From Nitrospirota bacterium (GTDB lineage: Bacteria > Nitrospirota > Thermodesulfovibrionia > Thermodesulfovibrionales > JdFR-85), in contig JAYWMQ010000030.1 in the NCBI GenBank assembly GCA_035873375.1, forward strand, positions 1 to 62,113: a stretch of DNA of 62,113 nucleotides, in the 5' to 3' direction. This document shows positions 1 through 62,113 of the stretch, piece by piece. The notes beneath the pieces were generated by a model that had not been told where the DNA came from, did no database searches, and was given only the letters and a program-made list of their open reading frames with translations. A program made the position numbers and the translations under genes. Positions within the stretch are counted from its first letter, which is position 1. Every line of letters begins with the position of its first letter.

Positions 1-127
1 TTTTTAGATATTTTGCTCACTTGAAATGCCCCTTTCTTTGGTTATTGCGTTTCCCACGCTTCTTATTTTAACCAATAGATTCGGGGCATTTCTACCTCTT
101 ACTGCTTGTTTTTTGTTTTATTGCGCT

Positions 128-394
128 TCTTTAAGGACTAACGGCAGTACCGAGAGGTTAAATCAAACCCTACTTGATGAGTTTTATAAGGTGAATTTCA
201 GAAAGAAGGTGTATACCTCTTTAGAAGAAATCCAGGCCGACCTGGACCGGTTTCTCCACAGGTACAATACTCAGAGAACCAATCAGGGGAAACGCTGCAA
301 CGGTCGCACCCCTATGGAAACATTTACAGAGGGTCTTGACCTTTGCAGGCAATATCTTCATAATGGAGAGGAGGTGATAAAAGAAGCAGCGTAG
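128..394 (+). pseudogene. IS481-like transposase, C-terminal remnant
   Basis: The reading frame carries the C-terminal end of a DDE (rve) integrase core typical of IS481/IS3-type transposases: a TNGSTERLNQTLLDEFYKV stretch followed by a LHRYNTQRTNQG segment and a RTPMETF end. These correspond to the last catalytic Glu region and the C-terminal tail of the family. Upstream of about position 128 the frame turns into unrelated hydrophobic sequence, so the first two thirds of the protein are missing or frameshifted. It cannot be active as it stands. It marks the edge of an accessory region full of gene debris. Confidence 0.7.
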
Positions 395-471
395 TCAACA
401 ATACCGGAAGGCCGTTTGTAAACGCTTTTAGTGACTACCGCACCTTTGACCCCCTTGGATTGCCCTTTTTT

Positions 472-561
472 AAAGGCAACTTCACTTTTCATCGCATAAT
501 ATGCCCTTATCTGCTTAATACACCGCTCAATGCTATCTTTCTTGTTCAACACAATATCATT
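472..561 (-). pseudogene. HepT-like (DUF86) antitoxin/toxin fragment
   Basis: On the minus strand a short stretch reads NDIVLNKKDSIERCIKQIR and continues for about ten residues. This resembles the N-terminal helix of HepT-like (DUF86) proteins of MNT/HepT modules. The frame then runs into unrelated sequence and stops, and no MNT nucleotidyltransferase partner is seen. I read it as a truncated relic. Confidence is moderate because only about 30 residues match the family pattern. Confidence 0.4.
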
Positions 562-677
562 CCTACGTTATGAAACCTCCCGCTTTTCAATGCTTCCTTC
601 AGATATTTCCTTTTCTTTCATGCGGGTAATATCTCTTTATCAGTCAATCTCATCATAGACTAAGACTTGGTCATGGG

Positions 678-851
678 CATATAATAAAGCGATTAAGCCT
701 TTATTTGCAATAGGGCAGAGGGGAAAGAGCAAAGCGCATAGAGTATAGCAAAAAATTCAGGATAAGGCTGTCTTAATTGTCAAGATTCAACACTGACATC
801 AGCCTCTACCCTTGGCTAATATCCGGGATTAAAAGTAGCCTGTCCCCTTTT
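678..851 (+). repeat. Direct repeat, left copy (about 174 bp)
   Basis: This stretch is nearly repeated at 3377-3548 in the same orientation, about 88% identical by eye with a few 1-2 base indels. It starts with catataataaagcgattaag and ends with agcctgtcccctttt. The two copies bracket the antitoxin fragment and the MjaI-like restriction-modification pair. It has no convincing coding content. The rest of the gap 395-871 holds only the HepT fragment and nothing else I can recognise. Confidence 0.85.
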
Positions 852-871
852 CCTACAAGTTTGGGCGACAC

Positions 872-1114
872 TTGTCATCTTCGGTAATACTCGACATTAA
901 GGAGTACGAAAAACTGATGGATTATATTGAGGACCTTGAAGACGTTGTTGCTTATGATCGTGCTAAAAAAGCGGGAGGAGAGACAATACCCTTTGCCGGG
1001 GCCTTACCCCGAGCACTTTCTTATAAATTATACCATAAAAAAGAGTCTCAACCGTTAAACAGCTCGATAACCCGCTTGTTTAGAACCCTGAGGGCTGCTG
1101 CCCTTGAATCTTGA
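872..1114 (+). pseudogene. Phd/YefM-type antitoxin remnant
   Basis: Residues 5-41 of this TTG-started frame (VILDIKEYEKLMDYIEDLED, then VVAYDRAKKAGGETIPF) match the middle and end of Phd/YefM- or RelB-type antitoxins. Such proteins typically have an EYExLLExIEDLED...AYDxAK pattern. The N-terminal DNA-binding part is absent, the left repeat ends just before it, and the C-terminal half (from AGALPRA) looks unrelated. No toxin gene follows. This is best read as a truncated, probably inactive antitoxin left after rearrangement at the repeat. Confidence 0.45.
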
Positions 1115-1161
1115 CAAATAATCGTATATCGGGTTCCTTGCCCCCTGTTTATCTGACGAAG
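1102..1161 (+). repeat. Weak direct repeat, left copy
   Basis: About 60 bases here align with 3299-3360 at roughly 70% identity by eye (shared words gaatc, gacaaa, aatcg, gtttatc.gac). It lies outside the restriction-modification genes on their 3' side, as the partner lies outside on their 5' side. It may be an older, more decayed member of the same flanking repeat family. The match is weak and could be partly chance. Confidence 0.35.
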
Positions 1162-1275
1162 TGGATTTGATAGGTGGGATACGGAATTTCAAACAACTTT
1201 TGAAAATGCATTCAACTTCGCTGAAGTAATGTGTGCAGTTGACCAGGACACTGCCAACCCGGAATCTCGTGTGTG

Positions 1276-1872
1276 TCAAGGAGCCAGTTCTTCAATGTCT
1301 ATAATAATGCCATCTTTTACTTTATTGTAGTAAATTATGTTTACTTTAATATTTTCATTCAACCCTCTTTTGGATTTATAGGACGTGGGCTTAATACTTA
1401 CCGGTATATTTCCTATAATACCGTCAATTCCTGCGGACTCTTCCTCTGGTGTTGCAAGACGATAGGTTGTCTTCAAAAGAATGGCTACTTTACTTAAAAC
1501 TGCTTCTTGAAATCTCAGTCCAATAAATGTTTTGACAATTACTAAATCTCTAACCCATTGTCTAATCATCTGCTCATCTATGTTGTTTATCACTTCCTTG
1601 AAGTTTTTGATCATCCCGGAAATCTTTCTGGTAGCATTCTCTATAGCTTCAGGATGTTGTGCAAGATACCATCTCTCCCATTCTTCCAGTGTTTTTCCTG
1701 TAAACTCCTGTATCAACTCGCTCATTTGTCCAACCACAGCGGGTCTTGTTCCCTGTGCATTCTGATTCGCAAGATTGATAAGTTGTGTTGCATACTTAGG
1801 AAATTCAACCGGCTCAGTGCCTAATAAGGTTCTGATGTCATTGTTTGAGATTTTAATTTGCTTCTTCACCAA
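1276..1872 (-). CDS. MjaI-like type II restriction endonuclease
   Basis: A 198-residue protein with the recognisable pattern of the MjaI family of type II restriction enzymes (family prototype MjaI cuts CTAG). Visible family stretches are EFPKYATQLINLANQNAQGT near residue 23, VGQMSELIQEFTGK near 47, and ATPEEESAGIDG near 140. Asp150 in GIDG followed by SIK (Lys161) resembles a degenerate PD-(D/E)xK centre. The start at 1872 overlaps the end of the upstream methyltransferase gene by 20 bp, so the pair is one operon with the methylase first, which protects host DNA before cutting starts. Specificity for CTAG is inferred from the family only. Confidence 0.85.
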   Translation of the reverse strand: MVKKQIKISNNDIRTLLGTEPVEFPKYATQLINLANQNAQGTRPAVVGQMSELIQEFTGKTLEEWERWYLAQHPEAIENATRKISGMIKNFKEVINNIDEQMIRQWVRDLVIVKTFIGLRFQEAVLSKVAILLKTTYRLATPEEESAGIDGIIGNIPVSIKPTSYKSKRGLNENIKVNIIYYNKVKDGIIIDIEELAP

Positions 1873-3172
1873 CTGTCCTTTTTTCTATGAATGAGGAAAA
1901 TTTGTTCTTATATTTAAAATCATATTCTGTATCAATATCACAGAATCCGTGTTTTATCAGGTGAGCATTGATAAAAGTCTTGTTTTTCATATATACATAT
2001 GCCATCAAGACATTATCGGTGTCGTATTTTACAGAATCGAATCTTAAATAAACCTGTCTCTTTAAAATCTTCCTTGATAAAAATTCCATTGCCTGCTTTT
2101 TTCTATAGTTTGGCTTTATACCGAGCAGCCTGACATGAAGACCGTTGGATAATTTGATTAAATCAGGAGCAATTAACTCGGAAACGGTAAAGTATTCTCC
2201 ATTTTTGTTGCCATTACCTTTATCCTCCATACTGATTTTGGAGCCAAAACTTAACTTTTTGGGATCAACTTTTTTGTCAAATGTAACAGGGTCATGGAAA
2301 ACATATCCGAGTTTTTCAATTTCTCTTTTCCAATCAACCTCTTTTCTTTTCTGTTCCTTAACAACAAAGTCATATTTATTGTACAGGGGCAGTTCATTAT
2401 TGCTTATCTTATCTTTAATGACCGGAATAAATTCCTTATTGATTTCATATCCTACGGAACTACGATCAGTCATTATAGCTGCATAACTTGTGGTCCCACT
2501 TCCTAAAAAAGGATCCAATACAGTTTCTCCCACAAAGGTGAACATTTCAATCAACCGTTTGGGTAGTTCTGCCGGAAACATAGCGATGTGTTTGTCCTGC
2601 CTTACACCGTTGAAATACCAGTGACCTGAAAAATACTCTTTCCATTTCTCCTTGTCTATCCTTGATTGCTCCTTAATCTCCGCAGGCACCGGTGGAGCCT
2701 TTCCGGGTTTTTTGAATAACAGAATAAACTCGTAATCTATTTCGATGATTCCGTTTCTTGGAAACGGATACGAACCCATTACACTTGCCCCGCCTGTAGT
2801 ATTCATTGTTGTCTTCTTCTGCCAGATAATGGCTCCCATATAATCAAAACCAATCGTTTCACAAAATTTAATTATTTCAGTCCTGATTGGAATTACCTTG
2901 TAGCGTCCATAATAGACTGATCTTGCAAATTGATCTCCAATATTGATAGCCATCCTGCAGCCAGGATTCAAAACCCTAAAACACTCTTTCCAGACAAGAT
3001 TGAGATTATTTATATAGTCTTCGTATGAGTCATTAAAGCCGATTTGCTCCTCTGAACCATAGTCTTTCAGTTGCCAGTAAGGAGGGGACGTAACAATTAA
3101 ATGGGCAGACGAACCTTCTATGTCGTCCATTCTTCTGGAATCACCTATTATACAGACGTGTTTTGTCTTCAT
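1853..3172 (-). CDS. DNA methyltransferase (N4-cytosine type) with C-terminal SNase-like domain
   Basis: Partner of the MjaI-like endonuclease. TSPPY (residues 28-32) is the catalytic motif of amino-methyltransferases, in the SPPY form usual for N4-cytosine enzymes. DPFLGSGTT (220-228) is the AdoMet-binding motif and lies after the catalytic motif, giving the beta-class order. After a linker, residues about 327-425 resemble a staphylococcal-nuclease fold (LIKLSNGLHVRLLGI, then VYLRFD, LMAYVYMKNKTFINAHLIK), but the Glu after the RLLGI strand and the Arg of the YGR segment are not present, so nuclease activity is doubtful. I chose ATG 3172, preceded by ggtaagagagag, over an upstream TTG at 3226. 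Confidence 0.85.
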   Translation of the reverse strand: MKTKHVCIIGDSRRMDDIEGSSAHLIVTSPPYWQLKDYGSEEQIGFNDSYEDYINNLNLVWKECFRVLNPGCRMAINIGDQFARSVYYGRYKVIPIRTEIIKFCETIGFDYMGAIIWQKKTTMNTTGGASVMGSYPFPRNGIIEIDYEFILLFKKPGKAPPVPAEIKEQSRIDKEKWKEYFSGHWYFNGVRQDKHIAMFPAELPKRLIEMFTFVGETVLDPFLGSGTTSYAAIMTDRSSVGYEINKEFIPVIKDKISNNELPLYNKYDFVVKEQKRKEVDWKREIEKLGYVFHDPVTFDKKVDPKKLSFGSKISMEDKGNGNKNGEYFTVSELIAPDLIKLSNGLHVRLLGIKPNYRKKQAMEFLSRKILKRQVYLRFDSVKYDTDNVLMAYVYMKNKTFINAHLIKHGFCDIDTEYDFKYKNKFSSFIEKRTVGEEAN

Positions 3173-3298
3173 CTCTCTCTTACCTATCAAATACCGGGAG
3201 AAGTTGCTCCTTAAAAATATCTGCAAATGGCTGCATTTCTAACAATCGACTCCGGAACATAATTGTTTCAAGTTGATATTGAGAATCCCTTGGGTCAG

Positions 3299-3360
3299 CC
3301 CTGAATCCGGACAAACAATCGAATACCAACTGCCTTAAGCCCTTCGTTTATCAGACAAAA
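3299..3360 (+). repeat. Weak direct repeat, right copy
   Basis: Partner of 1102-1161 (about 70% identity by eye). It ends about 16 bp before the right copy of the strong repeat. Together with that repeat it fills most of the non-coding stretch 3173-3579, in which I see no gene. Confidence 0.35.
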
Positions 3361-3376
3361 ACAGGAAATTTATCAT

Positions 3377-3548
3377 CATATAATAAGCGATTAAGCCTTT
3401 ATTTGCAATAGGGCAGAGGGGAAAGCGCAAAGCGCATAGAGTATAGCGAAAAATTCAGGATAAGGCTGTCTTCATCGTCAGGATTCAACACCGACCTCAG
3501 CCTTTACCTTTGGTAAACCCGGGATAAAAAGCAGCCTGTCCCCTTTTT
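3377..3548 (+). repeat. Direct repeat, right copy (about 172 bp)
   Basis: Second copy of the sequence at 678-851, same orientation, about 88% identical by eye. It ends in agcctgtccccttttt, 31 bp downstream of which the type III res gene terminates on the opposite strand. The pair of copies would permit excision of the 2.5 kb between them by homologous recombination, or may mark the ends of an inserted cassette. Confidence 0.85.
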
Positions 3549-3579
3549 AATCTCTGTGTGGAGAAAACGCGTCACGTCT

Positions 3580-6300
3580 TCAATCCTTTCCATGGCTGTC
3601 GATCGCCTGTCCCTGAGATGTATGGGTACACCCGGCCATCAGGCCGGACAAGCTCATTTGTTCGGATATCCGATCATGAGGAATCAAGAGATACGTCCAT
3701 GGCTTGCCGCCACAAGTCTTTGCGTGAACTGTTGCATGTTCACACCAGACGGCGGCCGCATCAGCCTTTGACTGGACAACATCGTCTGAAACTTCGGAGG
3801 CGCGCTTGGGCTCGCAGAGGAATTTCCCGGCTGTAGTCTCAACGACAAAATCCGGTTCATACGATTCATCGTGGCTGTAGTGAATCCGAAAATCGCCCTT
3901 AGCGGGTTTGAACCACTTGAGGATATTTTCATCGTTTTCGAGGATTACCGCAAAACGCCGCTCCGGATCGGAGTCAAACTTCTGTACCGGATACAGACAT
4001 TTCTGAAAGCCGCCGAAAAGCATCGAACCAATCCGGTTTTTCTCGCCGTCCGGGATCGGAGTCCTGAAGTCACGAACCGCTTGATCCACAACGATCGTGT
4101 AGTTATTAGAACGCAAGGTCCGAAAACCCTTGGTAACACGCGCCTCATAGGACGCAGCCGTTTCCGCGAAATGCTCCTGCATTTGGGAGTGGATCAGGTT
4201 CACCAGGGCTTGCCGGTGGTATTGCAGCACATTCACAACGTCATCTTCTTCGCTCAGGTAGGAGCGCAGGTGTGCAAGGACCTGAGCAGCCAGCTTGTAA
4301 AGTAATGCCGCGTGGTCGTCATAACTGATATCATTGAAATCGATCAACCCGCTCACCAGGTAATCTTCCGGCCGCCTCTCCTCGACCACACCTGATCCAT
4401 CGTGTAGCCTGTACCTTTGCATGTCATGCAGGTGCTGGATTAGAATGTCCTGCGCTACGGGTTGCTGGTTGATGTTCCTGGTGTCCAGATCGAAATCTTT
4501 GTATCCGGCTATCACCTTGCCTTTAGGCACTACCACAATTTTCGGAATGTCAATGGACATTTTCTGATATAACTCCACGGTTTTCTTCACGACATTTGAG
4601 ACGGTATCTTTGCCGAGACTGTCATACAGGAGTCCAAGCCCGGGCCGGGCGATCTCCTCAACCTTCCTGATGATTTCCTCCTGGGTCTCCGCATCCTGAA
4701 GTTGCCTGCTGCTGCTCAGTCCTTCAAATTGCCGGATAACCTGAAACGTTGCCTTAGCCACTTCATGCTCTTCCGGTTTCTCGAAGAGGCTGCGTTCCGG
4801 AGTCTTCTCTTTTTCTCCAGCCTTCTGCGGAGATGCAGAGATGATTTTCACAAACTCGGGTTCGACGATCACCGCCTTCTTACCCGCCTCAGGGATATCC
4901 TTTCCAATGACCACGCCGGTACGAATGATCGAGTCAGGATCGTTGGCGTGATCAATAATCTCCTGAAACCTGTCGTGTGATACGATGGTCAGTCGATCCA
5001 CAGCCGGAACTCCCACCCGTTTGCCATAGGGCAAACGCAGCCCCCGGCCGATGGACTGCTCCACCAGGGTCCGGGAGTTTGCTGCACGCAACGGAACAAT
5101 GGTATAGAGATTCGTAACGTCCCAGCCCTCTTTGAGCATATTGACGTGGATAACGACCTCGACCGGATTTGCCGGATTTTCAACGTTCAGCAACTGCTCG
5201 ACGACCTCGTCTTTTTCTTCGCCGCGCATGTTCGAGTGGACGGTGATCACCTTGCTCTTATATCTCCCCTCGAAAAACTCGTTAGCTTCCATAACTTTAT
5301 GCAACATATCGGCGTGCATTGTGTCCTGGGCAACAACCAGCATGAACGGCTTGACGATCGGCTGGTCATTGTTTCGGGCGTACACCTCCAGCTCAACCTT
5401 CGTGTTCTCGTGAATCCGAACACCGTCTTCAAGCTTGATCTTCTCCAGGCCTTCAACCGAATAGTTTGCGGCATCGAAGTTCTCCCGTGTGGCCACCGCC
5501 GGTTCCTTCACGAAGCCATCGGTCATCGCACTGCTCAGGGGATAACTGTAAATCACATTCTTAAAAGGCTCGGAGCGCCTGCCTTGCTCCACCTGTGGCG
5601 TGGCGGTCAATTCCAACCCAAGAATGGGCTTCAACTCGTTTATCGCTCGCACTCCAGCGCTGGCACGGTAGCGATGCGATTCATCCATCAGCATCACCAG
5701 GTCGTCCAGCCCGGCAAGGTAATCGAAATAACTCTGTCCGATGTACTCGCTCAAACGCTTGATTCTCGGGCTCTTGCCGCCGCGTACTTCACTGTTGATC
5801 TTCGAGATATTGAAGATGTTGACATGAATGGAATCATGATTCCCGAAAAAATCAGATCCTCTGAGACCGCGTCCGCTCTCGTAGTTATCTCCGGTGATGA
5901 TCTCCGGCGGGTTGACCGCAAACTCGGAGATGCCCTGAAAAACATACTTCGGCGTGTTTGGCGTGAAATCGGCAATCAGCTTATTGTAGATTGTCAGGTT
6001 CGGGGCAAGCACAAAGAAATGACGGATGCCCTCGCTCAGGCACAGGTAGCTGATAAAAGCACCCATCAGCCGTGTCTTACCGACCCCCGTGGCAAGGGCA
6101 AAGCAGAGGGAAGGGAAATCACGCTCGAAGGCTTCTATGGTCGGAAATTCGGGTTTGATCGTTTCCAGGGCCTTGGTGGTATCGCCGTTTTTCTCAAGGG
6201 AGATAATTTCGCACACACGGGCCAGAATCTCCAGCGAATCCCGCTGCGGAGAACGCAGGCTCAGGCGGTTGCTGATGGCGTTGACGTGTTGAATGCTCAT
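3580..6300 (-). CDS. res: Type III restriction enzyme, Res (helicase-nuclease) subunit
   Basis: A 906-residue superfamily 2 helicase/translocase with a C-terminal nuclease, the ATP-dependent cleavage subunit of a type III restriction system. Walker A is ATGVGKT at 70-76, the DEAD-box-like Walker B is DESHR at 206-210, and helicase motif VI is SIGRGLRLP in the middle third. Near the C-terminus, PDF at about 816 and EPK at about 830 form the PD-(D/E)xK nuclease centre. The length is close to EcoP1I/EcoP15I Res. Its ATG overlaps the stop of the RhuM gene by four bases (ATGA), so it is translationally coupled as the last gene of the operon. It would act with Mod as a complex. Confidence 0.92.
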   Translation of the reverse strand: MSIQHVNAISNRLSLRSPQRDSLEILARVCEIISLEKNGDTTKALETIKPEFPTIEAFERDFPSLCFALATGVGKTRLMGAFISYLCLSEGIRHFFVLAPNLTIYNKLIADFTPNTPKYVFQGISEFAVNPPEIITGDNYESGRGLRGSDFFGNHDSIHVNIFNISKINSEVRGGKSPRIKRLSEYIGQSYFDYLAGLDDLVMLMDESHRYRASAGVRAINELKPILGLELTATPQVEQGRRSEPFKNVIYSYPLSSAMTDGFVKEPAVATRENFDAANYSVEGLEKIKLEDGVRIHENTKVELEVYARNNDQPIVKPFMLVVAQDTMHADMLHKVMEANEFFEGRYKSKVITVHSNMRGEEKDEVVEQLLNVENPANPVEVVIHVNMLKEGWDVTNLYTIVPLRAANSRTLVEQSIGRGLRLPYGKRVGVPAVDRLTIVSHDRFQEIIDHANDPDSIIRTGVVIGKDIPEAGKKAVIVEPEFVKIISASPQKAGEKEKTPERSLFEKPEEHEVAKATFQVIRQFEGLSSSRQLQDAETQEEIIRKVEEIARPGLGLLYDSLGKDTVSNVVKKTVELYQKMSIDIPKIVVVPKGKVIAGYKDFDLDTRNINQQPVAQDILIQHLHDMQRYRLHDGSGVVEERRPEDYLVSGLIDFNDISYDDHAALLYKLAAQVLAHLRSYLSEEDDVVNVLQYHRQALVNLIHSQMQEHFAETAASYEARVTKGFRTLRSNNYTIVVDQAVRDFRTPIPDGEKNRIGSMLFGGFQKCLYPVQKFDSDPERRFAVILENDENILKWFKPAKGDFRIHYSHDESYEPDFVVETTAGKFLCEPKRASEVSDDVVQSKADAAAVWCEHATVHAKTCGGKPWTYLLIPHDRISEQMSLSGLMAGCTHTSQGQAIDSHGKD

Positions 6301-7358
6301 TTTGAACCATCCTTTTGTTTTAATTCCTTGGCAGCTTTCTCCAGTTGTTTGATGGTTTCTGCTTCGCCGATAGATTCTTTGTATGCACGACGACGAATTT
6401 CAAACCGATCGTATTCCGCTTTTGCGTGTCTTTCGGCAACCCGCTTGCTCACCTTGCCCGCATTGGGAAGCACATTACGGTCATTAAAGCGTAAAAACTC
6501 ATCAAGTTTTTGCTCCCAATCTTTCATAAAAACCTGCTTGCGTCGTTTGGCCTGATCTTCAGCAAAATCCAGCCACATCACCACAATTCGGTTCAGCTCG
6601 TCTATTTCCTCTTCATTAAGGTAGTTTTTGGCTGTGGTGACATCGGTTTTGCGTACTTCTCCCACCTTCCAACTGGTGAGGCCCATATTAGGGAACAGAT
6701 GATCAGCGCGTGACTGAATCAGTTCGGAGGCGGTCATACCGGTAGCGGCAAAATGAAGCTTGTTCTGAATGATGCTGAAGAACTTTGTGGTTTCGTTCCA
6801 TGACGGATCATAATCGCCCGCCATGGCGAATATTTCTTTCACCCGCAAATACATCCTCCGTTCGCTGGCGCGAATGTCACGAATACGGGCCAGCATCTCA
6901 TCGAAATAGTCGGGAACAGCGGAACCCTTGACCGGCGGATTTTTCAGCCGCTCATCGTCCATGACAAAGCCCTTGATAATGTACTCTTTCAACTGCTGGG
7001 TGGCCCATATCCGAAAGCGGGTGGCAATCAAGCTTTTCACCCGGTAGCCCACCGAAATAATCATGTCCAGATTGTAAAAATCCAGCTCACGCCGAACATT
7101 CCGCTTCCCCTCCCGGCGAACCGACAAGAATTTCTTGTGAGTTGCCTCCGGGGTGAGTTCCCCTTCCTCAAAGACATTCCGAATATGCTGGCTGATATTC
7201 TGCTGGGTGGTTTGAAACAACTCAGCCATCAAGGGCTGTGTCAGCCAAACGGTTTCATCCTGTAGCTGCACATCAAGCCTCACTTGCCCGTCCTCGGCTT
7301 GATAGATAAGGACTTCCCCTGTCGGGCCACCTTTTTCGTGATTTTCGTACTTGCTCAT
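6297..7358 (-). CDS. RhuM-family protein
   Basis: A 353-residue member of the virulence RhuM family. Family hallmarks are visible: a VWLTQPLMAELFQTTQQNIS stretch (residues 37-56) that looks like a Bro-N/KilA-type DNA-binding head, RRELDFYNLDMIISVGYRV in the first third, and a charged, helical C-terminal third. RhuM genes are frequently found inside restriction-modification loci, but their biochemical role is not settled. It sits between mod and res with ATGA overlaps at both ends, so it is made in step with both subunits. A regulator or DNA-binding accessory role is inference. Confidence 0.88.
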   Translation of the reverse strand: MSKYENHEKGGPTGEVLIYQAEDGQVRLDVQLQDETVWLTQPLMAELFQTTQQNISQHIRNVFEEGELTPEATHKKFLSVRREGKRNVRRELDFYNLDMIISVGYRVKSLIATRFRIWATQQLKEYIIKGFVMDDERLKNPPVKGSAVPDYFDEMLARIRDIRASERRMYLRVKEIFAMAGDYDPSWNETTKFFSIIQNKLHFAATGMTASELIQSRADHLFPNMGLTSWKVGEVRKTDVTTAKNYLNEEEIDELNRIVVMWLDFAEDQAKRRKQVFMKDWEQKLDEFLRFNDRNVLPNAGKVSKRVAERHAKAEYDRFEIRRRAYKESIGEAETIKQLEKAAKELKQKDGSK

Positions 7359-9037
7359 TGGTCACCTTCCATGTCAAACAGCGCGGTCTGGTCCGCTTTA
7401 CCCTTACCAAACTTCCGCAGAGGCTTCACAGATGTTTCCTCTTCAACATTCCGAACCGGAAGGTTCTCAACCTCCAGGCTGTAATCGTCATGGCCCCACT
7501 CGCATTTCTTCAAAACCGCCTTGGGTATCTTCTTGATGGTAAGGTTGGGAAAGCGGCTCGGGTCACACCGGAAGGCAGAGCAGCAGATGAGCAGGCTGCG
7601 CTCCGGCCCGACCTCATCGCTGAGACGGACCAGCATATCCCTGCTCATAAACTGAGTCGTCACGTAAAGAAAATCCGTCTCCGTGCTCTTGCCGTGAATC
7701 CAGTAGACATCCTCACTGGGTGCGTACTCAAAGCCCTCCAGCTTGCACATGGCCTCGGCCAGCATGGCTGCGTTGAAGTCGGAATTGATGACCGGGTTAC
7801 CCCATTTGTCTTTGACGATAAGCGACGGCCCCAACCGGTAGTAACGGAAACCGCCGCCGCCTTTCCAATTGACGGCCTTAGTGATGCCGCCGGGATCTTC
7901 GCCGTCGATAACTTTTTTCAGGCGGGGAATGATGTGGGTGTGACAGTGTTCTCCCAACTCCACCATGATCCAACGTCGGCCCATCTTGTGGGCGACTGCG
8001 CCTGTCGTGCCGGAACCCGCAAATGAATCTATCACCAAATCACCTGGATTCGATGCTATTTCGATTATCCGGCCTATTAGTCTTTCAGGCTTTGGGGTAT
8101 TGAAGGGTTCTTTTTCCGGGAATAACGCTAACTGCTCTTTCTTAGCCTCCTGATTGTTTCCGCTACTCGTATGATCCCACCATGAATCAGGCACGATGCC
8201 CTGCTGAACTTCGCTCAGGAATACCTTAATCCGAGGCGTTCTGTCTCCTTTCGCTCCAAACCACAGTCGATTTTCCGCTATCAACGCCTCAGTACGGTCC
8301 GGCAAACCGTTCCAATGCCGTCCCTGTGGTGGATTGGCTTCACCGCCTGCAGGTTTTGCAATTGGATATCGATAAGCTATCCGACGCTCTGCGTCTTCTG
8401 ATTGAACAGAATAGGCCACACTCTGCCATGGCCCCCTAGGATCATTGTCAGGATTTTTGAAAGCTTTAGTCTGGTCTTCTGATCTGGAGAGTAAGTTCCT
8501 TTTCCATTTCCCAAACTCTTTGGCATATACAAGAATAGTATCATGGCTACTAGAAATTAAAGCCTTGTTCTTCCGCGCAAACACCTTCTGCCATATGACA
8601 CTTGAAACGAAATTCACTCGCCCAAAGATTTCATCAAGCACTATTTTGCAGTAATGAACCTCGTTATCATCCAACTGTAGCCACAGCGATCCATCCATAG
8701 AAAGCAGACGATGCAAAAGTTCAAGGCGATCACGCATTAACGTTAGCCATAGCGAATGCTCAACACCATCATCGTAGTGTTCAAAAGCACTGCCTGTGTT
8801 GTAAGGAGGGTCTACATAGATACACTTAACATTGCCCGCAAACTCTTGCTCCAACGCCTTGAGCGCCAGCAGATTGTCGCCGAAGATCAGCCTGTTGTCG
8901 AAGATGTCGTTTTCACTATGACGTTGAGCCGCGTGGTAGGACTTCTCCTGGTCCTCGATCAGGATGCGAGGCTCCAGCTTGGGCCGAACATTCTTTCCGA
9001 TCCAGGTTAATTCTAATTTTATTTTTTTCTTTGACAT
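7355..9037 (-). CDS. mod: Type III DNA methyltransferase, Mod subunit
   Basis: A 560-residue beta-class adenine-N6 methyltransferase, the modification and recognition subunit of the type III system. DPPYNTG at 76-82 is the catalytic motif, and FAGSGTTG at 339-346 the AdoMet-binding motif. The region between about 150 and 300 would contain the target recognition domain. The C-terminal 200 residues include a domain that many Mod proteins carry for contact with Res. It starts 12 bp after the stop of the subtilisin-like gene and its stop overlaps the start of the RhuM gene, placing it in the middle of a five-gene operon. The recognition sequence cannot be read from the protein. Confidence 0.92.
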   Translation of the reverse strand: MSKKKIKLELTWIGKNVRPKLEPRILIEDQEKSYHAAQRHSENDIFDNRLIFGDNLLALKALEQEFAGNVKCIYVDPPYNTGSAFEHYDDGVEHSLWLTLMRDRLELLHRLLSMDGSLWLQLDDNEVHYCKIVLDEIFGRVNFVSSVIWQKVFARKNKALISSSHDTILVYAKEFGKWKRNLLSRSEDQTKAFKNPDNDPRGPWQSVAYSVQSEDAERRIAYRYPIAKPAGGEANPPQGRHWNGLPDRTEALIAENRLWFGAKGDRTPRIKVFLSEVQQGIVPDSWWDHTSSGNNQEAKKEQLALFPEKEPFNTPKPERLIGRIIEIASNPGDLVIDSFAGSGTTGAVAHKMGRRWIMVELGEHCHTHIIPRLKKVIDGEDPGGITKAVNWKGGGGFRYYRLGPSLIVKDKWGNPVINSDFNAAMLAEAMCKLEGFEYAPSEDVYWIHGKSTETDFLYVTTQFMSRDMLVRLSDEVGPERSLLICCSAFRCDPSRFPNLTIKKIPKAVLKKCEWGHDDYSLEVENLPVRNVEEETSVKPLRKFGKGKADQTALFDMEGDQ

Positions 9038-9049
9038 TACTGGTATCTT

Positions 9050-11383
9050 TTATCGCTGAACACGTGCACGTACTCGCTCCTGCAAGCGGTTGCGAAGTTG
9101 CGTGAAAAGTCGGGCGCTTTCGTTTTCTCGGTCACGAAAACACACTACAAGTGCATACGGCTCTTCTATGTTTGTCAATCCTTCACCCCACGGTTGGTCG
9201 CTACGAGTAACGATCACAAACAAGCGCTGATTACGGAGTTTTGATCGGGCATTAAGTTGTCTGAAACACCATGTAGCATTTTGCACGGTGCCCTTGGATC
9301 GTATAGTCGACCCCAGGCTTGCGCCCGATAACTCCGGGATACTCTTGTATTCATCTTTAGGAGTAGCTCTGTTGAACATTTGTGTAACCTGATCTAAGTC
9401 TGTCGCTGTCACTAACCGGAATTCGATACGCGATGCCTTATAATCGATACGCGTGGATCGCACAGGCGGCAAATAAGCCAGCGCCACAGTAAGTTCACGC
9501 TCCCGTCGGCCTGAAGTGATGAAATCATCTGGCACAGGAACTTCATAGAAATGGTGCCGTTTATCTCTGAGTGTATCCTCGGCAATCAGTGTGACATCGT
9601 TTTCAATCGAGCGGAGCAATGCACGATCATCTACCTGACCATAGCCACATATTTGCCTGAGTTTATCAGCATCGGGTAACAGGTTGGTGCAAGACGCAGG
9701 GATTACAGCATGTGATACCAGTAAGGCCCTAACAAGATTTACCCCGGATTCGGGGTTTTCTTTGAGTAGCCGTGCACATAGGTATGCAATATGCGGAGCA
9801 GCAAAACTGGTTCCACACTCTTCGCCGAACAATCGCCCTACCGCAAACTCCCTATTTGTCGATAACTCCCCCAGGCCTTGTTCAACAATACGAAAACCAG
9901 CGCGAGTGCTGACCGCCCAATTACCACCATACGCAACCAATTCCGGTTTAATAGCGCCTGCCAGTGATGGACCACGACGGGTAAAGGGCGACGGTTGATT
10001 ATGTAACGCGATTGGCACCTCCGCGGGATCATCGGGATAGCGCTGGCTGTTGAAATCCCTGTCCCAGCGCGCAAGACTGCCTACAGTCAGAACATTCAGC
10101 GCCGTTGCCGGATCGATAAGTGACCAGTCATCATTGGTTAGATAGTCAGGGTACCCATTCCTCCAGTCCTGACCGTTTTGCTGATTCGGTGATACATTCC
10201 CTGCCGGAACAACAAAGACCACACCGAGTTCTCGTGACAAGCTATCCAGTGTAACCGCCAGACCCCGAACATGTCCTTGACGATAGGGTTTGCGAAGATC
10301 ACCGAAAGAAAGATTGAATATCCGGCAACCATACTCCTGATTAAAGTACCTGACCGCTTCGTTTATGTGGTTTTCTACAAACCCGGTCTCGTTGACATTA
10401 TCATCATCGAGAATGCGAGCGCTGAACAGGCGGAACTGGGGTATGAAAGCCCCGGTACGCAGGGTTTCCTCGACATCCCCATAAAGCGCCAATCCCGCGA
10501 TATGTGTACCATGCCCGGTTCCATCTGCATCGGGCATACCGGGTATAAAACTCTGCGCTTCACCCATTGCCGGCCCCAGCAGGGGATGGCCAGTTGCAAC
10601 GCCACTATCAAGGATCGTTATGCCCGGAGCATTATCAGGAGGCTGGGGAACTGGTGGCAAATCAGAGATCTCAGTGCCAAATAAGTCCATATCCAGGCCA
10701 TAACGCGGCGGTAAATCGACAGTACGCACATCCCGGTGATGCAATAGTAGATCGGCTTGTTTCCTGTTAACGCGAAGACGGTTGAGCAGCAGGCCGGGTT
10801 GATTTACAGAATCGAGCTGCTCTATCCCGTTTTGCTGCAACCAGCCCTCAAATGCCTGTCGTAATTTACCGCTTTCAGCCTGCGTAGCCAATGGCCACAA
10901 CTCAACATCTATCACAAATTCTTCGGTATCGGGAAATCCTTCCTGCGTTAGCGCCCAGCCGCTACGGTCTTCAGCCTTCCATCCATCAACACCTTGCAGG
11001 GCATAGATGAAAGTTCGGTTGGTCGGTTTTCCACCTTCTGCCAGAGTGCTCAAACGGGCTTCGAACTCTTCAACAGCCGCTTCACTTGCAAAAGCCAGGA
11101 TGATTGTTTTCTCTTCCTGACTTATCAATTCGATACCGCGTGCAAGGCGTCGAATGTCATCCGGGTTAAATCCCGGCTGCACTTCGAAACGGAACAATCT
11201 GCGCTCATCGAACCCACCAATATCTTCTTCCGCTTGTTCCTGTGCTATATGGAAAGAGTCCTGAAGCTTATGTGCGTGCTCCAGAGGATCTTCGGGGACC
11301 TTAAACCTGGGTGGTGGTTTAGACCTACGCTTATTGATCGGTTCTTCACGAGAAATTCTCAAGTGAGGATAATTTTCATCCAT
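9050..11383 (-). CDS. ietS: Subtilisin-like serine protease, IetS-type
   Basis: A 777-residue S8 family protease with a complete triad: Asp259 in ILDSGV, His291 in GTGHGTHIAG, Ser526 in GTSFAAPH, and the oxyanion Asn396 in PAGN. There is no signal peptide, so it should act in the cytoplasm. About 250 residues precede the catalytic domain and about 200 follow it. Its start lies 6 bp after the AAA ATPase gene. This AAA plus subtilisin pair matches the IetA/IetS module, known as a plasmid stability and incompatibility system of the Agrobacterium Ti plasmid and later reported as antiphage. IetS would be the toxic effector, held or triggered by IetA. The family assignment rests on architecture and gene pairing. 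Confidence 0.85.
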   Translation of the reverse strand: MDENYPHLRISREEPINKRRSKPPPRFKVPEDPLEHAHKLQDSFHIAQEQAEEDIGGFDERRLFRFEVQPGFNPDDIRRLARGIELISQEEKTIILAFASEAAVEEFEARLSTLAEGGKPTNRTFIYALQGVDGWKAEDRSGWALTQEGFPDTEEFVIDVELWPLATQAESGKLRQAFEGWLQQNGIEQLDSVNQPGLLLNRLRVNRKQADLLLHHRDVRTVDLPPRYGLDMDLFGTEISDLPPVPQPPDNAPGITILDSGVATGHPLLGPAMGEAQSFIPGMPDADGTGHGTHIAGLALYGDVEETLRTGAFIPQFRLFSARILDDDNVNETGFVENHINEAVRYFNQEYGCRIFNLSFGDLRKPYRQGHVRGLAVTLDSLSRELGVVFVVPAGNVSPNQQNGQDWRNGYPDYLTNDDWSLIDPATALNVLTVGSLARWDRDFNSQRYPDDPAEVPIALHNQPSPFTRRGPSLAGAIKPELVAYGGNWAVSTRAGFRIVEQGLGELSTNREFAVGRLFGEECGTSFAAPHIAYLCARLLKENPESGVNLVRALLVSHAVIPASCTNLLPDADKLRQICGYGQVDDRALLRSIENDVTLIAEDTLRDKRHHFYEVPVPDDFITSGRRERELTVALAYLPPVRSTRIDYKASRIEFRLVTATDLDQVTQMFNRATPKDEYKSIPELSGASLGSTIRSKGTVQNATWCFRQLNARSKLRNQRLFVIVTRSDQPWGEGLTNIEEPYALVVCFRDRENESARLFTQLRNRLQERVRARVQR

Positions 11384-11389
11384 GAATGA

Positions 11390-12376
11390 TTACGCTCCTG
11401 CTACACGCTGGCGCCGTGCACCCTCACGAATAACGGCCGCTTTTATGTGCCGCTCACACAGAAACTCATGTTTAGCCAGCACCATATCTTTTATTGCGCG
11501 ACGCAGGACCCGCTCAATATCTGCGTGGCTCGTGCCCTTGAATAGTTCAAGCAATTTAGTGGACTCCAACTCGAAATCACGGCGCACCCCGCGAAGTTTT
11601 ATTTCCACCAAACAACGGATCTGCTCCATATTGGGAAGGTCGAATACAAGTACTTCTTCAAATCTGCGCCATACCGCCGAATCCAGAATTCCTTCATGGT
11701 TAGTAGCAGCAATCAGTATGCTCTGCCCTTGGTAATCATCCATCATTTGCAAGACCGAATTGACAACACGCTTGAGTTCACCATGCTCTGCACTGTCGGA
11801 GCGCTCCTTAGCGACTGCATCAAACTCATCAAACAGCATGACCATGGGCATAGTGGAAGCAAAATCAAAGACTTTGCGGAGGTTTGCCGCTGTTTCGCCT
11901 AAATAAGATGAAACAACACTGTCAATCCTCACAACGGCCAGTGGCCTTCCAAGTTCGCTGGCCAGAATTTCCGAGGTCAAAGTCTTGCCGCATCCCGGTG
12001 GGCCACAGAAAAGTAATCTATCCGCAGGTTCCAACCCATAACTGCGTAGTAAATCCTCGTGATGATGCTCCGCAAGAATCTCGTCAAACTGAGCACGATT
12101 TTCTTCTGACAAAACGACATCTTCCAACCTGCGTGTCGGCTCCTTCATCGCAAGCAAGGGCAAGCCGCGTTCCTTGTCGGACGGGACGTTGTTTTCTCCA
12201 ATATTGCGGTAGGGTCGTGGCCGACCGTAGAGTATCTTTTCCAGATCATTCGCCAATAGATGATGCTGTTTGGCGCGCTCCTCCCGGATGACCTCTTCCG
12301 AAACGCTGCGGAATGCGTTCAAATTGCCCTCCGCACCTGATTTTATTAACTGTCTCAATAACTTGCCACTCGCCAT
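11390..12376 (-). CDS. ietA: AAA ATPase, IetA-type partner of the subtilisin-like protease
   Basis: A 328-residue AAA protein: an N-terminal region of about 90 residues, then Walker A GPPGCGKT (125-132), Walker B LFDEFD (181-186), a sensor-1 ATNH and an arginine-finger-like WRRF. The fold resembles the FtsH/spastin branch of AAA proteins but lacks any fused protease. It starts with ATG after a strong ggaggtgagct ribosome site and is the first gene of the operon that continues through ietS, mod, rhuM and res. In IetAS modules the ATPase is the antidote or sensor controlling the protease. The gap of 151 bp upstream (12377-12527) is the likeliest place for the operon promoter. Confidence 0.85.
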   Translation of the reverse strand: MASGKLLRQLIKSGAEGNLNAFRSVSEEVIREERAKQHHLLANDLEKILYGRPRPYRNIGENNVPSDKERGLPLLAMKEPTRRLEDVVLSEENRAQFDEILAEHHHEDLLRSYGLEPADRLLFCGPPGCGKTLTSEILASELGRPLAVVRIDSVVSSYLGETAANLRKVFDFASTMPMVMLFDEFDAVAKERSDSAEHGELKRVVNSVLQMMDDYQGQSILIAATNHEGILDSAVWRRFEEVLVFDLPNMEQIRCLVEIKLRGVRRDFELESTKLLELFKGTSHADIERVLRRAIKDMVLAKHEFLCERHIKAAVIREGARRQRVAGA

Positions 12377-12527
12377 AGCTCACCTCCTCACGCCATTTTT
12401 AACCTTATTGAATTATAACCCAACATACCCCAATATGTTCACGCATGGTCTTTTCTCTGTACATAAAAAAACACCGATTTGTGCGTATCCCTAAAGCATA
12501 GGTTCGGAATCCTTCGTATCCTGATTA

Positions 12528-13823
12528 TTAGCCATTATGTCGATCCTCCTCGCTGCTATCCGGTCCCTCTATCAAGGTAAGCCCCTCAATCTCCTGCAAC
12601 GTCTTTCCCGCAATGCCCTGCAAATCCCCATACATCCCGACCGTTGCCTGCATTACTCGATTGATCTGCTCGTCCCGCTTGGCCCATTGTTTCATGATGG
12701 CCTTTCTTTCCTTGTCGAGATCTCCCTGCATGGTGGAAAACGCCTCGACAATGGCTTCCACGCGCTGACGGAAGCGCGGACCGGTGAGATACTGGTAGAT
12801 CATTTCCGTTTTGGTTTGTTGGCCTTCATTGGACTTCCGGGCCAATGCCACCTCGATCAGAGACTGGCGCAGGATTGCCGCCACGGGTAACGTAGAACGT
12901 GGGTGAGTCACCCAGACACCGTCTATTGTTTCAAACGTCTCCACATCTTTCGGCAATGCCTAGCTGATGATAACGGCAATTTCAGCTTTTGCAGTGCGCT
13001 GATCCTTGCGCAGTTTTGGTAACCAGGTATCGCTCCAGTTTTTGGTGCGCTTGGATTCCCACAGGATCGTACCGCTGTGCTGTCCGTTTGCACCGACAAC
13101 CCGTTGAACGACATCGCCGCCGAATTCACCCTTTGGGACCGGTTCGATGGTGTCGAACGGAAACTTGCTGCGCAACAGGTCCTCAAGCTCCAGTTCCTGC
13201 ACTTCACCCTGTAATTGCTGCGAACCTTGTTCTGCGCGATGTTTGAGCTCTTCAATCTTTTTCTGCATAGAAGCAATGGTCTGGTCTTTCTCCGCGACCT
13301 TTAATTTCAGTCCTTCTTCGGCCTCTTTTTTCGCCTGCTCGCGGGTTGCCGTCAAGCCTTCCTGCACACGTTTTTCGATGGTCAAATCCATTTCACGTTT
13401 GGCATCATCCAGCTCTCGTTGTTTCCTGATCAGCTCGGCCTGTGCTTTTTGTGCTTCCGCGAGCTTCTCGTTGCGGATTTTAAGCACCTCCTCCAAATCG
13501 GCCAATTCTCGTGTCTTTTGTTCCAGGTCAGTTGATACCGCCAGTTTGGCCTTCCTGGCCTCTTCGGTTGAAATTCTTGCGCGATCCTTTTTCAACTGCT
13601 CTTCAACCTGGCCGGCTATCTTCTCATCAAGCTTGTTTTTGGTCTCGTCTAACTGTTTTTCCTTTTCACGAATGGCCTGTTCACGTTGAGCAATATCGCT
13701 GTCTTTCTGCGCGAGTTGCTGCTTGAACTGCCGGCGGGTGGACTCAATCAGAGGAGCGGCCAGAGACTCGGTGAGCTTGATCTCCGTTTTGCAGTTGGGG
13801 CAGATGATTGTTGGTTCCGTCAT
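12528..13823 (-). pseudogene. DUF2130 nuclease-like protein interrupted by an in-frame amber codon
   Basis: Both halves belong to one DUF2130 protein of about 431 codons. Residues 1-287 hold an N-terminal CPNC zinc-type motif (CPNCKTEI), a long charged coiled coil (about 30-215) and a PD-(D/E)xK-like core (GGDVVQRV...ILWESKR). A TAG codon at 12962-12960 follows AEIAVIIS, and the same frame continues ALPKDVETF to a normal C-terminus. Family members usually have a glutamate or glutamine at that spot, so one base change explains it. The first part keeps the ESK motif and might still fold. Its ATG overlaps the stop of a 43-codon ORF. Confidence 0.85.
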
Positions 13824-13951
13824 AGCAACTTCTGGACTTTCATTGCATTTATGATCTCATACCTGTCGCCAAAAAGGATATTCTTGGCACATTCCAGATT
13901 GATTCGGCAGCAGTCAGCGTTGCTGGGTAGAGGAAAGGTCATCTTGTGCAT
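13820..13951 (-). CDS. Small 43-residue ORF coupled to the DUF2130 gene
   Basis: ATG at 13951 follows a near-perfect ribosome site (aggaggtatttc, 6-base spacing). The frame runs 43 codons (beginning MHKMTFPLPSNADCCRINLE, ending AMKVQKLL) and its TGA overlaps the ATG of the DUF2130 gene as ATGA. Good start context plus the four-base overlap argue for real translation. I do not recognise the product. It has two adjacent Cys (14-15) and one more at 21, and no membrane segment. It could be a leader that couples expression, a small partner protein, or the tail of a decayed gene. Confidence 0.55.
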   Translation of the reverse strand: MHKMTFPLPSNADCCRINLECAKNILFGDRYEIINAMKVQKLL

Positions 13952-14020
13952 GAAATACCTCCTATTCTTCTTAAATGAATCACTTTTCACAGCAACTGTT
14001 TTTTAAGTCCTCTGTGGATT

Positions 14021-14119
14021 TTACTCATCATTCACTAATGCCTGCCCGGTAGAGCGTTTGAACTCGACACGCTCGGACTCGCCGCCGAAAACCGGGTCTT
14101 TCAGTTCATGGACATTCAT
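14021..14119 (-). pseudogene. Schlafen/AlbA_2 domain N-terminal remnant
   Basis: A 32-codon frame from ATG 14119 reads MNVHELKDPVFGG and then ESERVEFKRSTGQ. This is the typical N-terminal signature of Schlafen-type AlbA_2 DNA-binding proteins (GGES..VEFK.S). It stops right after the signature, so more than 90% of the usual gene is gone. It is another relic at the edge of the defence island. Confidence 0.55.
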
Positions 14120-14284
14120 ACGTTTCTATCCGTATTCGGAGTCATTATCCATCCCGGACATCTCTCCCTTGTGTGCACAACTACCCCATCATGCACAAAT
14201 TCTCCCGCACTTGCTTATTCTGTTTGAGTAAACAGTTTATAATACCTTAAGTTGAGGGGTTAATAGAAAGAACAAAGGAAAGGA

Positions 14285-14440
14285 ACACACCCCTGCACCC
14301 CTCTTGATAGAGGGGAAAATACAGGCCTTGCAGATAAAGGGCGGAACGAGGTAAGGGGCGGTCTGCAAGATAGTGAAAAACAGTTATGAGAAAGCAGGAA
14401 GTGTGCAACTCCCCTAAAAAGAGGGATCAGGGGGTGTGTG
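14285..14440. repeat. MITE-like element with hairpin-forming inverted ends
   Basis: Two arms of about 30 bases, 14285-14315 and 14411-14440, are imperfect reverse complements of each other (acacacccctg... against ...caggggg tgtgt). Each arm also folds on itself (cccctcttgatagagggg on the left, cccctaaaaagaggg on the right). The 95 bases between them do not code. This is the layout of a small non-autonomous mobile element or repeat unit. It is the only structure I see in the gene-free stretch 14120-14513. Confidence 0.55.
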
Positions 14441-14513
14441 AAGGGGCAGGAGATATGTAAGATGGGATGAACAGTAAACCAAACGCATGATTAAAAAAAC
14501 ACAAGACCAGCCT

Positions 14514-14915
14514 TTATAAATTCCGCTTTAACTCCTTAAACAACTTGTCCTTTTCACACGCTCCTCTCCAGTCACATTCTGTACAGTATAAAGAAAACCA
14601 TACCGGAAATATTCCGGGCATCTTTCCCCTGAGAGTCTGCCATTTGATCCTGCTGCCGGGTGAAAGGCCGAGGAGTTCGAGTGCCTTTGAATCCATATCC
14701 CGAATCTCTTTATCGGCGTTCCCGTTATACTCACACCTGCCCTCTTTAAGCCAGGGACAGTGCGTGCATATATCGTCAGCGCCGGAGGAAACCGTGATCT
14801 CTTCCTTATCCGTAAGGCTTAGTGTTTCCTTTAGATTCTCGATAAATGCCTCATCGTATCCCTCTCCGTGGAAGAAGCGGAGACAGATGAGGTGGTGTCC
14901 TCTCAGTATCGGCAT
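14514..14915 (-). CDS. DUF1284 domain protein, possible metal-binding
   Basis: A protein of about 133 residues with the DUF1284 pattern: LRGHHLICLRFFHGEGY near the start, then ICTHCPW, GRCEY and DSKALELLGL. The cysteines (ICTHC, RCEY, and YCTECDWRGAC at the C-terminus) suggest a bound metal or iron-sulfur cluster, an inference. I place the start at the ATG just before PILRGHH, 13 bp downstream of the stop of the HD-domain gene. A TTG at 14951 with a caggaat site in front would add 12 residues and overlap that gene. Function unknown. The two genes appear to be one unit. Confidence 0.75.
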   Translation of the reverse strand: MPILRGHHLICLRFFHGEGYDEAFIENLKETLSLTDKEEITVSSGADDICTHCPWLKEGRCEYNGNADKEIRDMDSKALELLGLSPGSRIKWQTLRGKMPGIFPVWFSLYCTECDWRGACEKDKLFKELKRNL

Positions 14916-14928
14916 GGGAGCTCTGATA

Positions 14929-15726
14929 TTATTTGATCCTGGATAATGCAAATTCCTGTAAAAAGACGGATAACCTGCTGATGCTTTCCGTCTGTGGCAG
15001 GTGTGCGATTATCCTTTTTATATATCCCCTGTCCAATAGCAGGGCGTATGAAGTCCTGAAGTGGAGATCGTATATCCATGAAAGCTGTACAAGCTTGTAA
15101 TCATTCAGCGACTTGACCTTTGACAGGGGCACCACCTGCTTTCTCAAAAGATATGAAAAGACTTCTTCTGAATATCCGGGCAGTTCAGGCAATCCGATAC
15201 CTGCTGCCGATGCCCTTTCGGTTTCACTGCTTTCAAAGTACTCAATAAAGACCCGCCAGATGTCCAGTTTGTCTGCATCACGTATTAATTTTAAAAAAAA
15301 CTCCTTTTCAGGGTTTTTCAACTTCGGAATTGCAAAGGCATTATGAAACTTCACGGCATCTGTAATAATCTCCTGCTCATCCGAAGGAAATTCTTTAAGA
15401 AGCCCCTTGCTGGTGATAATCCTTGCCCCAAGCTCAGCATGATTTACCGAGATGCGGTCATTAAATGTCTTGTACTGCGCATACTGTGGAAATCTACCTA
15501 CATCATGCAGAAGGGCTATAACCTCGGCCACCGGGATACTTGTTTGACCTTGCCTTTCCTCCCTTGCTATCTCTGTAATATTCCTGCATACCTTATACGT
15601 ATGCCTGATCTTGAGTGAGATATTTTTCCGGTCTTCTTCATTGGAGGTGTAAAATGACCGCGCAAAACGGGAAAACCACTTTCTTAAAGCAGTCAGCCGG
15701 GCTGTTGGTGAATGTAGATCAATCAT
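14929..15726 (-). CDS. HD-domain phosphohydrolase
   Basis: A 265-residue HD-superfamily protein with metal ligands in order: the His of RHTYKV (about residue 48), the HD pair in ALLHDVGRFPQY (about 94), an NHAELGA stretch and RDADKLDIWR (about 169). These form the metal centre of phosphohydrolases acting on nucleotides or phospho-compounds. The substrate cannot be deduced. It is first of a two-gene unit with the DUF1284 gene. No signal peptide, so cytoplasmic. Confidence 0.8.
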   Translation of the reverse strand: MIDLHSPTARLTALRKWFSRFARSFYTSNEEDRKNISLKIRHTYKVCRNITEIAREERQGQTSIPVAEVIALLHDVGRFPQYAQYKTFNDRISVNHAELGARIITSKGLLKEFPSDEQEIITDAVKFHNAFAIPKLKNPEKEFFLKLIRDADKLDIWRVFIEYFESSETERASAAGIGLPELPGYSEEVFSYLLRKQVVPLSKVKSLNDYKLVQLSWIYDLHFRTSYALLLDRGYIKRIIAHLPQTESISRLSVFLQEFALSRIK

Positions 15727-15928
15727 GATATTACACTTCAGAGCCGGGCCATTGCCGTGTCAAGGAGATAGTATGCCTGCTCTATGCTCTCCCATCCCGT
15801 CAAGTTGTCTCTCTGGTGACCTGTTACAAAAACATGTGGTTTAAAACTTAATAAGAATAACACAGAATGAAAACAGTTTCAATTTTTCAGATTTTTTTCC
15901 GAAATATTTTCTGAAGAGTCTTTTATAT

Positions 15929-15934
15929 TATAAT
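15929..15934 (+). promoter_or_regulatory. Predicted -10 box upstream of the ferredoxin gene
   Basis: A perfect TATAAT lies 45 bp before the ATG at 15980, in an A/T-rich stretch. The -35 candidate (ttttct or tttctg, 16-17 bp upstream) is weak. It is the best promoter candidate in the divergent gap 15727-15979. Confidence 0.35.
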
Positions 15935-15979
15935 AACTACCTTAAGGTCATCACAACAAAGACGGGTGAGGATTCAAGC

Positions 15980-16795
15980 ATGTGTGAATTTTGCACAAGA
16001 CACGGGGAAGGTAAAAAGTGGTATGAAAATATCACCAATTATACCGAAGAAGTCTTTTACGAGGTCAATTCCGAAGAGAACCTGAAGAACTTCCTGACAA
16101 ATCTGCCTCACTCCATGAGGGCAGGTGTGGAGAGGGCTCATAAGTGGAAAAAACGCCTTCCCCGTATTTACAGGCTTATCGCCTATCCCCTTGTTTCAGG
16201 GCATTTAAGGAAGACCCATTTCGGACAGATTGTCCCCATCGAAGATATTGAAACCATACTTGCTAATTTCAATTCCGCTGTAAGGCTGCCCTGTGTGTGC
16301 CGGAAGGTTACCAGGGGGGAGGACAGGAGGTATTGTTTCGGCATCGGTATGGACCTGACGCTGGTATTTAAAGATGTGCCTGATTTCAGCGATTTTGACA
16401 GGGTGTCAATAAGAGAAGCCCTGGAATCCATAAGACATCTCGACGTTGAAGGCATGGCGCATAGTGTCTGGACATTTAACACACCCTTTATCGGCGCTAT
16501 ATGCAACTGTGACAGGGATTGTATGGCCTACAGGTTTCAGGTGGACCTGGGAATCGGCAAGGCCATGTGGAAGGGTGAGTATATTGCAGATATCGATCCC
16601 CTGAAATGCAGTGGCTGCAGGGAATGCATCGGCAGGTGCTATTTTGATGCCATCACCTATGACGGAAAAAAGAAGAAATGTTCTGTTAATCTGATGAATT
16701 GCTATGGATGTGGAATATGCAGGGTTGCATGCAGACACGATGCTATCACCTTGCTTGACAGGACGGGTATTTCTCAGGTTGCAAATGAGTGGTAA
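15980..16795 (+). CDS. 4Fe-4S ferredoxin-domain protein
   Basis: A 271-residue protein ending in a two-cluster ferredoxin module: CSGCRECIGRC near residue 211 and CYGCGICRVAC near 241, each followed by a typical FDAIT or HDAIT. The N-terminal part has further cysteines (MCEFC at the start, LPCVCRK near 112, and ICNCDRDC near 174) that could hold another cluster or a metal. Proteins of this layout occur in anaerobes, but I do not know a defined partner. Probably a cytoplasmic electron carrier or oxidoreductase subunit. It stands alone, 74 bp before the DUF523 gene on the same strand. Confidence 0.8.
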   Translation: MCEFCTRHGEGKKWYENITNYTEEVFYEVNSEENLKNFLTNLPHSMRAGVERAHKWKKRLPRIYRLIAYPLVSGHLRKTHFGQIVPIEDIETILANFNSAVRLPCVCRKVTRGEDRRYCFGIGMDLTLVFKDVPDFSDFDRVSIREALESIRHLDVEGMAHSVWTFNTPFIGAICNCDRDCMAYRFQVDLGIGKAMWKGEYIADIDPLKCSGCRECIGRCYFDAITYDGKKKKCSVNLMNCYGCGICRVACRHDAITLLDRTGISQVANEW

Positions 16796-16869
16796 CCCTG
16801 TTGAATGTCCTGCCCTGAGGCCGCAGCATATCCCCGTAAAAACAGAGAGATTTAGGATATAATTATCGT

Positions 16870-17304
16870 ATGATTATTGTAAGCGCCTGCCTTGCAGGCT
16901 TGAATACAAGGTATGACGGAGGCAATCAGGCCGATGAACGGGTAATCGCCCTCCTGAAGGCCGGCATGGCCATCCCTGTCTGTCCCGAACAGCTCGGGGG
17001 CCTTCCCACCCCGAGACCAAAGGCGGAAATTCAGGACGGGAACGGCCATGATGTGCTCTCAAAAAATGCCGTAGTCCTGGCTGAGGATGGCACAGACCTG
17101 ACGGAACAATTTATTAAAGGCGCCTCCGAAGTGCTTAAACTGGCAGAGACGATGAATGTCCAGGAGGCCATACTGAAGGATGGAAGCCCCTCCTGTGGCG
17201 TAAATCATATAAAGAGAAAGGGGGAAGAGACCGTTGGCATGGGGGTACTAACAGCGCTCTTCAGTCTCAACGGGCTAAAGGTCAGAAGTAATGATTCCCT
17301 TTAA
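16870..17304 (+). CDS. DUF523 family protein
   Basis: A 144-residue protein of the DUF523 family. It shows the conserved SACLAGLNTRYDGG start, CPEQLGGLPTPR near residue 38, and LKDGSPSCG near 101. The conserved cysteines at positions 7, 38 and about 107 could bind a metal or cluster. The biochemical role is unknown; related domains occur next to DNA photolyase-like and DUF1722 proteins in other bacteria. Its last 14 bases overlap the rhomboid gene. Confidence 0.85.
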   Translation: MIIVSACLAGLNTRYDGGNQADERVIALLKAGMAIPVCPEQLGGLPTPRPKAEIQDGNGHDVLSKNAVVLAEDGTDLTEQFIKGASEVLKLAETMNVQEAILKDGSPSCGVNHIKRKGEETVGMGVLTALFSLNGLKVRSNDSL

Positions 17305-17962
17305 GGACGAAAATCCCACCCGCACATTCCCTTTCTTCACGATTACCATAATAGTCCTGAACGTCCTGGTATTTTTCGTGGAGATATTTCATCCCTCCGG
17401 CATGAAAGCGCTGGTCTATAAATACGGTGCCATCCCGCAAAACCTGCTCTCCATGAGTGACAACCAGCATGTACCCGCAATACTGACCATCTTCACCTCC
17501 ATGTTTATGCACGGGGGATTGCTCCATATCTCGGGAAACATGCTGTATCTGTGGATTTTCGGAAATAATATCGAGGACAGGCTTGGACATTTCAGGTTCC
17601 TTCTCTTCTATATGCTGAGTGGAATTGTTGCAGTCTATGCCAATGCCATTGCATCGCCTGGCTCCCAGATTCCGATGATAGGGGCAAGCGGGGCGGTATC
17701 AGGAATCCTCGGCGCATATCTGTTGCTTTATCCCCAGGCAAGAGTGCATACTCTAATATTCTTTGGATTTTTTATCCAGATTATCAGGGTACCAGCCCTT
17801 ATTGTTATAGGGTTATGGGGGGTTATTCAGGTAATCAGCGGCATCATAAGTAAAGGACAGGCGGCACAGGGGGGAGTTGCATGGTTTGCCCATATTGGGG
17901 GGTTCCTCTTCGGACTCCTGACAATATACCTCTGGGTACCTGAAAAAAGACGAAGATCTTAG
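17291..17962 (+). CDS. Rhomboid-family intramembrane serine protease
   Basis: A 223-residue membrane protein with about six transmembrane helices. The catalytic Ser sits in GASGAVSG (about residue 136) and the catalytic His in AHIGGFLFG (about 196). An HISGNMLYLWIFG stretch (about 79) supplies the conserved HxxxN of the oxyanion region. It cleaves membrane-embedded substrates, which cannot be predicted here. The start overlaps the DUF523 gene by 14 bp, so the two are probably co-translated. Confidence 0.9.
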   Translation: MIPFKDENPTRTFPFFTITIIVLNVLVFFVEIFHPSGMKALVYKYGAIPQNLLSMSDNQHVPAILTIFTSMFMHGGLLHISGNMLYLWIFGNNIEDRLGHFRFLLFYMLSGIVAVYANAIASPGSQIPMIGASGAVSGILGAYLLLYPQARVHTLIFFGFFIQIIRVPALIVIGLWGVIQVISGIISKGQAAQGGVAWFAHIGGFLFGLLTIYLWVPEKRRRS

Positions 17963-18003
17963 CTTAGTTGCAGGAGGCCCTACTCCTGTGAAGGAGGTAA
18001 AAC

Positions 18004-18843
18004 ATGGTAGTAATATGCCCCAAGTGCAGGACAAAATTGAAGATTTCAGATGAAAAGGTATCCCCGGACGGCAGCAGGTTTCGCTGTCCGAAGTGTAGCA
18101 GTGTGCTCCTGGTCAGGAAGCCGCAGAAAAAGGCAACGGAAATCAACAAAAACCTTGTAATGGTAGCCCATTCTGACGAGGCCGTTGCAGAAAAGGCCGC
18201 AAACCTCCTTCGTGCAGAGGGGTATGATGTTATCACTGTCAGGGATGGCATTGAGGCCATGGTCACAGCCCTGAACAGACTCCCCTTTATTGCGATTATT
18301 GACGTTGCCCTTCCAAAGATATACGGGTTTGAGGTATGCAGGAAGCTCAAGGGCAGGCCGGAGACAGAGGATATCGGGATTATCCTTGTGCCCAGCGTAT
18401 ATGACAAGAGCAAGTACAAGCGCCCGCCATCCACACTTTATGGTGCTGACGACTATATAGAAGAAGATGAAATCGAGGAAAATCTTATAAGGAAGATTAA
18501 CAACCTGAAGAAAGAGAAGCCAGGGGCAGAGGAACAGGTCTCTTCACCAATGACGGAAAAAACGGAATCTCCGTCAGCGACAAAACCACTGTCTGACGAA
18601 GGGATTGAGAGGGCAAGGAGATTTGTTCGCACAGTCCTTTCCGACATCTTTATTTACAATCCCGAGAGGGTTAACGAGGCCATCGGGTCAGGGACCTTCC
18701 GGGAGGTCTTTAAATCTCAACTCACGGAGGGGGTTAAGCTTTATCAGATGAGGATAGCTCAGGAAGTCAGGGATAAAGGTGACTTTTTCCAGGAGGAGAT
18801 AGAAGAGTTTATAGAAAGGAAGAAAAAAGAACTGGAAGGTTAA
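18004..18843 (+). CDS. Zinc-ribbon plus response-regulator receiver protein
   Basis: A 279-residue protein: an MJ0042-type zinc ribbon at residues 4-35 (CPKC...CPKC), then a CheY-like receiver at about 50-170 with the phosphorylatable Asp in IIDVALPKIYGFEVC and a switch-region VPS. An alpha-helical C-terminal region (about 200-279) has no DNA-binding motif I recognise. Such zinc-ribbon/receiver proteins are seen in Deltaproteobacteria and Nitrospirota-like genomes. The output is unknown; no kinase is adjacent. A good ribosome site (gaaggag) precedes the ATG. The gap to groES carries a CIRCE element. Confidence 0.8.
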   Translation: MVVICPKCRTKLKISDEKVSPDGSRFRCPKCSSVLLVRKPQKKATEINKNLVMVAHSDEAVAEKAANLLRAEGYDVITVRDGIEAMVTALNRLPFIAIIDVALPKIYGFEVCRKLKGRPETEDIGIILVPSVYDKSKYKRPPSTLYGADDYIEEDEIEENLIRKINNLKKEKPGAEEQVSSPMTEKTESPSATKPLSDEGIERARRFVRTVLSDIFIYNPERVNEAIGSGTFREVFKSQLTEGVKLYQMRIAQEVRDKGDFFQEEIEEFIERKKKELEG

Positions 18844-18920
18844 AAATCCGATATCAGGAGCTTTTTCCTGGAATTTCGAGATATTCAGCATTCAAGAGGA
18901 ATATTTTACCTTATGTGCCC

Positions 18921-18950
18921 TTGCCTATTAAGTCCTGAAATGAGTATATT
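18921..18950 (+). promoter_or_regulatory. Sigma-70 promoter of groESL
   Basis: A -35 box TTGCCT (18921-18926) and a -10 box TATATT (18945-18950) are separated by 18 bp and stand directly before the CIRCE operator. The last bases of the -10 box overlap the left arm of CIRCE, the usual layout for HrcA repression. Confidence 0.7.
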
Positions 18951-18975
18951 AGCACTCAACAGAAGTGAGTGCTAA
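18949..18975. promoter_or_regulatory. CIRCE operator (HrcA binding site)
   Basis: An exact TTAGCACTC-N9-GAGTGCTAA inverted repeat, the consensus heat-shock operator bound by HrcA repressor. It lies 110 bp before groES. This shows that the chaperonin operon is under HrcA control; hrcA itself is not in the window. Confidence 0.97.
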
Positions 18976-19085
18976 CAAAACAGGTGCTTTATCAGGGTTG
19001 AGAAATCATGATGAAGTATTTTGGAGTTCCCAATATGAGGCGAAGCCTCTAAAACCAAAAAACCATCAAGAAAGGAGAGGTGTCT

Positions 19086-19346
19086 ATGAAGTTCAAGCCA
19101 TTGAAAGACCGGGTATTTATCTCTTACACAGAGGACGTTGAGAAGACTCCAGGAGGCATTTATGTGCCTGAAACCGCAAAGGAGAAGCCCCAGAGGGGAA
19201 AGATTGAGGCTGTTGGTTCCGAGGTCAAGGAGGTCAAGGTTGGTGATGAGGTAATGTTTGACAGATACTCAGGCTCCAAGATAAAGATGAACGGTTCAGA
19301 GTACCTGATCATCAAGGAAGAAGATATTCTTGGAATAGTTGAATAA
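19086..19346 (+). CDS. groES: Co-chaperonin GroES
   Basis: An 86-residue GroES: the lid of the chaperonin cage, forming a seven-membered ring on GroEL. The family pattern FKPLKDRVFI..., the mobile loop (EKTPGGIYVPETAKEKP) and GKIEAVGSEVKEVKVGDEVMF are intact. I chose ATG 19086, 8-9 bases after aaggag, over a GTG six bases upstream. It leads the groES-groEL operon, 72 bp before groEL, under the CIRCE operator. Confidence 0.97.
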   Translation: MKFKPLKDRVFISYTEDVEKTPGGIYVPETAKEKPQRGKIEAVGSEVKEVKVGDEVMFDRYSGSKIKMNGSEYLIIKEEDILGIVE

Positions 19347-19418
19347 CCGGGTTTAAAATCCAATCAATCCAGGGATTACGCAGACAGAATTTTCTAAAAT
19401 TAAAGGAGGATTAAGGGT

Positions 19419-21056
19419 ATGGCTGCAAAACAGTTGTTTTTCAATGAGGAGGCAAGACAGGCTATCCTTAGAGGTGTTACGCTTCTAACAGACGCAGTAA
19501 AGGCAACACTGGGACCCAAGGGAAGAAATGTGATAATTGACAGGAAGTTCGGCGCACCCACTATCACAAAAGACGGCGTAACCGTGGCAAAGGAGATTGA
19601 ACTCAAGGAGCCCTTTGAGAATATGGGGGCACAGCTCGTCAGGGAGGTAGCTTCAAAGACCTCTGACGCAGCAGGTGACGGTACAACCACTGCAACGGTC
19701 ATAGCCTATGCACTTTACAGAGAGGGAATGAAGAATGTCACCGCCGGTTCAAACCCCATGGACCTCAAGCGGGGAATCGAGAAGGCCGTTGAAGCGGCAG
19801 TTGAAGAACTGAAGAAGATGAGCAAACCTGTACAGGACAAGAAGGAGATAGCACAGGTAGGCACGATCTCGGCAAACAGTGACCCTTCAATCGGTGAGCT
19901 TATTGCCGATGCAATGGACAAGGTGGGCAAGGATGGCGTCATAACCGTTGAAGAGGCAAAGAGTATGGCCACAACACTCGATATTGTTGAGGGCATGCAG
20001 TTTGACAGGGGTTATATCTCACCTTACTTCATAACAGACCCCGAGAGGATGGAGTGCAGTCTCGAGGATGCCTATATCCTGATTCACGACAAGAAGATAT
20101 CAAGCATGCGTGACCTGATCCCCCTGCTTGAGCAGATAGCAAAGATGGGCAGGCCCTTACTTATTCTTTCTGAAGACGTAGATGGTGAGGCCCTTGCAAC
20201 CCTGGTGGTCAACAAACTCCGGGGCACACTGCAGATCTGCGCTGTCAAGGCCCCTGGCTTTGGAGACAGGAGAAAGGCCATGCTTGAGGATATAGCCATA
20301 CTTACGGGTGGTACCGTAATCTCGGAAGACCTCGGCATGAAACTTGAAACCGTCAAGATCAACGACCTCGGCCGTGCCAAGAAGATAACCGTTGACAAGG
20401 AGAACACCACCATTGTTGAAGGTGCAGGAGATACTTCAAGTATCCAGGGCCGCATCAAGCAGATAAAGACACAGATGGAAGAGACCACCTCGGATTATGA
20501 CAGGGAGAAGCTCCAGGAGCGTCTTGCAAAGCTGGCAGGCGGTGTTGCCGTTATCAATGTAGGCGCTGCAACCGAGACCGAGATGAAGGAGAAGAAGGCC
20601 AGGGTTGAAGACGCATTACATGCAACAAGGGCAGCTGTTGAAGAGGGAATTATCCCTGGCGGCGGAGTGGCACTCCTTAGATGTATCCCTGCCATAGATG
20701 CTCTCAACCTTGAGGGTGACCAGCAGGTTGGAGTAAGCATAGTCAGGAAGGCCCTTGAAGAGCCGATCAAGCAGATCGTAGTCAACGCCGGTCTTGAGGG
20801 AGCGATAATCGTTGAAAAGGTAAAGGATTCAAAAGACTTAAACTACGGGTTTGATGCCCAGGATGAGAAGTTCACGAATATGATAGAGGCAGGGATTATC
20901 GATCCCACAAAGGTGACCAGGACAGCATTACAGAATGCCGCCTCTGTGGCATCCCTTATGCTGACCACCGAAGTTATGGTTACGGATATTCCTGAGAAGG
21001 AAGCTCCTGGCATGCCTCCAGGTATGCCTCCCGGCGGCGGAATGGATATGTACTAA
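19419..21056 (+). CDS. groEL: Chaperonin GroEL
   Basis: A 545-residue type I chaperonin that folds proteins in an ATP-driven cage with GroES. The equatorial ATP site ([26 protein letters not shown]), the apical domain, and the C-terminal [14 protein letters not shown] and [15 protein letters not shown]-type stretches are intact. The tail ends in the usual Gly/Met-rich repeat ([15 protein letters not shown]). A ribosome site (aaaggagg) precedes the ATG. Transcription ends at the hairpin at 21082. Confidence 0.98.
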
Positions 21057-21081
21057 AAAGTTATACGAGAGAGGGAAAAAA

Positions 21082-21115
21082 CAGGCAGGGGCTGTTAAAG
21101 CCCCTGTCTGCTTTT
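21082..21115 (+). terminator. Rho-independent terminator after groEL
   Basis: A 12-bp stem (caggcaggggct pairing with agcccctgtctg, one G-U pair), a five-base loop (gttaa) and a short T run (ctttt). It begins 25 bp after the groEL stop and closes the groESL operon. Confidence 0.9.
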
Positions 21116-21149
21116 ATACACAATCTTTCTCCTTGTGTTATCCTTATAA

Positions 21150-22160
21150 ATGCACATGTTTGCCAGGTTAAAGAGTTCCATTATCATATGCTCCCTTCTC
21201 TCAATAGTAACCTTTGTTATCTATTCATTCCTTAATATTCTGGTCCCGCTGAATCCAAAAAAGCCTGTAGAGGTATATGTGAAGAAGGGAATGACCTTTT
21301 CTGAAACCGTTCAGAAACTTCAGGAAGGGGGGCTGCTAAGGGATAAGAATATCGTCCTTCTTGTTGGCAAGATAACCCGTATTGACAGAAAGATAAAGAC
21401 GGGCCTCTATGAATTCAGCGGCCCTGTATCACCTCTTCAAGTAATTAATGCCCTGTTATCAGGACGGGTCGTGGAATTTAAAGTGACCATACCCGAGGGG
21501 TATAATGTCTGGCAGATTGCAAGAGCCCTTGATGCATCAGGTATTATTACAGAGGAGGATTTTTTCAGGTTTGCCTACAACAGGGAGTTCCTTGACAGTA
21601 TGAATATTGATGCGCCGTCAATCGAGGGGTATATTTTTCCTGATACCTACAGTTTCCCAAGAGGTATGCCCCCGCAGGATGTACTGAAAAGACTGGTCTC
21701 CGGGATGAGGAGACATTTTACCGCGAAAATGAAGGACAGGGCGGAAGAATTGGGCCTTTCGGAGAGAGAGGTGCTGACCCTTGCCTCCATAATTGAAAAA
21801 GAGGCCAGGGTTGATGACGAGCGCCCCCTTATCTCGGCGGTATTTCACAACAGGCTGAAAAGGGGAATGCCCCTACAGGCAGACCCGACAAGCATTTATG
21901 GCTTCAAGAATTCGTCCGGAGTCATCACGACCAAAGACCTGAAGAGAGAATCTCCCTATAATACATATGTCATACCCGGACTTCCACCAGGCCCCATTGC
22001 CTCTCCGGGGTTGAAGTCAATTATGGCAGCCCTCTATCCGGCAGATGTGCCGTACCTCTTCTTTGTCTCTGACAATAATGGAGGGCACCGATTCTCCGCA
22101 ACAGAGGCAGAGCACAGAAAGGCCGTTAAGTTGTACAGGGCGGTGAAGCAGGGCAAGTAA
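21150..22160 (+). CDS. mltG: Endolytic murein transglycosylase MltG
   Basis: A 336-residue YceG/MltG protein that cuts nascent peptidoglycan strands at the inner membrane and so sets glycan length. One N-terminal transmembrane helix (about 8-28) is followed by a LysM-like region (VYVKKGMTFSETVQKLQEGG) and the catalytic YceG domain: EGYIFPDTY, ASIIEKEARVDDERP with the catalytic Glu, and PLQADPTSIYG. The ATG has no clear ribosome site. It begins 28 bp upstream of ispG within the same strand run after the groESL terminator. Confidence 0.93.
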   Translation: MHMFARLKSSIIICSLLSIVTFVIYSFLNILVPLNPKKPVEVYVKKGMTFSETVQKLQEGGLLRDKNIVLLVGKITRIDRKIKTGLYEFSGPVSPLQVINALLSGRVVEFKVTIPEGYNVWQIARALDASGIITEEDFFRFAYNREFLDSMNIDAPSIEGYIFPDTYSFPRGMPPQDVLKRLVSGMRRHFTAKMKDRAEELGLSEREVLTLASIIEKEARVDDERPLISAVFHNRLKRGMPLQADPTSIYGFKNSSGVITTKDLKRESPYNTYVIPGLPPGPIASPGLKSIMAALYPADVPYLFFVSDNNGGHRFSATEAEHRKAVKLYRAVKQGK

Positions 22161-22187
22161 AGACTTGGTTATGGTTACAAATACAAT

Positions 22188-23252
22188 ATGATTAAGCGCA
22201 GGAGAACAAGAAAGATATTTGTGGGCCCGGTTCCTGTTGGTGGAGATGCGCCAATCTCTGTGCAGTCCATGACAAAGACCGACACCAGGGATATAAAGGC
22301 CACGGCAAGACAGATAAGGGGTCTTGAACGGGCGGGGTGCGAGATCATCCGGCTGGCTGTACCGGATATTGAAGCTGCAAGGGCAATCGGAGGTATTAAA
22401 AGACAGGTAAGCATTCCCGTGATAGCAGACATACATTTTGACTGGAGACTTGCCCTTGAGTCAATAAGTCAGGGTGTAAGCGGGTTGAGGATAAATCCCG
22501 GCAATATTGGTGCAAAGTGGAAGGTAAAAGAGGTTGTTAAGGCCGCTGGAGACCATGGTGTGCCGATAAGGATCGGGGTAAACTCGGGTTCCCTTGAGAA
22601 GGATATCCTTAAAAAGTATGGCCGTCCAACACCTGAGGCACTTGTTGAGAGTGCGGCCAGGCACATAGAAATACTTGAGAACATGGACTTCAGGCTCATA
22701 AAGGTATCGTTAAAAGGCTCGGGAGTTCCCCTTACCGTTGATGCATACAGGTCTTTTTCCAAAAGGTTTGACTATCCCCTCCATATAGGGATCACAGAGG
22801 CCGGCCCCCCGCCTGTCGGGGTTGTCAAGAGTGCTGCTGGTATCGGCATACTCCTTAATGAGGGGATAGGCGATACGATAAGGGTCTCTCTTACTGCCCC
22901 GTCCAGGGAGGAGGTAGAGGTCGCATATGAGATACTGAAAGCCCTTGACCTGAGACAGCGGGGTGTAAATATCATCTCCTGTCCCACGTGCGGCAGGTGT
23001 AATCTCGACATAATAAGGATTGCAAAAAGGATACATAAAAACCTCAGCGGGGCTTCGTCTCCCCTGACCGTGGCGGTTATGGGCTGTGTTGTTAATGGTC
23101 CCGGCGAGGCCCGGGAGGCTGACTTCGGGATAGCCGGCGGCAAGGGAGAGGGAATTGTATTCAAAAAGGGAAAGGTTATAAAGAGGGTGAAGGAAGAGGA
23201 GTTGATAGATGCCCTTATGGAAGCGGTTGAGGAGGATTCAGGGTGGAGGTAA
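22188..23252 (+). CDS. ispG: 4-hydroxy-3-methylbut-2-enyl diphosphate synthase IspG
   Basis: A 354-residue iron-sulfur enzyme of the MEP isoprenoid pathway that converts MEcPP to HMBPP. The N-terminal TIM barrel shows SVQSMTKTDTRD and ADIHFDW. The C-terminal domain holds the [4Fe-4S] ligands in CPTCGRC (about 264-270) and GCVVNGPGE (Cys about 303, Glu about 310). The length is that of the bacterial short form. Its stop overlaps the panC start by 10 bases, so the two are translated together. Confidence 0.97.
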   Translation: MIKRRRTRKIFVGPVPVGGDAPISVQSMTKTDTRDIKATARQIRGLERAGCEIIRLAVPDIEAARAIGGIKRQVSIPVIADIHFDWRLALESISQGVSGLRINPGNIGAKWKVKEVVKAAGDHGVPIRIGVNSGSLEKDILKKYGRPTPEALVESAARHIEILENMDFRLIKVSLKGSGVPLTVDAYRSFSKRFDYPLHIGITEAGPPPVGVVKSAAGIGILLNEGIGDTIRVSLTAPSREEVEVAYEILKALDLRQRGVNIISCPTCGRCNLDIIRIAKRIHKNLSGASSPLTVAVMGCVVNGPGEAREADFGIAGGKGEGIVFKKGKVIKRVKEEELIDALMEAVEEDSGWR

Positions 23253-24130
23253 TCAGAAATTCACGGGTAATGCAGCAGACTGTAAAGGAGTATCTTCACA
23301 GGGGCATTTCCATCGGTTTTGTTCCAACCATGGGCGCACTCCATGAGGGACACCTGAGCCTTATCCGCAGATGCAGGGAGGAAAACGATATCTCGGTGGT
23401 GAGTATCTTTGTTAACCCCTTGCAGTTTGGACCATCCGAGGACCTCAGCAGCTATCCCCGGAATATGGAGGATGATATGGCTGAGTTAAGGAAGGCGGGG
23501 GTTGACATCCTCTTCATGCCCGGGGTTGAAAATATCTATCCCGAGGGTTTTGCCACGCATGTCAATGTTGAGCACCTCTCTGACAGGCTCTGCGGCCATT
23601 TCAGGCCAGGTCACTTCAGGGGTGTGGCAACAGTTGTAACAAAGCTGCTGAATATTGCAAGGCCGGCAAGGGCCTACTTCGGTCAGAAGGATTTTCAGCA
23701 ATTCCTGATTATAAAGCAGTTGGTAAGAGACCTTGATATTGACACTGAAACGGTCATGTGCCCTACAGTAAGGGAGGCGGATGGCCTTGCAATGAGTTCA
23801 AGGAATCAATATCTTTCACCTGGGGAGAGAAAGGCCGCAACTGTCATTTACAGGACCCTCTGCGAGGCAAAAAGGCGGGTGATTTCCGGAAAGGTCACAT
23901 TTGGTGAGGTCAAATCCTTTATGGAAGGCACACTCTCGGCAGAGCCCCTTGTAGAGGAAGTTCAGTATGCCTCTGCTTTTGACGCCGGGACACTTGAAGA
24001 TATGTCCTCCCTGAATGTTACTATATTCAGGAAAAAGAATATTCTGCTGGCCATAGCCGTCAGGATAGGTAAGACAAGACTGATTGACAACGAACTGGTT
24101 GAAATAACCGGAATAAAAGGAGGTAATTAG
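23243..24130 (+). CDS. panC: Pantothenate synthetase PanC
   Basis: A 295-residue ATP-dependent ligase joining pantoate and beta-alanine in coenzyme A synthesis. The HIGH-type motif is in PTMGALHEGHLSLIRR (residues 28-43), followed by VNPLQFGPSEDL, YFGQKDFQQ, and the AMSSRNQYLSP loop that replaces KMSKS. It starts with GTG, eight bases after gaggagg inside the end of ispG. Confidence 0.96.
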   Translation: MEVIRNSRVMQQTVKEYLHRGISIGFVPTMGALHEGHLSLIRRCREENDISVVSIFVNPLQFGPSEDLSSYPRNMEDDMAELRKAGVDILFMPGVENIYPEGFATHVNVEHLSDRLCGHFRPGHFRGVATVVTKLLNIARPARAYFGQKDFQQFLIIKQLVRDLDIDTETVMCPTVREADGLAMSSRNQYLSPGERKAATVIYRTLCEAKRRVISGKVTFGEVKSFMEGTLSAEPLVEEVQYASAFDAGTLEDMSSLNVTIFRKKNILLAIAVRIGKTRLIDNELVEITGIKGGN

Positions 24131-24165
24131 GGGTAACGGTTGAGACCTGACCTCAATAATTATAT

Positions 24166-24504
24166 ATGCTACAGAGAATATTTATACAGATACTGGATAA
24201 TCCTTTTGAGGATGTAATCTTCAGCGACTCATCGATTGATGAGGCGGTCAATAATCAGGCAATTACCGAGGAACTTCAGAACTCACTGGACTTTCATTAC
24301 CCAAGCATGGTCCATGTTGAATACATTGACCTCTTCCTTGAGGATGAGGGCAGGTTTATTGAAATACGCGAGATGCTGAGTCACGGGCTGATAACCCTTC
24401 CGGTAATCCTTATAAACGGGAGCCCCTTTCTGCACGGGGGGATATCTCATGGCGTCATAATGGATGAGATAGGAAAGCTCCTCTCGTCCGGACCTGTTCA
24501 TTAA
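24166..24504 (+). CDS. Unknown small protein, possibly thioredoxin-fold without cysteines
   Basis: A 112-residue protein I do not recognise with certainty. The pattern of an early strand (RIFIQILD), a helix, a central VEYIDLF strand, and a LPVILINGSPFLHGGISHGVI ending resembles short thioredoxin-like proteins in which a cis-Pro precedes an INGxxxxxG turn. It has no cysteine at all, so a redox role is excluded if the fold is right. It lies 35 bp after panC and converges with the atpQ gene, 20 bp apart. Confidence 0.5.
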   Translation: MLQRIFIQILDNPFEDVIFSDSSIDEAVNNQAITEELQNSLDFHYPSMVHVEYIDLFLEDEGRFIEIREMLSHGLITLPVILINGSPFLHGGISHGVIMDEIGKLLSSGPVH

Positions 24505-24524
24505 AAGAACGGGATGTACACTTC

Positions 24525-24819
24525 TCAGCGTTTTTCGTAGAAGAGAAACCTCCACACAGAATATATACCCAGGGCAAGCCCGAGGAGCATAAGTGTTATG
24601 GTCCAGGATATACTGCCTGTTTCAGCAAACCTGCGGTCAAGATACTTACCCAGAAAGGTTCCGGCCACAGCAGGTAGGGCGATCATCCAGCCCACCACCC
24701 CCAGGGCTGCAACTGATTGCCAGAATATGCCCTTCCCCCTGAACCTCTTCAGTAGCCATGAGTGTGCCTCAACCCTGGAGAGAAATTTTGCCTCCTCTTT
24801 GGTGCTCTCCTGCCCCTCC

Positions 24820-24839
<20 letters not shown>
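24525..24839 (-). CDS. atpQ: N-ATPase accessory subunit AtpQ-like (two-helix membrane protein)
   Basis: A 104-residue protein with two transmembrane helices (about 42-64 and 76-98), a conserved GWMIALPAVAGTFLGKYLDRR between them and SWTITLMLLGLALG in the second. This matches the small membrane protein encoded after atpC in N-type (sodium-pumping) F-ATPase operons. It starts with TTG inside the end of atpC (20-bp overlap). The rest of the usual operon (atpR, B, E, F, A, G) does not follow: the next gene is on the other strand. Confidence 0.75.
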
Positions 24840-26627
<1,788 letters not shown>

Positions 26628-26677
26628 TTATGTACCCCCCCTTCCATTTTATTTGAAATTATGTTATTTTATTTCTA

Positions 26678-28495
26678 ATGGCTGCAAAGATTGGACAACT
26701 TTTACTTGCTGCTAACTTAGTAACGGAGGACCAGTTACAGGAGGCCCTTAGCTTACAGAAAAAAGAGGGGGGCAGGCTTGGGTCAAAACTCGTAAAACTC
26801 GGCTATCTTACTACGGAAAAGCTTGTCTCTTTTCTCAGTAAACAGTTTGGCGTACCCTCAATAAACCTTTCCGACTATACAATAGCCCCATCTGTACTGA
26901 AACTCATCCCGGCAGAGATGGCAAAGAAGTACCTGATAATCCCTGTTGCAAGGGTAGGCGCTACACTGACTGTGGCCATGGCAGATCCTTCAAATATATT
27001 TGCCATAGATGACATGAAGTTTATGACCGGATACAATGTTGAAGTGGTGGTTGCCACTGAGGAATCCATTATCAAGGCAATATCAAAATATTACGCGGGC
27101 AAGGGAAGCGGCCTTATAAAGAGCAGGACTTCGGCATCTTCATCAATGATTCAGTCACAGGACCTTTCATTAACGGATATCGATGTGGATGATGAAGAAG
27201 ATGAGGACATTGCGTCGGAGGATTCGCCGACCTTGGATGTGGAAGAGTTTGACAAGATTGTCGGCAGTGCCCTGGACACCATTGAGGCAGTTGATGAGAG
27301 GGAAGATGATGAGGTCGTTAGGGAGGTTGAAGCCCCGATTGTCAAGCTTGTTAACGGTATCTTTGTCAATGCCATAAAGGCAGGCGCAAGTGATATCCAT
27401 ATTGAACCCTATGAGAAGGCACTGAGGGTGAGATACAGGATTGACGGTGTCTTGTATTCGGTTATGAACCTTCCGGTAAAGATAAAGAATGCCCTGACCT
27501 CAAGGGTAAAGATTATGTCAAAACTTGATATTGCAGAGAGGCGGCTGCCACAGGATGGCCGTATTAAATTAAAGCTGGGCAAGAAGAAGGAGATAGACTT
27601 CCGTGTCTCTACCCTGCCCTGCCTATTTGGCGAGAAGACTGTTCTGAGGATACTCGACAAGTCAAACCTCCAGGTAGATATGACCAAACTCGGGTTTGAG
27701 AAGGAGCAGTTAAAGGACTTCATGGAGGCCATTGAAAAACCCTACGGCATGGTGCTCGTTACAGGCCCCACGGGTAGTGGTAAGACAACAAGCCTCTATT
27801 CAGCGATCAACCATCTCAACAAGCCCGGTGATAATATTATGACAGCAGAAGACCCGGTTGAATATAACTTTCACGGTATAAACCAGGTGCAGATAAAAGA
27901 GGATATAGGCCTTACCTTTGCATCTGCCCTGAGGTCGTTCCTGAGACAGGACCCTGATATTATAATGGTTGGAGAGATTCGCGACTTTGAGACCGCGGAG
28001 ATATCCGTCAAGGCAGCCCTGACAGGTCACCTTGTTCTGAGCACCCTGCATACAAATGATGCACCAAGCACCATAACAAGACTTCTGAATATGGGGATAG
28101 AACCCTTTCTGGTATCCTCCTCTGTAATTCTCATGCTTGCACAGAGGCTGGCAAGAAAGATATGTACGCAATGCAAGGTTGAGGAGCAACATTCCGAATC
28201 GGCGTTGTTAAAACTCGGGTTTGGTGAAGAGGAAATAAAGGATATCAAGGTTTTTAAGGGTAAAGGCTGTCCGGAGTGTAACAACTCGGGATATAAGGGC
28301 AGGGTGGCACTCTATGAAGTAATGCCCGTCAAGGATGAAATAAAAGAACTGATACTCGAGGGTGCCTCTGCACAGGAGCTCAAGAAACTTGCCGTAAGAC
28401 TTGGAATGAATACACTCAGGAGAAGCGGTTTAAACAAGATAAAAGCCGGGGTTACAAGTATTGAAGAAGTGTTGAGGGTCACCTTTGGCGATTAG
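26678..28495 (+). CDS. pilB: Type IV pilus assembly ATPase PilB
   Basis: A 605-residue extension ATPase. The N-terminal MshEN/T2SSE_N domain (about 5-150) is followed by an acidic linker (about 165-215), then the AAA-like motor: Walker A GPTGSGKT (about 368), the Asp box, Walker B ending in IIMVGEIRD, and the His box STLHTNDA. A tetracysteine zinc site (CTQC ... CPEC) stands near the C-terminus, typical of PilB/GspE. It starts the pilB-pilT-pilC-pilS-pilR run and powers pilus polymerisation at the inner membrane. Confidence 0.96.
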   Translation: MAAKIGQLLLAANLVTEDQLQEALSLQKKEGGRLGSKLVKLGYLTTEKLVSFLSKQFGVPSINLSDYTIAPSVLKLIPAEMAKKYLIIPVARVGATLTVAMADPSNIFAIDDMKFMTGYNVEVVVATEESIIKAISKYYAGKGSGLIKSRTSASSSMIQSQDLSLTDIDVDDEEDEDIASEDSPTLDVEEFDKIVGSALDTIEAVDEREDDEVVREVEAPIVKLVNGIFVNAIKAGASDIHIEPYEKALRVRYRIDGVLYSVMNLPVKIKNALTSRVKIMSKLDIAERRLPQDGRIKLKLGKKKEIDFRVSTLPCLFGEKTVLRILDKSNLQVDMTKLGFEKEQLKDFMEAIEKPYGMVLVTGPTGSGKTTSLYSAINHLNKPGDNIMTAEDPVEYNFHGINQVQIKEDIGLTFASALRSFLRQDPDIIMVGEIRDFETAEISVKAALTGHLVLSTLHTNDAPSTITRLLNMGIEPFLVSSSVILMLAQRLARKICTQCKVEEQHSESALLKLGFGEEEIKDIKVFKGKGCPECNNSGYKGRVALYEVMPVKDEIKELILEGASAQELKKLAVRLGMNTLRRSGLNKIKAGVTSIEEVLRVTFGD

Positions 28496-28556
28496 ATATG
28501 GAAAACCTTCAAAATAACACGAAACTAAATATGCGGGAATAAGGAGACGATTCAGT

Positions 28557-29663
28557 ATGGCTACACTTTATGATTTCTTAAAAACCTTGATTGAGCAGGG
28601 AGCATCAGACCTGCATATTACTACAGGCAGTCCTCCGAGACTAAGAATTGACGGAAAACTCGCCCCCATTGATCACCCGCCCCTGACCCCTGCCGAGACA
28701 AAGACGCTCTGCTACAGCATCCTGACAGATGCCCAGAAGCACAGGTTTGAGGAGCATAACGAGCTGGACCTCTCCTTTGGAGTCAAGGGGGTTAGCAGGT
28801 TCAGGGCAAATATATTTATGCAGAGAGGTGCAGTGGCAGGGGCATTCAGGACCATTCCCTTTAATATAAAGACATTTCAGGATCTCGGATTGCCCGAGGT
28901 GATCAATGAGCTGGCCAAGAAGAACTCCGGGCTCATTCTTGTCACCGGCCCCACGGGTTCCGGTAAGACCACAACCCTTGCTGCCATGATAGACAGGATA
29001 AACTCGGAAAGGCATGAACATATAATAACTATTGAAGACCCTATTGAATATCTGCATCCCCATAAGAGCTGCCTTGTTAATCAGCGTGAGGTAACATCGG
29101 ATACCGCTACCTTCCATGACGCCCTCCGGTATATCCTGAGGCAGGACCCGGACGTTGTGCTAATTGGAGAGATGAGGGACCTTGAGACTATTTCATCGGC
29201 GCTCAGGGTTGCTGAAACAGGGCATATGACCCTTGCCACACTTCATACCAACTCCGCGGCACAGACAATAAACCGTATCATTGATGTCTTCCCTCCCCAT
29301 CAGCAGGACCAGGTGAGGGTGCAGCTCTCTTTTGTTCTTGAAGGTATTGTAGCGCAGCAGCTCATCCCCAGAAAAGACGGAAGGGGCAGGGCTCTTGCTG
29401 TAGAGATACTGGTTCCGACTCCGGCAATCAGAAACCTGATAAGGGAGGATAAGGTTCACCAGGTATACTCAATGATGCAGACCGGACAGGCAAAATTCGG
29501 GATGCAGACGATGAATCAATCGTTATACGAGCTTTATGTAAAGGGACATATAAGTTATGAGGATGCACTTGCACGTTCCACAGTGCCGGATGAACTCATT
29601 ACCATGATGCAGAAAGGCGGTTATATGCCGCAGGAGAAGTATATGGCAGGAAAAAAACGATAA
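28557..29663 (+). CDS. pilT: Type IV pilus retraction ATPase PilT
   Basis: A 368-residue hexameric motor that depolymerises the pilus and drives twitching and DNA uptake. Walker A GPTGSGKT, Walker B VVLIGEMRD, the His box LATLHTNSA and the PilT-specific AIRNLIREDKVHQVYSMMQ signature near the C-terminus are all present. It lacks the zinc site of PilB. A clear aaggag precedes the ATG. It lies 61 bp after pilB. Confidence 0.97.
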   Translation: MATLYDFLKTLIEQGASDLHITTGSPPRLRIDGKLAPIDHPPLTPAETKTLCYSILTDAQKHRFEEHNELDLSFGVKGVSRFRANIFMQRGAVAGAFRTIPFNIKTFQDLGLPEVINELAKKNSGLILVTGPTGSGKTTTLAAMIDRINSERHEHIITIEDPIEYLHPHKSCLVNQREVTSDTATFHDALRYILRQDPDVVLIGEMRDLETISSALRVAETGHMTLATLHTNSAAQTINRIIDVFPPHQQDQVRVQLSFVLEGIVAQQLIPRKDGRGRALAVEILVPTPAIRNLIREDKVHQVYSMMQTGQAKFGMQTMNQSLYELYVKGHISYEDALARSTVPDELITMMQKGGYMPQEKYMAGKKR

Positions 29664-29725
29664 AATAAGGAGGATTTCTGTTTTGAGTAACATTTATAAT
29701 CCTTGTTTGATTAAGGAGGGGTACG

Positions 29726-30934
29726 GTGGCTACAGTTTTTCAATGGTCAGGCAAAAACCCGAAGGGTATAATTGAGTCAGGAGAGATGGTGGCCTCTTCA
29801 AAGGAAGAGGTGATCGCCAAACTCAGGAACAATAATCTCATACCAACGGCTGTTGCTGAAAAGAAAAAGACAAGAAGTTTGGGTTTTCATATAGGAGGCA
29901 TCAAGGATAAGGACCTGGTTGTATTCACAAGACAGTTTGCCACCATGATCGATGCAGGTCTGCCGCTTGTGCAGGCCCTTGAGATACTTTCAACCCAGGT
30001 AGAAAACAAGTTGCTCGCAAAGACTATCGCCCAGGTAAAGGTGGATGTTGAGGCAGGTTCCACCTATGCCGATGCCCTGAGGAAGCACCCGCGTGTATTC
30101 AGTGAACTCTATGTAAATATGGTTGCAGCCGGTGAGTCAGGGGGTATAATGGATACAATCCTCAACAGACTTGCCGCCTATATCGAGAAGGCGATGAAGT
30201 TGAAGAAACAGGTTAAGGGAGCTATGATATACCCGGCGGTGGTTACGGCAATTGCAGTGCTTGTAATAGCGGTCATTATGGTCTATGTCGTTCCCACCTT
30301 CACCCAGATGTTTGCACAATTAGGGGGGACGCTTCCTCTACCTACACGGATTGTTGTTGCAATGAGTGATTTCCTGAGCGGGATAGGCGGAATTGTTGTG
30401 TTGGGTGTTATTATTGCCATAGCTATCTTTATTGTCCAGATAAGGAGAACGGAAAGGGGCAAATACATTACCGACAAGATACTCCTGCAGCTTCCGATCT
30501 TCGGAGTCCTCCTGCAGAAAACAGCAATTGCAAAATTTACCAGGACCCTTGGAACACTTGTAAGCAGTGGAGTTCCCATACTTGACGGACTGGACATTAC
30601 GGCCAAGACATCCGGGAACAAGGTTATTGAAAAGGCGATATACGCGGTAAGATCAGATGTGTCAGAGGGAAAGACCGTGGCTGAACCCCTTATGAAGGCA
30701 AAGGTCTTTCCCCCTATGGTAAACCATATGATTGCAGTCGGTGAATCCACCGGCGCCCTTGACTCGATGCTCAATAAAATAGCGGAGTTTTACGATGACG
30801 AGGTGGATGCCGCCGTGTCTAACCTTACGTCCATGATAGAACCTCTCCTTATGGTATTTCTCGGAGGTTCTGTTGGATTTATAGTAGTATCAATGTATCT
30901 GCCGATATTCAAGCTTATTACCTTGATACAATAA
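29726..30934 (+). CDS. pilC: Type IV pilus inner-membrane platform protein PilC
   Basis: A 402-residue PilC/GspF protein with two T2SSF domains (about 70-190 and 273-395) and three main transmembrane segments (about 170-190, 220-240 and 375-395). It is the platform on which PilB and PilT act. The family stretches FTRQFATMIDAGLPLVQAL and FTRTLGTLVSSGVPILDGL begin the two repeats. The GTG start follows aaggaggggtacg. A repeat-built hairpin separates it from pilS. Confidence 0.96.
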   Translation: MATVFQWSGKNPKGIIESGEMVASSKEEVIAKLRNNNLIPTAVAEKKKTRSLGFHIGGIKDKDLVVFTRQFATMIDAGLPLVQALEILSTQVENKLLAKTIAQVKVDVEAGSTYADALRKHPRVFSELYVNMVAAGESGGIMDTILNRLAAYIEKAMKLKKQVKGAMIYPAVVTAIAVLVIAVIMVYVVPTFTQMFAQLGGTLPLPTRIVVAMSDFLSGIGGIVVLGVIIAIAIFIVQIRRTERGKYITDKILLQLPIFGVLLQKTAIAKFTRTLGTLVSSGVPILDGLDITAKTSGNKVIEKAIYAVRSDVSEGKTVAEPLMKAKVFPPMVNHMIAVGESTGALDSMLNKIAEFYDDEVDAAVSNLTSMIEPLLMVFLGGSVGFIVVSMYLPIFKLITLIQ

Positions 30935-30941
30935 TAGCTTT

Positions 30942-30999
30942 CAGCTATCAGGTTTCTTTCCCTGATAGCTGGTTGGGGGGGTTAAGTGCCTGATAGCTG
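30942..30999 (+). repeat. Three-copy stem sequence between pilC and pilS
   Basis: The 11-mer cagctatcagg (30942-30952) is the reverse complement of cctgatagctg, which occurs twice, at 30961-30971 and 30989-30999. The RNA can therefore fold one hairpin with an 8-base loop or an alternative one enclosing the middle copy and followed by ttt. It ends 14 bp before the pilS start. Confidence 0.8.
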
Positions 31000-31013
31000 T
31001 TTCGTGAGACCTG

Positions 31014-32609
31014 ATGCCGGCAGAAGAGTTTAAGAGAAAAATCGAGACACTGATATTCCTCCGCCTCTTCTTTGTCACTCTACTGCTTGGCTCCATATTC
31101 CTTTTTGACCTTCAGGGCAAACAGTTCTATCAACCCTATCTCTTTTATGGCCTCTTCTTTACCGGCTATGCCCCCTCCATGCTCTATATCTTTCTGCAAA
31201 ACAGGATTTCAAACAGCATAACAGTCCACCGCCTTATAGCATATGCCCTGTTGACGTTAGACGTGATGGTTGTAGTCTTCCTGATTCTCCTTACAGGCGG
31301 GATAGAAAGCTGGTTTTCCTTCCTGCTTATCCTTGTTACAATAGCAGGTTCGATAGTACTTGGCAGAAAGGCCGGCTATATTCTGGCAACATTGGCAAGT
31401 ATCCTCTATGGACTGGCTATTGATTTACAGTACTATCAGATTATCCCGATTCATTACAATCCCATACTTGAGGAGAAGAATTTCTTTTACAACATGTTTA
31501 TAAATATTTCAGGATTATATCTTACGGCATACCTCATGGGCTATCTCGTTTCCAGGCTGGAGAAGACCTCGGAGAAGCTCCTGAAAAAGGATATTGACCT
31601 GAAGGAGCTATACAGATTTCATTCAGAGGTGATAGAAAACATTCCCAGCGGCCTTTTCAGTCTGGATACCTCAGGTAGAATAGTTTTATTTAACAGCGCA
31701 GCTGAAAGGATTACAGGGTTAAAACGTGACAGCGTTATCTACCGGTACAGTAATGAGGTATTTCCATTTTTATCGCTCCCTCCAAAAACAGGCAGGCACG
31801 AGGGTGAAATAGTCCGGGACGCAGAGAAAAGGTATATCGGGCTGAGCATATCCCTTAATAAAACCTCCGCAGGAGAGATCCTCGGTTATATCGGAACATT
31901 TCAGGATCTGACTGATATCATCAAGCTGGAAGAGGAGATAAAACGGAGGGAAAAGCTTGCAGCCATTGGAGAGCTTTCCGCAAGTATTGCCCATGAACTG
32001 AGGAATCCACTTGCATCCATGAAGGGTTCATTCGAGATGTTGAAGGAGGATGTCCTGCCCGAAGAGACAAAGAAACGGCTGATGGATATTGCCATGTCCG
32101 AAATGGACAGGCTGAACGCCATTGTCACGGATTTTCTTATATACTGCAATCCAAGGCCGGCAGACATGAAAGGGTTTAATCTCTCGGCAGCAGCAAATGA
32201 GGTTTGCGATATGCTTCAGAATATGTCCGACAACATCAGGATAGTCAAAGACATACAGGATGAAGTCTATATGGTTGCAGATGAACAGAAGATAAGGCAG
32301 CTTCTCTGGAATCTGACATTGAATGCAGTTGAAGCCGTCCCCGAGGGGGGTGAAGTAGGGATTTCCGTATATACCGACGACAACAATGTCATCCTGAAAG
32401 TCTCTGACAGCGGAGCAGGAATACCCGAAGAGAATGTTGAAAAAGTTTTTTATCCTTTCTTCAGTACCAAAAAGAAAGGGACCGGACTGGGTCTTTCCAT
32501 TGCCTATAGAATAGTTGAAGAACATCATGGTAACATTAAGATATTTTCAGGGAAGGGCAGAAGCACGGAGTTTGTCGTTTCCCTGCCACTGGAAAAGACT
32601 GAAAATTAG
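31014..32609 (+). CDS. pilS: Sensor histidine kinase PilS
   Basis: A 531-residue membrane kinase. Six transmembrane helices (about 12-190) form the sensor as in PilS, which in Pseudomonas senses pilin in the membrane. A PAS domain (about 200-300) follows, then the dimerisation and phosphoacceptor helix (IAHELRNPLASMKGSFEML, His about 330) and the ATP-binding domain with N (LWNLTLNAVEAVP), G1 (VSDSGAGIP) and G2 (KKGTGLGLSIAYRIV) boxes. It is paired with pilR 58 bp downstream. No ribosome site is visible before the ATG, which lies just after the alternative hairpins. Confidence 0.92.
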   Translation: MPAEEFKRKIETLIFLRLFFVTLLLGSIFLFDLQGKQFYQPYLFYGLFFTGYAPSMLYIFLQNRISNSITVHRLIAYALLTLDVMVVVFLILLTGGIESWFSFLLILVTIAGSIVLGRKAGYILATLASILYGLAIDLQYYQIIPIHYNPILEEKNFFYNMFINISGLYLTAYLMGYLVSRLEKTSEKLLKKDIDLKELYRFHSEVIENIPSGLFSLDTSGRIVLFNSAAERITGLKRDSVIYRYSNEVFPFLSLPPKTGRHEGEIVRDAEKRYIGLSISLNKTSAGEILGYIGTFQDLTDIIKLEEEIKRREKLAAIGELSASIAHELRNPLASMKGSFEMLKEDVLPEETKKRLMDIAMSEMDRLNAIVTDFLIYCNPRPADMKGFNLSAAANEVCDMLQNMSDNIRIVKDIQDEVYMVADEQKIRQLLWNLTLNAVEAVPEGGEVGISVYTDDNNVILKVSDSGAGIPEENVEKVFYPFFSTKKKGTGLGLSIAYRIVEEHHGNIKIFSGKGRSTEFVVSLPLEKTEN

Positions 32610-32667
32610 AGAATTCACGCAATATAGTCTCTCAGAGGTTATAGAGGAAGGAGTTTAAAGGAGCGGG

Positions 32668-34065
32668 ATGGACAAAAGAAAGAAGGAGAAGATACTTATT
32701 GTTGAGGATGAACAGGGCATGAACGAGATCCTCAGGATACTGCTTGAGTCCGATGGGTATGAGGTGAGTTCTGCAATGGATGGAGGGAAAGGGATCGAGT
32801 TACTCAAAAAAGATATCTTTGACCTCGTTATAACTGATATAAAGATGCCCGGGGTTGATGGTTTCGAGGTCCTCAGAAAGGCAAAAGAGCTCTCACCTGA
32901 CACGCTTATAATAATGGTCACCGCATTCGGCACAACGGAAAGTGCCATCGAGGCGATGAAACTTGGGGCCTACGATTACATTCACAAGCCCTTCAAGATC
33001 GACGAGATAAGGATTGTTGTAAACAAGGCCCTTGAAAAGAGGGGGCTCAGGAGAGAGCTTGAGGTCCTGCGGGAAGAGATCAGGACCACTTACCGGCTTG
33101 AAAATATTATCGGGAAAAGCCCCAGGATGCAGGGGCTGCTCAATATTATTCCCAAGATTGCCCAGAGCAGCTCCAGTGTGCTGATAACAGGGGAGAGTGG
33201 TTCCGGCAAGGAGCTTGTGGCAAGGGCGATCCACAACATCAGTCCAAGGGCTGAAAAGGCCTTTGTAGCTATAAACTGTGCCTCCCTTCCGGAAGGTCTC
33301 CTTGAGAGTGAATTGTTAGGCTATATGAAGGGGGCCTTCACAGGTGCCACACACAATAAGGAGGGGCTCTTTGAAATAGCACATGCCGGCAGCATCTTTC
33401 TGGACGAGATAGGGGAGATGCCCTTTAACATACAGGCCAAGATTTTGAGGGTCATAGAGACAGGGACATTCAGGCGTCTGGGGGGGACAAATGATATAAC
33501 GGTGGATGTCAGGGTTATAGCTGCAACGAATAAAGACCTGAAAAAGGCCATAAAGGCAGGAGAGTTCAGGGAAGACCTTTTTTACAGGTTAAATGTAGTC
33601 CCTGTCCACATCCCGCCTCTGAGGGAAAGGAAAGAGGATATTCCCCTTTTGGCTGAACATTTCCTGAAGAAGTTCGGGCATGGAGAGATCGGGATCTCTC
33701 CTGAGGCAATGAGGGTGATGGTTAATTACAGTTGGCCCGGGAATGTCCGGGAGCTTGAAAATGTCATTGAAAGGACAGTCCTCTTAACAGAGCATGATAT
33801 CATACTGCCCGGGGATCTACCGTCGGAGTTGCGGGAGACGGAGATGGACGAGGGGAGATTGCCGGATCTTACGGTCAGCGGTGTTGACCTTGACGGGATT
33901 CTTGAAGATATAGAAAGAAGCTATATAAAGAGGGCACTTGAACTCTCCTTAGGGGTCAAGACCGAGGCAGCAAAACTCCTTAACCTCACTTTCAGGTCGT
34001 TCAGACACAGATTGTATAAATACGGAATAGGAACAGGATCAGAAGAAGAGGAGAAACAACAATGA
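32668..34065 (+). CDS. pilR: Sigma-54-dependent response regulator PilR
   Basis: A 465-residue NtrC-type activator: a receiver domain (about 7-120) with the Asp in LVITDIKMPGVDG, a sigma-54 AAA domain (about 145-375) with GESGSGKE, the sigma-54-contacting GAFTGA loop and a FLDEIGEM Walker B, and a Fis-type helix-turn-helix at the C-terminus (AAKLLNLTFRSFRHRLYKYGI). Phosphorylated by PilS, it would activate sigma-54 promoters of pilin genes. No pilin gene is in this window. Confidence 0.94.
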   Translation: MDKRKKEKILIVEDEQGMNEILRILLESDGYEVSSAMDGGKGIELLKKDIFDLVITDIKMPGVDGFEVLRKAKELSPDTLIIMVTAFGTTESAIEAMKLGAYDYIHKPFKIDEIRIVVNKALEKRGLRRELEVLREEIRTTYRLENIIGKSPRMQGLLNIIPKIAQSSSSVLITGESGSGKELVARAIHNISPRAEKAFVAINCASLPEGLLESELLGYMKGAFTGATHNKEGLFEIAHAGSIFLDEIGEMPFNIQAKILRVIETGTFRRLGGTNDITVDVRVIAATNKDLKKAIKAGEFREDLFYRLNVVPVHIPPLRERKEDIPLLAEHFLKKFGHGEIGISPEAMRVMVNYSWPGNVRELENVIERTVLLTEHDIILPGDLPSELRETEMDEGRLPDLTVSGVDLDGILEDIERSYIKRALELSLGVKTEAAKLLNLTFRSFRHRLYKYGIGTGSEEEEKQQ

Positions 34066-34078
34066 ATCTTCTTTGCCG

Positions 34079-34843
34079 TCAAATTATCCTGTAGGGGTGG
34101 GTATAAATATTAAAGCGGGATGCCCTCATAAAGCCTATCATGGTTATTCCGCTCCTTTCAGCGATATCAATGGCGAGCGATGTCGGTGCAGCCCTGCTGA
34201 CAACAACGGGTATCTTCCACCTTGCACACTTTGATGCCATCTCAGAGGAGAGCCTGCCGCTTACATGCATGATCTTGTCTTCAAGGCTGATATTTTCGAG
34301 TATGCAATGACCTATAACCTTATCCACGGCATTATGTCTTCCGATATCCTCGGCATGGACTATAATCTCTTTAATATCCGAGACAGCGGCGTTGTGTATA
34401 CACCCTGTGAGTTCATAAAGCCTTGACATCCGCTGGAATTCGGCAAAAAGGTCCCTCAACCTCTCTCTCTCTATCTTTATCCCCTCCCCGACTGCGGCAT
34501 CTTCAGAGGTCCTTCCAAAAGTAATCCCCCCAAGGCATCCCGAGGTTATGGTGCCTCCCTCCAGAGAGACCTCTCCCTCAGCAGGTATGTCAACAAGGAT
34601 ATCACGGCCGTATTTTACAGTCATCTTCTCAGCACACCAGTTGCCCCTGATAACACCCTCGGTCATAAAGAGCCCCACAACAAGCTCCCTGACCTTTACA
34701 GGGCTGCAGTAAAGCCTCAGTACTTCCTGACCATTGACGGATATCCTGAGTCTCCTCTCCAGTGCCACTGCATCGTCAAGCTCAAGACAGCCCTCTTCCG
34801 TTATCCTTGCAATCCTTCTTTTTTCAGCTCCCTTTAGCTTCAT
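34079..34843 (-). CDS. fdhD: Formate dehydrogenase sulfurtransferase FdhD
   Basis: A 254-residue FdhD, which transfers sulfur from IscS to the molybdenum cofactor of formate dehydrogenases. Recognisable are the RELVVGLFMTEGVI stretch, TSGCLGGITFG (about 100-110), the HNAAVSD and EDIGRHNAVDKVIG stretches, and VSGRLSSEMASKCAR. The E. coli enzyme uses a CxxC loop; here only Cys103 is present in that loop, as in a branch of the family with TSGCxGG. Its ATG overlaps the stop of the GGDEF gene by four bases. No formate dehydrogenase lies nearby. Confidence 0.9.
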   Translation of the reverse strand: MKLKGAEKRRIARITEEGCLELDDAVALERRLRISVNGQEVLRLYCSPVKVRELVVGLFMTEGVIRGNWCAEKMTVKYGRDILVDIPAEGEVSLEGGTITSGCLGGITFGRTSEDAAVGEGIKIERERLRDLFAEFQRMSRLYELTGCIHNAAVSDIKEIIVHAEDIGRHNAVDKVIGHCILENISLEDKIMHVSGRLSSEMASKCARWKIPVVVSRAAPTSLAIDIAERSGITMIGFMRASRFNIYTHPYRII

Positions 34844-36177
34844 TCCTCCGGCTCACAAATATCCCTGTACAGACATGCCCTGTTTCTGCCGAGATCCTTG
34901 GCAAAGTAAAGGGCTTTATCCGCCTTCCCGATCAGATCCTCTTTTTCAGCTGAATCCTCGGGAAAACATGCAACACCAACACTGACAGTGAGGCCTGCCC
35001 TTGTACCGTCCTTAAGATGGAAGGGGTAATCCATAACGGCCCTTCTTATCCTTTCAGCCACTTTATAGGTATGCCCGCAATCGGTTTCCGGCAGGATCAA
35101 TACGAATTCCTCACCCCCGTAACGTGCGGCAAAGTCCACTTTTCTTATGCATTCCTTGATTATCTTGGCCATCGTCTTAAGAACATCGTCTCCGGTCTGG
35201 TGACCGTAGGTATCATTGAAACTCTTGAAATGGTCTATATCGACTATCAGAAGGAATAGCTTGCTCTTGTACCTCTCGGCCCTGAGGATCTCCTCGCTGA
35301 GTCTGTCCTGAAATACCCTGTGATTATGAAGACCTGTCAGGCCATCGGTTGTAGCCAATTTGGCAAGTTCACTCTGGAGGGATATTGTCTGAAATGCCTG
35401 GAAGGCAAAATTCAGGAAGCTGTCCTCATCCATCTGGCTGAATCCGGTATCCCTGTTCAGCATGATGAGCAGGCACTGCAGGTCTGTTGTCGAGTGAAGT
35501 GACAGTGCTATAAAATTACTGATTTCCTTGCCATTTGAGAGAGGAAAGGAAACATTATTATTGCGTATCGGCTTTTGCTCTGCAATAATCCTGGCCAGCC
35601 CCCCTGAGTCCACAGACAACATCTCCTTGATAAACCGCTCGTCAATAAGTTTATCCGTGCTCAGGAAGGACTTTGTTCTGTCGGGTTGAAACAGGATGAT
35701 AACGCCGGCTTCAGACTTCATCAGATCCCTTGTCTTTTCAATCAGTTTCCGAAGGATGGCCTCAAAATTAAGCTCTGATGAGACATAGCCTATAAATTCA
35801 TTAAGAATGGCCAGCTCCCTCACAACCCTCTGTTCCCTCTGTATGGATTTCTCGAGAACCCTTATCTTTTCTCTCAGGGAGCCTGCCAGGAGATTAATGT
35901 TACCGGCAAGGTCGGAGAGTTCATCGTTAGAGGCCACATCTATCTCCGTGTCAAGCTTACCGCTGGACATAAGATAACTCTTGTGGCTGATATCGAGTAT
36001 GGGTTGTATGAGTTTGGCGTTAACACTCTTTCTTATGAAGATCATTACAAGGATAACCAGGATGAAAGAAGCCAGAATTATAAGATTGTTATGAGTGATA
36101 ATAGCCAGGAGAGGAATAACGGAAAAGAGCAATATGATTAATAACGTTAATCTGTCAAATTCTCTTTTTATCTTCAT
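34840..36177 (-). CDS. Membrane diguanylate cyclase (HAMP-GAF-GGDEF)
   Basis: A 445-residue c-di-GMP synthase. Two closely spaced N-terminal membrane helices (about 10-48) are followed by a HAMP-like linker (about 50-105), a GAF-type sensor domain (about 120-270) and a GGDEF domain (about 280-440). The active-site motif is GGEEF, and RKVD placed five residues earlier is the product-inhibition (RxxD) I-site. It starts 3 bp after the NUDIX stop and overlaps fdhD. The ligand of the GAF domain is unknown. c-di-GMP could feed the PilZ protein at 41559 (inference). Confidence 0.92.
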   Translation of the reverse strand: MKIKREFDRLTLLIILLFSVIPLLAIITHNNLIILASFILVILVMIFIRKSVNAKLIQPILDISHKSYLMSSGKLDTEIDVASNDELSDLAGNINLLAGSLREKIRVLEKSIQREQRVVRELAILNEFIGYVSSELNFEAILRKLIEKTRDLMKSEAGVIILFQPDRTKSFLSTDKLIDERFIKEMLSVDSGGLARIIAEQKPIRNNNVSFPLSNGKEISNFIALSLHSTTDLQCLLIMLNRDTGFSQMDEDSFLNFAFQAFQTISLQSELAKLATTDGLTGLHNHRVFQDRLSEEILRAERYKSKLFLLIVDIDHFKSFNDTYGHQTGDDVLKTMAKIIKECIRKVDFAARYGGEEFVLILPETDCGHTYKVAERIRRAVMDYPFHLKDGTRAGLTVSVGVACFPEDSAEKEDLIGKADKALYFAKDLGRNRACLYRDICEPEE

Positions 36178-36180
36178 AGA

Positions 36181-36741
36181 TCAGGCCTCCCCTGCTTTTT
36201 TTCTCAGGGCAAGTTCAAACATTCCGGGGATCTTCAGGTCGAGATATGTCTCATCATCCTGAAGGCTTAGGAGATGTTTATGGAATCCCTCCAAAGGGAG
36301 CCTGACAATTTCTATCTCTTCCACATCATCAAGCCTCTGTTTGCCTGTATATGCCACGTTGTCTGCAAAATAGACAGTGAGAATCTCCGTGGATGCACCT
36401 GAAGAAAGAGGACCCTCAGCTATCACCCTCAGGGTGTCCGCCCTGTACCCTGTCTCCTCAAGGAGTTCTCTCCTGGCCACATCTTCAAGGGGTTCATCCC
36501 TGTCATTAAGGCCGGCAGGAAACTCTACGACATATCTGCCCAGAGGCGGACGGAACTGTTTTATCAGCAGCACCTCCCCCTCTGCAGTAAAGGGGACAAC
36601 AGCCACAATGCCCCTTACCCCAATCCTCTGAAATGCCTCCCAGGGGATGATATTCCCCCTCGCATTCCGATAGGTTATCAGAATGCTCCTGAGAAACCTT
36701 CCTTCCCAGAGTGTTCTGGTCTCGATAATCTCCGGTTTCAT
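36181..36741 (-). CDS. NUDIX hydrolase, ADP-ribose pyrophosphatase-like
   Basis: A 186-residue NUDIX hydrolase. The Nudix box reads GLNDRDEPLEDVARRELLEETGY (about 77-99, written here as GLNDRDE with REL and EE following), complete for metal binding. The preceding FRPPLGRYVVEFPAG resembles ADP-ribose pyrophosphatases (NudF type), which salvage ADP-ribose. Substrate preference is inferred from this resemblance only. It is between the HIT gene and the diguanylate cyclase in one minus-strand run. Confidence 0.88.
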   Translation of the reverse strand: MKPEIIETRTLWEGRFLRSILITYRNARGNIIPWEAFQRIGVRGIVAVVPFTAEGEVLLIKQFRPPLGRYVVEFPAGLNDRDEPLEDVARRELLEETGYRADTLRVIAEGPLSSGASTEILTVYFADNVAYTGKQRLDDVEEIEIVRLPLEGFHKHLLSLQDDETYLDLKIPGMFELALRKKAGEA

Positions 36742-36830
36742 GTCATTCAGTTGTTCATCAGACAGCTTTTTTATCGTTTATTTGTTCTCTCTGCGCTCTT
36801 TGTGTGCTTTGCGGTGGAATCCTGTAAATT

Positions 36831-37172
36831 TTATCCCGGAGGCCAATGCATGGCCCTTCCACCGAGGAGGTGGATGTGCAGGTGAAACACCGTCTGTCCG
36901 GCCTCTGCGTTACAGTTCATCACAATCCTGAAGCCTCTTTCCGCTATTCCTTTCTGCCGGGCTATCCTGTTTGCTACCTGAAAGAGACGGCCCACAAGGA
37001 CGTTGTCCTCTTCTTTCAGATCAAGGCTTGTGGGAATATGCTTCCTTGGAATTACCAGCACGTGCACGGGCGCCTGAGGGTTTATATCCTCAAAGGCCAC
37101 GGCAAACTCATCTTCATAAACAAGCCTGGCGGGCAATTTCTTTTCAGCGATCCTGCAAAAGATACACTCCAT
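36831..37172 (-). CDS. HIT family protein (histidine triad nucleotide-binding)
   Basis: A 113-residue HIT protein of the HinT type, a purine-nucleoside phosphoramidase. The triad motif HLHIHLLGG is near the C-terminus and CIFCRIAEKKLPARLVYED opens the fold. CxxC plus later His may bind zinc. I chose ATG 37172, preceded by acaggaaa, over the ATG at 37214, which adds an unrelated 14 residues. It is first of the HIT-NUDIX-GGDEF-fdhD run. Confidence 0.9.
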   Translation of the reverse strand: MECIFCRIAEKKLPARLVYEDEFAVAFEDINPQAPVHVLVIPRKHIPTSLDLKEEDNVLVGRLFQVANRIARQKGIAERGFRIVMNCNAEAGQTVFHLHIHLLGGRAMHWPPG

Positions 37173-37381
37173 ATATTTTCCTGTCCGCCACCTTTGAATC
37201 AATTCAATAAGCAAAGCAGTTTTACTTTAAAAGTGATTCATGCTCAAGACGTAATTGTATTAATTTTCGGGCAAATTAAGCAAGGCATTTATACCATTTG
37301 CGCCAACTTTTGTATCAGCTTGCCGGCATGACTGTTTCATTCTGTGATAAAATACTTAAAAATATAAAAATGGCAGTTAAT

Positions 37382-38719
37382 ATGAAGAGATTGAACGATT
37401 TTTTTGAGAAAGAGCTGTGGGAAATAGATGTTAAATCCCTCAGCAGATTCAGGGCCTTTCTTGTCAGGACCCTCAGGCTGCTCTATGTGGCTGTGCTGGA
37501 ATTTTCAGAGGGACAGCTTGTCCTTCGGGCCATGAGCCTTGTTTACACGACCCTCCTCTCTCTTGTCCCCCTGCTCGCCGTCAGCTTCTCGGTGTTGAAG
37601 GCCTTTGGCGTGCATAATCAGCTGGAGCCCTTCCTCTATAACTTCCTTGCCCCACTTGGACCAAAGGGGAATGAGTTAACACAAAAGATTATAGGCTTTG
37701 TCGAGAATATGAAGGTTGGAGTCCTCGGCTCAATCGGGCTTGCAATACTGATCTATACCGTTATATCCCTTATCCAGAAGATTGAGGATGCCTTCAACTA
37801 CATATGGAGGATAAAGAGACCGAGGAGTTTTGTGCGGAGATTCAGTGATTACATGAGCGTAATCCTCATAGGCCCTGTCCTTATCTTCTCGGCAATCGGC
37901 ATTACCGCCTCCATTATGAGCACAACCATTATGCAAAAAGTGCTGGCCGTGGAACCCTTTGGAACGGCTGTCTATATAGCGGGCAAGGTGGTTCCCTATA
38001 TATTTGTCTGCGCCGCCTTTACATTTGTATATATCTTTGTGCCGAACACAAAGGTGAGGTTCAAATCCGCGCTTGTAGGCGGCCTGTTAGCGGGTGTTTT
38101 ATGGGAAACCACGGGAAGGGTCTTTGCTTCCTTTGTTGTATCATCAACAAAATATGCCGCAATCTATTCCGGATTCGCAATACTCATAATGTTCATGATA
38201 TGGCTGTATCTGAGCTGGCTCATACTCCTTGTCGGAGCCGAGGTATCATTCTATCATCAGTATCCCCAGTTTTTAAATGTGAAAAAAGAGGCCCTCATCC
38301 TTAGCAACAGGCTGAAGGAAAAGCTTGCCTTGATGATCATGTTTCTTATCGGATATAACTACTATCGCAACAGCTCGCCGTGGAGGCTCAATTCCCTTAT
38401 TGACTACCTGAGGCTGCCGGTGGAGCCGGTACAGGATATGCTTGTATTATTAGGGAAGAAGGGGTTTATTCTTGAGACCGCTGACGACCCCCCGGCATAT
38501 CTGCCGGCAAGGGATATAGAGAAGATAGAGCTGAAGGACCTCCTTGCTTCCGTCAGGACCGCGGAAGAAGACTCCTGTTCAATCGAGGAGAGGTTTCGTT
38601 CCGTGTCAGAGGTTGACAGGGTGATGAAAAGAGTGGATGACGCCATTGGGGCTTCTCTTGGCAGGGAAACACTAAGGGACCTTGTTCTTTCCCGCAAGGA
38701 GGGGGGGAAGGAATCATGA
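37382..38719 (+). CDS. YihY/BrkB family membrane protein
   Basis: A membrane protein of about 445 residues of the YihY/BrkB family (once mislabelled RNase BN). Six transmembrane segments fill the first 300 residues, with the family stretches RAMSLVYTTLLSLVPLLAV, IQKIEDAFNYIWRI, and TKYAAIYSGFAILIMFMIWLYLSWLILL. A cytoplasmic C-terminal domain of about 140 residues resembles a winged helix. The biochemical role is not established. I chose ATG 37382 (MKRLNDFFEKEL); ATG 37370 is possible. The gene ends 6 bp before the convergent resB-like gene. Confidence 0.88.
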   Translation: MKRLNDFFEKELWEIDVKSLSRFRAFLVRTLRLLYVAVLEFSEGQLVLRAMSLVYTTLLSLVPLLAVSFSVLKAFGVHNQLEPFLYNFLAPLGPKGNELTQKIIGFVENMKVGVLGSIGLAILIYTVISLIQKIEDAFNYIWRIKRPRSFVRRFSDYMSVILIGPVLIFSAIGITASIMSTTIMQKVLAVEPFGTAVYIAGKVVPYIFVCAAFTFVYIFVPNTKVRFKSALVGGLLAGVLWETTGRVFASFVVSSTKYAAIYSGFAILIMFMIWLYLSWLILLVGAEVSFYHQYPQFLNVKKEALILSNRLKEKLALMIMFLIGYNYYRNSSPWRLNSLIDYLRLPVEPVQDMLVLLGKKGFILETADDPPAYLPARDIEKIELKDLLASVRTAEEDSCSIEERFRSVSEVDRVMKRVDDAIGASLGRETLRDLVLSRKEGGKES

Positions 38720-38725
38720 ACCAGG

Positions 38726-39457
38726 TTATGCTGTGTCGGTGTCATTGAGTGTCTGATTCCTGTCCTGCATTTTAAGGATTACAAGCGTGAAGATGCCCGA
38801 CAGAAAGAGCACACCGCCGACGAGGGCCCAAGGGGCGCCCGGATCATAGCTGAACAGCACTAATGCCGCTGGTACAGGCTTAAGGGTTACCTTTTTGAGA
38901 TAAAGCCCTGTTCCATCCATGAAGGACGGATTGTTGGGGGATATGGCATCCTGGCTAACCTTCCCGTCGGGATATTTGTAAAAAATCTCTGCCTCCATGT
39001 CTGTCACGTGACCGGACTCCGCCCGGGAGTTAATCCGTTTAAGATAGACCTCAACCCCCGAGTCCAGAGTGACACCATACCCTTCATAAAGCACTGCATG
39101 TTTATGAAAGCTGCCATAGCTGCTGACGAGATGGGCAAGCATGATAAAGCAGAAGCCTGCATGGATAACCTGGGGGGATATTGTGAGAAGCCACTGCCTG
39201 CCTTTCCGTTTCTTCAGTACCGACTCCAGGCTGCATACAACCGTATTTATCACCAGGAGAAAGACTACCACCATGCAGCCATAGAGCCACCAGCTTGCAG
39301 CAAGCGGGGCAGTCTTCAGCCAATCAAAGAGTGCCGTTGAGGCAAGGCTCTCAAATGACGGGCTCAGGGGCATTGCAACTGCCCCGTAAATGAGCAGGCC
39401 CATGAGAAACATGAGCAGGAAATTGGTTGTCCTTATGGATTTCAGTATTGAATACAT
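38726..39457 (-). CDS. resB: ResB-like cytochrome c biogenesis protein
   Basis: A 243-residue short ResB-like membrane protein with four transmembrane helices (about 12-32, 57-77, 98-115, 213-232) and a periplasmic domain between the third and fourth. With CcsA it forms the System II machine that carries heme out and attaches it to apocytochromes c. The short length, about half of the full ResB, is a form seen in Deltaproteobacteria and Nitrospirota. It lies 69 bp after ccsA in the same direction. Confidence 0.8.
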   Translation of the reverse strand: MYSILKSIRTTNFLLMFLMGLLIYGAVAMPLSPSFESLASTALFDWLKTAPLAASWWLYGCMVVVFLLVINTVVCSLESVLKKRKGRQWLLTISPQVIHAGFCFIMLAHLVSSYGSFHKHAVLYEGYGVTLDSGVEVYLKRINSRAESGHVTDMEAEIFYKYPDGKVSQDAISPNNPSFMDGTGLYLKKVTLKPVPAALVLFSYDPGAPWALVGGVLFLSGIFTLVILKMQDRNQTLNDTDTA

Positions 39458-39526
39458 TCGTTTCTCTTTACAGTGCCAAACGCTGTTTTATCGCTTAGTC
39501 CGGGTATAAGTTAAGATGTCCTGTTG

Positions 39527-40234
39527 TCAAAACGAGTGGGAACTCTTCATCAGGAGCCCTACCCCAAGATATGTAAACAGCACAACAAGATACCCTGCAA
39601 TACCTGTTATTACGATCTTCTTTCCCAGCCACCATGGCCTGAACCTGAGGTGGAGATAGAGGGTGTAGGTGAGCCACAGGAGCGTGGTCCATATCTCCTT
39701 TGGTGTCCACAACCAGTATGTTCCCCAGGCAAGAAAGGCCCATATGCCGCCAAAAACCATGGAGAGCGAAAAGATGAGATATCCTATGAGAATAGCCTTG
39801 TACTGCAGGGCCTCGGTATCACTGTCCGAGAGAAACAGATACCGCAGTCCCAGGATTGCCCCAATGCCGAAGAGCCCGTAAGAGAAGAACGACAGCACCA
39901 CGTGGAGTTCAAACCAGTATGTCTTGAGCACCGGGGGCAGGGGCGTATTGACCTGCGGGGACATATAGCCCAGTATGGCGAATACAGCTGCAAGGACTGC
40001 TGCCGACTCCAAAAACCCCTTTTTCTCCTTTAGAGATAAATAGAAAGGGACGCTGAATACAGCGGTAGAGAAGGACAGAAAGGTCAGTGTATCGTGAAGC
40101 CCTACAAGGGGGAGCCTGCCGAGGGCGACTCCTCTTGAAAGTATGTAGGCCCCCTGAAACAGGATGGCAACATAAAAGAAGGGCCTCCAGAAGATACCGG
40201 ACAGATAGAGAACAAAGGAGAAGACCGCTATCAT
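39527..40234 (-). CDS. ccsA: Cytochrome c assembly protein CcsA
   Basis: A 235-residue membrane protein with about seven or eight transmembrane helices and the heme-handling tryptophan-rich motif WGTYWLWTPKEIW (about residue 171). Conserved His residues are in LVGLHDTL and WFELHVVLSFF. It is the heme-export and ligation partner of the ResB-like protein. The motif has Thr where most CcsA proteins have Asp (WxWDPKE). Its ATG overlaps the GlcD-like stop by four bases. Confidence 0.9.
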   Translation of the reverse strand: MIAVFSFVLYLSGIFWRPFFYVAILFQGAYILSRGVALGRLPLVGLHDTLTFLSFSTAVFSVPFYLSLKEKKGFLESAAVLAAVFAILGYMSPQVNTPLPPVLKTYWFELHVVLSFFSYGLFGIGAILGLRYLFLSDSDTEALQYKAILIGYLIFSLSMVFGGIWAFLAWGTYWLWTPKEIWTTLLWLTYTLYLHLRFRPWWLGKKIVITGIAGYLVVLFTYLGVGLLMKSSHSF

Positions 40235-41583
40235 GGAAATACCTTGCCCGGATTCAGGATGTTCTTGTGGTCAAACAGCTTTTTTATCCCCCGCATAAGG
40301 TCCATCTCTGTAGGCTTTATCTCCATCTCTATATACTCCGCCTTTGTAAGACCGACGCCGTGTTCACCCGAGATGGTACCGCCAAGCCTCAGGGTCTCAG
40401 AGAATATCTTTTTGACCAGGGAGAGCCCCTTCCTGTATTCCTCCACGTTCTCTTCATCAACCATTATGTTTACGTGGATATTCCCGTCACCTGCATGACC
40501 AAAGCTCACTATCTTTATGCCGTTCTCTTCCGACAGCTTTCTCAGGAATATGAGCATATCCGGTATCTTCGTTCTCGGCACAACTATATCCTCGCTTATC
40601 TTGGTCGGCGCTATAGTGTGAAGTGCGGGAGAGACCGCCCTCCTGCATTCCCAGAGGTTATTTCTTGATGCGTTATCCTCGGCAACTCTCACCTCGGCAC
40701 CATGGGCTGTGCAGACCTCTACAACCTTCTGGGACTCCCTCTGTACGGTCTTGAGATCGCCGTCAAGCTCTATAATGAGCAGCGCCTCTGCATCCTTGAG
40801 GCCGCAGGGGTTATAGGTTTCGGCAGCCTGGATGGCCTCCCTGTCCATAAACTCAAGGGTTCGGGGAATCACCTTTGAAGATATGATCCTCGACACCACA
40901 TCTCCCGAGGCCCTCAGGTCGTCAAAAGATACAAGGAGGGTTATAATGCTCTGAGGCTCGGGGAGTATCTTCAGGCGTATCCTGGTTATGGTGGAGAGGG
41001 TACCTTCCGAGCCGACAAGGAGGCTCTTCAGGTCGTAACCAACAACACCTTTTGATGTCCTTACGCCTGTCTGAATGAGCCTTCCGTCAGGCAATACCGC
41101 CTCAAGGGCCATCACATAGTCTCCTGTAACACCATACTTTATTGCCCTTGGCCCGCCTGCATTTTCCGCCACATTACCACCTATGGTGCAAAAATTCATA
41201 CTTGCAGGGTCAGGGGGATAAAAATATCCCCTTGTGCCGAGCTCCTTCTGGAGACTTCCGTTTATAACCCCCGGCTCCACAAGGACCGTCAGGTTATCAG
41301 TATCCACCTCAAGTATCCGGTCCATCCTCTCAAGACTGATGACAATACCGCCCCTGCAAGGCACTGCCCCGCCAGTGGTGCTGGTTCCTGCGCCCCGCGG
41401 AACAAGGGGGATGTCGTTTTCGTAGGCGAATTCGGAGACCTTTACGACATCTTCCGTGTCTTCAGGCCATACAACGGCCATAGGCATCACCTGAATCCTT
41501 GATGCATCAAAACCATAACAGATAAGGTCCTCAGGTGATGTGCTCACATTATCTTTTTTTAATAGTCTGTAGAGTCGCTGCAT
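40231..41583 (-). CDS. glcD: FAD-linked oxidase, GlcD/D-lactate dehydrogenase family
   Basis: A 450-residue flavoprotein of the VAO/PCMH type. The FAD-binding domain shows PLVPRGAGTSTTGGAVP and NFCTIGGNVAENAGGPRAIKYG. The C-terminal domain carries FGHAGDGNIHVNIM and GGTISGEHGVG, with metal or substrate histidines. The family oxidises glycolate, D-lactate or other 2-hydroxy acids. No GlcE/GlcF partners are adjacent, so the substrate is open. It overlaps the PilZ gene by 25 bp at its start and ccsA by 4 bp at its end. Confidence 0.85.
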   Translation of the reverse strand: MQRLYRLLKKDNVSTSPEDLICYGFDASRIQVMPMAVVWPEDTEDVVKVSEFAYENDIPLVPRGAGTSTTGGAVPCRGGIVISLERMDRILEVDTDNLTVLVEPGVINGSLQKELGTRGYFYPPDPASMNFCTIGGNVAENAGGPRAIKYGVTGDYVMALEAVLPDGRLIQTGVRTSKGVVGYDLKSLLVGSEGTLSTITRIRLKILPEPQSIITLLVSFDDLRASGDVVSRIISSKVIPRTLEFMDREAIQAAETYNPCGLKDAEALLIIELDGDLKTVQRESQKVVEVCTAHGAEVRVAEDNASRNNLWECRRAVSPALHTIAPTKISEDIVVPRTKIPDMLIFLRKLSEENGIKIVSFGHAGDGNIHVNIMVDEENVEEYRKGLSLVKKIFSETLRLGGTISGEHGVGLTKAEYIEMEIKPTEMDLMRGIKKLFDHKNILNPGKVFP

Positions 41584-41915
41584 TCCTTAAGATAGTCGAT
41601 TATTTTCTGGAGTTCTGATTTTCTTTTATCCGACAGACGGACAAATTTTACCGCGACTTCATATACAGGCTGGAAATCGCTCTGTATCTGCCTGCTCTCT
41701 TTCAGGCTTGACCTTATTACACTGCCGTCAAGTCCAACCTTGGCATCGCCGATATTCAGATTAACACGGCACCTGCTGTTGGTATTCAACCTTTTTGTTA
41801 TCAGAAAAAGCATTCCATTAAGGCTGATATCTATTATCTCAATATCAGCCTTAAGGATAATATTGCCCTCCACATTGCCCTGAACACTAAACCTTTCGAA
41901 TTTTCTTCTTTCCAT
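41559..41915 (-). CDS. PilZ domain protein (c-di-GMP receptor)
   Basis: A 118-residue single-domain PilZ protein. The c-di-GMP binding pattern is complete: RRKFERF at the N-terminus supplies the arginines and DISLNGM the DxSxxG turn. It may connect c-di-GMP levels, made by GGDEF proteins at 34840 and 61442, to pili or other outputs. It lies 67 bp after smc and overlaps the glcD-like gene. Confidence 0.9.
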   Translation of the reverse strand: MERRKFERFSVQGNVEGNIILKADIEIIDISLNGMLFLITKRLNTNSRCRVNLNIGDAKVGLDGSVIRSSLKESRQIQSDFQPVYEVAVKFVRLSDKRKSELQKIIDYLKECSDSTDY

Positions 41916-41982
41916 AAAATCCTGTTTAGCCTGTCAAAATAATCTCCTGCATATCAAGAGAATCTGAACGGTCAGCGGATCT

Positions 41983-44900
41983 TCAGACAAATTCCATTGA
42001 CAGGACTTTTGAGATGCCGGGTTCCTCCATTGTGATCCCGTACAGGTAATCAGCAGCTTCCATTGTTACCCTGTTGTGGGTTATTACTATAAACTGTATA
42101 TTTACCGAGAGGTCCTTGATCATGGCCTTGAACCTCTCCGTATTGGTCTCATCAAGGGGCGCATCCGCCTCGTCAAGGATGCAGAGGGGGGTGGGTTTTA
42201 AAAGAAACCCGGCAAAGAGGAGCGACAGCGCTGACAGGGCCTTCTCCCCGCCTGAAAGGAGGTTGAGATTCTGGAGTTTCTTACCCGGCGGCTGGACTAT
42301 TATGTCAATGCCTGACTCAAGGATATCGGCCTCATCAGTAAGTCTGAGCTCTGCACTGCCCCCACCAAAGAGGAGTTTAAAAACCTCACCGAATTTCTGG
42401 TTCAGTAAGTCAAAGGCCTCCTTCAGACGTTTTCTCGTGGTCCTGTTAATGCGGGTGATGGCCTCCTGAAGCTCTGCAATGGACTGGACTATATCCTCAT
42501 GCTGAGCGGTAAGAAACTCATGCCTCTCTTTCAGTTCCCTGTATTCTTCCAGGGAACCAAGGTTTACATGCCCCATTGCCTGTATCTTTTCCCTCAGCTC
42601 CAGTACCTTCTGATGGTCTTCCTCTTCAACTTCAGAAGTGGATATATCAGTACCGGCAAGGTCTACCTGGTATTTCTCCCTTATACCGTCAACAAGATTT
42701 GAGATTTTCAGAAGCAGCTCTGCCTTTAAAACCTCCTTTTCATGCACCTCATTGCCCAGCCTCTCGATTTCCTGCCTCTCTCTCTTCAGGGCTTCATCGT
42801 CGGCAACAATGCCCTCACGCTCATCCCTTATAGCATCTCTCTTCTCAGACAACCTTTGTCTGAGGGTGCCGGCACCTGAAACGGCCTCTTTCAGTCTCTC
42901 TTCAAGCCCGGCGGAGCTATCCCTCTTCTGCTGTACGATCCTGCCGTTATTCCGTATCTCTTCCTCAAGGGATGTCTCTTTCTTCAGAAGGTCGCCTACT
43001 TCCCTCTGAAGGGCTTCCCTCTCCCTTGTTATGGAGCTGAGCCTTTCGGTATATCCGTTAATTTCAACCTTCAGGTCAGTCAGCAGATGCCTCTTTGCAT
43101 CAATCCCGGAACGTCTCACAGAGAGTTCCTCCTGCAGGATACCAAGCCCTGATTCAATTGTCCGCTTGTGCTCTTCTTCGGAAGCAACCTCCTCTTTCTT
43201 TCTTGAAATATCCTCTTCAATACTCTCGAGTTCCTTATGCAGCTCCTCTATGTCCAGGCGTATGAAACCAAGTTTCTTCTCCAGTCTGTCTCTGTCCTCA
43301 GCAAACCTCCGCTCAGATGCCTGAAGCAGGGAGAGCTCCTTTTCATGGGATACGATCTCTGAGTCTACCTCCCTGAGCAGGGATTTTAACTCCTCTATTC
43401 TCTGATCAGCCCCGGAAATTGATGCCTCAACCTCGGCAATTTCATCACTCTTTTCCTGAACAGATGCCTCAAGCTCCCGGAGATCTCTCCTGAGTCTCAG
43501 TATGCCCGAGCCACTGCCGCAGAGCACTGCACCCCCGGGCTCAAGCACCTCCCCGTTCAAGGTAACCACCCTTACGTGCAGGGGCATCTCCCCTTCACCT
43601 TTCAGCAATGCAAAGGCGCTATCCACGTCATCCGTCAGCAGATAGTCCTTCAGCAGGGATTTGACAAGAGGGGTGTATTTATCCTCAGAGCGGACAAGCG
43701 AATCGAGAACCGGAGCAGCCTCTCCGTTTTTCATCTGCCATTCACTGGTTGTTGCCTGCTGTTTTTCGTTATTCATCTGCCAGGAAAGAAAGGCGGTTCT
43801 CGGCAGATTTCCACGATTGACCAATTCCACGGATTTTCTTATATCCTCTGTTGTTGATACTATAAATCCCTTTATCTTGTCTGATAGTGCAGCCTCCACG
43901 GCCTTCTCATATCTTGGGTCTACCTCTACCACCTCCGACAGGGAAGCCAGAAGGCTGATACCGGCCTTCTGAATCATCTCCCTGTCGAGATTTCCTGTAA
44001 CCATCTCCTGAAGGGACTGGATCCGCGACCGCAGGGAGGCCGCTTCCTCTCTGAGGTCCGACCTCTTCTGCCTCAGTTCCTCCACGCCCTCTTTTTGTTC
44101 TGAAATCTCTTTGAGATATCCATCTCTCTTGTCCCTCCATTGCCCAAGCGCTGCACTCCGTTGCCCTATATCCCCCTCTATACGCTCTATCTCCGCTTTT
44201 AACTCCGATATCCGCCTCTCCGTCTCCTCGGCCTCTCTTTCAGAGGTTGAGGCCCTCCTTGACTGTGCCTCGTGTGTAGTCTCAAGCCTGTTCAGTTCAT
44301 TTCTTAACAGGCCAAGGGAGTCGGTAAACCTGAAGAGCTCTCTCCTCTTATCGTCAATATCCTCCTCAAGTGAAAATATCCCCTCTTCAGCCTCTGAAAG
44401 CTCTGCCTCACGTTGAGATAACGTCTCCTTCAGGGAGTCGAGCCTGGCCTGGATATGTGCATCCTTTCCTGAAATCTCCTCGGCACGCAGCCTCTTCTCC
44501 TCCAGCAGTTTTTTTGTCTCTTCAAGCCGCCCCTGAAGGGTGATGATATAGTTGCCAAGGTGCTCAATCTCCGTCCTGTTTACGGCTATTGTCCTCTCCA
44601 TCCCGGCAATGCTCTTCTCTATGGTCTGAAGGTCAGTGTTTATTGCATCCACCTCTTTTTCCTTCTCGACCATAAGTATCCTCTTCTGCTGCAGGGATGA
44701 CTCCAGGTGTGCCATAACAGCCCTCTTGCGGACCTCCTCTGTCTTCAGCACATCCAGCGCCCCTGATGCCTCCTGAAGGGACTGATTCATCCCGGTGTAT
44801 TCCCTCTTTGATGTCCTGAGTTCAATCTCCCTCAGGGCATCAATCAGCCGCTTGTATCTCTCGGCCTTTTTTGCCTGACGGTCAAGGGAATTAAGATGAC

Positions 44901-45510
44901 GTTTTACCTCCGAGATAATGTCTATGACCCTCTGGAGATTCTGCTTTGAGGATTCCAGCTTGCTCTGGGCCTCGGCCTTCCTTACCTTATACTTCATCAC
45001 CCCTGCAACCTCTTCTATCAGGAACCTCCTGTCAACAGGCCTGGCATTAATGATCTCACCTATCCTGCCCTGCTCCAGCACGGAATAGCTCTTCATCTCA
45101 AGGCCGGTATCAAGGAACATCTCCCTGATATCCTTCAGACGACACATTTGTTTGTTTATGAGGTATTCGCTCTCACCCGAGCGGTAAAGACGCCTTGTGA
45201 CTGTTAACAGCCTTTCACTGCCATTGCCGTTGTCCTGTCCGTCCGGATAGAGTCCTGACACAAAGAGGGTTACCTCTGACATGCCCCGGGGCTTTTTTGT
45301 CTGGGAGCCGTTGAATATCACCTCTTCCATCTTCTCTCCCCGCAGTGACTTTGCGGACTGCTCTCCCAGCACCCAGCGGAAGGCGTCGACTATGTTGCTT
45401 TTACCACAGCCGTTCGGGCCGACAATACAGGTCATTCCCGGATGAAGGGTAAAGATGGTCTTTTCTGCAAAGGACTTAAAGCCTGTCAGTTCAATCTTTT
45501 CAACTCTCAT
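41983..45510 (-). CDS. smc: Chromosome segregation ATPase SMC
   Basis: An 1175-residue SMC protein, the ring-forming ATPase that compacts and separates chromosomes with ScpA and ScpB. The N-terminal head has Walker A GPNGCGKS, two long coiled coils flank a hinge (about 500-670), and the C-terminal head has the signature LLSGGEKALSALSLLFA and Walker B CILDEADAPLDE. In the hinge there is an insertion built from a 14-residue imperfect repeat (WQMNNEKQQATTSE then WQMKNGEA). It diverges from hisC with 167 bp between. Confidence 0.96.
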   Translation of the reverse strand: MRVEKIELTGFKSFAEKTIFTLHPGMTCIVGPNGCGKSNIVDAFRWVLGEQSAKSLRGEKMEEVIFNGSQTKKPRGMSEVTLFVSGLYPDGQDNGNGSERLLTVTRRLYRSGESEYLINKQMCRLKDIREMFLDTGLEMKSYSVLEQGRIGEIINARPVDRRFLIEEVAGVMKYKVRKAEAQSKLESSKQNLQRVIDIISEVKRHLNSLDRQAKKAERYKRLIDALREIELRTSKREYTGMNQSLQEASGALDVLKTEEVRKRAVMAHLESSLQQKRILMVEKEKEVDAINTDLQTIEKSIAGMERTIAVNRTEIEHLGNYIITLQGRLEETKKLLEEKRLRAEEISGKDAHIQARLDSLKETLSQREAELSEAEEGIFSLEEDIDDKRRELFRFTDSLGLLRNELNRLETTHEAQSRRASTSEREAEETERRISELKAEIERIEGDIGQRSAALGQWRDKRDGYLKEISEQKEGVEELRQKRSDLREEAASLRSRIQSLQEMVTGNLDREMIQKAGISLLASLSEVVEVDPRYEKAVEAALSDKIKGFIVSTTEDIRKSVELVNRGNLPRTAFLSWQMNNEKQQATTSEWQMKNGEAAPVLDSLVRSEDKYTPLVKSLLKDYLLTDDVDSAFALLKGEGEMPLHVRVVTLNGEVLEPGGAVLCGSGSGILRLRRDLRELEASVQEKSDEIAEVEASISGADQRIEELKSLLREVDSEIVSHEKELSLLQASERRFAEDRDRLEKKLGFIRLDIEELHKELESIEEDISRKKEEVASEEEHKRTIESGLGILQEELSVRRSGIDAKRHLLTDLKVEINGYTERLSSITREREALQREVGDLLKKETSLEEEIRNNGRIVQQKRDSSAGLEERLKEAVSGAGTLRQRLSEKRDAIRDEREGIVADDEALKRERQEIERLGNEVHEKEVLKAELLLKISNLVDGIREKYQVDLAGTDISTSEVEEEDHQKVLELREKIQAMGHVNLGSLEEYRELKERHEFLTAQHEDIVQSIAELQEAITRINRTTRKRLKEAFDLLNQKFGEVFKLLFGGGSAELRLTDEADILESGIDIIVQPPGKKLQNLNLLSGGEKALSALSLLFAGFLLKPTPLCILDEADAPLDETNTERFKAMIKDLSVNIQFIVITHNRVTMEAADYLYGITMEEPGISKVLSMEFV

Positions 45511-45677
45511 TTACAGTGATTATACCTTCAATTCTTTAAATCAGGCAAGGGGACGGTATATCCTCTCCATATTGTCAAGGAGGGGAATAATCTGCAGGAG
45601 GGGCCTTTTGGCCCTTCAGGGAAGTGTGCCGACCTTTTGAGGAGATTAAAGAGAACTGAAAATGGTATTATTTAACC

Positions 45678-46709
45678 GTGAATATTCAGAGACTTCTCCG
45701 AAAAAACATCAAAACATTAAAGGCTTACAGTGCAAGGGAAATCCCCTGCAGGGTGAAGCTCGATGCCAATGAGAGCCCCTACGGCTTCCCCTCCTTTCTT
45801 GAACCACTGAAAGAGATAAGGACTAATCAGTACCCCGACCCTGAAGCCAGGGAGCTCAGGCGGGCTGTGGCAAAGAGGTGGAGGCTGAGAACCGGCCAGA
45901 TACTGCCCGGCAACGGCTCCGACGAACTCATATCCTGTCTTATCACCACATTCGGCGGCCCTGTCCTCTTTCCCACACCCACGTTCTCAATGTACGGCAT
46001 CACTGCACAGGCGCTTGGTGAAGAGAGGATTGCCGTTCCCCTTGACAGTGCATTTGACCTTGATATCGAAAAGATGCTCAATGCCATAAGGAAGTATCGT
46101 CCAAAACTCGTCTTTCTAAGCTCCCCGAACAACCCTACAGGCAACTGCTTCTCCGCTGAGCGGATTCTGAAAATCCTGAGAGCCTCAAGGGGCATTGTTG
46201 TTATTGACGAGGCATACCAGCCCTTTTCAAGCAGGAGGGGGATGCTCAGACTGCTCAAGGATTATGAAAATGTAACAATAATGAGGACCCTGAGCAAGGT
46301 CGGATTTGCCGCCCTCCGCGTTGGGCTCCTCCTTGGCAGCGAGGACCTGATCGAGGCCGTCAACAGGGTAAGGCTGCCGTTTAATGTCAACACCCTCTCT
46401 CAGGCAGTTGCAGCAGAGGCAATAAAAAACTTCGGAGAGATAGAGAAGACTTTAAGAATAATATGCAGTGAAAGGGAGCGGCTGTTTGAGGGGCTGAAGG
46501 GTATGGAAGGTATAACCCCTTATCCTTCAGAGGCAAACTTTATACTATTCAAGGTAAAAAACGCCCCTGCCGTATATAAGAAACTCCTCTCAAAAGGGGT
46601 ACTGGTCAGGTATATGGGCTCTGCCCTGAAGGACTGTCTGAGGGTCACCGTGGGAACACCCAAAGATAACGGCATCTTCCTTGAGGCATTAAATGAGGCC
46701 ACTGGATGA
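45678..46709 (+). CDS. hisC: Histidinol-phosphate aminotransferase HisC
   Basis: A 343-residue PLP aminotransferase for the seventh step of histidine synthesis. Fold-type I features are visible: KLDANESPYGFP near the start, LPGNGSDELI, SSPNNPTGN, VIDEAYQPF, and the PLP-binding Lys in TLSKVGFAALRVG. It starts with GTG and no strong ribosome site. No other his genes are adjacent. It converges with trpS, 7 bp apart. Confidence 0.92.
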   Translation: MNIQRLLRKNIKTLKAYSAREIPCRVKLDANESPYGFPSFLEPLKEIRTNQYPDPEARELRRAVAKRWRLRTGQILPGNGSDELISCLITTFGGPVLFPTPTFSMYGITAQALGEERIAVPLDSAFDLDIEKMLNAIRKYRPKLVFLSSPNNPTGNCFSAERILKILRASRGIVVIDEAYQPFSSRRGMLRLLKDYENVTIMRTLSKVGFAALRVGLLLGSEDLIEAVNRVRLPFNVNTLSQAVAAEAIKNFGEIEKTLRIICSERERLFEGLKGMEGITPYPSEANFILFKVKNAPAVYKKLLSKGVLVRYMGSALKDCLRVTVGTPKDNGIFLEALNEATG

Positions 46710-46716
46710 TTTAAGA

Positions 46717-47700
46717 TCAGTACATCCCGAGTGTCTCTTTCACCACTGTCATGGTCTCCCTTGCCACCCGGGTTGCCTTTTGCACTCCGGAGGCGACTAT
46801 CTCCTTCACTAAATCCGGTTTTTCAGAAAACTCTCTCCTTTTTGCCCAGATAGGCTCAAGTACCTTAAAAATATTCTTTATAAGTATCTTCTTGCAGTCT
46901 ATACACCCTATCTTTGCCTCCCTGCACCCCCTGGCCACCTCCTCAATCTCATCCTTTGAAGAGAATATCCTGTGCAGCTGAAACACAGGGGACTTTTCAG
47001 GATCTCCCGGGTCAGTCCTCCTCATCCGCTGCGTATCAGTCACCATGGTGAGTATCTTCTTCTCCACAACCTCCGGCGGGTCGTTCAGGTATACGGCGTT
47101 GTCGTAACTCTTCGACATCTTCCTGCCATCCACCCCTATAACCTTTGGAAACTCCGCAAGCAGTGGTTCCGGCTCTATCAGGGCATCATTTTTGTAAAGA
47201 AAAGCGAACCTCCTTGCAATCTCCCTCGTTATCTCAAGGTGCGGCACCTGGTCTATACCGACCGGGACATATCCGGCCCTGTAGATTAATATGTCGGCTG
47301 ATTGCAGGACGGGATAACCAAGAAATCCATAAGTGCCGAGGTCCTTATTCCTGATCTCCTCTTTCTTCTCCTTGTACGTAGGCACTCTCTCAAGCCAGCC
47401 CAGGGGTGTTATCATGCTCAGGAGTATATGTAGTTCTGCATGCTCAAGTACTCTGGACTGCACAAATATGGTGCATTTGTCGGGGTCGAGCCCTGCAGCA
47501 AGGAAATTCAGCAGCAGGTCGGCAGTGTACTCCCTTATGACCGACGGGTTGGTATAGTTGGTAGTGAGGGCATGCCAGTCTGCAACAAAGTAAAAACACT
47601 CGTACTCATCCTGTAGCCTGACCCAGTTATGCAAAGCCCCCATCAGGTTTCCTATATGCAGATATCCGCTTGGCTGCATGCCGCTTAAAACCCTCTCCAA
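46717..47700 (-). CDS. trpS: Tryptophanyl-tRNA synthetase TrpS
   Basis: A 327-residue class I synthetase that charges tRNA-Trp. The HIGH-type motif is in GMQPSGYLHIGNLMGAL (about 7-23), and KMSKS is exact in GRKMSKSYDNAVYL. It starts with TTG, about seven bases after a gggagg site. The length is standard. Confidence 0.97.
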   Translation of the reverse strand: MERVLSGMQPSGYLHIGNLMGALHNWVRLQDEYECFYFVADWHALTTNYTNPSVIREYTADLLLNFLAAGLDPDKCTIFVQSRVLEHAELHILLSMITPLGWLERVPTYKEKKEEIRNKDLGTYGFLGYPVLQSADILIYRAGYVPVGIDQVPHLEITREIARRFAFLYKNDALIEPEPLLAEFPKVIGVDGRKMSKSYDNAVYLNDPPEVVEKKILTMVTDTQRMRRTDPGDPEKSPVFQLHRIFSSKDEIEEVARGCREAKIGCIDCKKILIKNIFKVLEPIWAKRREFSEKPDLVKEIVASGVQKATRVARETMTVVKETLGMY

Positions 47701-47828
47701 TTTTACGCCTCCCTTCGGGTATATATTTTCTGTAAAACGTTTATATTATAAAAAAAAACCTGAAAGAATTGCTTTCCGGAGAGGATCCCCCCACATCCCT
47801 TTCCCTCTCAGCATTGCAACTCAAGGGA

Positions 47829-49421
47829 TCAGGAATCATACTTACTTGCATAGACCCTGAAATCCAGTTCATCGAATATCGAATTCTTGTATTCCAGCCA
47901 TTCAAGAAATGTTGTATCAATGGTATCAGTCAGGAATGCGTCAACTAATTTATTAAAGTTCAGGATATGCTCCCTTGTCCTTTTTGCCGAGTATTCCGTA
48001 GCAGTCTTTGTTGTCATCAAAAATGCCCAGTCACTGCTTTGAGCAAGCAGCAGTTCCCGGGTTAATTGATTCAGTACCCGTTCCCTTACAAGGTCGGTCT
48101 CGCTGTAATGCTTGTTTGCAAGGCCCTCCAGTGTATCGGCCATATAATGCAGGTGCCTGTAAATCCAGTCGTTCTCATCATTAAGCCATACATCATAATA
48201 TCCCTCGTAACCCCAGGATGAGGGGCCTGGAGATATCACCTGGTTTTGCGGATGCAGACTCAGGTATTCCGTGGGGGTTATTGCTTTCATAAACCTGTCC
48301 TTATCAATCTCGCAAAAGAGATGGTACAGGAAGTCAGGGCCCTCAAACCACCAGTGTCCAAAAAGCTCAGCATCATAGGGTGAGACCACTACCGGGGGTC
48401 TGTCCATAAGGGTATCCAGCGTTTCAATCTGTTTTTTTCTTGCAGAATGAAAATGCAGGGCATGCTCAAATGCTTTTTTATGCGCTGACGCCGGGTCATA
48501 GGGCTTCTTGATATCAGTTGAGCCGGTAATCCTGTAATATTTAAGCCCCGTAAAGGTCCTGATTCCGTCCGGGCTGATGTATGGCTTAATATACTCAAAA
48601 TCGAGATCAAAACCCACATCCCTGTAAAAATCGCGGTAAGTGAAATCACCGGGATACCCCTCACTGGAGTCCCATACCTGTTTGGAAGATTGAGGGTCCC
48701 TGCCAAATGCCGCTACCCCGTTCATTGTATAGACAGGGGCATAAACTGAATATTTCGGTGTGGGACTGCCATTCATTAATCCGTGTGAATCGAGAAAGAA
48801 AAATCTTATGCCATGCTTCTCCAGCACCGCATCAAGACCCTCAAAATAAGCGCATTCAGGCAGCCAGATTCCCTCCGGTGATTCCCCGAAATGTTTATTA
48901 TGCGAATCGACTGCAACTTTAATCTGAACCTCAACTGCCCTGGGATTTATGCCAAGCAGGGGAAGAAAGCTATGCGTGGCCCCGCAGGTGATAATCTCTA
49001 TCCTACCCAAATCCCTGAAGTACCGATAACCGTTTAACACATTGTGATTCAGAAAACCTGTAAAAAAAGCCTTTATCTCTTTAAATCTATTATTGTAAAA
49101 AGTGGCTGCAGGCAGAAAATCCCTGTCATCGCTTAATCTCTTAATCTCTTTTTCAGACAGCTCAATAAGCTTGTCCAGATGTTTCAGGTATTGCTCCGTG
49201 AGGTATTCGTCCGAGAGCATCTCCAACAAAGGCGGAGTTATTGACACGGTTAATCTGAAATCAATATTTCCGTCAACCATCTTCTTCATCTTCATAAGCA
49301 GGGGGATATACGTTTCGGAAATGGCTTCAAAGAGCCAATGCTCTTCCAAAAAATAGTCGTACTCGGGATGTTTTACAAAGGGGAGGTGTGAATGCAGTAC
49401 AGGAATCCAGTAACCTTTCAT
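47829..49421 (-). CDS. GH57 alpha-glucan branching-type enzyme
   Basis: A 530-residue family 57 glycoside hydrolase, in the group of archaeal/bacterial 1,4-alpha-glucan branching enzymes. It begins with LHSHLPFVKHPEYD. The nucleophile Glu is in GIWLPECAYFEG (about residue 186) and the acid/base Asp in SPYDAELFGHWWFEGP (about 353). A C-terminal helical DUF1957-type domain holds the conserved SSDWAFL. It likely introduces alpha-1,6 branches in glycogen made by GlgA, encoded 850 bp away on the other strand. Branching versus amylase activity cannot be told from sequence alone. It follows DUF4912 by 13 bp. Confidence 0.88.
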   Translation of the reverse strand: MKGYWIPVLHSHLPFVKHPEYDYFLEEHWLFEAISETYIPLLMKMKKMVDGNIDFRLTVSITPPLLEMLSDEYLTEQYLKHLDKLIELSEKEIKRLSDDRDFLPAATFYNNRFKEIKAFFTGFLNHNVLNGYRYFRDLGRIEIITCGATHSFLPLLGINPRAVEVQIKVAVDSHNKHFGESPEGIWLPECAYFEGLDAVLEKHGIRFFFLDSHGLMNGSPTPKYSVYAPVYTMNGVAAFGRDPQSSKQVWDSSEGYPGDFTYRDFYRDVGFDLDFEYIKPYISPDGIRTFTGLKYYRITGSTDIKKPYDPASAHKKAFEHALHFHSARKKQIETLDTLMDRPPVVVSPYDAELFGHWWFEGPDFLYHLFCEIDKDRFMKAITPTEYLSLHPQNQVISPGPSSWGYEGYYDVWLNDENDWIYRHLHYMADTLEGLANKHYSETDLVRERVLNQLTRELLLAQSSDWAFLMTTKTATEYSAKRTREHILNFNKLVDAFLTDTIDTTFLEWLEYKNSIFDELDFRVYASKYDS

Positions 49422-49434
49422 GATCTTTTTCGGA

Positions 49435-50016
49435 TTAAGAATTTTTGGCCCTTAATGTTTCACTGAAAGCAGAAATTCCATGCCCTGCCCGGGTCTCTTC
49501 ATAATAGTTCCGGAGGGCCGTCTTTTCTGCAATCCCCGATGATGATATATCACGAGTGCCCCCACTTCCTGATACCCATACAGTGCCGCCAAAGCCTTTT
49601 ATTCTTTCCATCCAGATTTCATCTCCAGGCCTTGCAGTCTCAAGAGAAGGGACCAAGACAGTCCTTGATTTTAACAGCCCGGCAAATTCGCCATTCTTTA
49701 ATATACCGATTTCTGCAACAAGGGGTTTAAATGATGCAGGATACTTGATATAGTTTTTACCAACCCTCTCTTTTACTTCAAATGAAGAGACCTCTCTCCG
49801 GCTGTCTCTCCCGAAAACTCTTATCATTAATTCAGCAGAACCGATGTTTAATTCCCGGAGCCTGCCATTGAGTAACTTATCCGTTATTTCCCAGTAGACA
49901 AAACTCATATCAGCATTAACCGGCATTATTACAATCGTATCAATATTGTAGCCTTTAGGAATATCTTTATCTTCCATGCTGTTTTCAGACTCTTTCCTGA
50001 CCTTATGTTCCATCAT
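49435..50016 (-). CDS. DUF4912 domain protein
   Basis: A 193-residue protein with a DUF4912 domain, recognisable by TIVIMPVNADMSFVYWEITD (about 27-46) and the later IGILKNGEFAGLLKSRTVLVPS. DUF4912 proteins often sit beside GH57 genes. The fold looks like a carbohydrate-binding beta sandwich, and a glucan-binding role is inference. The C-terminal 50 residues are low complexity. It starts the minus-strand unit with the GH57 gene and diverges from glgA. Confidence 0.82.
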   Translation of the reverse strand: MMEHKVRKESENSMEDKDIPKGYNIDTIVIMPVNADMSFVYWEITDKLLNGRLRELNIGSAELMIRVFGRDSRREVSSFEVKERVGKNYIKYPASFKPLVAEIGILKNGEFAGLLKSRTVLVPSLETARPGDEIWMERIKGFGGTVWVSGSGGTRDISSSGIAEKTALRNYYEETRAGHGISAFSETLRAKNS

Positions 50017-50165
50017 TAACCCCGGGGGTTTTTCGATTTCAAGCGGGTAGAAACTCCTGAACCTCTAAAAAGAACTTTTTTCCCAGTGGTAAGCTAACAA
50101 AAGGCTGTAGTCCCTGTCAACCTGAGGTACGAAACAGTGAAACTCCCCCTCTGTCTTTATTAATG

Positions 50166-50194
50166 TTGTATCAGCGTTTTCCTTATGGTATACT
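50166..50194 (+). promoter_or_regulatory. Predicted sigma-70 promoter of glgA
   Basis: TTGTAT (50166-50171), a 17-bp spacer and TATACT (50189-50194) preceded by tgg, an extended -10. It lies 76 bp before the glgA ATG, in the gap divergent from DUF4912. Confidence 0.55.
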
Positions 50195-50270
50195 CTCTTT
50201 AGCGCCTCTATGCCCTTGGCAAATCAGGGGTTTTCTGTAATTTTACCAGAGTTTTTTAAGGAATAAAGAT

Positions 50271-51743
50271 ATGTTTATTGTCATGGTTGCAACAGAGTGT
50301 GCTCCGGTGGCCAAAGTTGGCGGCCTTGCTGATGTGGTCTTCGGACTCAGCCGTGAGCTTGAGGTCAGGGGGAATTCCGTAGAGATTATACTCCCCAAGT
50401 ATGACTGCATGAGATACGACCATATCTGCGGGCTTCAGGAGGCATTTCATGACCTCTGGGTACCTTTTTACGATCAGTGGATACACTGCTCTGTCTTCTT
50501 CGGCTTCGTACACGGAAGAAAGTGTTTCTTCATCGAACCCCATTCGCATAATAATTTTTTCAACCGCGGGATTTACTATGGTCATCCGGATGATCCGGAA
50601 CGGTTCGCCTTCTTTTGCAGGGCGGCACTTGAATTTATGCTCAAGTCAAACAAGCAGCCCGACATCATCCACTGCCACGACTGGCAGACGGGTCTTTTAC
50701 CTGTACTCCTGTTTGACATATATAAATACCTGGGCATGTCCCATCCCCGCGTCTGTTACACCCTCCACAACCTCAAACATCAGGGTGTAACAGGAGGGCA
50801 CATACTGCGTGCGGCCGGTTTAAACCGGTCTGATTACTATTTTAATCAGGACCGCCTTCAGGACAATTTCAACCCATCTGCAATAAATCTGATGAAGGGA
50901 GGGATCGTTTACTCCAACTTTGTAACCACGGTATCTCCGGGATATGCCTGGGAAATACAGAACACAGACCTCGGGTACGGCCTCAACCATACCCTGCACG
51001 TACATGGCCAGAAGTTTGGAGGTGTCCTCAACGGCATTGATTACGATGTATGGAACCCTGAAATTGACTGCTATATACCGTATAATTACGGCATTGACAG
51101 CCTTGACGTCAAATACGGCAATAAAGAGGCTCTTCGCCACCGGTTGTTGCTAAGGCAGGATTTTAAACCTCTCATCTCGTATATAGGCAGGCTGGACCAC
51201 CAGAAAGGGGTCGACCTTATAAAGCATGCGATCTTTTATGCACTGGATAACGGTTGTCAGTTTGTGCTGCTCGGCTCAAGCCCTGATCCCGGAATTAACG
51301 ACTCTTTCCGGCACCTCAAGCACCATTTAAACAACAATCCTGATTGCCATCTTGAGATAGGATACAATGAGGAACTGTCACACCTGATTTATGCCGGCGC
51401 TGATATGATAGTCATTCCCAGCCTGTTTGAGCCGTGCGGACTGACGCAGATGATCGCCATGAAATACGGAACTGTCCCCATTGTAAGGGCAACGGGTGGA
51501 TTAAAGGATACGGTCTTTGATGCCGACTATTCAGACAAGCCCTATAATGAACGAAACGGGTATGTATTCAATGATGCAAACCGTGAGGGACTGGAATCCG
51601 CCATGCACCGTGCTATCGGTATGTGGCATGCATATCCTCAATACTTCAGGGAGTTGATGGTAAATGGAATGAGGTACGACTATTCATGGAACCATCCCGG
51701 CCAGCATTACATGAATATTTACGAATACATCCGGGAGAAGTGA
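50271..51743 (+). CDS. glgA: Glycogen synthase GlgA
   Basis: A 490-residue GT5 glycosyltransferase that extends alpha-1,4-glucan from a nucleotide-glucose. KVGGL at residues 15-19 is the donor-binding loop, PDIIHCHDWQTGLLP and NGIDYDVWNP are family stretches, and PSLFEPCGLTQ near the C-terminus contains the catalytic Glu motif. A ttaaggaata site precedes the ATG. It sits between the GH57/DUF4912 unit and the GH13/isomerase unit, both on the other strand. Confidence 0.94.
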   Translation: MFIVMVATECAPVAKVGGLADVVFGLSRELEVRGNSVEIILPKYDCMRYDHICGLQEAFHDLWVPFYDQWIHCSVFFGFVHGRKCFFIEPHSHNNFFNRGIYYGHPDDPERFAFFCRAALEFMLKSNKQPDIIHCHDWQTGLLPVLLFDIYKYLGMSHPRVCYTLHNLKHQGVTGGHILRAAGLNRSDYYFNQDRLQDNFNPSAINLMKGGIVYSNFVTTVSPGYAWEIQNTDLGYGLNHTLHVHGQKFGGVLNGIDYDVWNPEIDCYIPYNYGIDSLDVKYGNKEALRHRLLLRQDFKPLISYIGRLDHQKGVDLIKHAIFYALDNGCQFVLLGSSPDPGINDSFRHLKHHLNNNPDCHLEIGYNEELSHLIYAGADMIVIPSLFEPCGLTQMIAMKYGTVPIVRATGGLKDTVFDADYSDKPYNERNGYVFNDANREGLESAMHRAIGMWHAYPQYFRELMVNGMRYDYSWNHPGQHYMNIYEYIREK

Positions 51744-51777
51744 ATTTAACACTTATCAAAGAGACAACCCCGCCCAT

Positions 51778-53082
51778 TTAATCCTCCAGCCCCGGATCCC
51801 TTGCGGTTAAGAGCACTATGCCCTCTCCAGGCTGCAATTCGTATGAAAACGGTTCGGGGATGTAGTCAAGTGGATTCTCCGGTGATACATCATTCAGCGG
51901 AGACCTTGCCTGAACGAATTCATAGAGGCTGTCGGCATAAAAATGCTGCCTGTTATGGATGTCCTTATTCAGAATAACGAGGGCCTCCTCGTGTGTAGTA
52001 GTGGATGCCTTCCACATGAGCAGGACATTGGAGTTACTGTGGGGCAACATCTCGGTTGGGGCATCTTCCTGAAAGATTGCATACTGCTCCTTGATCCTGT
52101 TGACCTTCTCTATAAAAGGCATCAGGTCGATACCGGTCTCCTCCCAATCCTCCGGCCTTGTCTTGACCACATGGAGCTTTTTGCGAAAACCGAATTCAAA
52201 TCCTATGGGCATCATAACCCCTGCGGAGTAGAGTGCAGAGAAGAGATATCGTTGTTTGAGACCGTTTATATTGCCATGAAGTTCCTCGCAGAGCCTCACT
52301 GTATCATGGCTTTCCGGAAAACTGATTGACGGGGTTATCTCCCGTGTAAGGTGATACTGTTCCATCAGCCAGGGACTGTTAAAATCCCACCATTTGGAGC
52401 TGTTGAATATATAATCAAAGCCGGCGCTGGCGGTCTTTCTGGTCTGGTCTGCCGGACATCCGAGGGTTTCGGCAAAAAAGAGCACATCCGGATAGATTGC
52501 CCTTGTCTCGCTAATGAGCCTCTTCCAGAAGCTTTTCGGGACCTGATAGGCGGCATCACACCTAAACCCCTTGAAGCCGAGCTTGATTAAAAATGTAACC
52601 ACCTTTAGAAAAAACTGAAACAGCCCTTCCTTGTCCCGTGTATTCCTGTGATCAAACCTTGCCAGGTCCTTCCATACAACCCTTTTCCCGTTTTCATCGC
52701 AGAATGGATGTGCAACCTTTCCGTCTTCCTCCCACTGAAACCATTCAGGGTGTTCCTGTATCAGGTCTGAATCAACGGCACAATGATTAATCACCAGGTC
52801 TATCATCATCCTGAGCCCCAGTTTCCCCGCAGTCTCAATGGCCCCTTCCACCTGTTGCCGGGGAGATTTTTTAGTGCGCGTATCTATCAGCAGGGGGTTA
52901 AAGCTGAAGTAATTCTTTATCGAATACAGGCTGCCGGAGGAGCCGGGGAGATGTATGGGATTAACAAATATCCAGTTAAAGCCCATATCAGAGGCCCGTA
53001 CCAGATGTCTTTCCCATTCAGTAAACCGTCCTGACAGCAGGGGAAACAGATTGTAAATAATCATCTTCTCAGGTTTTCTCAT
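51778..53082 (-). CDS. GH13 alpha-amylase family enzyme
   Basis: A protein of about 434 residues with the GH13 barrel. Region I is DLVINHCAVDS, region II GFRCDAAYQVP with the nucleophile Asp, region III FAETLG with the acid/base Glu, region IV FPESHD. The C-terminal beta domain is present. There is no signal peptide, so it works in the cytoplasm, probably on glycogen or maltodextrin. I chose ATG 53082, after ttaaggagaaggg and 11 bp beyond the isomerase stop; the longer frame would overlap that gene. The exact reaction (hydrolase or transferase) is open. Confidence 0.88.
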   Translation of the reverse strand: MRKPEKMIIYNLFPLLSGRFTEWERHLVRASDMGFNWIFVNPIHLPGSSGSLYSIKNYFSFNPLLIDTRTKKSPRQQVEGAIETAGKLGLRMMIDLVINHCAVDSDLIQEHPEWFQWEEDGKVAHPFCDENGKRVVWKDLARFDHRNTRDKEGLFQFFLKVVTFLIKLGFKGFRCDAAYQVPKSFWKRLISETRAIYPDVLFFAETLGCPADQTRKTASAGFDYIFNSSKWWDFNSPWLMEQYHLTREITPSISFPESHDTVRLCEELHGNINGLKQRYLFSALYSAGVMMPIGFEFGFRKKLHVVKTRPEDWEETGIDLMPFIEKVNRIKEQYAIFQEDAPTEMLPHSNSNVLLMWKASTTTHEEALVILNKDIHNRQHFYADSLYEFVQARSPLNDVSPENPLDYIPEPFSYELQPGEGIVLLTARDPGLED

Positions 53083-53093
53083 CACCCTTCTCC

Positions 53094-53897
53094 TTAAATA
53101 AACATTTGGTATAGTTTGTTGCGCGCCTGGTTGAGCAGCGAGCGGGGTTGCGGCCACTGTTCAAGGATTACAGAGCCTGAAAACCCGCGTCTCTTTATCA
53201 GCTCCACAAATCCCTGTATACCCGAGGGGTCTTCCCTTGAAGGCCCGGTAAAGAGCGTCAGATGGCTGTCAAAGTCGCCATAGTTTTCGTGCATATGGAT
53301 ATGGATAACCGGCACCAGCGGATCGAGCTGCTCAACGAATCCCAGGTAGTTGTTACGGGTTGCACTGCATAGATTGGCATGTCCTATATCAAGGCACATC
53401 CCCACATGTGCAACCTTCGCAGCCCCCATCTCCCTGAAGAGTCCAAACAGCCTGTTGAAATCATCCGGAGGGGTAAGTGGCGTGTTTTCTATGGAGAGCT
53501 TTATACCGATCTTTGCTGAAAGCATTACAATCGGGGTAATCGCCTTCACATAACTATCCAGCCCCTCATCAGTATAGAGATGAAGATTAAGCAATGTTGC
53601 CCCGATATCCTGTGCAAACCCAAACTCATTGATCAGCAGTCCATGGGCTTCAGGTATCATGGGATTGGCCCTTAATGATGCATGGACAGACAGGGCAATG
53701 TCGTGCGCCACAGCCGTGTTTTTGATATAACAGCGTGTCTCGGTCCCCATATCACTTACATCCCAACCCCCGTCTGATTCGTGCTTGTCGGGAAACCACT
53801 CAAAGGCATCAAAACCGTTTGCTACCGCATATTCAAAAGGCAGCGCAGGGGCAGGGGATGAAAAGGCAGTCTGGTTACCGATCCTTACCTGTTTCAT
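53094..53897 (-). CDS. Sugar phosphate isomerase/epimerase-like TIM barrel
   Basis: A 267-residue xylose-isomerase-like TIM-barrel protein. Metal-binding residues are suggested by LSIENTPLTPP (Glu), CLDIGHANLC (Asp, His), VIHIHMHENYGDFDSHL (His) and VILEQWPQ (Glu). These fit sugar isomerases, epimerases and endonuclease IV relatives. It is first in a two-gene unit with the GH13 enzyme, which suggests work on a sugar. The substrate is unknown. The start is ATG 53897 or an ATG 9 bases upstream; neither has a ribosome site. Confidence 0.8.
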   Translation of the reverse strand: MKQVRIGNQTAFSSPAPALPFEYAVANGFDAFEWFPDKHESDGGWDVSDMGTETRCYIKNTAVAHDIALSVHASLRANPMIPEAHGLLINEFGFAQDIGATLLNLHLYTDEGLDSYVKAITPIVMLSAKIGIKLSIENTPLTPPDDFNRLFGLFREMGAAKVAHVGMCLDIGHANLCSATRNNYLGFVEQLDPLVPVIHIHMHENYGDFDSHLTLFTGPSREDPSGIQGFVELIKRRGFSGSVILEQWPQPRSLLNQARNKLYQMFI

Positions 53898-54016
53898 AAT
53901 AACCATAATAACAGAACTTCACCTTTATGGTGAACCATTATTAATAAACCGGCAAATAAATACAGAGTTTTTAGCTGGTTAAAAGTTTGTTGCACAAACA
54001 GAAAAAAAACGATATA

Positions 54017-54090
54017 TGTCATTCTGAATTTATTTCAGAATCTCTAAGAATCAATGACTTATGAGACCCTGAAACAAGTTCAGGGTGACA
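54017..54090. repeat. Palindromic intergenic repeat (double hairpin)
   Basis: Arms 54017-54044 and 54063-54090 are imperfect reverse complements, and each holds its own hairpin (ctgaatttatttcag on the left, cctgaaacaagttcagg on the right). This pattern of short mobile palindromic repeats is common between genes in many bacteria. The remainder of the gene-free stretch 53898-54376 shows nothing else but the tRNA promoter. Confidence 0.65.
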
Positions 54091-54336
54091 AAACAAGAGT
54101 TTACACAACAAGTTCTTAAGTGGTTGATTTTGACGAATATGTCTCTCTGAATAGTTGCCGGGTTATTAATACACAATCGATACACTCCTCCTCTTTCCTT
54201 CTCAAATTCACTCTCTGTAAAGAGAGACTGATTCATCTTTTAAAAAGAGGCCTCATCAGGTTATAATCCCTTGACTCAGGCCATGGCCCCCCAGAAAGGG
54301 AGGGAGTGACTTAAACGTGGTTCGGGCTCACTGTAA

Positions 54337-54366
54337 TTGACCGGCTGCTGAAAAATCATTTAAAAT
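54337..54366 (+). promoter_or_regulatory. Predicted promoter of tRNA-Leu
   Basis: TTGACC (54337-54342), an 18-bp spacer and TAAAAT (54361-54366). The tRNA begins 11 bases after the -10 box, a fitting start distance. Confidence 0.6.
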
Positions 54367-54376
54367 TAACCATATT

Positions 54377-54461
54377 GCGAGAGTGGCGGAACTGGCAGAC
54401 GCGCTGGACTTAGGATCCAGTGGGATTTCCCATAGGGGTTCGACTCCCCTCTCTCGCACCA
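54377..54461 (+). tRNA. tRNA-Leu (anticodon UAG)
   Basis: An 85-base tRNA with acceptor stem GCGAGAG / CTCTCGC, D-arm with tggcggaactggcaga, anticodon stem ctgga/tccag around loop ct-TAG-ga (anticodon 54411-54413), a long variable arm (tgggatttccca) typical of class II tRNA-Leu, the T-loop ggttcgactcc, and an encoded CCA end. It reads CUN codons. Confidence 0.96.
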
Positions 54462-54583
54462 CCCTGAATGCAAACCCGCCTGATATATATCTGAGAGAGG
54501 AGTTTATCATATCGCTTCCAACAACCATTTATCTCTGCATTCGGGTTATAATATAAAAACACACCCCGGCAGGAGGAATTAAG

Positions 54584-55303
54584 ATAACGGAAACAGGAAC
54601 GGAAAGCAATCTCACTGAAAAAAAAGGACCCTCCCTGACCGAGGGTCAGACAGCCATCTTCGGAGGCACATTCAACCCAATCCACTTTGGCCACCTGAGG
54701 GCAGCAGAAGAGGTGAGAGAGGCCCTCGGACTGAGTAAAGTCATATTTATCCCCTCCTGCGTTCCTCCGCTCAAGTCCGGAGACCTTGCCGAAGTCCACT
54801 GCAGACTCGAGATGGTCAGACTCGCTATCAGGGATAATCCGTATTTCGAACTCTCGGATATGGAGTGCCGCCGGGGCGAAAAGTCATACACTGTCAGGAC
54901 CCTTGAGGAATTAAAGGAACAACACCCCTCGATAGAGCCTCTCTTTATCCTTGGTGTTGATGCATTTCTGGACATCCCAAACTGGTACCAGCCGGAAAGA
55001 CTCATACAGCTCTGTGATTTTATCGTGGTTAACAGGCCGCCCTACAGTATAGAGGAGATTTTGAGGTCCCCCTTTCTTAAGGACGAGGGAATGCGCCTGT
55101 CAAGGGAGACGCAGGCACTGCTGAGTCTGAAGAGCGGCCGGAAGGTGATATCCATAAACTGTACTTCCATTGGAATATCCGCCTCTGATATCAGGGATAG
55201 GTTAAAAAAAGGGATGAGCATAAAATACCTGTTGCCTGAATCAGTGGAATCCTATATAATTTCTAATAAGCTTTACAATAATCTGCAGAGTGAAAGGTGG
55301 TGA
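54584..55303 (+). CDS. nadD: Nicotinate-nucleotide adenylyltransferase NadD, non-canonical start
   Basis: NadD makes deamido-NAD in NAD synthesis. The essential nucleotide-binding motif FGGTFNPIHFGHLRAAEEV and the C-terminal SIGISASDIRDRLKKG are present. No ATG, GTG or TTG lies in frame between the upstream stop (54554-54556) and the motif; the first standard start (GTG 54713) would delete the motif. Two candidates remain: ATA 54584, seven bases after a perfect aggagg, or CTG 54635, six bases after aagga. I use the first because of its spacing. An ATG-to-ATA change or a base error is the simplest explanation. Its stop overlaps rsfS. Confidence 0.88.
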   Translation: MTETGTESNLTEKKGPSLTEGQTAIFGGTFNPIHFGHLRAAEEVREALGLSKVIFIPSCVPPLKSGDLAEVHCRLEMVRLAIRDNPYFELSDMECRRGEKSYTVRTLEELKEQHPSIEPLFILGVDAFLDIPNWYQPERLIQLCDFIVVNRPPYSIEEILRSPFLKDEGMRLSRETQALLSLKSGRKVISINCTSIGISASDIRDRLKKGMSIKYLLPESVESYIISNKLYNNLQSERW

Positions 55304-55680
55304 TTGCTTTAAAAAGCATGGAGAAAGCAAGGTTGGCGGTCAAGGCCGCCCTGGATAAAAAGGCTAAAAATGTTTTAATGCTGGAGCTGAAGGATCTGTC
55401 CATCATGTCGGATTATTTTGTGATATGCTCTGGCGAGAGCACAACGCATGTAAGGGCGATAGTTGATAATATTGAAGAGGAATTCCGGCTGAAGAAGATA
55501 AAACCATCCGGAATTGAGGGGTATAAAATGAGCCAGTGGGTATTGATGGACTACAGTGACGTGATAGTCCATGTCTTTGAAGAGGAGACAAGGGCCTTTT
55601 ATGAACTTGAAAAGCTCTGGCTTGATGCCCCGAGAATAGACATCAAGGAAGAAAACCTGCAGGGCCATGGCAACTATTAA
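55297..55680 (+). CDS. rsfS: Ribosome silencing factor RsfS
   Basis: A 127-residue RsfS/Iojap protein that binds uL14 on the 50S subunit and blocks subunit joining in starved cells. Family stretches DYFVICSGESTTHVRAIVDNI and GYKMSQWVLMDYSDVIVHVF are intact. A GTG at 55297 overlaps the nadD stop; ATG 55318 is an alternative start. NadD-RsfS adjacency is common in bacteria and supports both calls. Confidence 0.93.
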   Translation: MVIALKSMEKARLAVKAALDKKAKNVLMLELKDLSIMSDYFVICSGESTTHVRAIVDNIEEEFRLKKIKPSGIEGYKMSQWVLMDYSDVIVHVFEEETRAFYELEKLWLDAPRIDIKEENLQGHGNY

Positions 55681-55701
55681 GGAAGAGAGGTATTATCACT
55701 G

Positions 55702-57018
55702 ATGGGAAAACTGATCACGCTTATATTTATCCTGTTTCTTGGAGTTATAGCATATTTTGCTGTTCTCAACCGTGAAACCGTAACAGTACTGGTTACAAAC
55801 AACCTTGCCTACGAGATACCAAAGATAGCACTTGTGCTTATCTCTGCCACGGCCGGCGCACTGCTTATGTTGATCGTCTATACCATAAGGGATACGCGGA
55901 GGCTGATAGATAACATACAGGCCCAGAAACGTCAGAAAAAGCAGGAGAAGGTTCAGACCCTTTATTCACGTGCACTCGGTGCCATCTACGCAGGCAAGAC
56001 AGAGGTTGCCACAGATGCCCTGAAGGACATACTCAAGGAAGACCCCATGAACGTGCAGGCGCTTCTGAGGCTCGGAGAACTTGCACTCAATGCAAAAGAC
56101 CACAAAAAGGCCCTTGACTACTTCAAGAGGGCACTGTCGTCAGACCCCGAAAATGTCGAGACACTCCTCAGCCTCGTCAAGGTCAAGGAGTTGATGGGTG
56201 AACACGAGGAGGCGCTCACTTATATTGACGAGATACTGGAGAACGACCCGCAGAATATCACCGCACTTTACAGGAAGCGGGAGATACTCGAACGTCTCGC
56301 ACGGTGGGATGACCTGATATACCTTCAGAAGGGCATTATCAAGCAGTCCGGCGACGAAAACGAGCAGCAGATGCTGGTCGGCTATAAATATGAATACGGA
56401 CGCGAGAGCCTTGAGGCAGGGGAGCTTGAGAAGGCAAAAAAAGCCTTCAGGAATGTGATAAAGCTTGACAAGGATTTTATCCCGGCCCATCTTGGTCTTG
56501 CAGAGGTGATGGTACAGGAGGAAAATACGGAAGAGGCCATAAACTATCTTGAAAAGACTTACCAGCAATACAAATCCATGATTGTGCTTGCCCGGCTTGA
56601 GGACCTGCTGCTCAATATAGGGGAGCCGTCACGACTGATAAGGCTTTACAAGAACAGCCTTGCAGAAAAGCCCTCTGACAATGTCCTGAAATTCTTCCTT
56701 GCCAAGCTTTATTACAGGCTTGAGATGCTTGATGATGCCCTTGAGATTATCCAGGGGATAGAAAACCCGGCTGCATTCCCCGAGATAGCCAGGATCAAGG
56801 GCGGGATATACCTGAAGCGGGGTCAGACAGAAAAGGCTGCAGAGGAATTCGGGTCTGCCCTGAACCTGAAGATGACGCTCAGGTTACCTTACTGCTGCCT
56901 GAACTGCGGTCATACCTCCGAGCAATGGGCCGGCAGGTGCTCATCCTGCGGCAGGTGGAACACATATTATTTTAATATCCATGAGACCTGCAGGGTTACA
57001 GATGCAGAGCGGGGATAA
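55702..57018 (+). CDS. LapA-LapB fusion: membrane anchor, TPR and rubredoxin-like zinc domain
   Basis: A 438-residue protein. Residues 1-70 form two transmembrane helices with the LapA (DUF1049) look (LGVIAYFAVLNRETVTV and the second helix). From about 75 to 390 tetratricopeptide repeats follow (ALLRLGELALNAKDHKKALD and so on). The C-terminus has a rubredoxin-like zinc site, CLNCGHTSEQWAGRCSSCGRW, typical of LapB (YciM). LapB controls LpxC degradation and lipopolysaccharide synthesis in Gram-negative bacteria. Here the LapA-like anchor and LapB are one polypeptide. Its end overlaps the PIN gene by 17 bp. Confidence 0.85.
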   Translation: MGKLITLIFILFLGVIAYFAVLNRETVTVLVTNNLAYEIPKIALVLISATAGALLMLIVYTIRDTRRLIDNIQAQKRQKKQEKVQTLYSRALGAIYAGKTEVATDALKDILKEDPMNVQALLRLGELALNAKDHKKALDYFKRALSSDPENVETLLSLVKVKELMGEHEEALTYIDEILENDPQNITALYRKREILERLARWDDLIYLQKGIIKQSGDENEQQMLVGYKYEYGRESLEAGELEKAKKAFRNVIKLDKDFIPAHLGLAEVMVQEENTEEAINYLEKTYQQYKSMIVLARLEDLLLNIGEPSRLIRLYKNSLAEKPSDNVLKFFLAKLYYRLEMLDDALEIIQGIENPAAFPEIARIKGGIYLKRGQTEKAAEEFGSALNLKMTLRLPYCCLNCGHTSEQWAGRCSSCGRWNTYYFNIHETCRVTDAERG

Positions 57019-57646
57019 AGAAACCGGTCCGCGTACAGAGAGATTCAGACCCGGCAGGGTGGTTCTTGATACAAGCCTCTTTGTAAACCCGGATGCAAGG
57101 AAGTATTTTGGCGACACGCCGACTGAAGCCCTGGAGGGTTTTCTCTTCCTGGCGGCACAGATCCCGATACTTGAGTTTTATATGCCCCCTTCCATCTTCA
57201 GGGAGCTCCTGAACTTTATACAGAAGGACAAACTCTCAGGCGACCTCCTCGTGGTCCTGCATCAGAAACCACCAAGCAAATACGAGTTGACCTGCCCGGC
57301 CTTTCTGCTTTACGAGCTGATTGAGGATATAAGAGAGCGGATTAATAAAGGCCTGAGGGTTGCGGAATCAGCAGTCAGGGGAGTAAGCAGCAAGGGAGAG
57401 AAGGAGATCATTCAGGAGCTGAGAAGAAAATACAGGGAGGCGCTGAGAGAGGGGATAATCGACTCAAAAGAGGATGTAGACCTGATTCTCCTTGCAAGGG
57501 AACTGGATGCCCTGCTCGTTACAGCAGATCAGGGGGTGATTAAATGGGCTGAGAAGCTCGGCATTAAATGGCTCTTTCCCGAGAAATTCCGCGACTATCT
57601 CCTGAGTTCCATTAAAAAAGCCCGGCTCCTTGATATACAGATATAA
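57002..57646 (+). CDS. RNA ligase partner protein (PIN domain)
   Basis: A protein of about 214 residues of the PIN-domain RNA ligase partner family. RVVLDTSLFVNPDARK near the N-terminus supplies the first PIN Asp. Further acidic residues are in SKEDVDLILLARELDALLVTADQGVIKWA. PIN domains are metal-dependent RNases. The family is named for its repeated adjacency to Rnl3-type RNA ligases, and here the ligase gene follows in convergent orientation 30 bp away. Nuclease activity is inferred from the fold. I chose ATG 57002, after cagggttacag. Confidence 0.85.
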   Translation: MQSGDKETGPRTERFRPGRVVLDTSLFVNPDARKYFGDTPTEALEGFLFLAAQIPILEFYMPPSIFRELLNFIQKDKLSGDLLVVLHQKPPSKYELTCPAFLLYELIEDIRERINKGLRVAESAVRGVSSKGEKEIIQELRRKYREALREGIIDSKEDVDLILLARELDALLVTADQGVIKWAEKLGIKWLFPEKFRDYLLSSIKKARLLDIQI

Positions 57647-57675
57647 GCCCCGGAAAGCAGAAGAAATCTTTCACG

Positions 57676-58782
57676 TCAATCATAAAACCCATAACCCCTG
57701 AGTTTTCGCCTCAGCTCTTTTGTACCCTTTGGAAAAGTCCTGTAAAAGACACACCTGTACCTGGTCCCGGCCCTCTCAATAGAGACCGGATGAACGCTCA
57801 CCCCTGTTCTTCCGAGATGCTGCATCAGGGCATCCATCGTCTCTTTCCTGTTAACCCGGATCGTAAAAAACTCTTTTATGCTCTCTCCGGAGGCCACTCT
57901 CCGGACAGTATCCTGCAGGGGGTCTATCAGGGCATCGGCAATTGAGAGCTTGGCGGTATCGTCAAGCGTGAGGGAGTGCTCATATGTTATTGCGGCAATA
58001 CGGATTAACCTCTGAATATAAAAACCAGCGGGAAGCTCGGTTATGAGGTGTGCCGTGGAGTGTATATCCCGTATGCAGGAGCTCAGCGTTACATACTTGA
58101 CCTCCTCTCCTCCGGCAACTGATTTTATCACCAACCCTTCCCTGTCTTCCCTGTCAAGCTCAAAGAGAATGGTTTTGATCTCCTCTACGTCACTGTCCGA
58201 AAAAGGCCCCCAGTGTCTCACACATGGAAGGGACTTTTCTTCATATATCCTGTATCTCTCACCCAGGGAGATGCTCTTGCCGTCAGGGTCCTTGATGTCA
58301 AAGGCAAAGAAGGCGATATCCTCTTTCATATAAGGTACTGCCTCTGAATTATAGGGGTTTTCAGGACCCACCACCTCACCACAGAGCGTATAGTCAGGAA
58401 GATCATCGAAAAAACCAATGGGAAGAAGATCAGGAAGCCTGTCCGTTGTAAAGGGGCAAATAACCCCCCCTCTTGTAAAGGCAAAGACCCTCGCACCTAT
58501 CCTCCTGACCCTTACATTATAACCGTCCATCTTCTCTTCAGCGTAGAATGGCCCTCTAAAATACCGTCTGATCCCCTGCTCAAGGTGCAAAATCCTCTTG
58601 ATCTTCTGATAGCCGTGCAGTATTCCGCTGTCCCAGAAAACAGTGCCCCTGGGCAGACCGGAGAGGTCTTTTGTCAGGCGGTAAAAGGTTCTCTTCTCAA
58701 TGTCGAAGGACTGTAAGGTCTCATTGTTTATCCTCTCCCCGGGGAGGTAATTTTTCAGGAAATCGGGAAACTCCGCTATCAT
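57676..58782 (-). CDS. Rnl3-type (archaeal) ATP-dependent RNA ligase
   Basis: A 368-residue RNA ligase of the Pab1020/MTH1221 (Rnl3) type. The adenylated Lys84 is in AEEKMDGYNVR, motif III-like FFAFDIKD, motif IV EGLVIKS, and motif V EVKYVTL follow in order. A C-terminal helical domain supports dimerisation in this family. Archaeal members circularise or seal RNA ends. The stop of the upstream nucleotidyltransferase gene overlaps its ATG (ATGA), so it is translationally coupled to a tRNA 3'-end enzyme. A role in RNA end repair is inference. Confidence 0.88.
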   Translation of the reverse strand: MIAEFPDFLKNYLPGERINNETLQSFDIEKRTFYRLTKDLSGLPRGTVFWDSGILHGYQKIKRILHLEQGIRRYFRGPFYAEEKMDGYNVRVRRIGARVFAFTRGGVICPFTTDRLPDLLPIGFFDDLPDYTLCGEVVGPENPYNSEAVPYMKEDIAFFAFDIKDPDGKSISLGERYRIYEEKSLPCVRHWGPFSDSDVEEIKTILFELDREDREGLVIKSVAGGEEVKYVTLSSCIRDIHSTAHLITELPAGFYIQRLIRIAAITYEHSLTLDDTAKLSIADALIDPLQDTVRRVASGESIKEFFTIRVNRKETMDALMQHLGRTGVSVHPVSIERAGTRYRCVFYRTFPKGTKELRRKLRGYGFYD

Positions 58783-61427
58783 CCCTGCCTCCTCAGGAAA
58801 TCCTTTACAAACTCGACCTCTTCCTCCCGGCTTTTGATCCTCCCCCTCAGCCTTTCCTCCAGTATTGCATTAAATATCCTTGAATAAAGAGGTCCGGGCT
58901 CAATCCCCACTGACATAAGGTCTCCTCCCCTGAGTTCCGGTTTCACCTTTCTCAGCTCAAGCAGATACCTTGAGATGGCCTTCTGTATCTCCCGGTCGCC
59001 AGAAACTGCCATTGTGTAGAGGAGGGTTTCAAGGGAGAGGGGCTTGAGGGTATGATAAATCCTTACCGGATCTTTAGTCCTCAGCTCCTTTATAACCTGT
59101 TGGGCCTTTTGCATCTCATCAAGGATTATCGTCATATCCCTCGCAGGGGTTGAAAGCCTTTCAAGTGCTGCCTTCCGTTCCTCAAGACCGAGACCGGTAA
59201 GGAGCCCCATTATGTATACCCTTGAACGGTCTATCTCGTCCTCAAGAAAGAGGAGGTCAAACCATGTAAGACTCTCATGCACTGCTTCAAGGGTCTCCTC
59301 AAGCGACTCGGCAAACTTGAGCTCAGGGTGGATAACCTGCAGAAGGCCATATCCGGCAAGACTTTTCAGCGCCCTCACCGGATCGATCTCCTTAAAGGTA
59401 AGTACAAGCTCGTCATAAATCCTCGTGCCTGAGACACGTTCAAACAGGTTCAGTCTGAGGGCTGATTTTATGAGGTTTTCAGTATGTTTGTTAATCCTGA
59501 ACCCAAACCTCTCTGCAAACCTGACAGCCCTGAAGGCACGTGTAGGGTCTTCTACAAAACTGAGGTTATGCAAAACCCTTATGGTCTTCTCCCTGAGGTC
59601 CCGCTGGGCGCCGAAATAATCAATCAGCTGCCCAAAATCCCTGGCGTTGAGTTTCACTGCAATCGCATTTATCGTAAAATCCCTCCTGTAAAGGTCTTTC
59701 TTGATTGAAGAGGTCTCCACCTTTGGAAGCATGGCAGGCGCCTCATAATACTCTGTCCTTGCAGTTGCAATATCCACTGTAAAACCGGGTGCCGGCATCT
59801 TCAGCCCGGCCTTTTCGGTAAAGCGGATCTTTGCCGTGTTGAACCTCTTGTGGGTAATGAGCTTGACCCCTCCAATCTGTCCGGCAAGTCTCCTGGCAAA
59901 CTCAATTCCGTCACCCTCAACAACAATATCGATATCAAGGTTTTTCCCGCCCATCAGGAGGTCCCTTACCGAACCGCCGACAAGATATACATTATAACCA
60001 AGCCTGTCCGCCACCTCTCCGGCAATCCTGAGTAAGGCCACTATCTCGTTTGGAAAGCGTTCAACAATCAATCTGGATATATTCTTTCCCATGGCGGGTT
60101 TCTCTATCAGACCCTCCTTCTGTATCCTGCTGCGGCGGAGTGTTGCCTCGTAGAGGTCCCTGAGGAGGTCGGTCCTTGTGATGGCCCCGACGACCACCCT
60201 GCCGTTGTCAATAACAGGCATGAACCGCTGGTTCTGCTCTATCATCACGGACTCCACTTCCGTTACAGGGGCCTCGGGATATGTTACCCCAGCATCAGTT
60301 GTGGCAAACTCGGATGCCCTGCTGCTGCCGAACCCGTGAAACAACGCCTTCTCCACTATCTCCCTTGAGAGAAGCCCGTAATACTTATCCCCCTTCAGTA
60401 CGGGCAGGACATTAACGCCGTATCTGGTCATAATTGTCGCTGCCTTCTTTATAGTGGTCTTCCACTGGATGGATATAACAGGGGCGGTCATTATGTCCTT
60501 TGCCTGCCTCTGGGGTTTGATAGTCTCCTTTATCTTCCTGACCAGTCTCTCTTCAATCACCTCAAGGGGTTCGTCCTTAAGGGTTGCAGATGCCGCAACC
60601 GGATGCCCGCCGCCTCCAAACTCCCCGAGCACCTCTGCCACATCAAGCTCCGGCACACGGCTCCTGCCGACCATCACCACCTTGCCTTCCATTGCAAGGA
60701 GCATAAACAGGGCGTCAACGTGCTCCATATCCATAATCCTGTGGGCAAGATGAGCCACATCACCAAAGTACTCCTCCCTCGATGCCTTTACGATCCTTAT
60801 CCTTATGCCGTAGAGGAGCAGGTCCCTTGATGAGGCCACCAGTTCGTTCAGGAGTTTAAGTTCCGCCTTGCTCAACTCCGCCTTTATGTATTCCGACACT
60901 ATATTGAGATTTGCACCATGCCTGAGGAGATAGGCCGCTGCAAGGAGGTCCCTCTCTGTTGTGGAAGGAAACCGCAGTGACCCGGTCTCCTCGTAGATGC
61001 CCAGGCAGAGGACGGTTGCATCCATCGGCGTAAGGGGAATCTTCTGCTCTTTTATTATCTCTGTAAAGATCGTTGCAGTAGCGCCTGCATCCTCAATAAC
61101 CTCAACCTCGCCCCTCAGGTCCTTTTCTGTAATTGGATGGTGGTCATAGATATGGATCTTTACCTTTCCGGAGAGTGCAATTTCACTAAACGGACCGAGC
61201 CTGTGGGGGTTTTTGGTATCTACAATGATCAGACGGGTTACACGCTGCAGGTCTATCTCCCTGACTTTTTTGATCTCAACCGGTTCAAAAGTCTGGAGGA
61301 ACTCTCTGACCTTCCTCTCCTGCGAGCCCGGGAAAACAGGTATTGCCTCAGGATAGATCTTTTTTGCGCCGAGCATGGAGGAGAGACAGTCAAAATCTGC
61401 ATTAACATGGCAGACGATCAGGTCCAT
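58779..61427 (-). CDS. DHH-CBS-tRNA nucleotidyltransferase fusion (CCA- or A-adding)
   Basis: An 882-residue fusion. Residues 1-310 are a DHH/DHHA1 phosphoesterase (HVNADFDCLSS, DHH at 95-97, GGGGHPVAASA), about 315-435 two CBS domains, and about 465-882 a class II poly(A)/tRNA nucleotidyltransferase: GGSVRDLLMGG, DIDIVVEGD with the catalytic Asp pair, RRDFTINA and EDPTRAFRAVRFAERF. Such fusions occur in Aquificae, Deltaproteobacteria and Nitrospirota-like genomes. Enzymes with this layout add A, or CC, or CCA to tRNA ends; which one cannot be decided here. It starts the unit with the RNA ligase. Confidence 0.92.
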   Translation of the reverse strand: MDLIVCHVNADFDCLSSMLGAKKIYPEAIPVFPGSQERKVREFLQTFEPVEIKKVREIDLQRVTRLIIVDTKNPHRLGPFSEIALSGKVKIHIYDHHPITEKDLRGEVEVIEDAGATATIFTEIIKEQKIPLTPMDATVLCLGIYEETGSLRFPSTTERDLLAAAYLLRHGANLNIVSEYIKAELSKAELKLLNELVASSRDLLLYGIRIRIVKASREEYFGDVAHLAHRIMDMEHVDALFMLLAMEGKVVMVGRSRVPELDVAEVLGEFGGGGHPVAASATLKDEPLEVIEERLVRKIKETIKPQRQAKDIMTAPVISIQWKTTIKKAATIMTRYGVNVLPVLKGDKYYGLLSREIVEKALFHGFGSSRASEFATTDAGVTYPEAPVTEVESVMIEQNQRFMPVIDNGRVVVGAITRTDLLRDLYEATLRRSRIQKEGLIEKPAMGKNISRLIVERFPNEIVALLRIAGEVADRLGYNVYLVGGSVRDLLMGGKNLDIDIVVEGDGIEFARRLAGQIGGVKLITHKRFNTAKIRFTEKAGLKMPAPGFTVDIATARTEYYEAPAMLPKVETSSIKKDLYRRDFTINAIAVKLNARDFGQLIDYFGAQRDLREKTIRVLHNLSFVEDPTRAFRAVRFAERFGFRINKHTENLIKSALRLNLFERVSGTRIYDELVLTFKEIDPVRALKSLAGYGLLQVIHPELKFAESLEETLEAVHESLTWFDLLFLEDEIDRSRVYIMGLLTGLGLEERKAALERLSTPARDMTIILDEMQKAQQVIKELRTKDPVRIYHTLKPLSLETLLYTMAVSGDREIQKAISRYLLELRKVKPELRGGDLMSVGIEPGPLYSRIFNAILEERLRGRIKSREEEVEFVKDFLRRQG

Positions 61428-61441
61428 AAAGATAGGATAAC

Positions 61442-62113
61442 CTATCCGTCAGCCTTTTTTCTGAGTTTCCTGCTTGTCTTTATCCTGTCCCGTCCACTGG
61501 ATTTTGCCTCGAATAATGCGGTATCGGCAAGGGTTATGAGGTCATCGTGGGTATGAATATCATGTACGGGCCAGCAGGATATACCGATGCTTGAGGTAAT
61601 CCTTTCCTTTCCGATTCCCTTGAATCCGTGTTCCCTGATAAAGGTCCTCAGTCTCCCGGCCTCCTTCTCTGCACCGTCAAGCGGTGTCTGGGGAAGTAAA
61701 ATAATGAACTCCTCGCCTCCGTAGCGGGCAAAGACATCGCTCTTTCGAACATGGCTCCTTACGAGTTGGGCAAACTCCCTGAGCACCATGTCACCCATCC
61801 GGTGACCATAGGTATCGTTTATCTTCTTGAAATGATCGATATCCAGCATTAGGCAGGAAATGGGATGTCCATAACGCTCGGCGCTGCTGAACTCTTCTTC
61901 CAGCCGGTGATAAAAGTACCTGATGTTATACACCCCTGTTAGGTAGTCTGTTATGGCGAGTTTCTCAAGCCTTGATTTTTCATTCTCAAGTTTTTCAAAA
62001 AGAAAGGCATTATAGAGGACATTGGCGGATAGATTTGCAATTGCATTGCAGAGGTCAATCTCCCTCCTGGTAAAGGCCGACCTGACCCTTGATGTCCTCA
62101 AAAAAAGTGTCCC
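61442..62113 (-). CDS. GGDEF diguanylate cyclase, N-terminus beyond the window
   Basis: The frame is open to the window edge. The visible part has the end of a GAF-like domain (FTRREIDLCNAIANLSANVL), a helical linker and a full GGDEF domain with GGEEF and an RKSD I-site five residues before it. It makes c-di-GMP. The TTG at 62101 inside the frame is not a likely start because upstream codons (DTFFLRTS) continue the GAF pattern. It lies 14 bp before the DHH-CBS fusion gene in the same direction and may be in its operon. Confidence 0.88.
   Translation of the reverse strand, partial: GTLFLRTSRVRSAFTRREIDLCNAIANLSANVLYNAFLFEKLENEKSRLEKLAITDYLTGVYNIRYFYHRLEEEFSSAERYGHPISCLMLDIDHFKKINDTYGHRMGDMVLREFAQLVRSHVRKSDVFARYGGEEFIILLPQTPLDGAEKEAGRLRTFIREHGFKGIGKERITSSIGISCWPVHDIHTHDDLITLADTALFEAKSSGRDRIKTSRKLRKKADG

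Follow-up and report, generated by a model that had tools for sequence, protein, structure and literature searches.

The locus examined here raises the question as to why a protease toxin-antitoxin pair and a type III restriction-modification (RM) system should stand joined on one strand, and whether the two act as a single defence unit. IetAS is a protease toxin-antitoxin pair known in phage defence, and type III RM systems are characterized by an asymmetric recognition site, the need for two head-to-head sites for cleavage, and methylation of one strand. Both are encoded in a 62,113-nucleotide stretch of DNA (the window), for which a sequence-only reading had proposed a composite unit, operating either as layered defence or through a shared sensor. 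The ORF map of the window places the genes ietA, ietS, mod, rhuM and res in this order, all on the minus strand, with the following features:

ietA, 11390-12376, minus strand: 328 aa; AAA+ ATPase, antitoxin partner of IetAS (PADLOC IetA, 3e-101)
ietS, 9050-11383, minus strand: 777 aa; subtilisin-like (S8) serine protease, toxin/effector partner (PADLOC PDLC02198, 2e-266)
mod, 7355-9037, minus strand: 560 aa; type III DNA methyltransferase (PADLOC MTase_III PDLC03636, 1e-220)
rhuM, 6297-7358, minus strand: 353 aa; cargo of the mod-res slot (PADLOC PDC-S05, 1e-156)
res, 3580-6300, minus strand: 906 aa; restriction subunit of the type III system, with a helicase and a PD-(D/E)XK nuclease motif (PADLOC REase_III PDLC03648, 3e-240)
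DUF2130 gene of the host operon, 12528-13823, minus strand: coding sequence broken by an in-frame TAG at 12960-12962
promoter-like site TGAACA-18-TATAAT upstream of ietA, 12412-12441, minus strand: a consensus match only, from a scan near chance

The successive spacings are 6, 12, -4 and -4 bases; the mod/rhuM and rhuM/res overlaps both read ATGA, each downstream gene beginning with ATG, and the single strand and the four junctions previously described are thus borne out by the map. Both members of the pair match their IetAS models and are adjacent, with ietA first, while Mod and Res match type III models and carry the corresponding motifs; IetAS is co-directional with, and tightly spaced from, these host subunits, as expected of an embedded cargo. 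A motif check covering four of the five proteins (IetA, IetS, Mod and Res) found GPPGCGKT (Walker A) and FDEFD (Walker B) intact in IetA, DPPY and FAGSGT intact in Mod, and GVGKT, DESH and the C-terminal PD-(D/E)XK motif PDF..EPK intact in Res, with the catalytic D/H/S (Asp, His, Ser) motifs present in IetS. Furthermore, IetS matches Pfam Peptidase_S8 (1e-40) and the rhuM product matches Virulence_RhuM (2e-111). The best solved relatives of IetA are NSF- and p97/Cdc48-type AAA+ ATPases, and those of IetS, among the best 60 of 62 matches, are generic subtilisins; the predicted structure of IetS, built from a four-sequence alignment, is poor (mean pLDDT of 39.5).

IetAS is flanked downstream by mod and upstream, at a distance of 151 bases, by the broken DUF2130 gene. 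Since genes were counted as co-operonic when on the same strand with gaps of at most 150 bases (small and opposite-strand ORFs being ignored in such chains), the window IetAS counts as co-operonic with restriction genes, not as nested among them. The gap and the broken gene imply a separation of the window unit from the remainder of its host operon, and, as the gap also holds the promoter-like site, we judged that DUF2130 does not belong to the five-gene transcript. The downstream type II MjaI system was likewise rejected as a member of the unit, based on a gap of 353 bases and a G+C content of 37%, against 49-53% in the five genes.

With regard to transcription, two 10-of-12 promoter-like matches lie on the minus strand, at 12441-12412 just upstream of ietA and at 10660-10631 inside ietS. 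Across window positions 1-15000 such sites are near chance, both for promoter-like (27 against 18.2 ± 5.0 in shuffles) and for terminator-like sequences (17 against 15.8 ± 4.5). At 6 and 12 bases, the first two junctions are too short for an intergenic promoter or terminator, and to this extent the earlier claim that internal signals are lacking holds; it does not extend to the interior of the five genes, where weaker promoter-like and terminator-like matches also occur and intragenic sites may exist. Judging from the gene layout, the five genes probably constitute a co-directional composite unit and are probably co-expressed.

The recurrence of this arrangement was assessed in 81 mapped IetAS stretches, in 11 of which IetA is absent from the chain, in some cases because the contig stops short or the overlap rule removed the gene. 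Own-phylum IetS matches were taken to an E-value of 1.2e-9, minus G355 and G142 (37-40 bits; 1.6e-10 and 4.9e-10), the weaker matches of the 74 own-phylum genomes being left out; a further IetS survey contributed 21 of its 22 places (a fragment in G1035 was omitted), and another was covered in full. Among these 81 stretches the exact five-gene order occurs in the window only, as does the combination of RhuM and IetAS in one operon, for which reason a fixed five-gene machine was rejected. The composite unit of the sequence-only reading, which had asked for a search of other genomes, therefore survives as a co-directional and probably co-expressed group, but as a specific set of five genes it was found just once. 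The looser order ietA-ietS-(x)-mod-(x)-res is present in the window and in five other genomes (L036, L040, L043, L056 and L058), and IetAS accompanies type III genes additionally in L050, L161 and L162, type I genes in L048, L069, L071, L072, L079, L091, L146, L147, L157, L158 and L163, and DUF1156/DUF499 in L054, L094 and L150. In L157, L158, L162 and L163, IetAS lies between modification and restriction genes. The recurrence of a joined order that the sequence-only reading had set as its check is thus seen for the looser arrangement, and more widely for IetAS within type I operons.

This association recurs above the level of defence-island clustering when the operon types are taken together. 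In a first island control, which pooled type I, type III and DUF1156/DUF499 operons, IetAS was co-operonic in 21 and nested in 12 of the 27 stretches holding a restriction gene, compared with 7.8 and 1.9 under random placement (maxima of 16 and 8 in 20,000 draws); its profile models were partly seeded from loci with IetAS in the operon, and those seed loci were left out. The control was repeated with EcoKI and window seeds, again leaving out the seed loci (L045 being added through a putative HsdM match). Type I/III genes were then co-operonic with IetAS in 19 of 78 stretches and on both sides of it (nested) in 11, the status of L058 depending partly on a mod fragment; all of these are among the 26 stretches that hold a restriction gene. 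Random placement gave means of 7.3 and 1.8, and none of 20,000 draws reached the observed values; the null used for this purpose joins the block to neighbouring genes liberally. Outside these cases, 52 of the 78 stretches contain no type I/III restriction gene, and four close plasmid relatives (of 547 matching records) have no annotated type I/III gene near IetAS. A tree of IetAS requires eight label changes for type III and nine for type I, gain and loss not being told apart, all forced by starred branches; these numbers are close to the shuffled means, and restriction type is not tracked by the IetAS branches. High identity to the nearest relative, L036 (a 9-kb contig of a MAG), ends at the end of ietS.

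The host operon was characterized from Res surveys of 33 of 36 genomes (minus G189, G295 and G365) and 19 of 19 genomes; L131 and L137 are missing from the maps, presumably because the overlap rule lost their res ORF. The 45 long-Res stretches yielded 35 operons after exclusion of ten without a full mod. The layout is SNF2-[slot]-mod-[slot]-res, with DUF2130 upstream of mod in 14 of 33 type III stretches, and the slots hold exchangeable modules (IetAS, AIPR, SIR2-HerA, Fic, DUF1016 or RhuM) or are sometimes empty. The upstream slot contains AIPR in L109 (by Pfam) and in L134, L141, L144 and L145 (by similarity to the L109 protein), SIR2 with HerA in L103 and L106, SIR2 in L133, and an OLD-like ATPase-TOPRIM protein in L065, and it is empty in L129, L135 and L136. 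A HATPase_c_3 protein in L103 may be a MORC relative. The mod-res slot is occupied in 11 of the 35 operons, by DUF1016, Fic, RhuM or small genes, and RhuM lies between mod and res also in L101. Fragments of the mod 5' end are seen as scars at the slots and mark recombination, and host operons with Abi or AIPR cargo were found in two of three plasmid records examined (of 105 matching). AIPR, SIR2-HerA, OLD-like and Fic modules belong mostly to families known from phage defence. In terms of gene organization, IetAS is a portable cargo; type III operons repeatedly hold it or other suicide-type modules, and bacteria may in this way be backing up restriction with a further defence.

We favour, at a probability of roughly 60%, a layered model: a type III RM operon with IetAS in its upstream slot and RhuM in its mod-res slot, in which IetAS would act as an abortive second layer. 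All five genes would share a single promoter ahead of ietA, and the cutting of unmodified incoming DNA by Mod-Res would form the first layer. IetA would restrain IetS, to be released during an infection that restriction fails to stop, and the freed protease would degrade cell or phage proteins and thereby end the infection. Within a shared operon the genes would be expressed and inherited together, the operon would offer a ready landing site, and a dedicated physical contact between IetAS and Mod-Res would not be needed. Of the two options raised at the outset, layered defence seems to fit best, IetAS being most likely an abortive second layer that is expressed together with restriction. Against this model stand the 52 stretches lacking a type I/III gene, the four plasmid relatives with no such gene annotated near IetAS, and the separation of the window unit from its host operon. 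Neither a shared sensor nor an obligate machine finds support: unrelated modules occupy the same slot, the link extends across many IetAS branches, and the identity with L036 stops where ietS ends.

IetAS could, on the other hand, be a mere addiction module, stabilising the operon or a mobile element without an antiviral role alongside restriction, the operon being a permissive, expressed landing site. We regard this as possible, if rather unlikely: the exchangeable cargo, the recombination marked by mod fragments and the 52 stretches lacking a type I/III gene agree with it, but the slot-mates come mostly from phage-defence families, not only from stabilisers, and IetAS nesting exceeds the island null. 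SgiAT, according to the section cited, does stabilise SGI1 (PMC5006074). The least probable explanation is a chance insertion into a decaying defence island, the joined order having arisen without selection. The broken DUF2130, the failure to find an SNF2 match in window positions 1-20000, and the uniqueness of the five-gene order among the 81 stretches would suit such an event; the intact motifs of the four genes checked and the recurrence in separate branches, above the island null, do not, and it was rejected on this recurrence and the two permutation controls.

A role as guardian of restriction is more doubtful than addiction. In restriction operons of type I, of type III and of the DUF1156/DUF499 kind, IetA/IetS would sense blocked restriction (an antirestriction protein, or a stalled or dissociated complex) and free a cytosolic subtilisin, much as PrrC guards EcoPrrI; if this were true, IetAS would be the protease counterpart of the tRNA-cutting PrrC. 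IetAS lies repeatedly within these operon types, and PrrC and PARIS are described as restriction guardians in the cited part of PMC12707154. The IetAS branches do not follow restriction type, however, with label changes close to shuffled means, and both the 52 stretches with no type I/III partner and the break in L036 identity argue against such a dependence. It is highly improbable that IetAS is instead a built-in restriction control, degrading a restriction subunit as ClpXP does HsdR (reviewed in the same part of PMC12707154) and so sparing the cell from its own enzyme. The four loci with an AAA+ ATPase and protease between modification and restriction genes are suggestive of this, yet the missing tracking of restriction type and the 52 stretches with no type I/III partner weigh against it as well, and in the studied relative SgiAT the protease is the toxin, as far as the section cited goes (PMC5006074).

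These findings give IetAS a recurrent class of genomic partner and hence a testable trigger, namely restriction failure or blockage, and a type III host operon whose two cargo slots collect suicide-type modules represents a practical hunting ground for unknown defence genes. PrrC, embedded in EcoPrrI, cuts tRNA, and a 2024 preprint by Payne et al. reportedly describes defences embedded in restriction operons. Embedded defences of this kind are thus already in print, and the window shares with them a second, suicide-type defence within a restriction operon; it is a protease-carrying variant, in that its cargo is a protease pair and its host is type III. No description of IetAS-like pairs in restriction operons was found in the open-access literature searched. 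Compared with type III RM systems of the EcoP15I kind, the window Mod and Res have the expected motifs and the order mod-res, but RhuM lies between them and IetAS in front. The host-type operon often includes an SNF2 helicase and DUF2130, whereas in the window the former was not found (positions 1-20000) and the latter is broken. MORC/AIPR-type operons (Iyer, Abhiman and Aravind 2008) are mobile restriction operons in which methylases and AIPR are found alongside helicases of the SNF2 or Rad25-like kind, according to the main text of PMC2292703, and SNF2, methylase and AIPR occur likewise in the type III host operons examined here; the words subtilisin, protease and Sir2 are absent from that main text. 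In the sections cited, an ATPase-subtilisin operon is recorded for 15 host species (PMC3339403), the toxin-antitoxin activity of SgiAT was demonstrated experimentally (PMC5006074), a type II restriction pair replaces sgiAT in AGI1, a relative of SGI1 (PMC9035990), and a survey of 2023 still regarded the mechanism of IetAS as undescribed (PMC9958689). Like IetAS/SgiAT of pTiC58 and SGI1, the window pair matches the PADLOC models and has a gene for an AAA+ ATPase with one for a subtilisin-like protease close behind it; on pTiC58 and SGI1, however, the pair is described, in the passages cited, as a stability module (PMC5006074, PMC9035990), whereas in the window it stands at the head of a type III restriction operon.

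The five genes ietA, ietS, mod, rhuM and res all lie on one strand of the window, and the gene identities and tight spacing proposed by the sequence-only reading are borne out by family models and gene coordinates: 6 bases separate ietA from ietS and 12 bases ietS from mod, while mod/rhuM and rhuM/res each overlap by 4.

Genes and flanking features of the window locus
1276-3226, minus strand: MjaI-like type II restriction enzyme and methyltransferase, downstream of the five genes
3580-6300, minus strand: res (PADLOC and Pfam models; catalytic motifs intact)
6297-7358, minus strand: rhuM (PADLOC and Pfam models)
7355-9037, minus strand: mod (PADLOC and Pfam models; catalytic motifs intact)
9050-11383, minus strand: ietS (PADLOC and Pfam models; catalytic motifs intact)
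11390-12376, minus strand: ietA (PADLOC and Pfam models; catalytic motifs intact)
12528-13823, minus strand: DUF2130 gene upstream of ietA, with an in-frame TAG at 12960-12962
14022-14119, minus strand: short open stretch resembling, by eye only, the start of AlbA_2 (Schlafen-type)

Both halves of the DUF2130 gene match DUF2130 in the same frame on either side of the TAG, which is possibly a recent nonsense mutation; unlike the window copy, the gene is uninterrupted in most relatives with full contigs. The 151 bases between DUF2130 and ietA contain a promoter-like site, in a consensus scan that is near chance overall and also flags sites within the window genes. Some relatives (L102, L111) have an AlbA_2 gene in front of DUF2130; the AlbA_2-like stretch, which tblastn did not report at 1e-3, is possibly a remnant. 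Downstream, the MjaI system follows after a gap of 353 bases, with a G+C content of 37% against 49-53% in the five genes and about 48% contig-wide, and looks like a separate acquisition. Its methyltransferase has a C-terminal match resembling staphylococcal nuclease.

An IetS model was searched in three genome sets, each from one phylum: 395 from the window's own, 398 from that of G395 (an Acidiferrobacteraceae MAG carrying locus L036) and 395 from that of G396 (a Desulfuromonadaceae MAG carrying L037). From these, 81 IetAS stretches were mapped (26 + 34 + 21). The expectation that the joined order recurs held in a looser form: the exact five-gene order occurs in the window only, and ietA-ietS-(x)-mod-(x)-res is found in five more genomes (L036, L040 of G117, L056 of G193, L058 of G282 and L043 of G166, whose type III system is a distant one). 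In L036, a HerA-type-domain protein sits between ietS and mod, and the contig end cuts res. Type III genes also accompany IetAS in L050, L161 and L162 (mod-ietA-ietS-res), type I genes do so in 11 stretches, such as L146 (hsdM-ietA-ietS-hsdS-two other genes-hsdR) and L158 (hsdM-hsdS-ietA-ietS-hsdR), and in L054, L094 and L150 its partners are DUF1156 and/or DUF499 genes. PADLOC, run on a sample, confirmed a type III Mod in both L161 and L162, REase_III in L162 (1e-17), the M and R subunits of type I in L158 and the S subunit in L163, as well as an Hma-like methylase and ATPase in L054. The Res proteins of L161 and L043 had no PADLOC match at 1e-15 and are assigned by our own profiles; that of L161 was labelled HsdR-like when profiles seeded with EcoKI and the window were used. 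L147 and L163 carry DUF1016 genes within their IetAS-bearing type I operons (hsdM-DUF1016-...), and one operon can therefore hold two embedded modules. A second, decayed locus in HyVt-429 (L039, 1295-2509) has a truncated ietA fused in frame with the start of ietS, with a gene that we take, from its sequence, to be AlbA_2-like on one side and a likewise assigned DUF3800-like gene and DUF2130 on the other.

Because defence genes cluster, proximity of IetAS to restriction genes proves little. We therefore limited the test to stretches bearing a restriction gene, excluded the three seed loci (window, L036, L037) and moved IetAS to a random position and strand inside each stretch in 20,000 draws. 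IetAS was co-operonic (same strand, gaps up to 150 bases) in 21 of 27 stretches, 12 of these being nested, with restriction genes on both sides; the null gave 7.8 ± 2.3 (maximum 16) and 1.9 ± 1.3 (maximum 8). Since the first models were partly seeded from IetAS-restriction loci, the control was repeated on 78 stretches using EcoKI subunits and the window Mod and Res as seeds, yielding 19 of 26 co-operonic and 11 nested against 7.3 and 1.8, a result reached by 0 of the draws. Against the link, 52 of the 78 stretches have no type I or III restriction gene, and in a further 7 the restriction gene lies outside the IetAS operon.

A joined IetA and IetS tree (76 rows, quick LG+G4, with a program warning of long branches meeting) requires 8 label changes for type III and 9 for type I, all forced by starred branches and near the averages obtained by shuffling (8.7 and 9.6), counts that do not separate gain from loss. 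The restriction link is scattered over the tree and IetAS branches do not track restriction type, which favours portable cargo over part of a co-evolved machine. The window shows this pattern directly: it shares 87% DNA identity with its nearest relative, L036, from DUF2130 to a few bases from the ietS stop (12998-9056), beyond which identity drops to patches (about 70% in mod, 78% in res).

Type III loci, found mainly via Res, share a frame of SNF2 helicase, variable slot, mod, second variable slot and res. Of 35 operons whose mod is full and whose res is long, 21 have SNF2 upstream; in L129, L135 and L136 mod comes straight after it, with the slot empty. Bases 1-20000 of the window gave no SNF2 match. 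Among the 35, the first slot is taken by IetAS in four and by AIPR in five (identified via Pfam in L109 and via similarity in the other four). Elsewhere it carries SIR2 paired with HerA (L103, L106), a SIR2 protein (L133), an OLD-like ATPase-TOPRIM protein (L065) or, in further loci, different AAA or SMC-like ATPases. The second slot is occupied in 11 of the 35, by DUF1016, Fic or RhuM or by small genes. Of 33 type III stretches, 14 have DUF2130 upstream of mod. Fragments of the mod 5' end stand ahead of the cargo in 6 of 33 loci (L040, L058, L065, L111, L114, L115), the window having none. Next to the mod fragment in L058, and less clearly in L040, comes a 3' piece of SNF2 immediately before ietA, a recombination scar. 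The two mod fragments (L040 5038-5204 and L058 9359-9525, both numbered in the reverse-complement orientation of the locus) have one common junction sequence, and their IetAS pairs nevertheless fall in distant branches: a shared scar with different cargo. The three plasmid records examined, out of 105 that matched, all present the same frame. In the Roseomonas plasmid, SNF2 is followed by 1.1 kb with no listed gene and then by mod and res; the Salmonella plasmid reads SNF2-IS-Abi-small gene-mod-res; and the Deinococcus one reads SNF2-AIPR-small genes-mod-small gene-res, with a vapC toxin among the small genes ahead of mod. In L150 (5352-12999) an operon reads DUF499-DUF2130-AAA(877 aa)-ietA-ietS; its 876-877 aa AAA family and DUF2130 are also present in type III operons L065 and L114, and cargo therefore crosses system types.

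Architecture, intact motifs, recurrence and cargo exchange are demonstrated here, and the unit most likely works as follows. The five genes would be transcribed jointly and restriction would act first against an incoming infection; should this continue, IetS would be set free and its proteolysis would end the infection. A shared sensor, or IetAS as a guardian reading restriction failure, is possible, but no observation made here suggests that IetAS and Mod-Res touch.

In the literature, SgiAT, the SGI1 relative of IetAS, is described as a toxin-antitoxin with the protease as toxin (PMC5006074), and embedded PrrC and the PARIS system back up restriction as a second layer (PMC12707154). That type I operons contain embedded defences is presented as a known trend, citing a 2024 preprint (PMC12629846), and a 2008 paper described AIPR as common in such restriction loci (PMC2292703). 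In SGI1-related elements, one place near the resolvase gene is occupied by sgiAT in SGI1 and PGI1 and by a type II restriction pair in AGI1 (PMC9035990), a swap that is another instance of exchange between IetAS and restriction. As far as our literature search reached, the recurrence of a protease pair as cargo in operons of types I and III is new, as are the placement control, scattered origins and scars for this cargo.

Follow-up and report, generated by a model that had tools for sequence, protein, structure and literature searches.

Introduction

The closest described relative of the locus reported here is a pair of genes. HARP, a protein-only RNase P homologue, and Rnl3, an ATP-dependent RNA ligase of the Pab1020 family, have been reported to co-occur, and where they are adjacent they are usually convergent (Seshadri and Gopalan 2025, PMC12153264). 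In the Aquifex HARP, Aq880, four catalytic aspartates have been described and the spike-helix residues R125 and R129 shown to matter (PMC8266387). Some bacterial HARPs failed in pre-tRNA assays (PMC12153264), and the Hydrogenobacter HARP was 10-fold slower on pre-tRNA bearing CCA (PMC10652100). On the ligase side, MthRnl joins 5'-phosphate to 3'-hydroxyl RNA ends and in vitro strips the 3'-terminal adenosine, an activity that its authors suggest could extend to the CCA ends of tRNA (PMC5599603). In Thermococcus, Rnl has been shown to act in the circularisation of box C/D small RNAs (PMC9014305).

Here, we describe such a pair at the right end of a 62,113-nt stretch of DNA (the window) from a Nitrospirota bacterium (Thermodesulfovibrionales; JdFR-85; GCA_035873375.1, contig JAYWMQ010000030.1, positions 1-62,113). 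Both the HARP-Rnl3 pair and its tail-to-tail arrangement have been published, and the core of the locus is not new. What we add to the published pair is a coupling, specific to one family, of the ligase gene to that of a tRNA 3'-end enzyme.

Organisation of the locus

At the right end of the window, the plus strand has genes for NadD, RsfS, a LapB-like TPR protein (55702..57018) and a PIN-domain protein (57002..57646). On the minus strand lie genes for a GGDEF protein (61442..62113, cut by the window end), a large DHH-DHHA1-CBS-CBS-nucleotidyltransferase (58779..61427) and an Rnl3 ligase (57676..58782), the last converging on the PIN gene. The reading frame of the PIN protein opens at 56981; the start taken in the first-pass annotation is the ATG at 57002, which overlaps the end of the TPR gene. 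The TPR gene is the usual upstream neighbour of the PIN gene in the window's order and adjoins it in most related loci, and the GGDEF gene is kept upstream of the nucleotidyltransferase in the family.

The nucleotidyltransferase stop (58779-58781) and the ligase ATG (58780-58782) share an exact ATGA (58779..58782, minus strand), and a Shine-Dalgarno-like GAGGAGG for the ligase (58788..58794, minus strand) sits within the nucleotidyltransferase gene, 5 nt upstream of the ligase start. At the other end of the ligase gene, its stop and that of the PIN gene are separated by 29 nt, and no terminator, promoter or repeat was found above shuffles between the two genes. Direct reading of the sequence thus bears out the first-pass annotation in the positions of its three genes, in the ATGA coupling and in the convergence of the PIN gene on the ligase.

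Assignment of the three proteins

The PIN-domain protein scores 198.5 bits against TIGR03875 ('RNA ligase partner', cut-off 95.3) and 197.9 bits against PF08745 (PIN_5, cut-off 27), and all seven of its PDB matches are RNA-free RNase P. Alignment with Aq880 places the catalytic aspartates at D30, D161, D165 and D183 and the spike-helix arginines at R148 and R152; the four aspartates and two arginines are invariant across ten aligned sequences. Because the profiles, the structural matches and the kept residues agree, we assign the protein to the protein-only RNase P family, HARP. The PIN partner of the first-pass annotation is thus a HARP rather than a generic PIN nuclease.

The ligase scores 301 bits against TIGR01209 (cut-off 136.9), also matches PF09414 and PF18330, and has 8uce, 2vug and 5d1o as PDB relatives; its motif I lysine is invariant among the aligned sequences. 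Judged from its sequence, it is an Rnl3 ATP-dependent RNA ligase. A viral origin was rejected, as no match was found among viral contigs or phage records, and its plasmid relatives come from two haloarchaeal plasmids only.

The third protein joins DHH, DHHA1 and two CBS domains to a PolyA_pol head. It matches NF041569, the family of A-adding tRNA nucleotidyltransferases, over its full length at 868.7 bits, below the strict cut-off of 1440, which no genome in our phylum sample reaches; it is accordingly not filed under that family. The genome holds two nucleotidyltransferase genes. The window enzyme has a long flexible loop, and the second enzyme, encoded on contig C6, has none between motifs A and B, which is a hallmark of CC-adding enzymes (PMC3925840). 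Since its partner carries this hallmark, we predict that the window enzyme adds A76, and the short-loop enzyme fits CC-addition. The nearest solved relative of the window enzyme is 3h37, which we take to be the CCA-adding enzyme of T. maritima. With a relative of that type and a score below the cut-off, the A-adding role stays a prediction, and full CCA addition is conceivable. Motif IV of the DHH domain reads YEETG in 41/41 aligned sequences; the corresponding motif of NrnA is D-T-G, and activity of the DHH domain therefore cannot be assumed.

Distribution of the HARP-Rnl3 pair

We applied profile cut-offs to a sample of 296 genomes of the phylum. HARP was found in 75 of them and the ligase in 18, all 18 of which also carry HARP (hypergeometric 3e-12, a value not corrected for shared ancestry). 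No ligase without HARP was found in this sample, and 57 of the 75 HARP-positive genomes have no ligase. When ligase presence is mapped on a tree built from 37 HARPs of these genomes, at least seven changes are needed.

To look beyond the phylum, we fetched loci from Nitrospirota, Planctomycetota, Aquificota, delta/Myxococcota and Thermococci. HARP and the ligase converge in 58/58 loci that hold both, and their tails overlap by 4-39 nt in 30 of these; in other loci, mainly from Thermococci and some Planctomycetota, HARP lies outside the fetched flank. Convergence in every such locus of five phylum-level groups is not chance. The protein distances of HARP and ligase are correlated (r = 0.90, 58 pairs), part of which is expected from shared ancestry alone.

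Conservation of the nucleotidyltransferase-ligase junction

The ligase is present in 13 of the 17 genomes of the window's family, and in 13/13 of these its gene immediately follows that of the nucleotidyltransferase in the same orientation. Such constancy is not chance. Of the 13 junctions, 12 are overlaps of 4-44 nt and the remaining one has a 4-nt gap between the genes; in one genome (G288) the junction spans a contig break and was deduced from the ligase start overlapping the nucleotidyltransferase end in locus L091. The coupling is kept across six genera, between which gene order beyond NadD and beyond GGDEF varies while the block itself stays intact. The exact ATGA is not the conserved feature: only some relatives have it, and the others show overlaps of 8-44 nt or, in one case, the 4-nt gap. 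In a family member without the ligase (G270), the nucleotidyltransferase abuts HARP.

Beyond the window's family, we did not see the link. In G014, a complete, single-contig genome from outside the family, the nucleotidyltransferase and the ligase are far apart, and on the side away from HARP the ligase has a glutaminyl-tRNA synthetase as its neighbour in family f3 and different genes in further families. The link is thus lineage-specific and local to one family. The first-pass annotation had proposed that its reading would fail if the two genes were unlinked in all relatives, and they are linked in every ligase-positive genome of the family; the check it proposed, on whether the DHH-ligase overlap is conserved, comes out positive within the family, and no such overlap was seen past it.

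A second DHH placement was seen in anammox-type Planctomycetota, where a TrkA_N-DHH gene adjoins the ligase divergently in 24 of about 28 informative loci, some of them without HARP nearby. The window's genome contains three DHH genes. Two independent adjacent DHH placements look unlikely to be due to chance, in a test made post hoc. A thermococcal DHH gene was set aside as a third linkage, as it belongs to a different conserved run of genes and is several genes removed from the ligase.

tRNA and RNase P background of the genome

The genome encodes a full-length RNase P RNA (277 bits), RnpA and RtcB, and CCA is encoded in 43/43 of the tRNA genes found. HARP as the sole RNase P can therefore be rejected, as can a requirement for the nucleotidyltransferase in primary CCA synthesis. 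With an RNA-based RNase P and genome-encoded CCA, neither HARP nor the nucleotidyltransferase is probably needed for primary tRNA making. Nor is HARP likely to do most of the 5' processing of tRNA, given the ten times lower rate of its Hydrogenobacter relative on pre-tRNA that carries CCA (PMC10652100). As every tRNA gene already encodes CCA, the CCA enzymes should serve end repair, and we infer that the window nucleotidyltransferase is a 3'-end repair enzyme, in line with the earlier suggestion that it rebuilds tRNA 3' ends. No match to fibrillarin was found in the genome.

Interpretation

Our preferred reading, held tentatively and at a little under an even chance, is that HARP and then Rnl3 form a cut-and-seal module for RNA ends, joined in one family to an enzyme that rebuilds the A76 end of tRNA; any substrate named for the module is putative. 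HARP would cut the 5' end of an RNA and leave a 5'-phosphate, which Rnl3 would next seal or circularise to a nearby 3'-hydroxyl, while co-production with the A-adding enzyme would keep tRNA-like 3' ends usable. The ends produced by PIN nucleases, as by RNase P, are a 5'-phosphate and a 3'-hydroxyl. As these are the ends that MthRnl joins (PMC5599603), HARP and Rnl3 could act in sequence without healing enzymes. The order of HARP followed by Rnl3 also fits the one-way dependence of the ligase on HARP. Because an RNA-based RNase P is kept and CCA is present in every tRNA gene, the module would most likely have tRNA or other stem-closed small RNAs as targets for back-up processing, for repair or for turnover, and would not be used to make tRNA in the first place.

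Several points run against this reading. Loss of Rnl in Thermococcus kodakarensis leaves circular tRNA and rRNA intermediates unaffected (PMC9014305). The ligase is dispensable in G270, where HARP and the nucleotidyltransferase stay side by side. The link to the nucleotidyltransferase occurs in one family only and may be neutral, and overlapping genes are hard to separate regardless.

This last point leads to a strong rival, in which HARP and Rnl3 are functionally linked and the nucleotidyltransferase is there by accident: a rearrangement in the ancestor of the family placed the pair beside a housekeeping gene, and gene overlap then locked them together. We regard this as a serious possibility, if one that falls short of being probable. 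The nucleotidyltransferase has matches in almost all genomes of the phylum, a range much wider than that of the ligase, and both the separation of the two genes in G014 and the differing ligase neighbours of other families are what neutral linkage would give. Against it, the block persists while flanking gene order shifts between genera. The overlap length also differs between relatives, so the junction has been re-made while the coupling stayed, and it is telling that the enzyme encoded beside an RNA ligase is one that acts on tRNA 3' ends.

A third explanation is a reversible A76 cycle: Rnl3 would strip tRNA of its terminal A, the A-adding enzyme would replace it, and the pool of chargeable tRNA would thereby be controlled. 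The deadenylation by MthRnl, for which tRNA CCA ends were proposed (PMC5599603), and the coupled expression with a predicted A-adding enzyme would agree with it, yet an analogy between MthRnl and a ligase beside such a gene is suggestive only. Deadenylation leaves a 2',3'-cyclic phosphate that would block A-addition unless healed, no enzyme is in evidence for that step, and the MthRnl reaction is inhibited by excess ATP in vitro; we consider the cycle improbable. The same low standing applies to its extension into a dedicated bacterial tRNA end cycle, in which Rnl3 would deadenylate or circularise tRNA or HARP-cut tRNA and A76 would then be restored, placing the tRNA pool under reversible control. 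Were that so, the DHH phosphoesterase beside Rnl3 in Planctomycetota would reflect a shared clean-up step.

The first-pass annotation had suggested that the enzymes could rejoin cut tRNA, possibly after attack by nucleases. RNA ligases that repair tRNA in phage T4 offer a precedent for an anti-phage or anti-ribotoxin role, but we judge this very unlikely at the present locus. PADLOC matched none of the three genes, giving a weak match on the TPR protein only, and a defence system was rejected; no relatives of the ligase were found among viral contigs or phage records, the cluster holds no kinase or phosphatase, and its neighbours are housekeeping genes. Classical anticodon nucleases, moreover, leave 5'-OH and cyclic-phosphate ends, and the chemistry described for MthRnl joins 5'-phosphate to 3'-hydroxyl ends. 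Nuclease attack as the trigger is therefore not upheld; rejoining of cut tRNA by the enzymes of the locus is possible. More broadly, the proposed joint role in RNA repair survives in that the genes are real, coupled and directed at RNA ends, and is weakened by a nucleotidyltransferase link confined to one family and a ligase that elsewhere sits beside other genes.

A toxin-antitoxin system, with HARP as the toxin and a ligase that repairs its cuts or restrains it, is one idea in PMC12153264, and the genes are indeed adjacent and HARP belongs to a VapC-like PIN group. A toxin should not be kept without its antitoxin; because the dependence runs one way in the phylum sample, with 57 of 75 HARP genomes free of the ligase and the ligase switching repeatedly between presence and absence along the HARP tree, we find this explanation highly improbable. 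Least credible of all is maturation of box C/D small RNAs, the archaeal hypothesis of PMC12153264 in which 5' trimming by HARP is combined with circularisation by Rnl3: the circularisation part has been shown in Thermococcus (PMC9014305), but fibrillarin was not matched in the window's genome, which the published model therefore does not fit. Guide RNPs of the C/D type are not known from bacteria, and the idea is hard to apply to a bacterium without C/D machinery.

The locus bears on two questions: why HARP is kept in organisms that have an RNA-based RNase P, and why it travels with an RNA ligase. With the ligase translationally coupled to a tRNA 3'-end enzyme in one family, tRNA becomes the first substrate to consider.

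Comparison with known systems

The locus shares with the HARP-Rnl3 pair of PMC12153264 its two families and their convergent orientation, and Thermodesulfovibrionales are named there among the bacterial carriers. The ligase accompanies HARP in 18 of 75 HARP genomes of our phylum sample, compared with 89% in the genome set of that study, where neither a nucleotidyltransferase nor a DHH gene is mentioned beside the pair in the main text. A further difference is the overlap of the two tails in 30 of our 58 loci. With the Rnl3 ligases Pab1020 (2vug) and MthRnl (5d1o), the window ligase has in common the ligase core, the C-terminal domain, the motif I KxDG and a conserved T-R pair; unlike them, it is bacterial, comes from a genome in which fibrillarin was not found, and is coupled to a tRNA nucleotidyltransferase.

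The third protein resembles the DHH-CBS A-adding enzymes of NF041569, which work with a CC-adding partner as in Aquifex, in its domain order, its long loop and the presence of a second, short-loop enzyme; it differs in scoring below the strict cut-off and in the YEETG motif IV seen throughout its sampled relatives. Finally, the window HARP has its profile family, catalytic aspartates and spike-helix arginines in common with that of Aquifex aeolicus (Aq880; PDB 7f3e, 7og5, 7e8k), whereas, unlike the Aquifex enzyme, it coexists with an RNase P RNA, RnpA and CCA in every tRNA gene.

Gene junctions between HARP, ligase and nucleotidyltransferase

The lengths of the 3' overlaps between convergent genes for HARP, the protein-only RNase P homologue, and the Rnl3 RNA ligase are multiples of three in 22 of 30 cases, and in Aquificota the overlap is 30 nt at all nine loci. 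A genome of the window's family, G270 (locus L093, 1943-5236), is without the ligase, and there the nucleotidyltransferase and HARP genes converge directly, with 12 nt between them.

Ligase neighbours in other lineages

In anammox-type Planctomycetota, the Rnl3 ligase is adjoined divergently by a TrkA_N-DHH-DHHA1 protein, and some of the loci with this adjacency have no HARP nearby. The protein stands beside the ligase at loci L124, L126, L127, L132-L134, L137, L139-L142, L144 and L145, and further at L147, L148, L150, L152-L154, L157, L160, L161, L166 and L175. Family f3, a related one, has a member of the glutaminyl/glutamyl-tRNA synthetase cluster as the ligase's neighbour on its far side (L094, L095, L096, L103, L104); at L094 this neighbour is GlnRS, and a second synthetase is usually nearby at these loci.

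Other features of the genome

In the window's own genome, genes for tRNA-Asp and tRNA-Met directly adjoin that of the RtcB ligase (G000:C43:17171-18765; loci L185, L215).

A non-standard start codon is possible for NadD (54560-55303, + strand), since its reading frame has no ATG, GTG or TTG ahead of the N-terminal FGGTFNPIHFGH motif, and the codons that come after a strong AGGAGG are ATT/ATA.

DHH motif IV

DHH motif IV of the nucleotidyltransferase (58779-61427, - strand) reads YEETG in all 41 aligned sequences; NrnA has D-T-G at this position.
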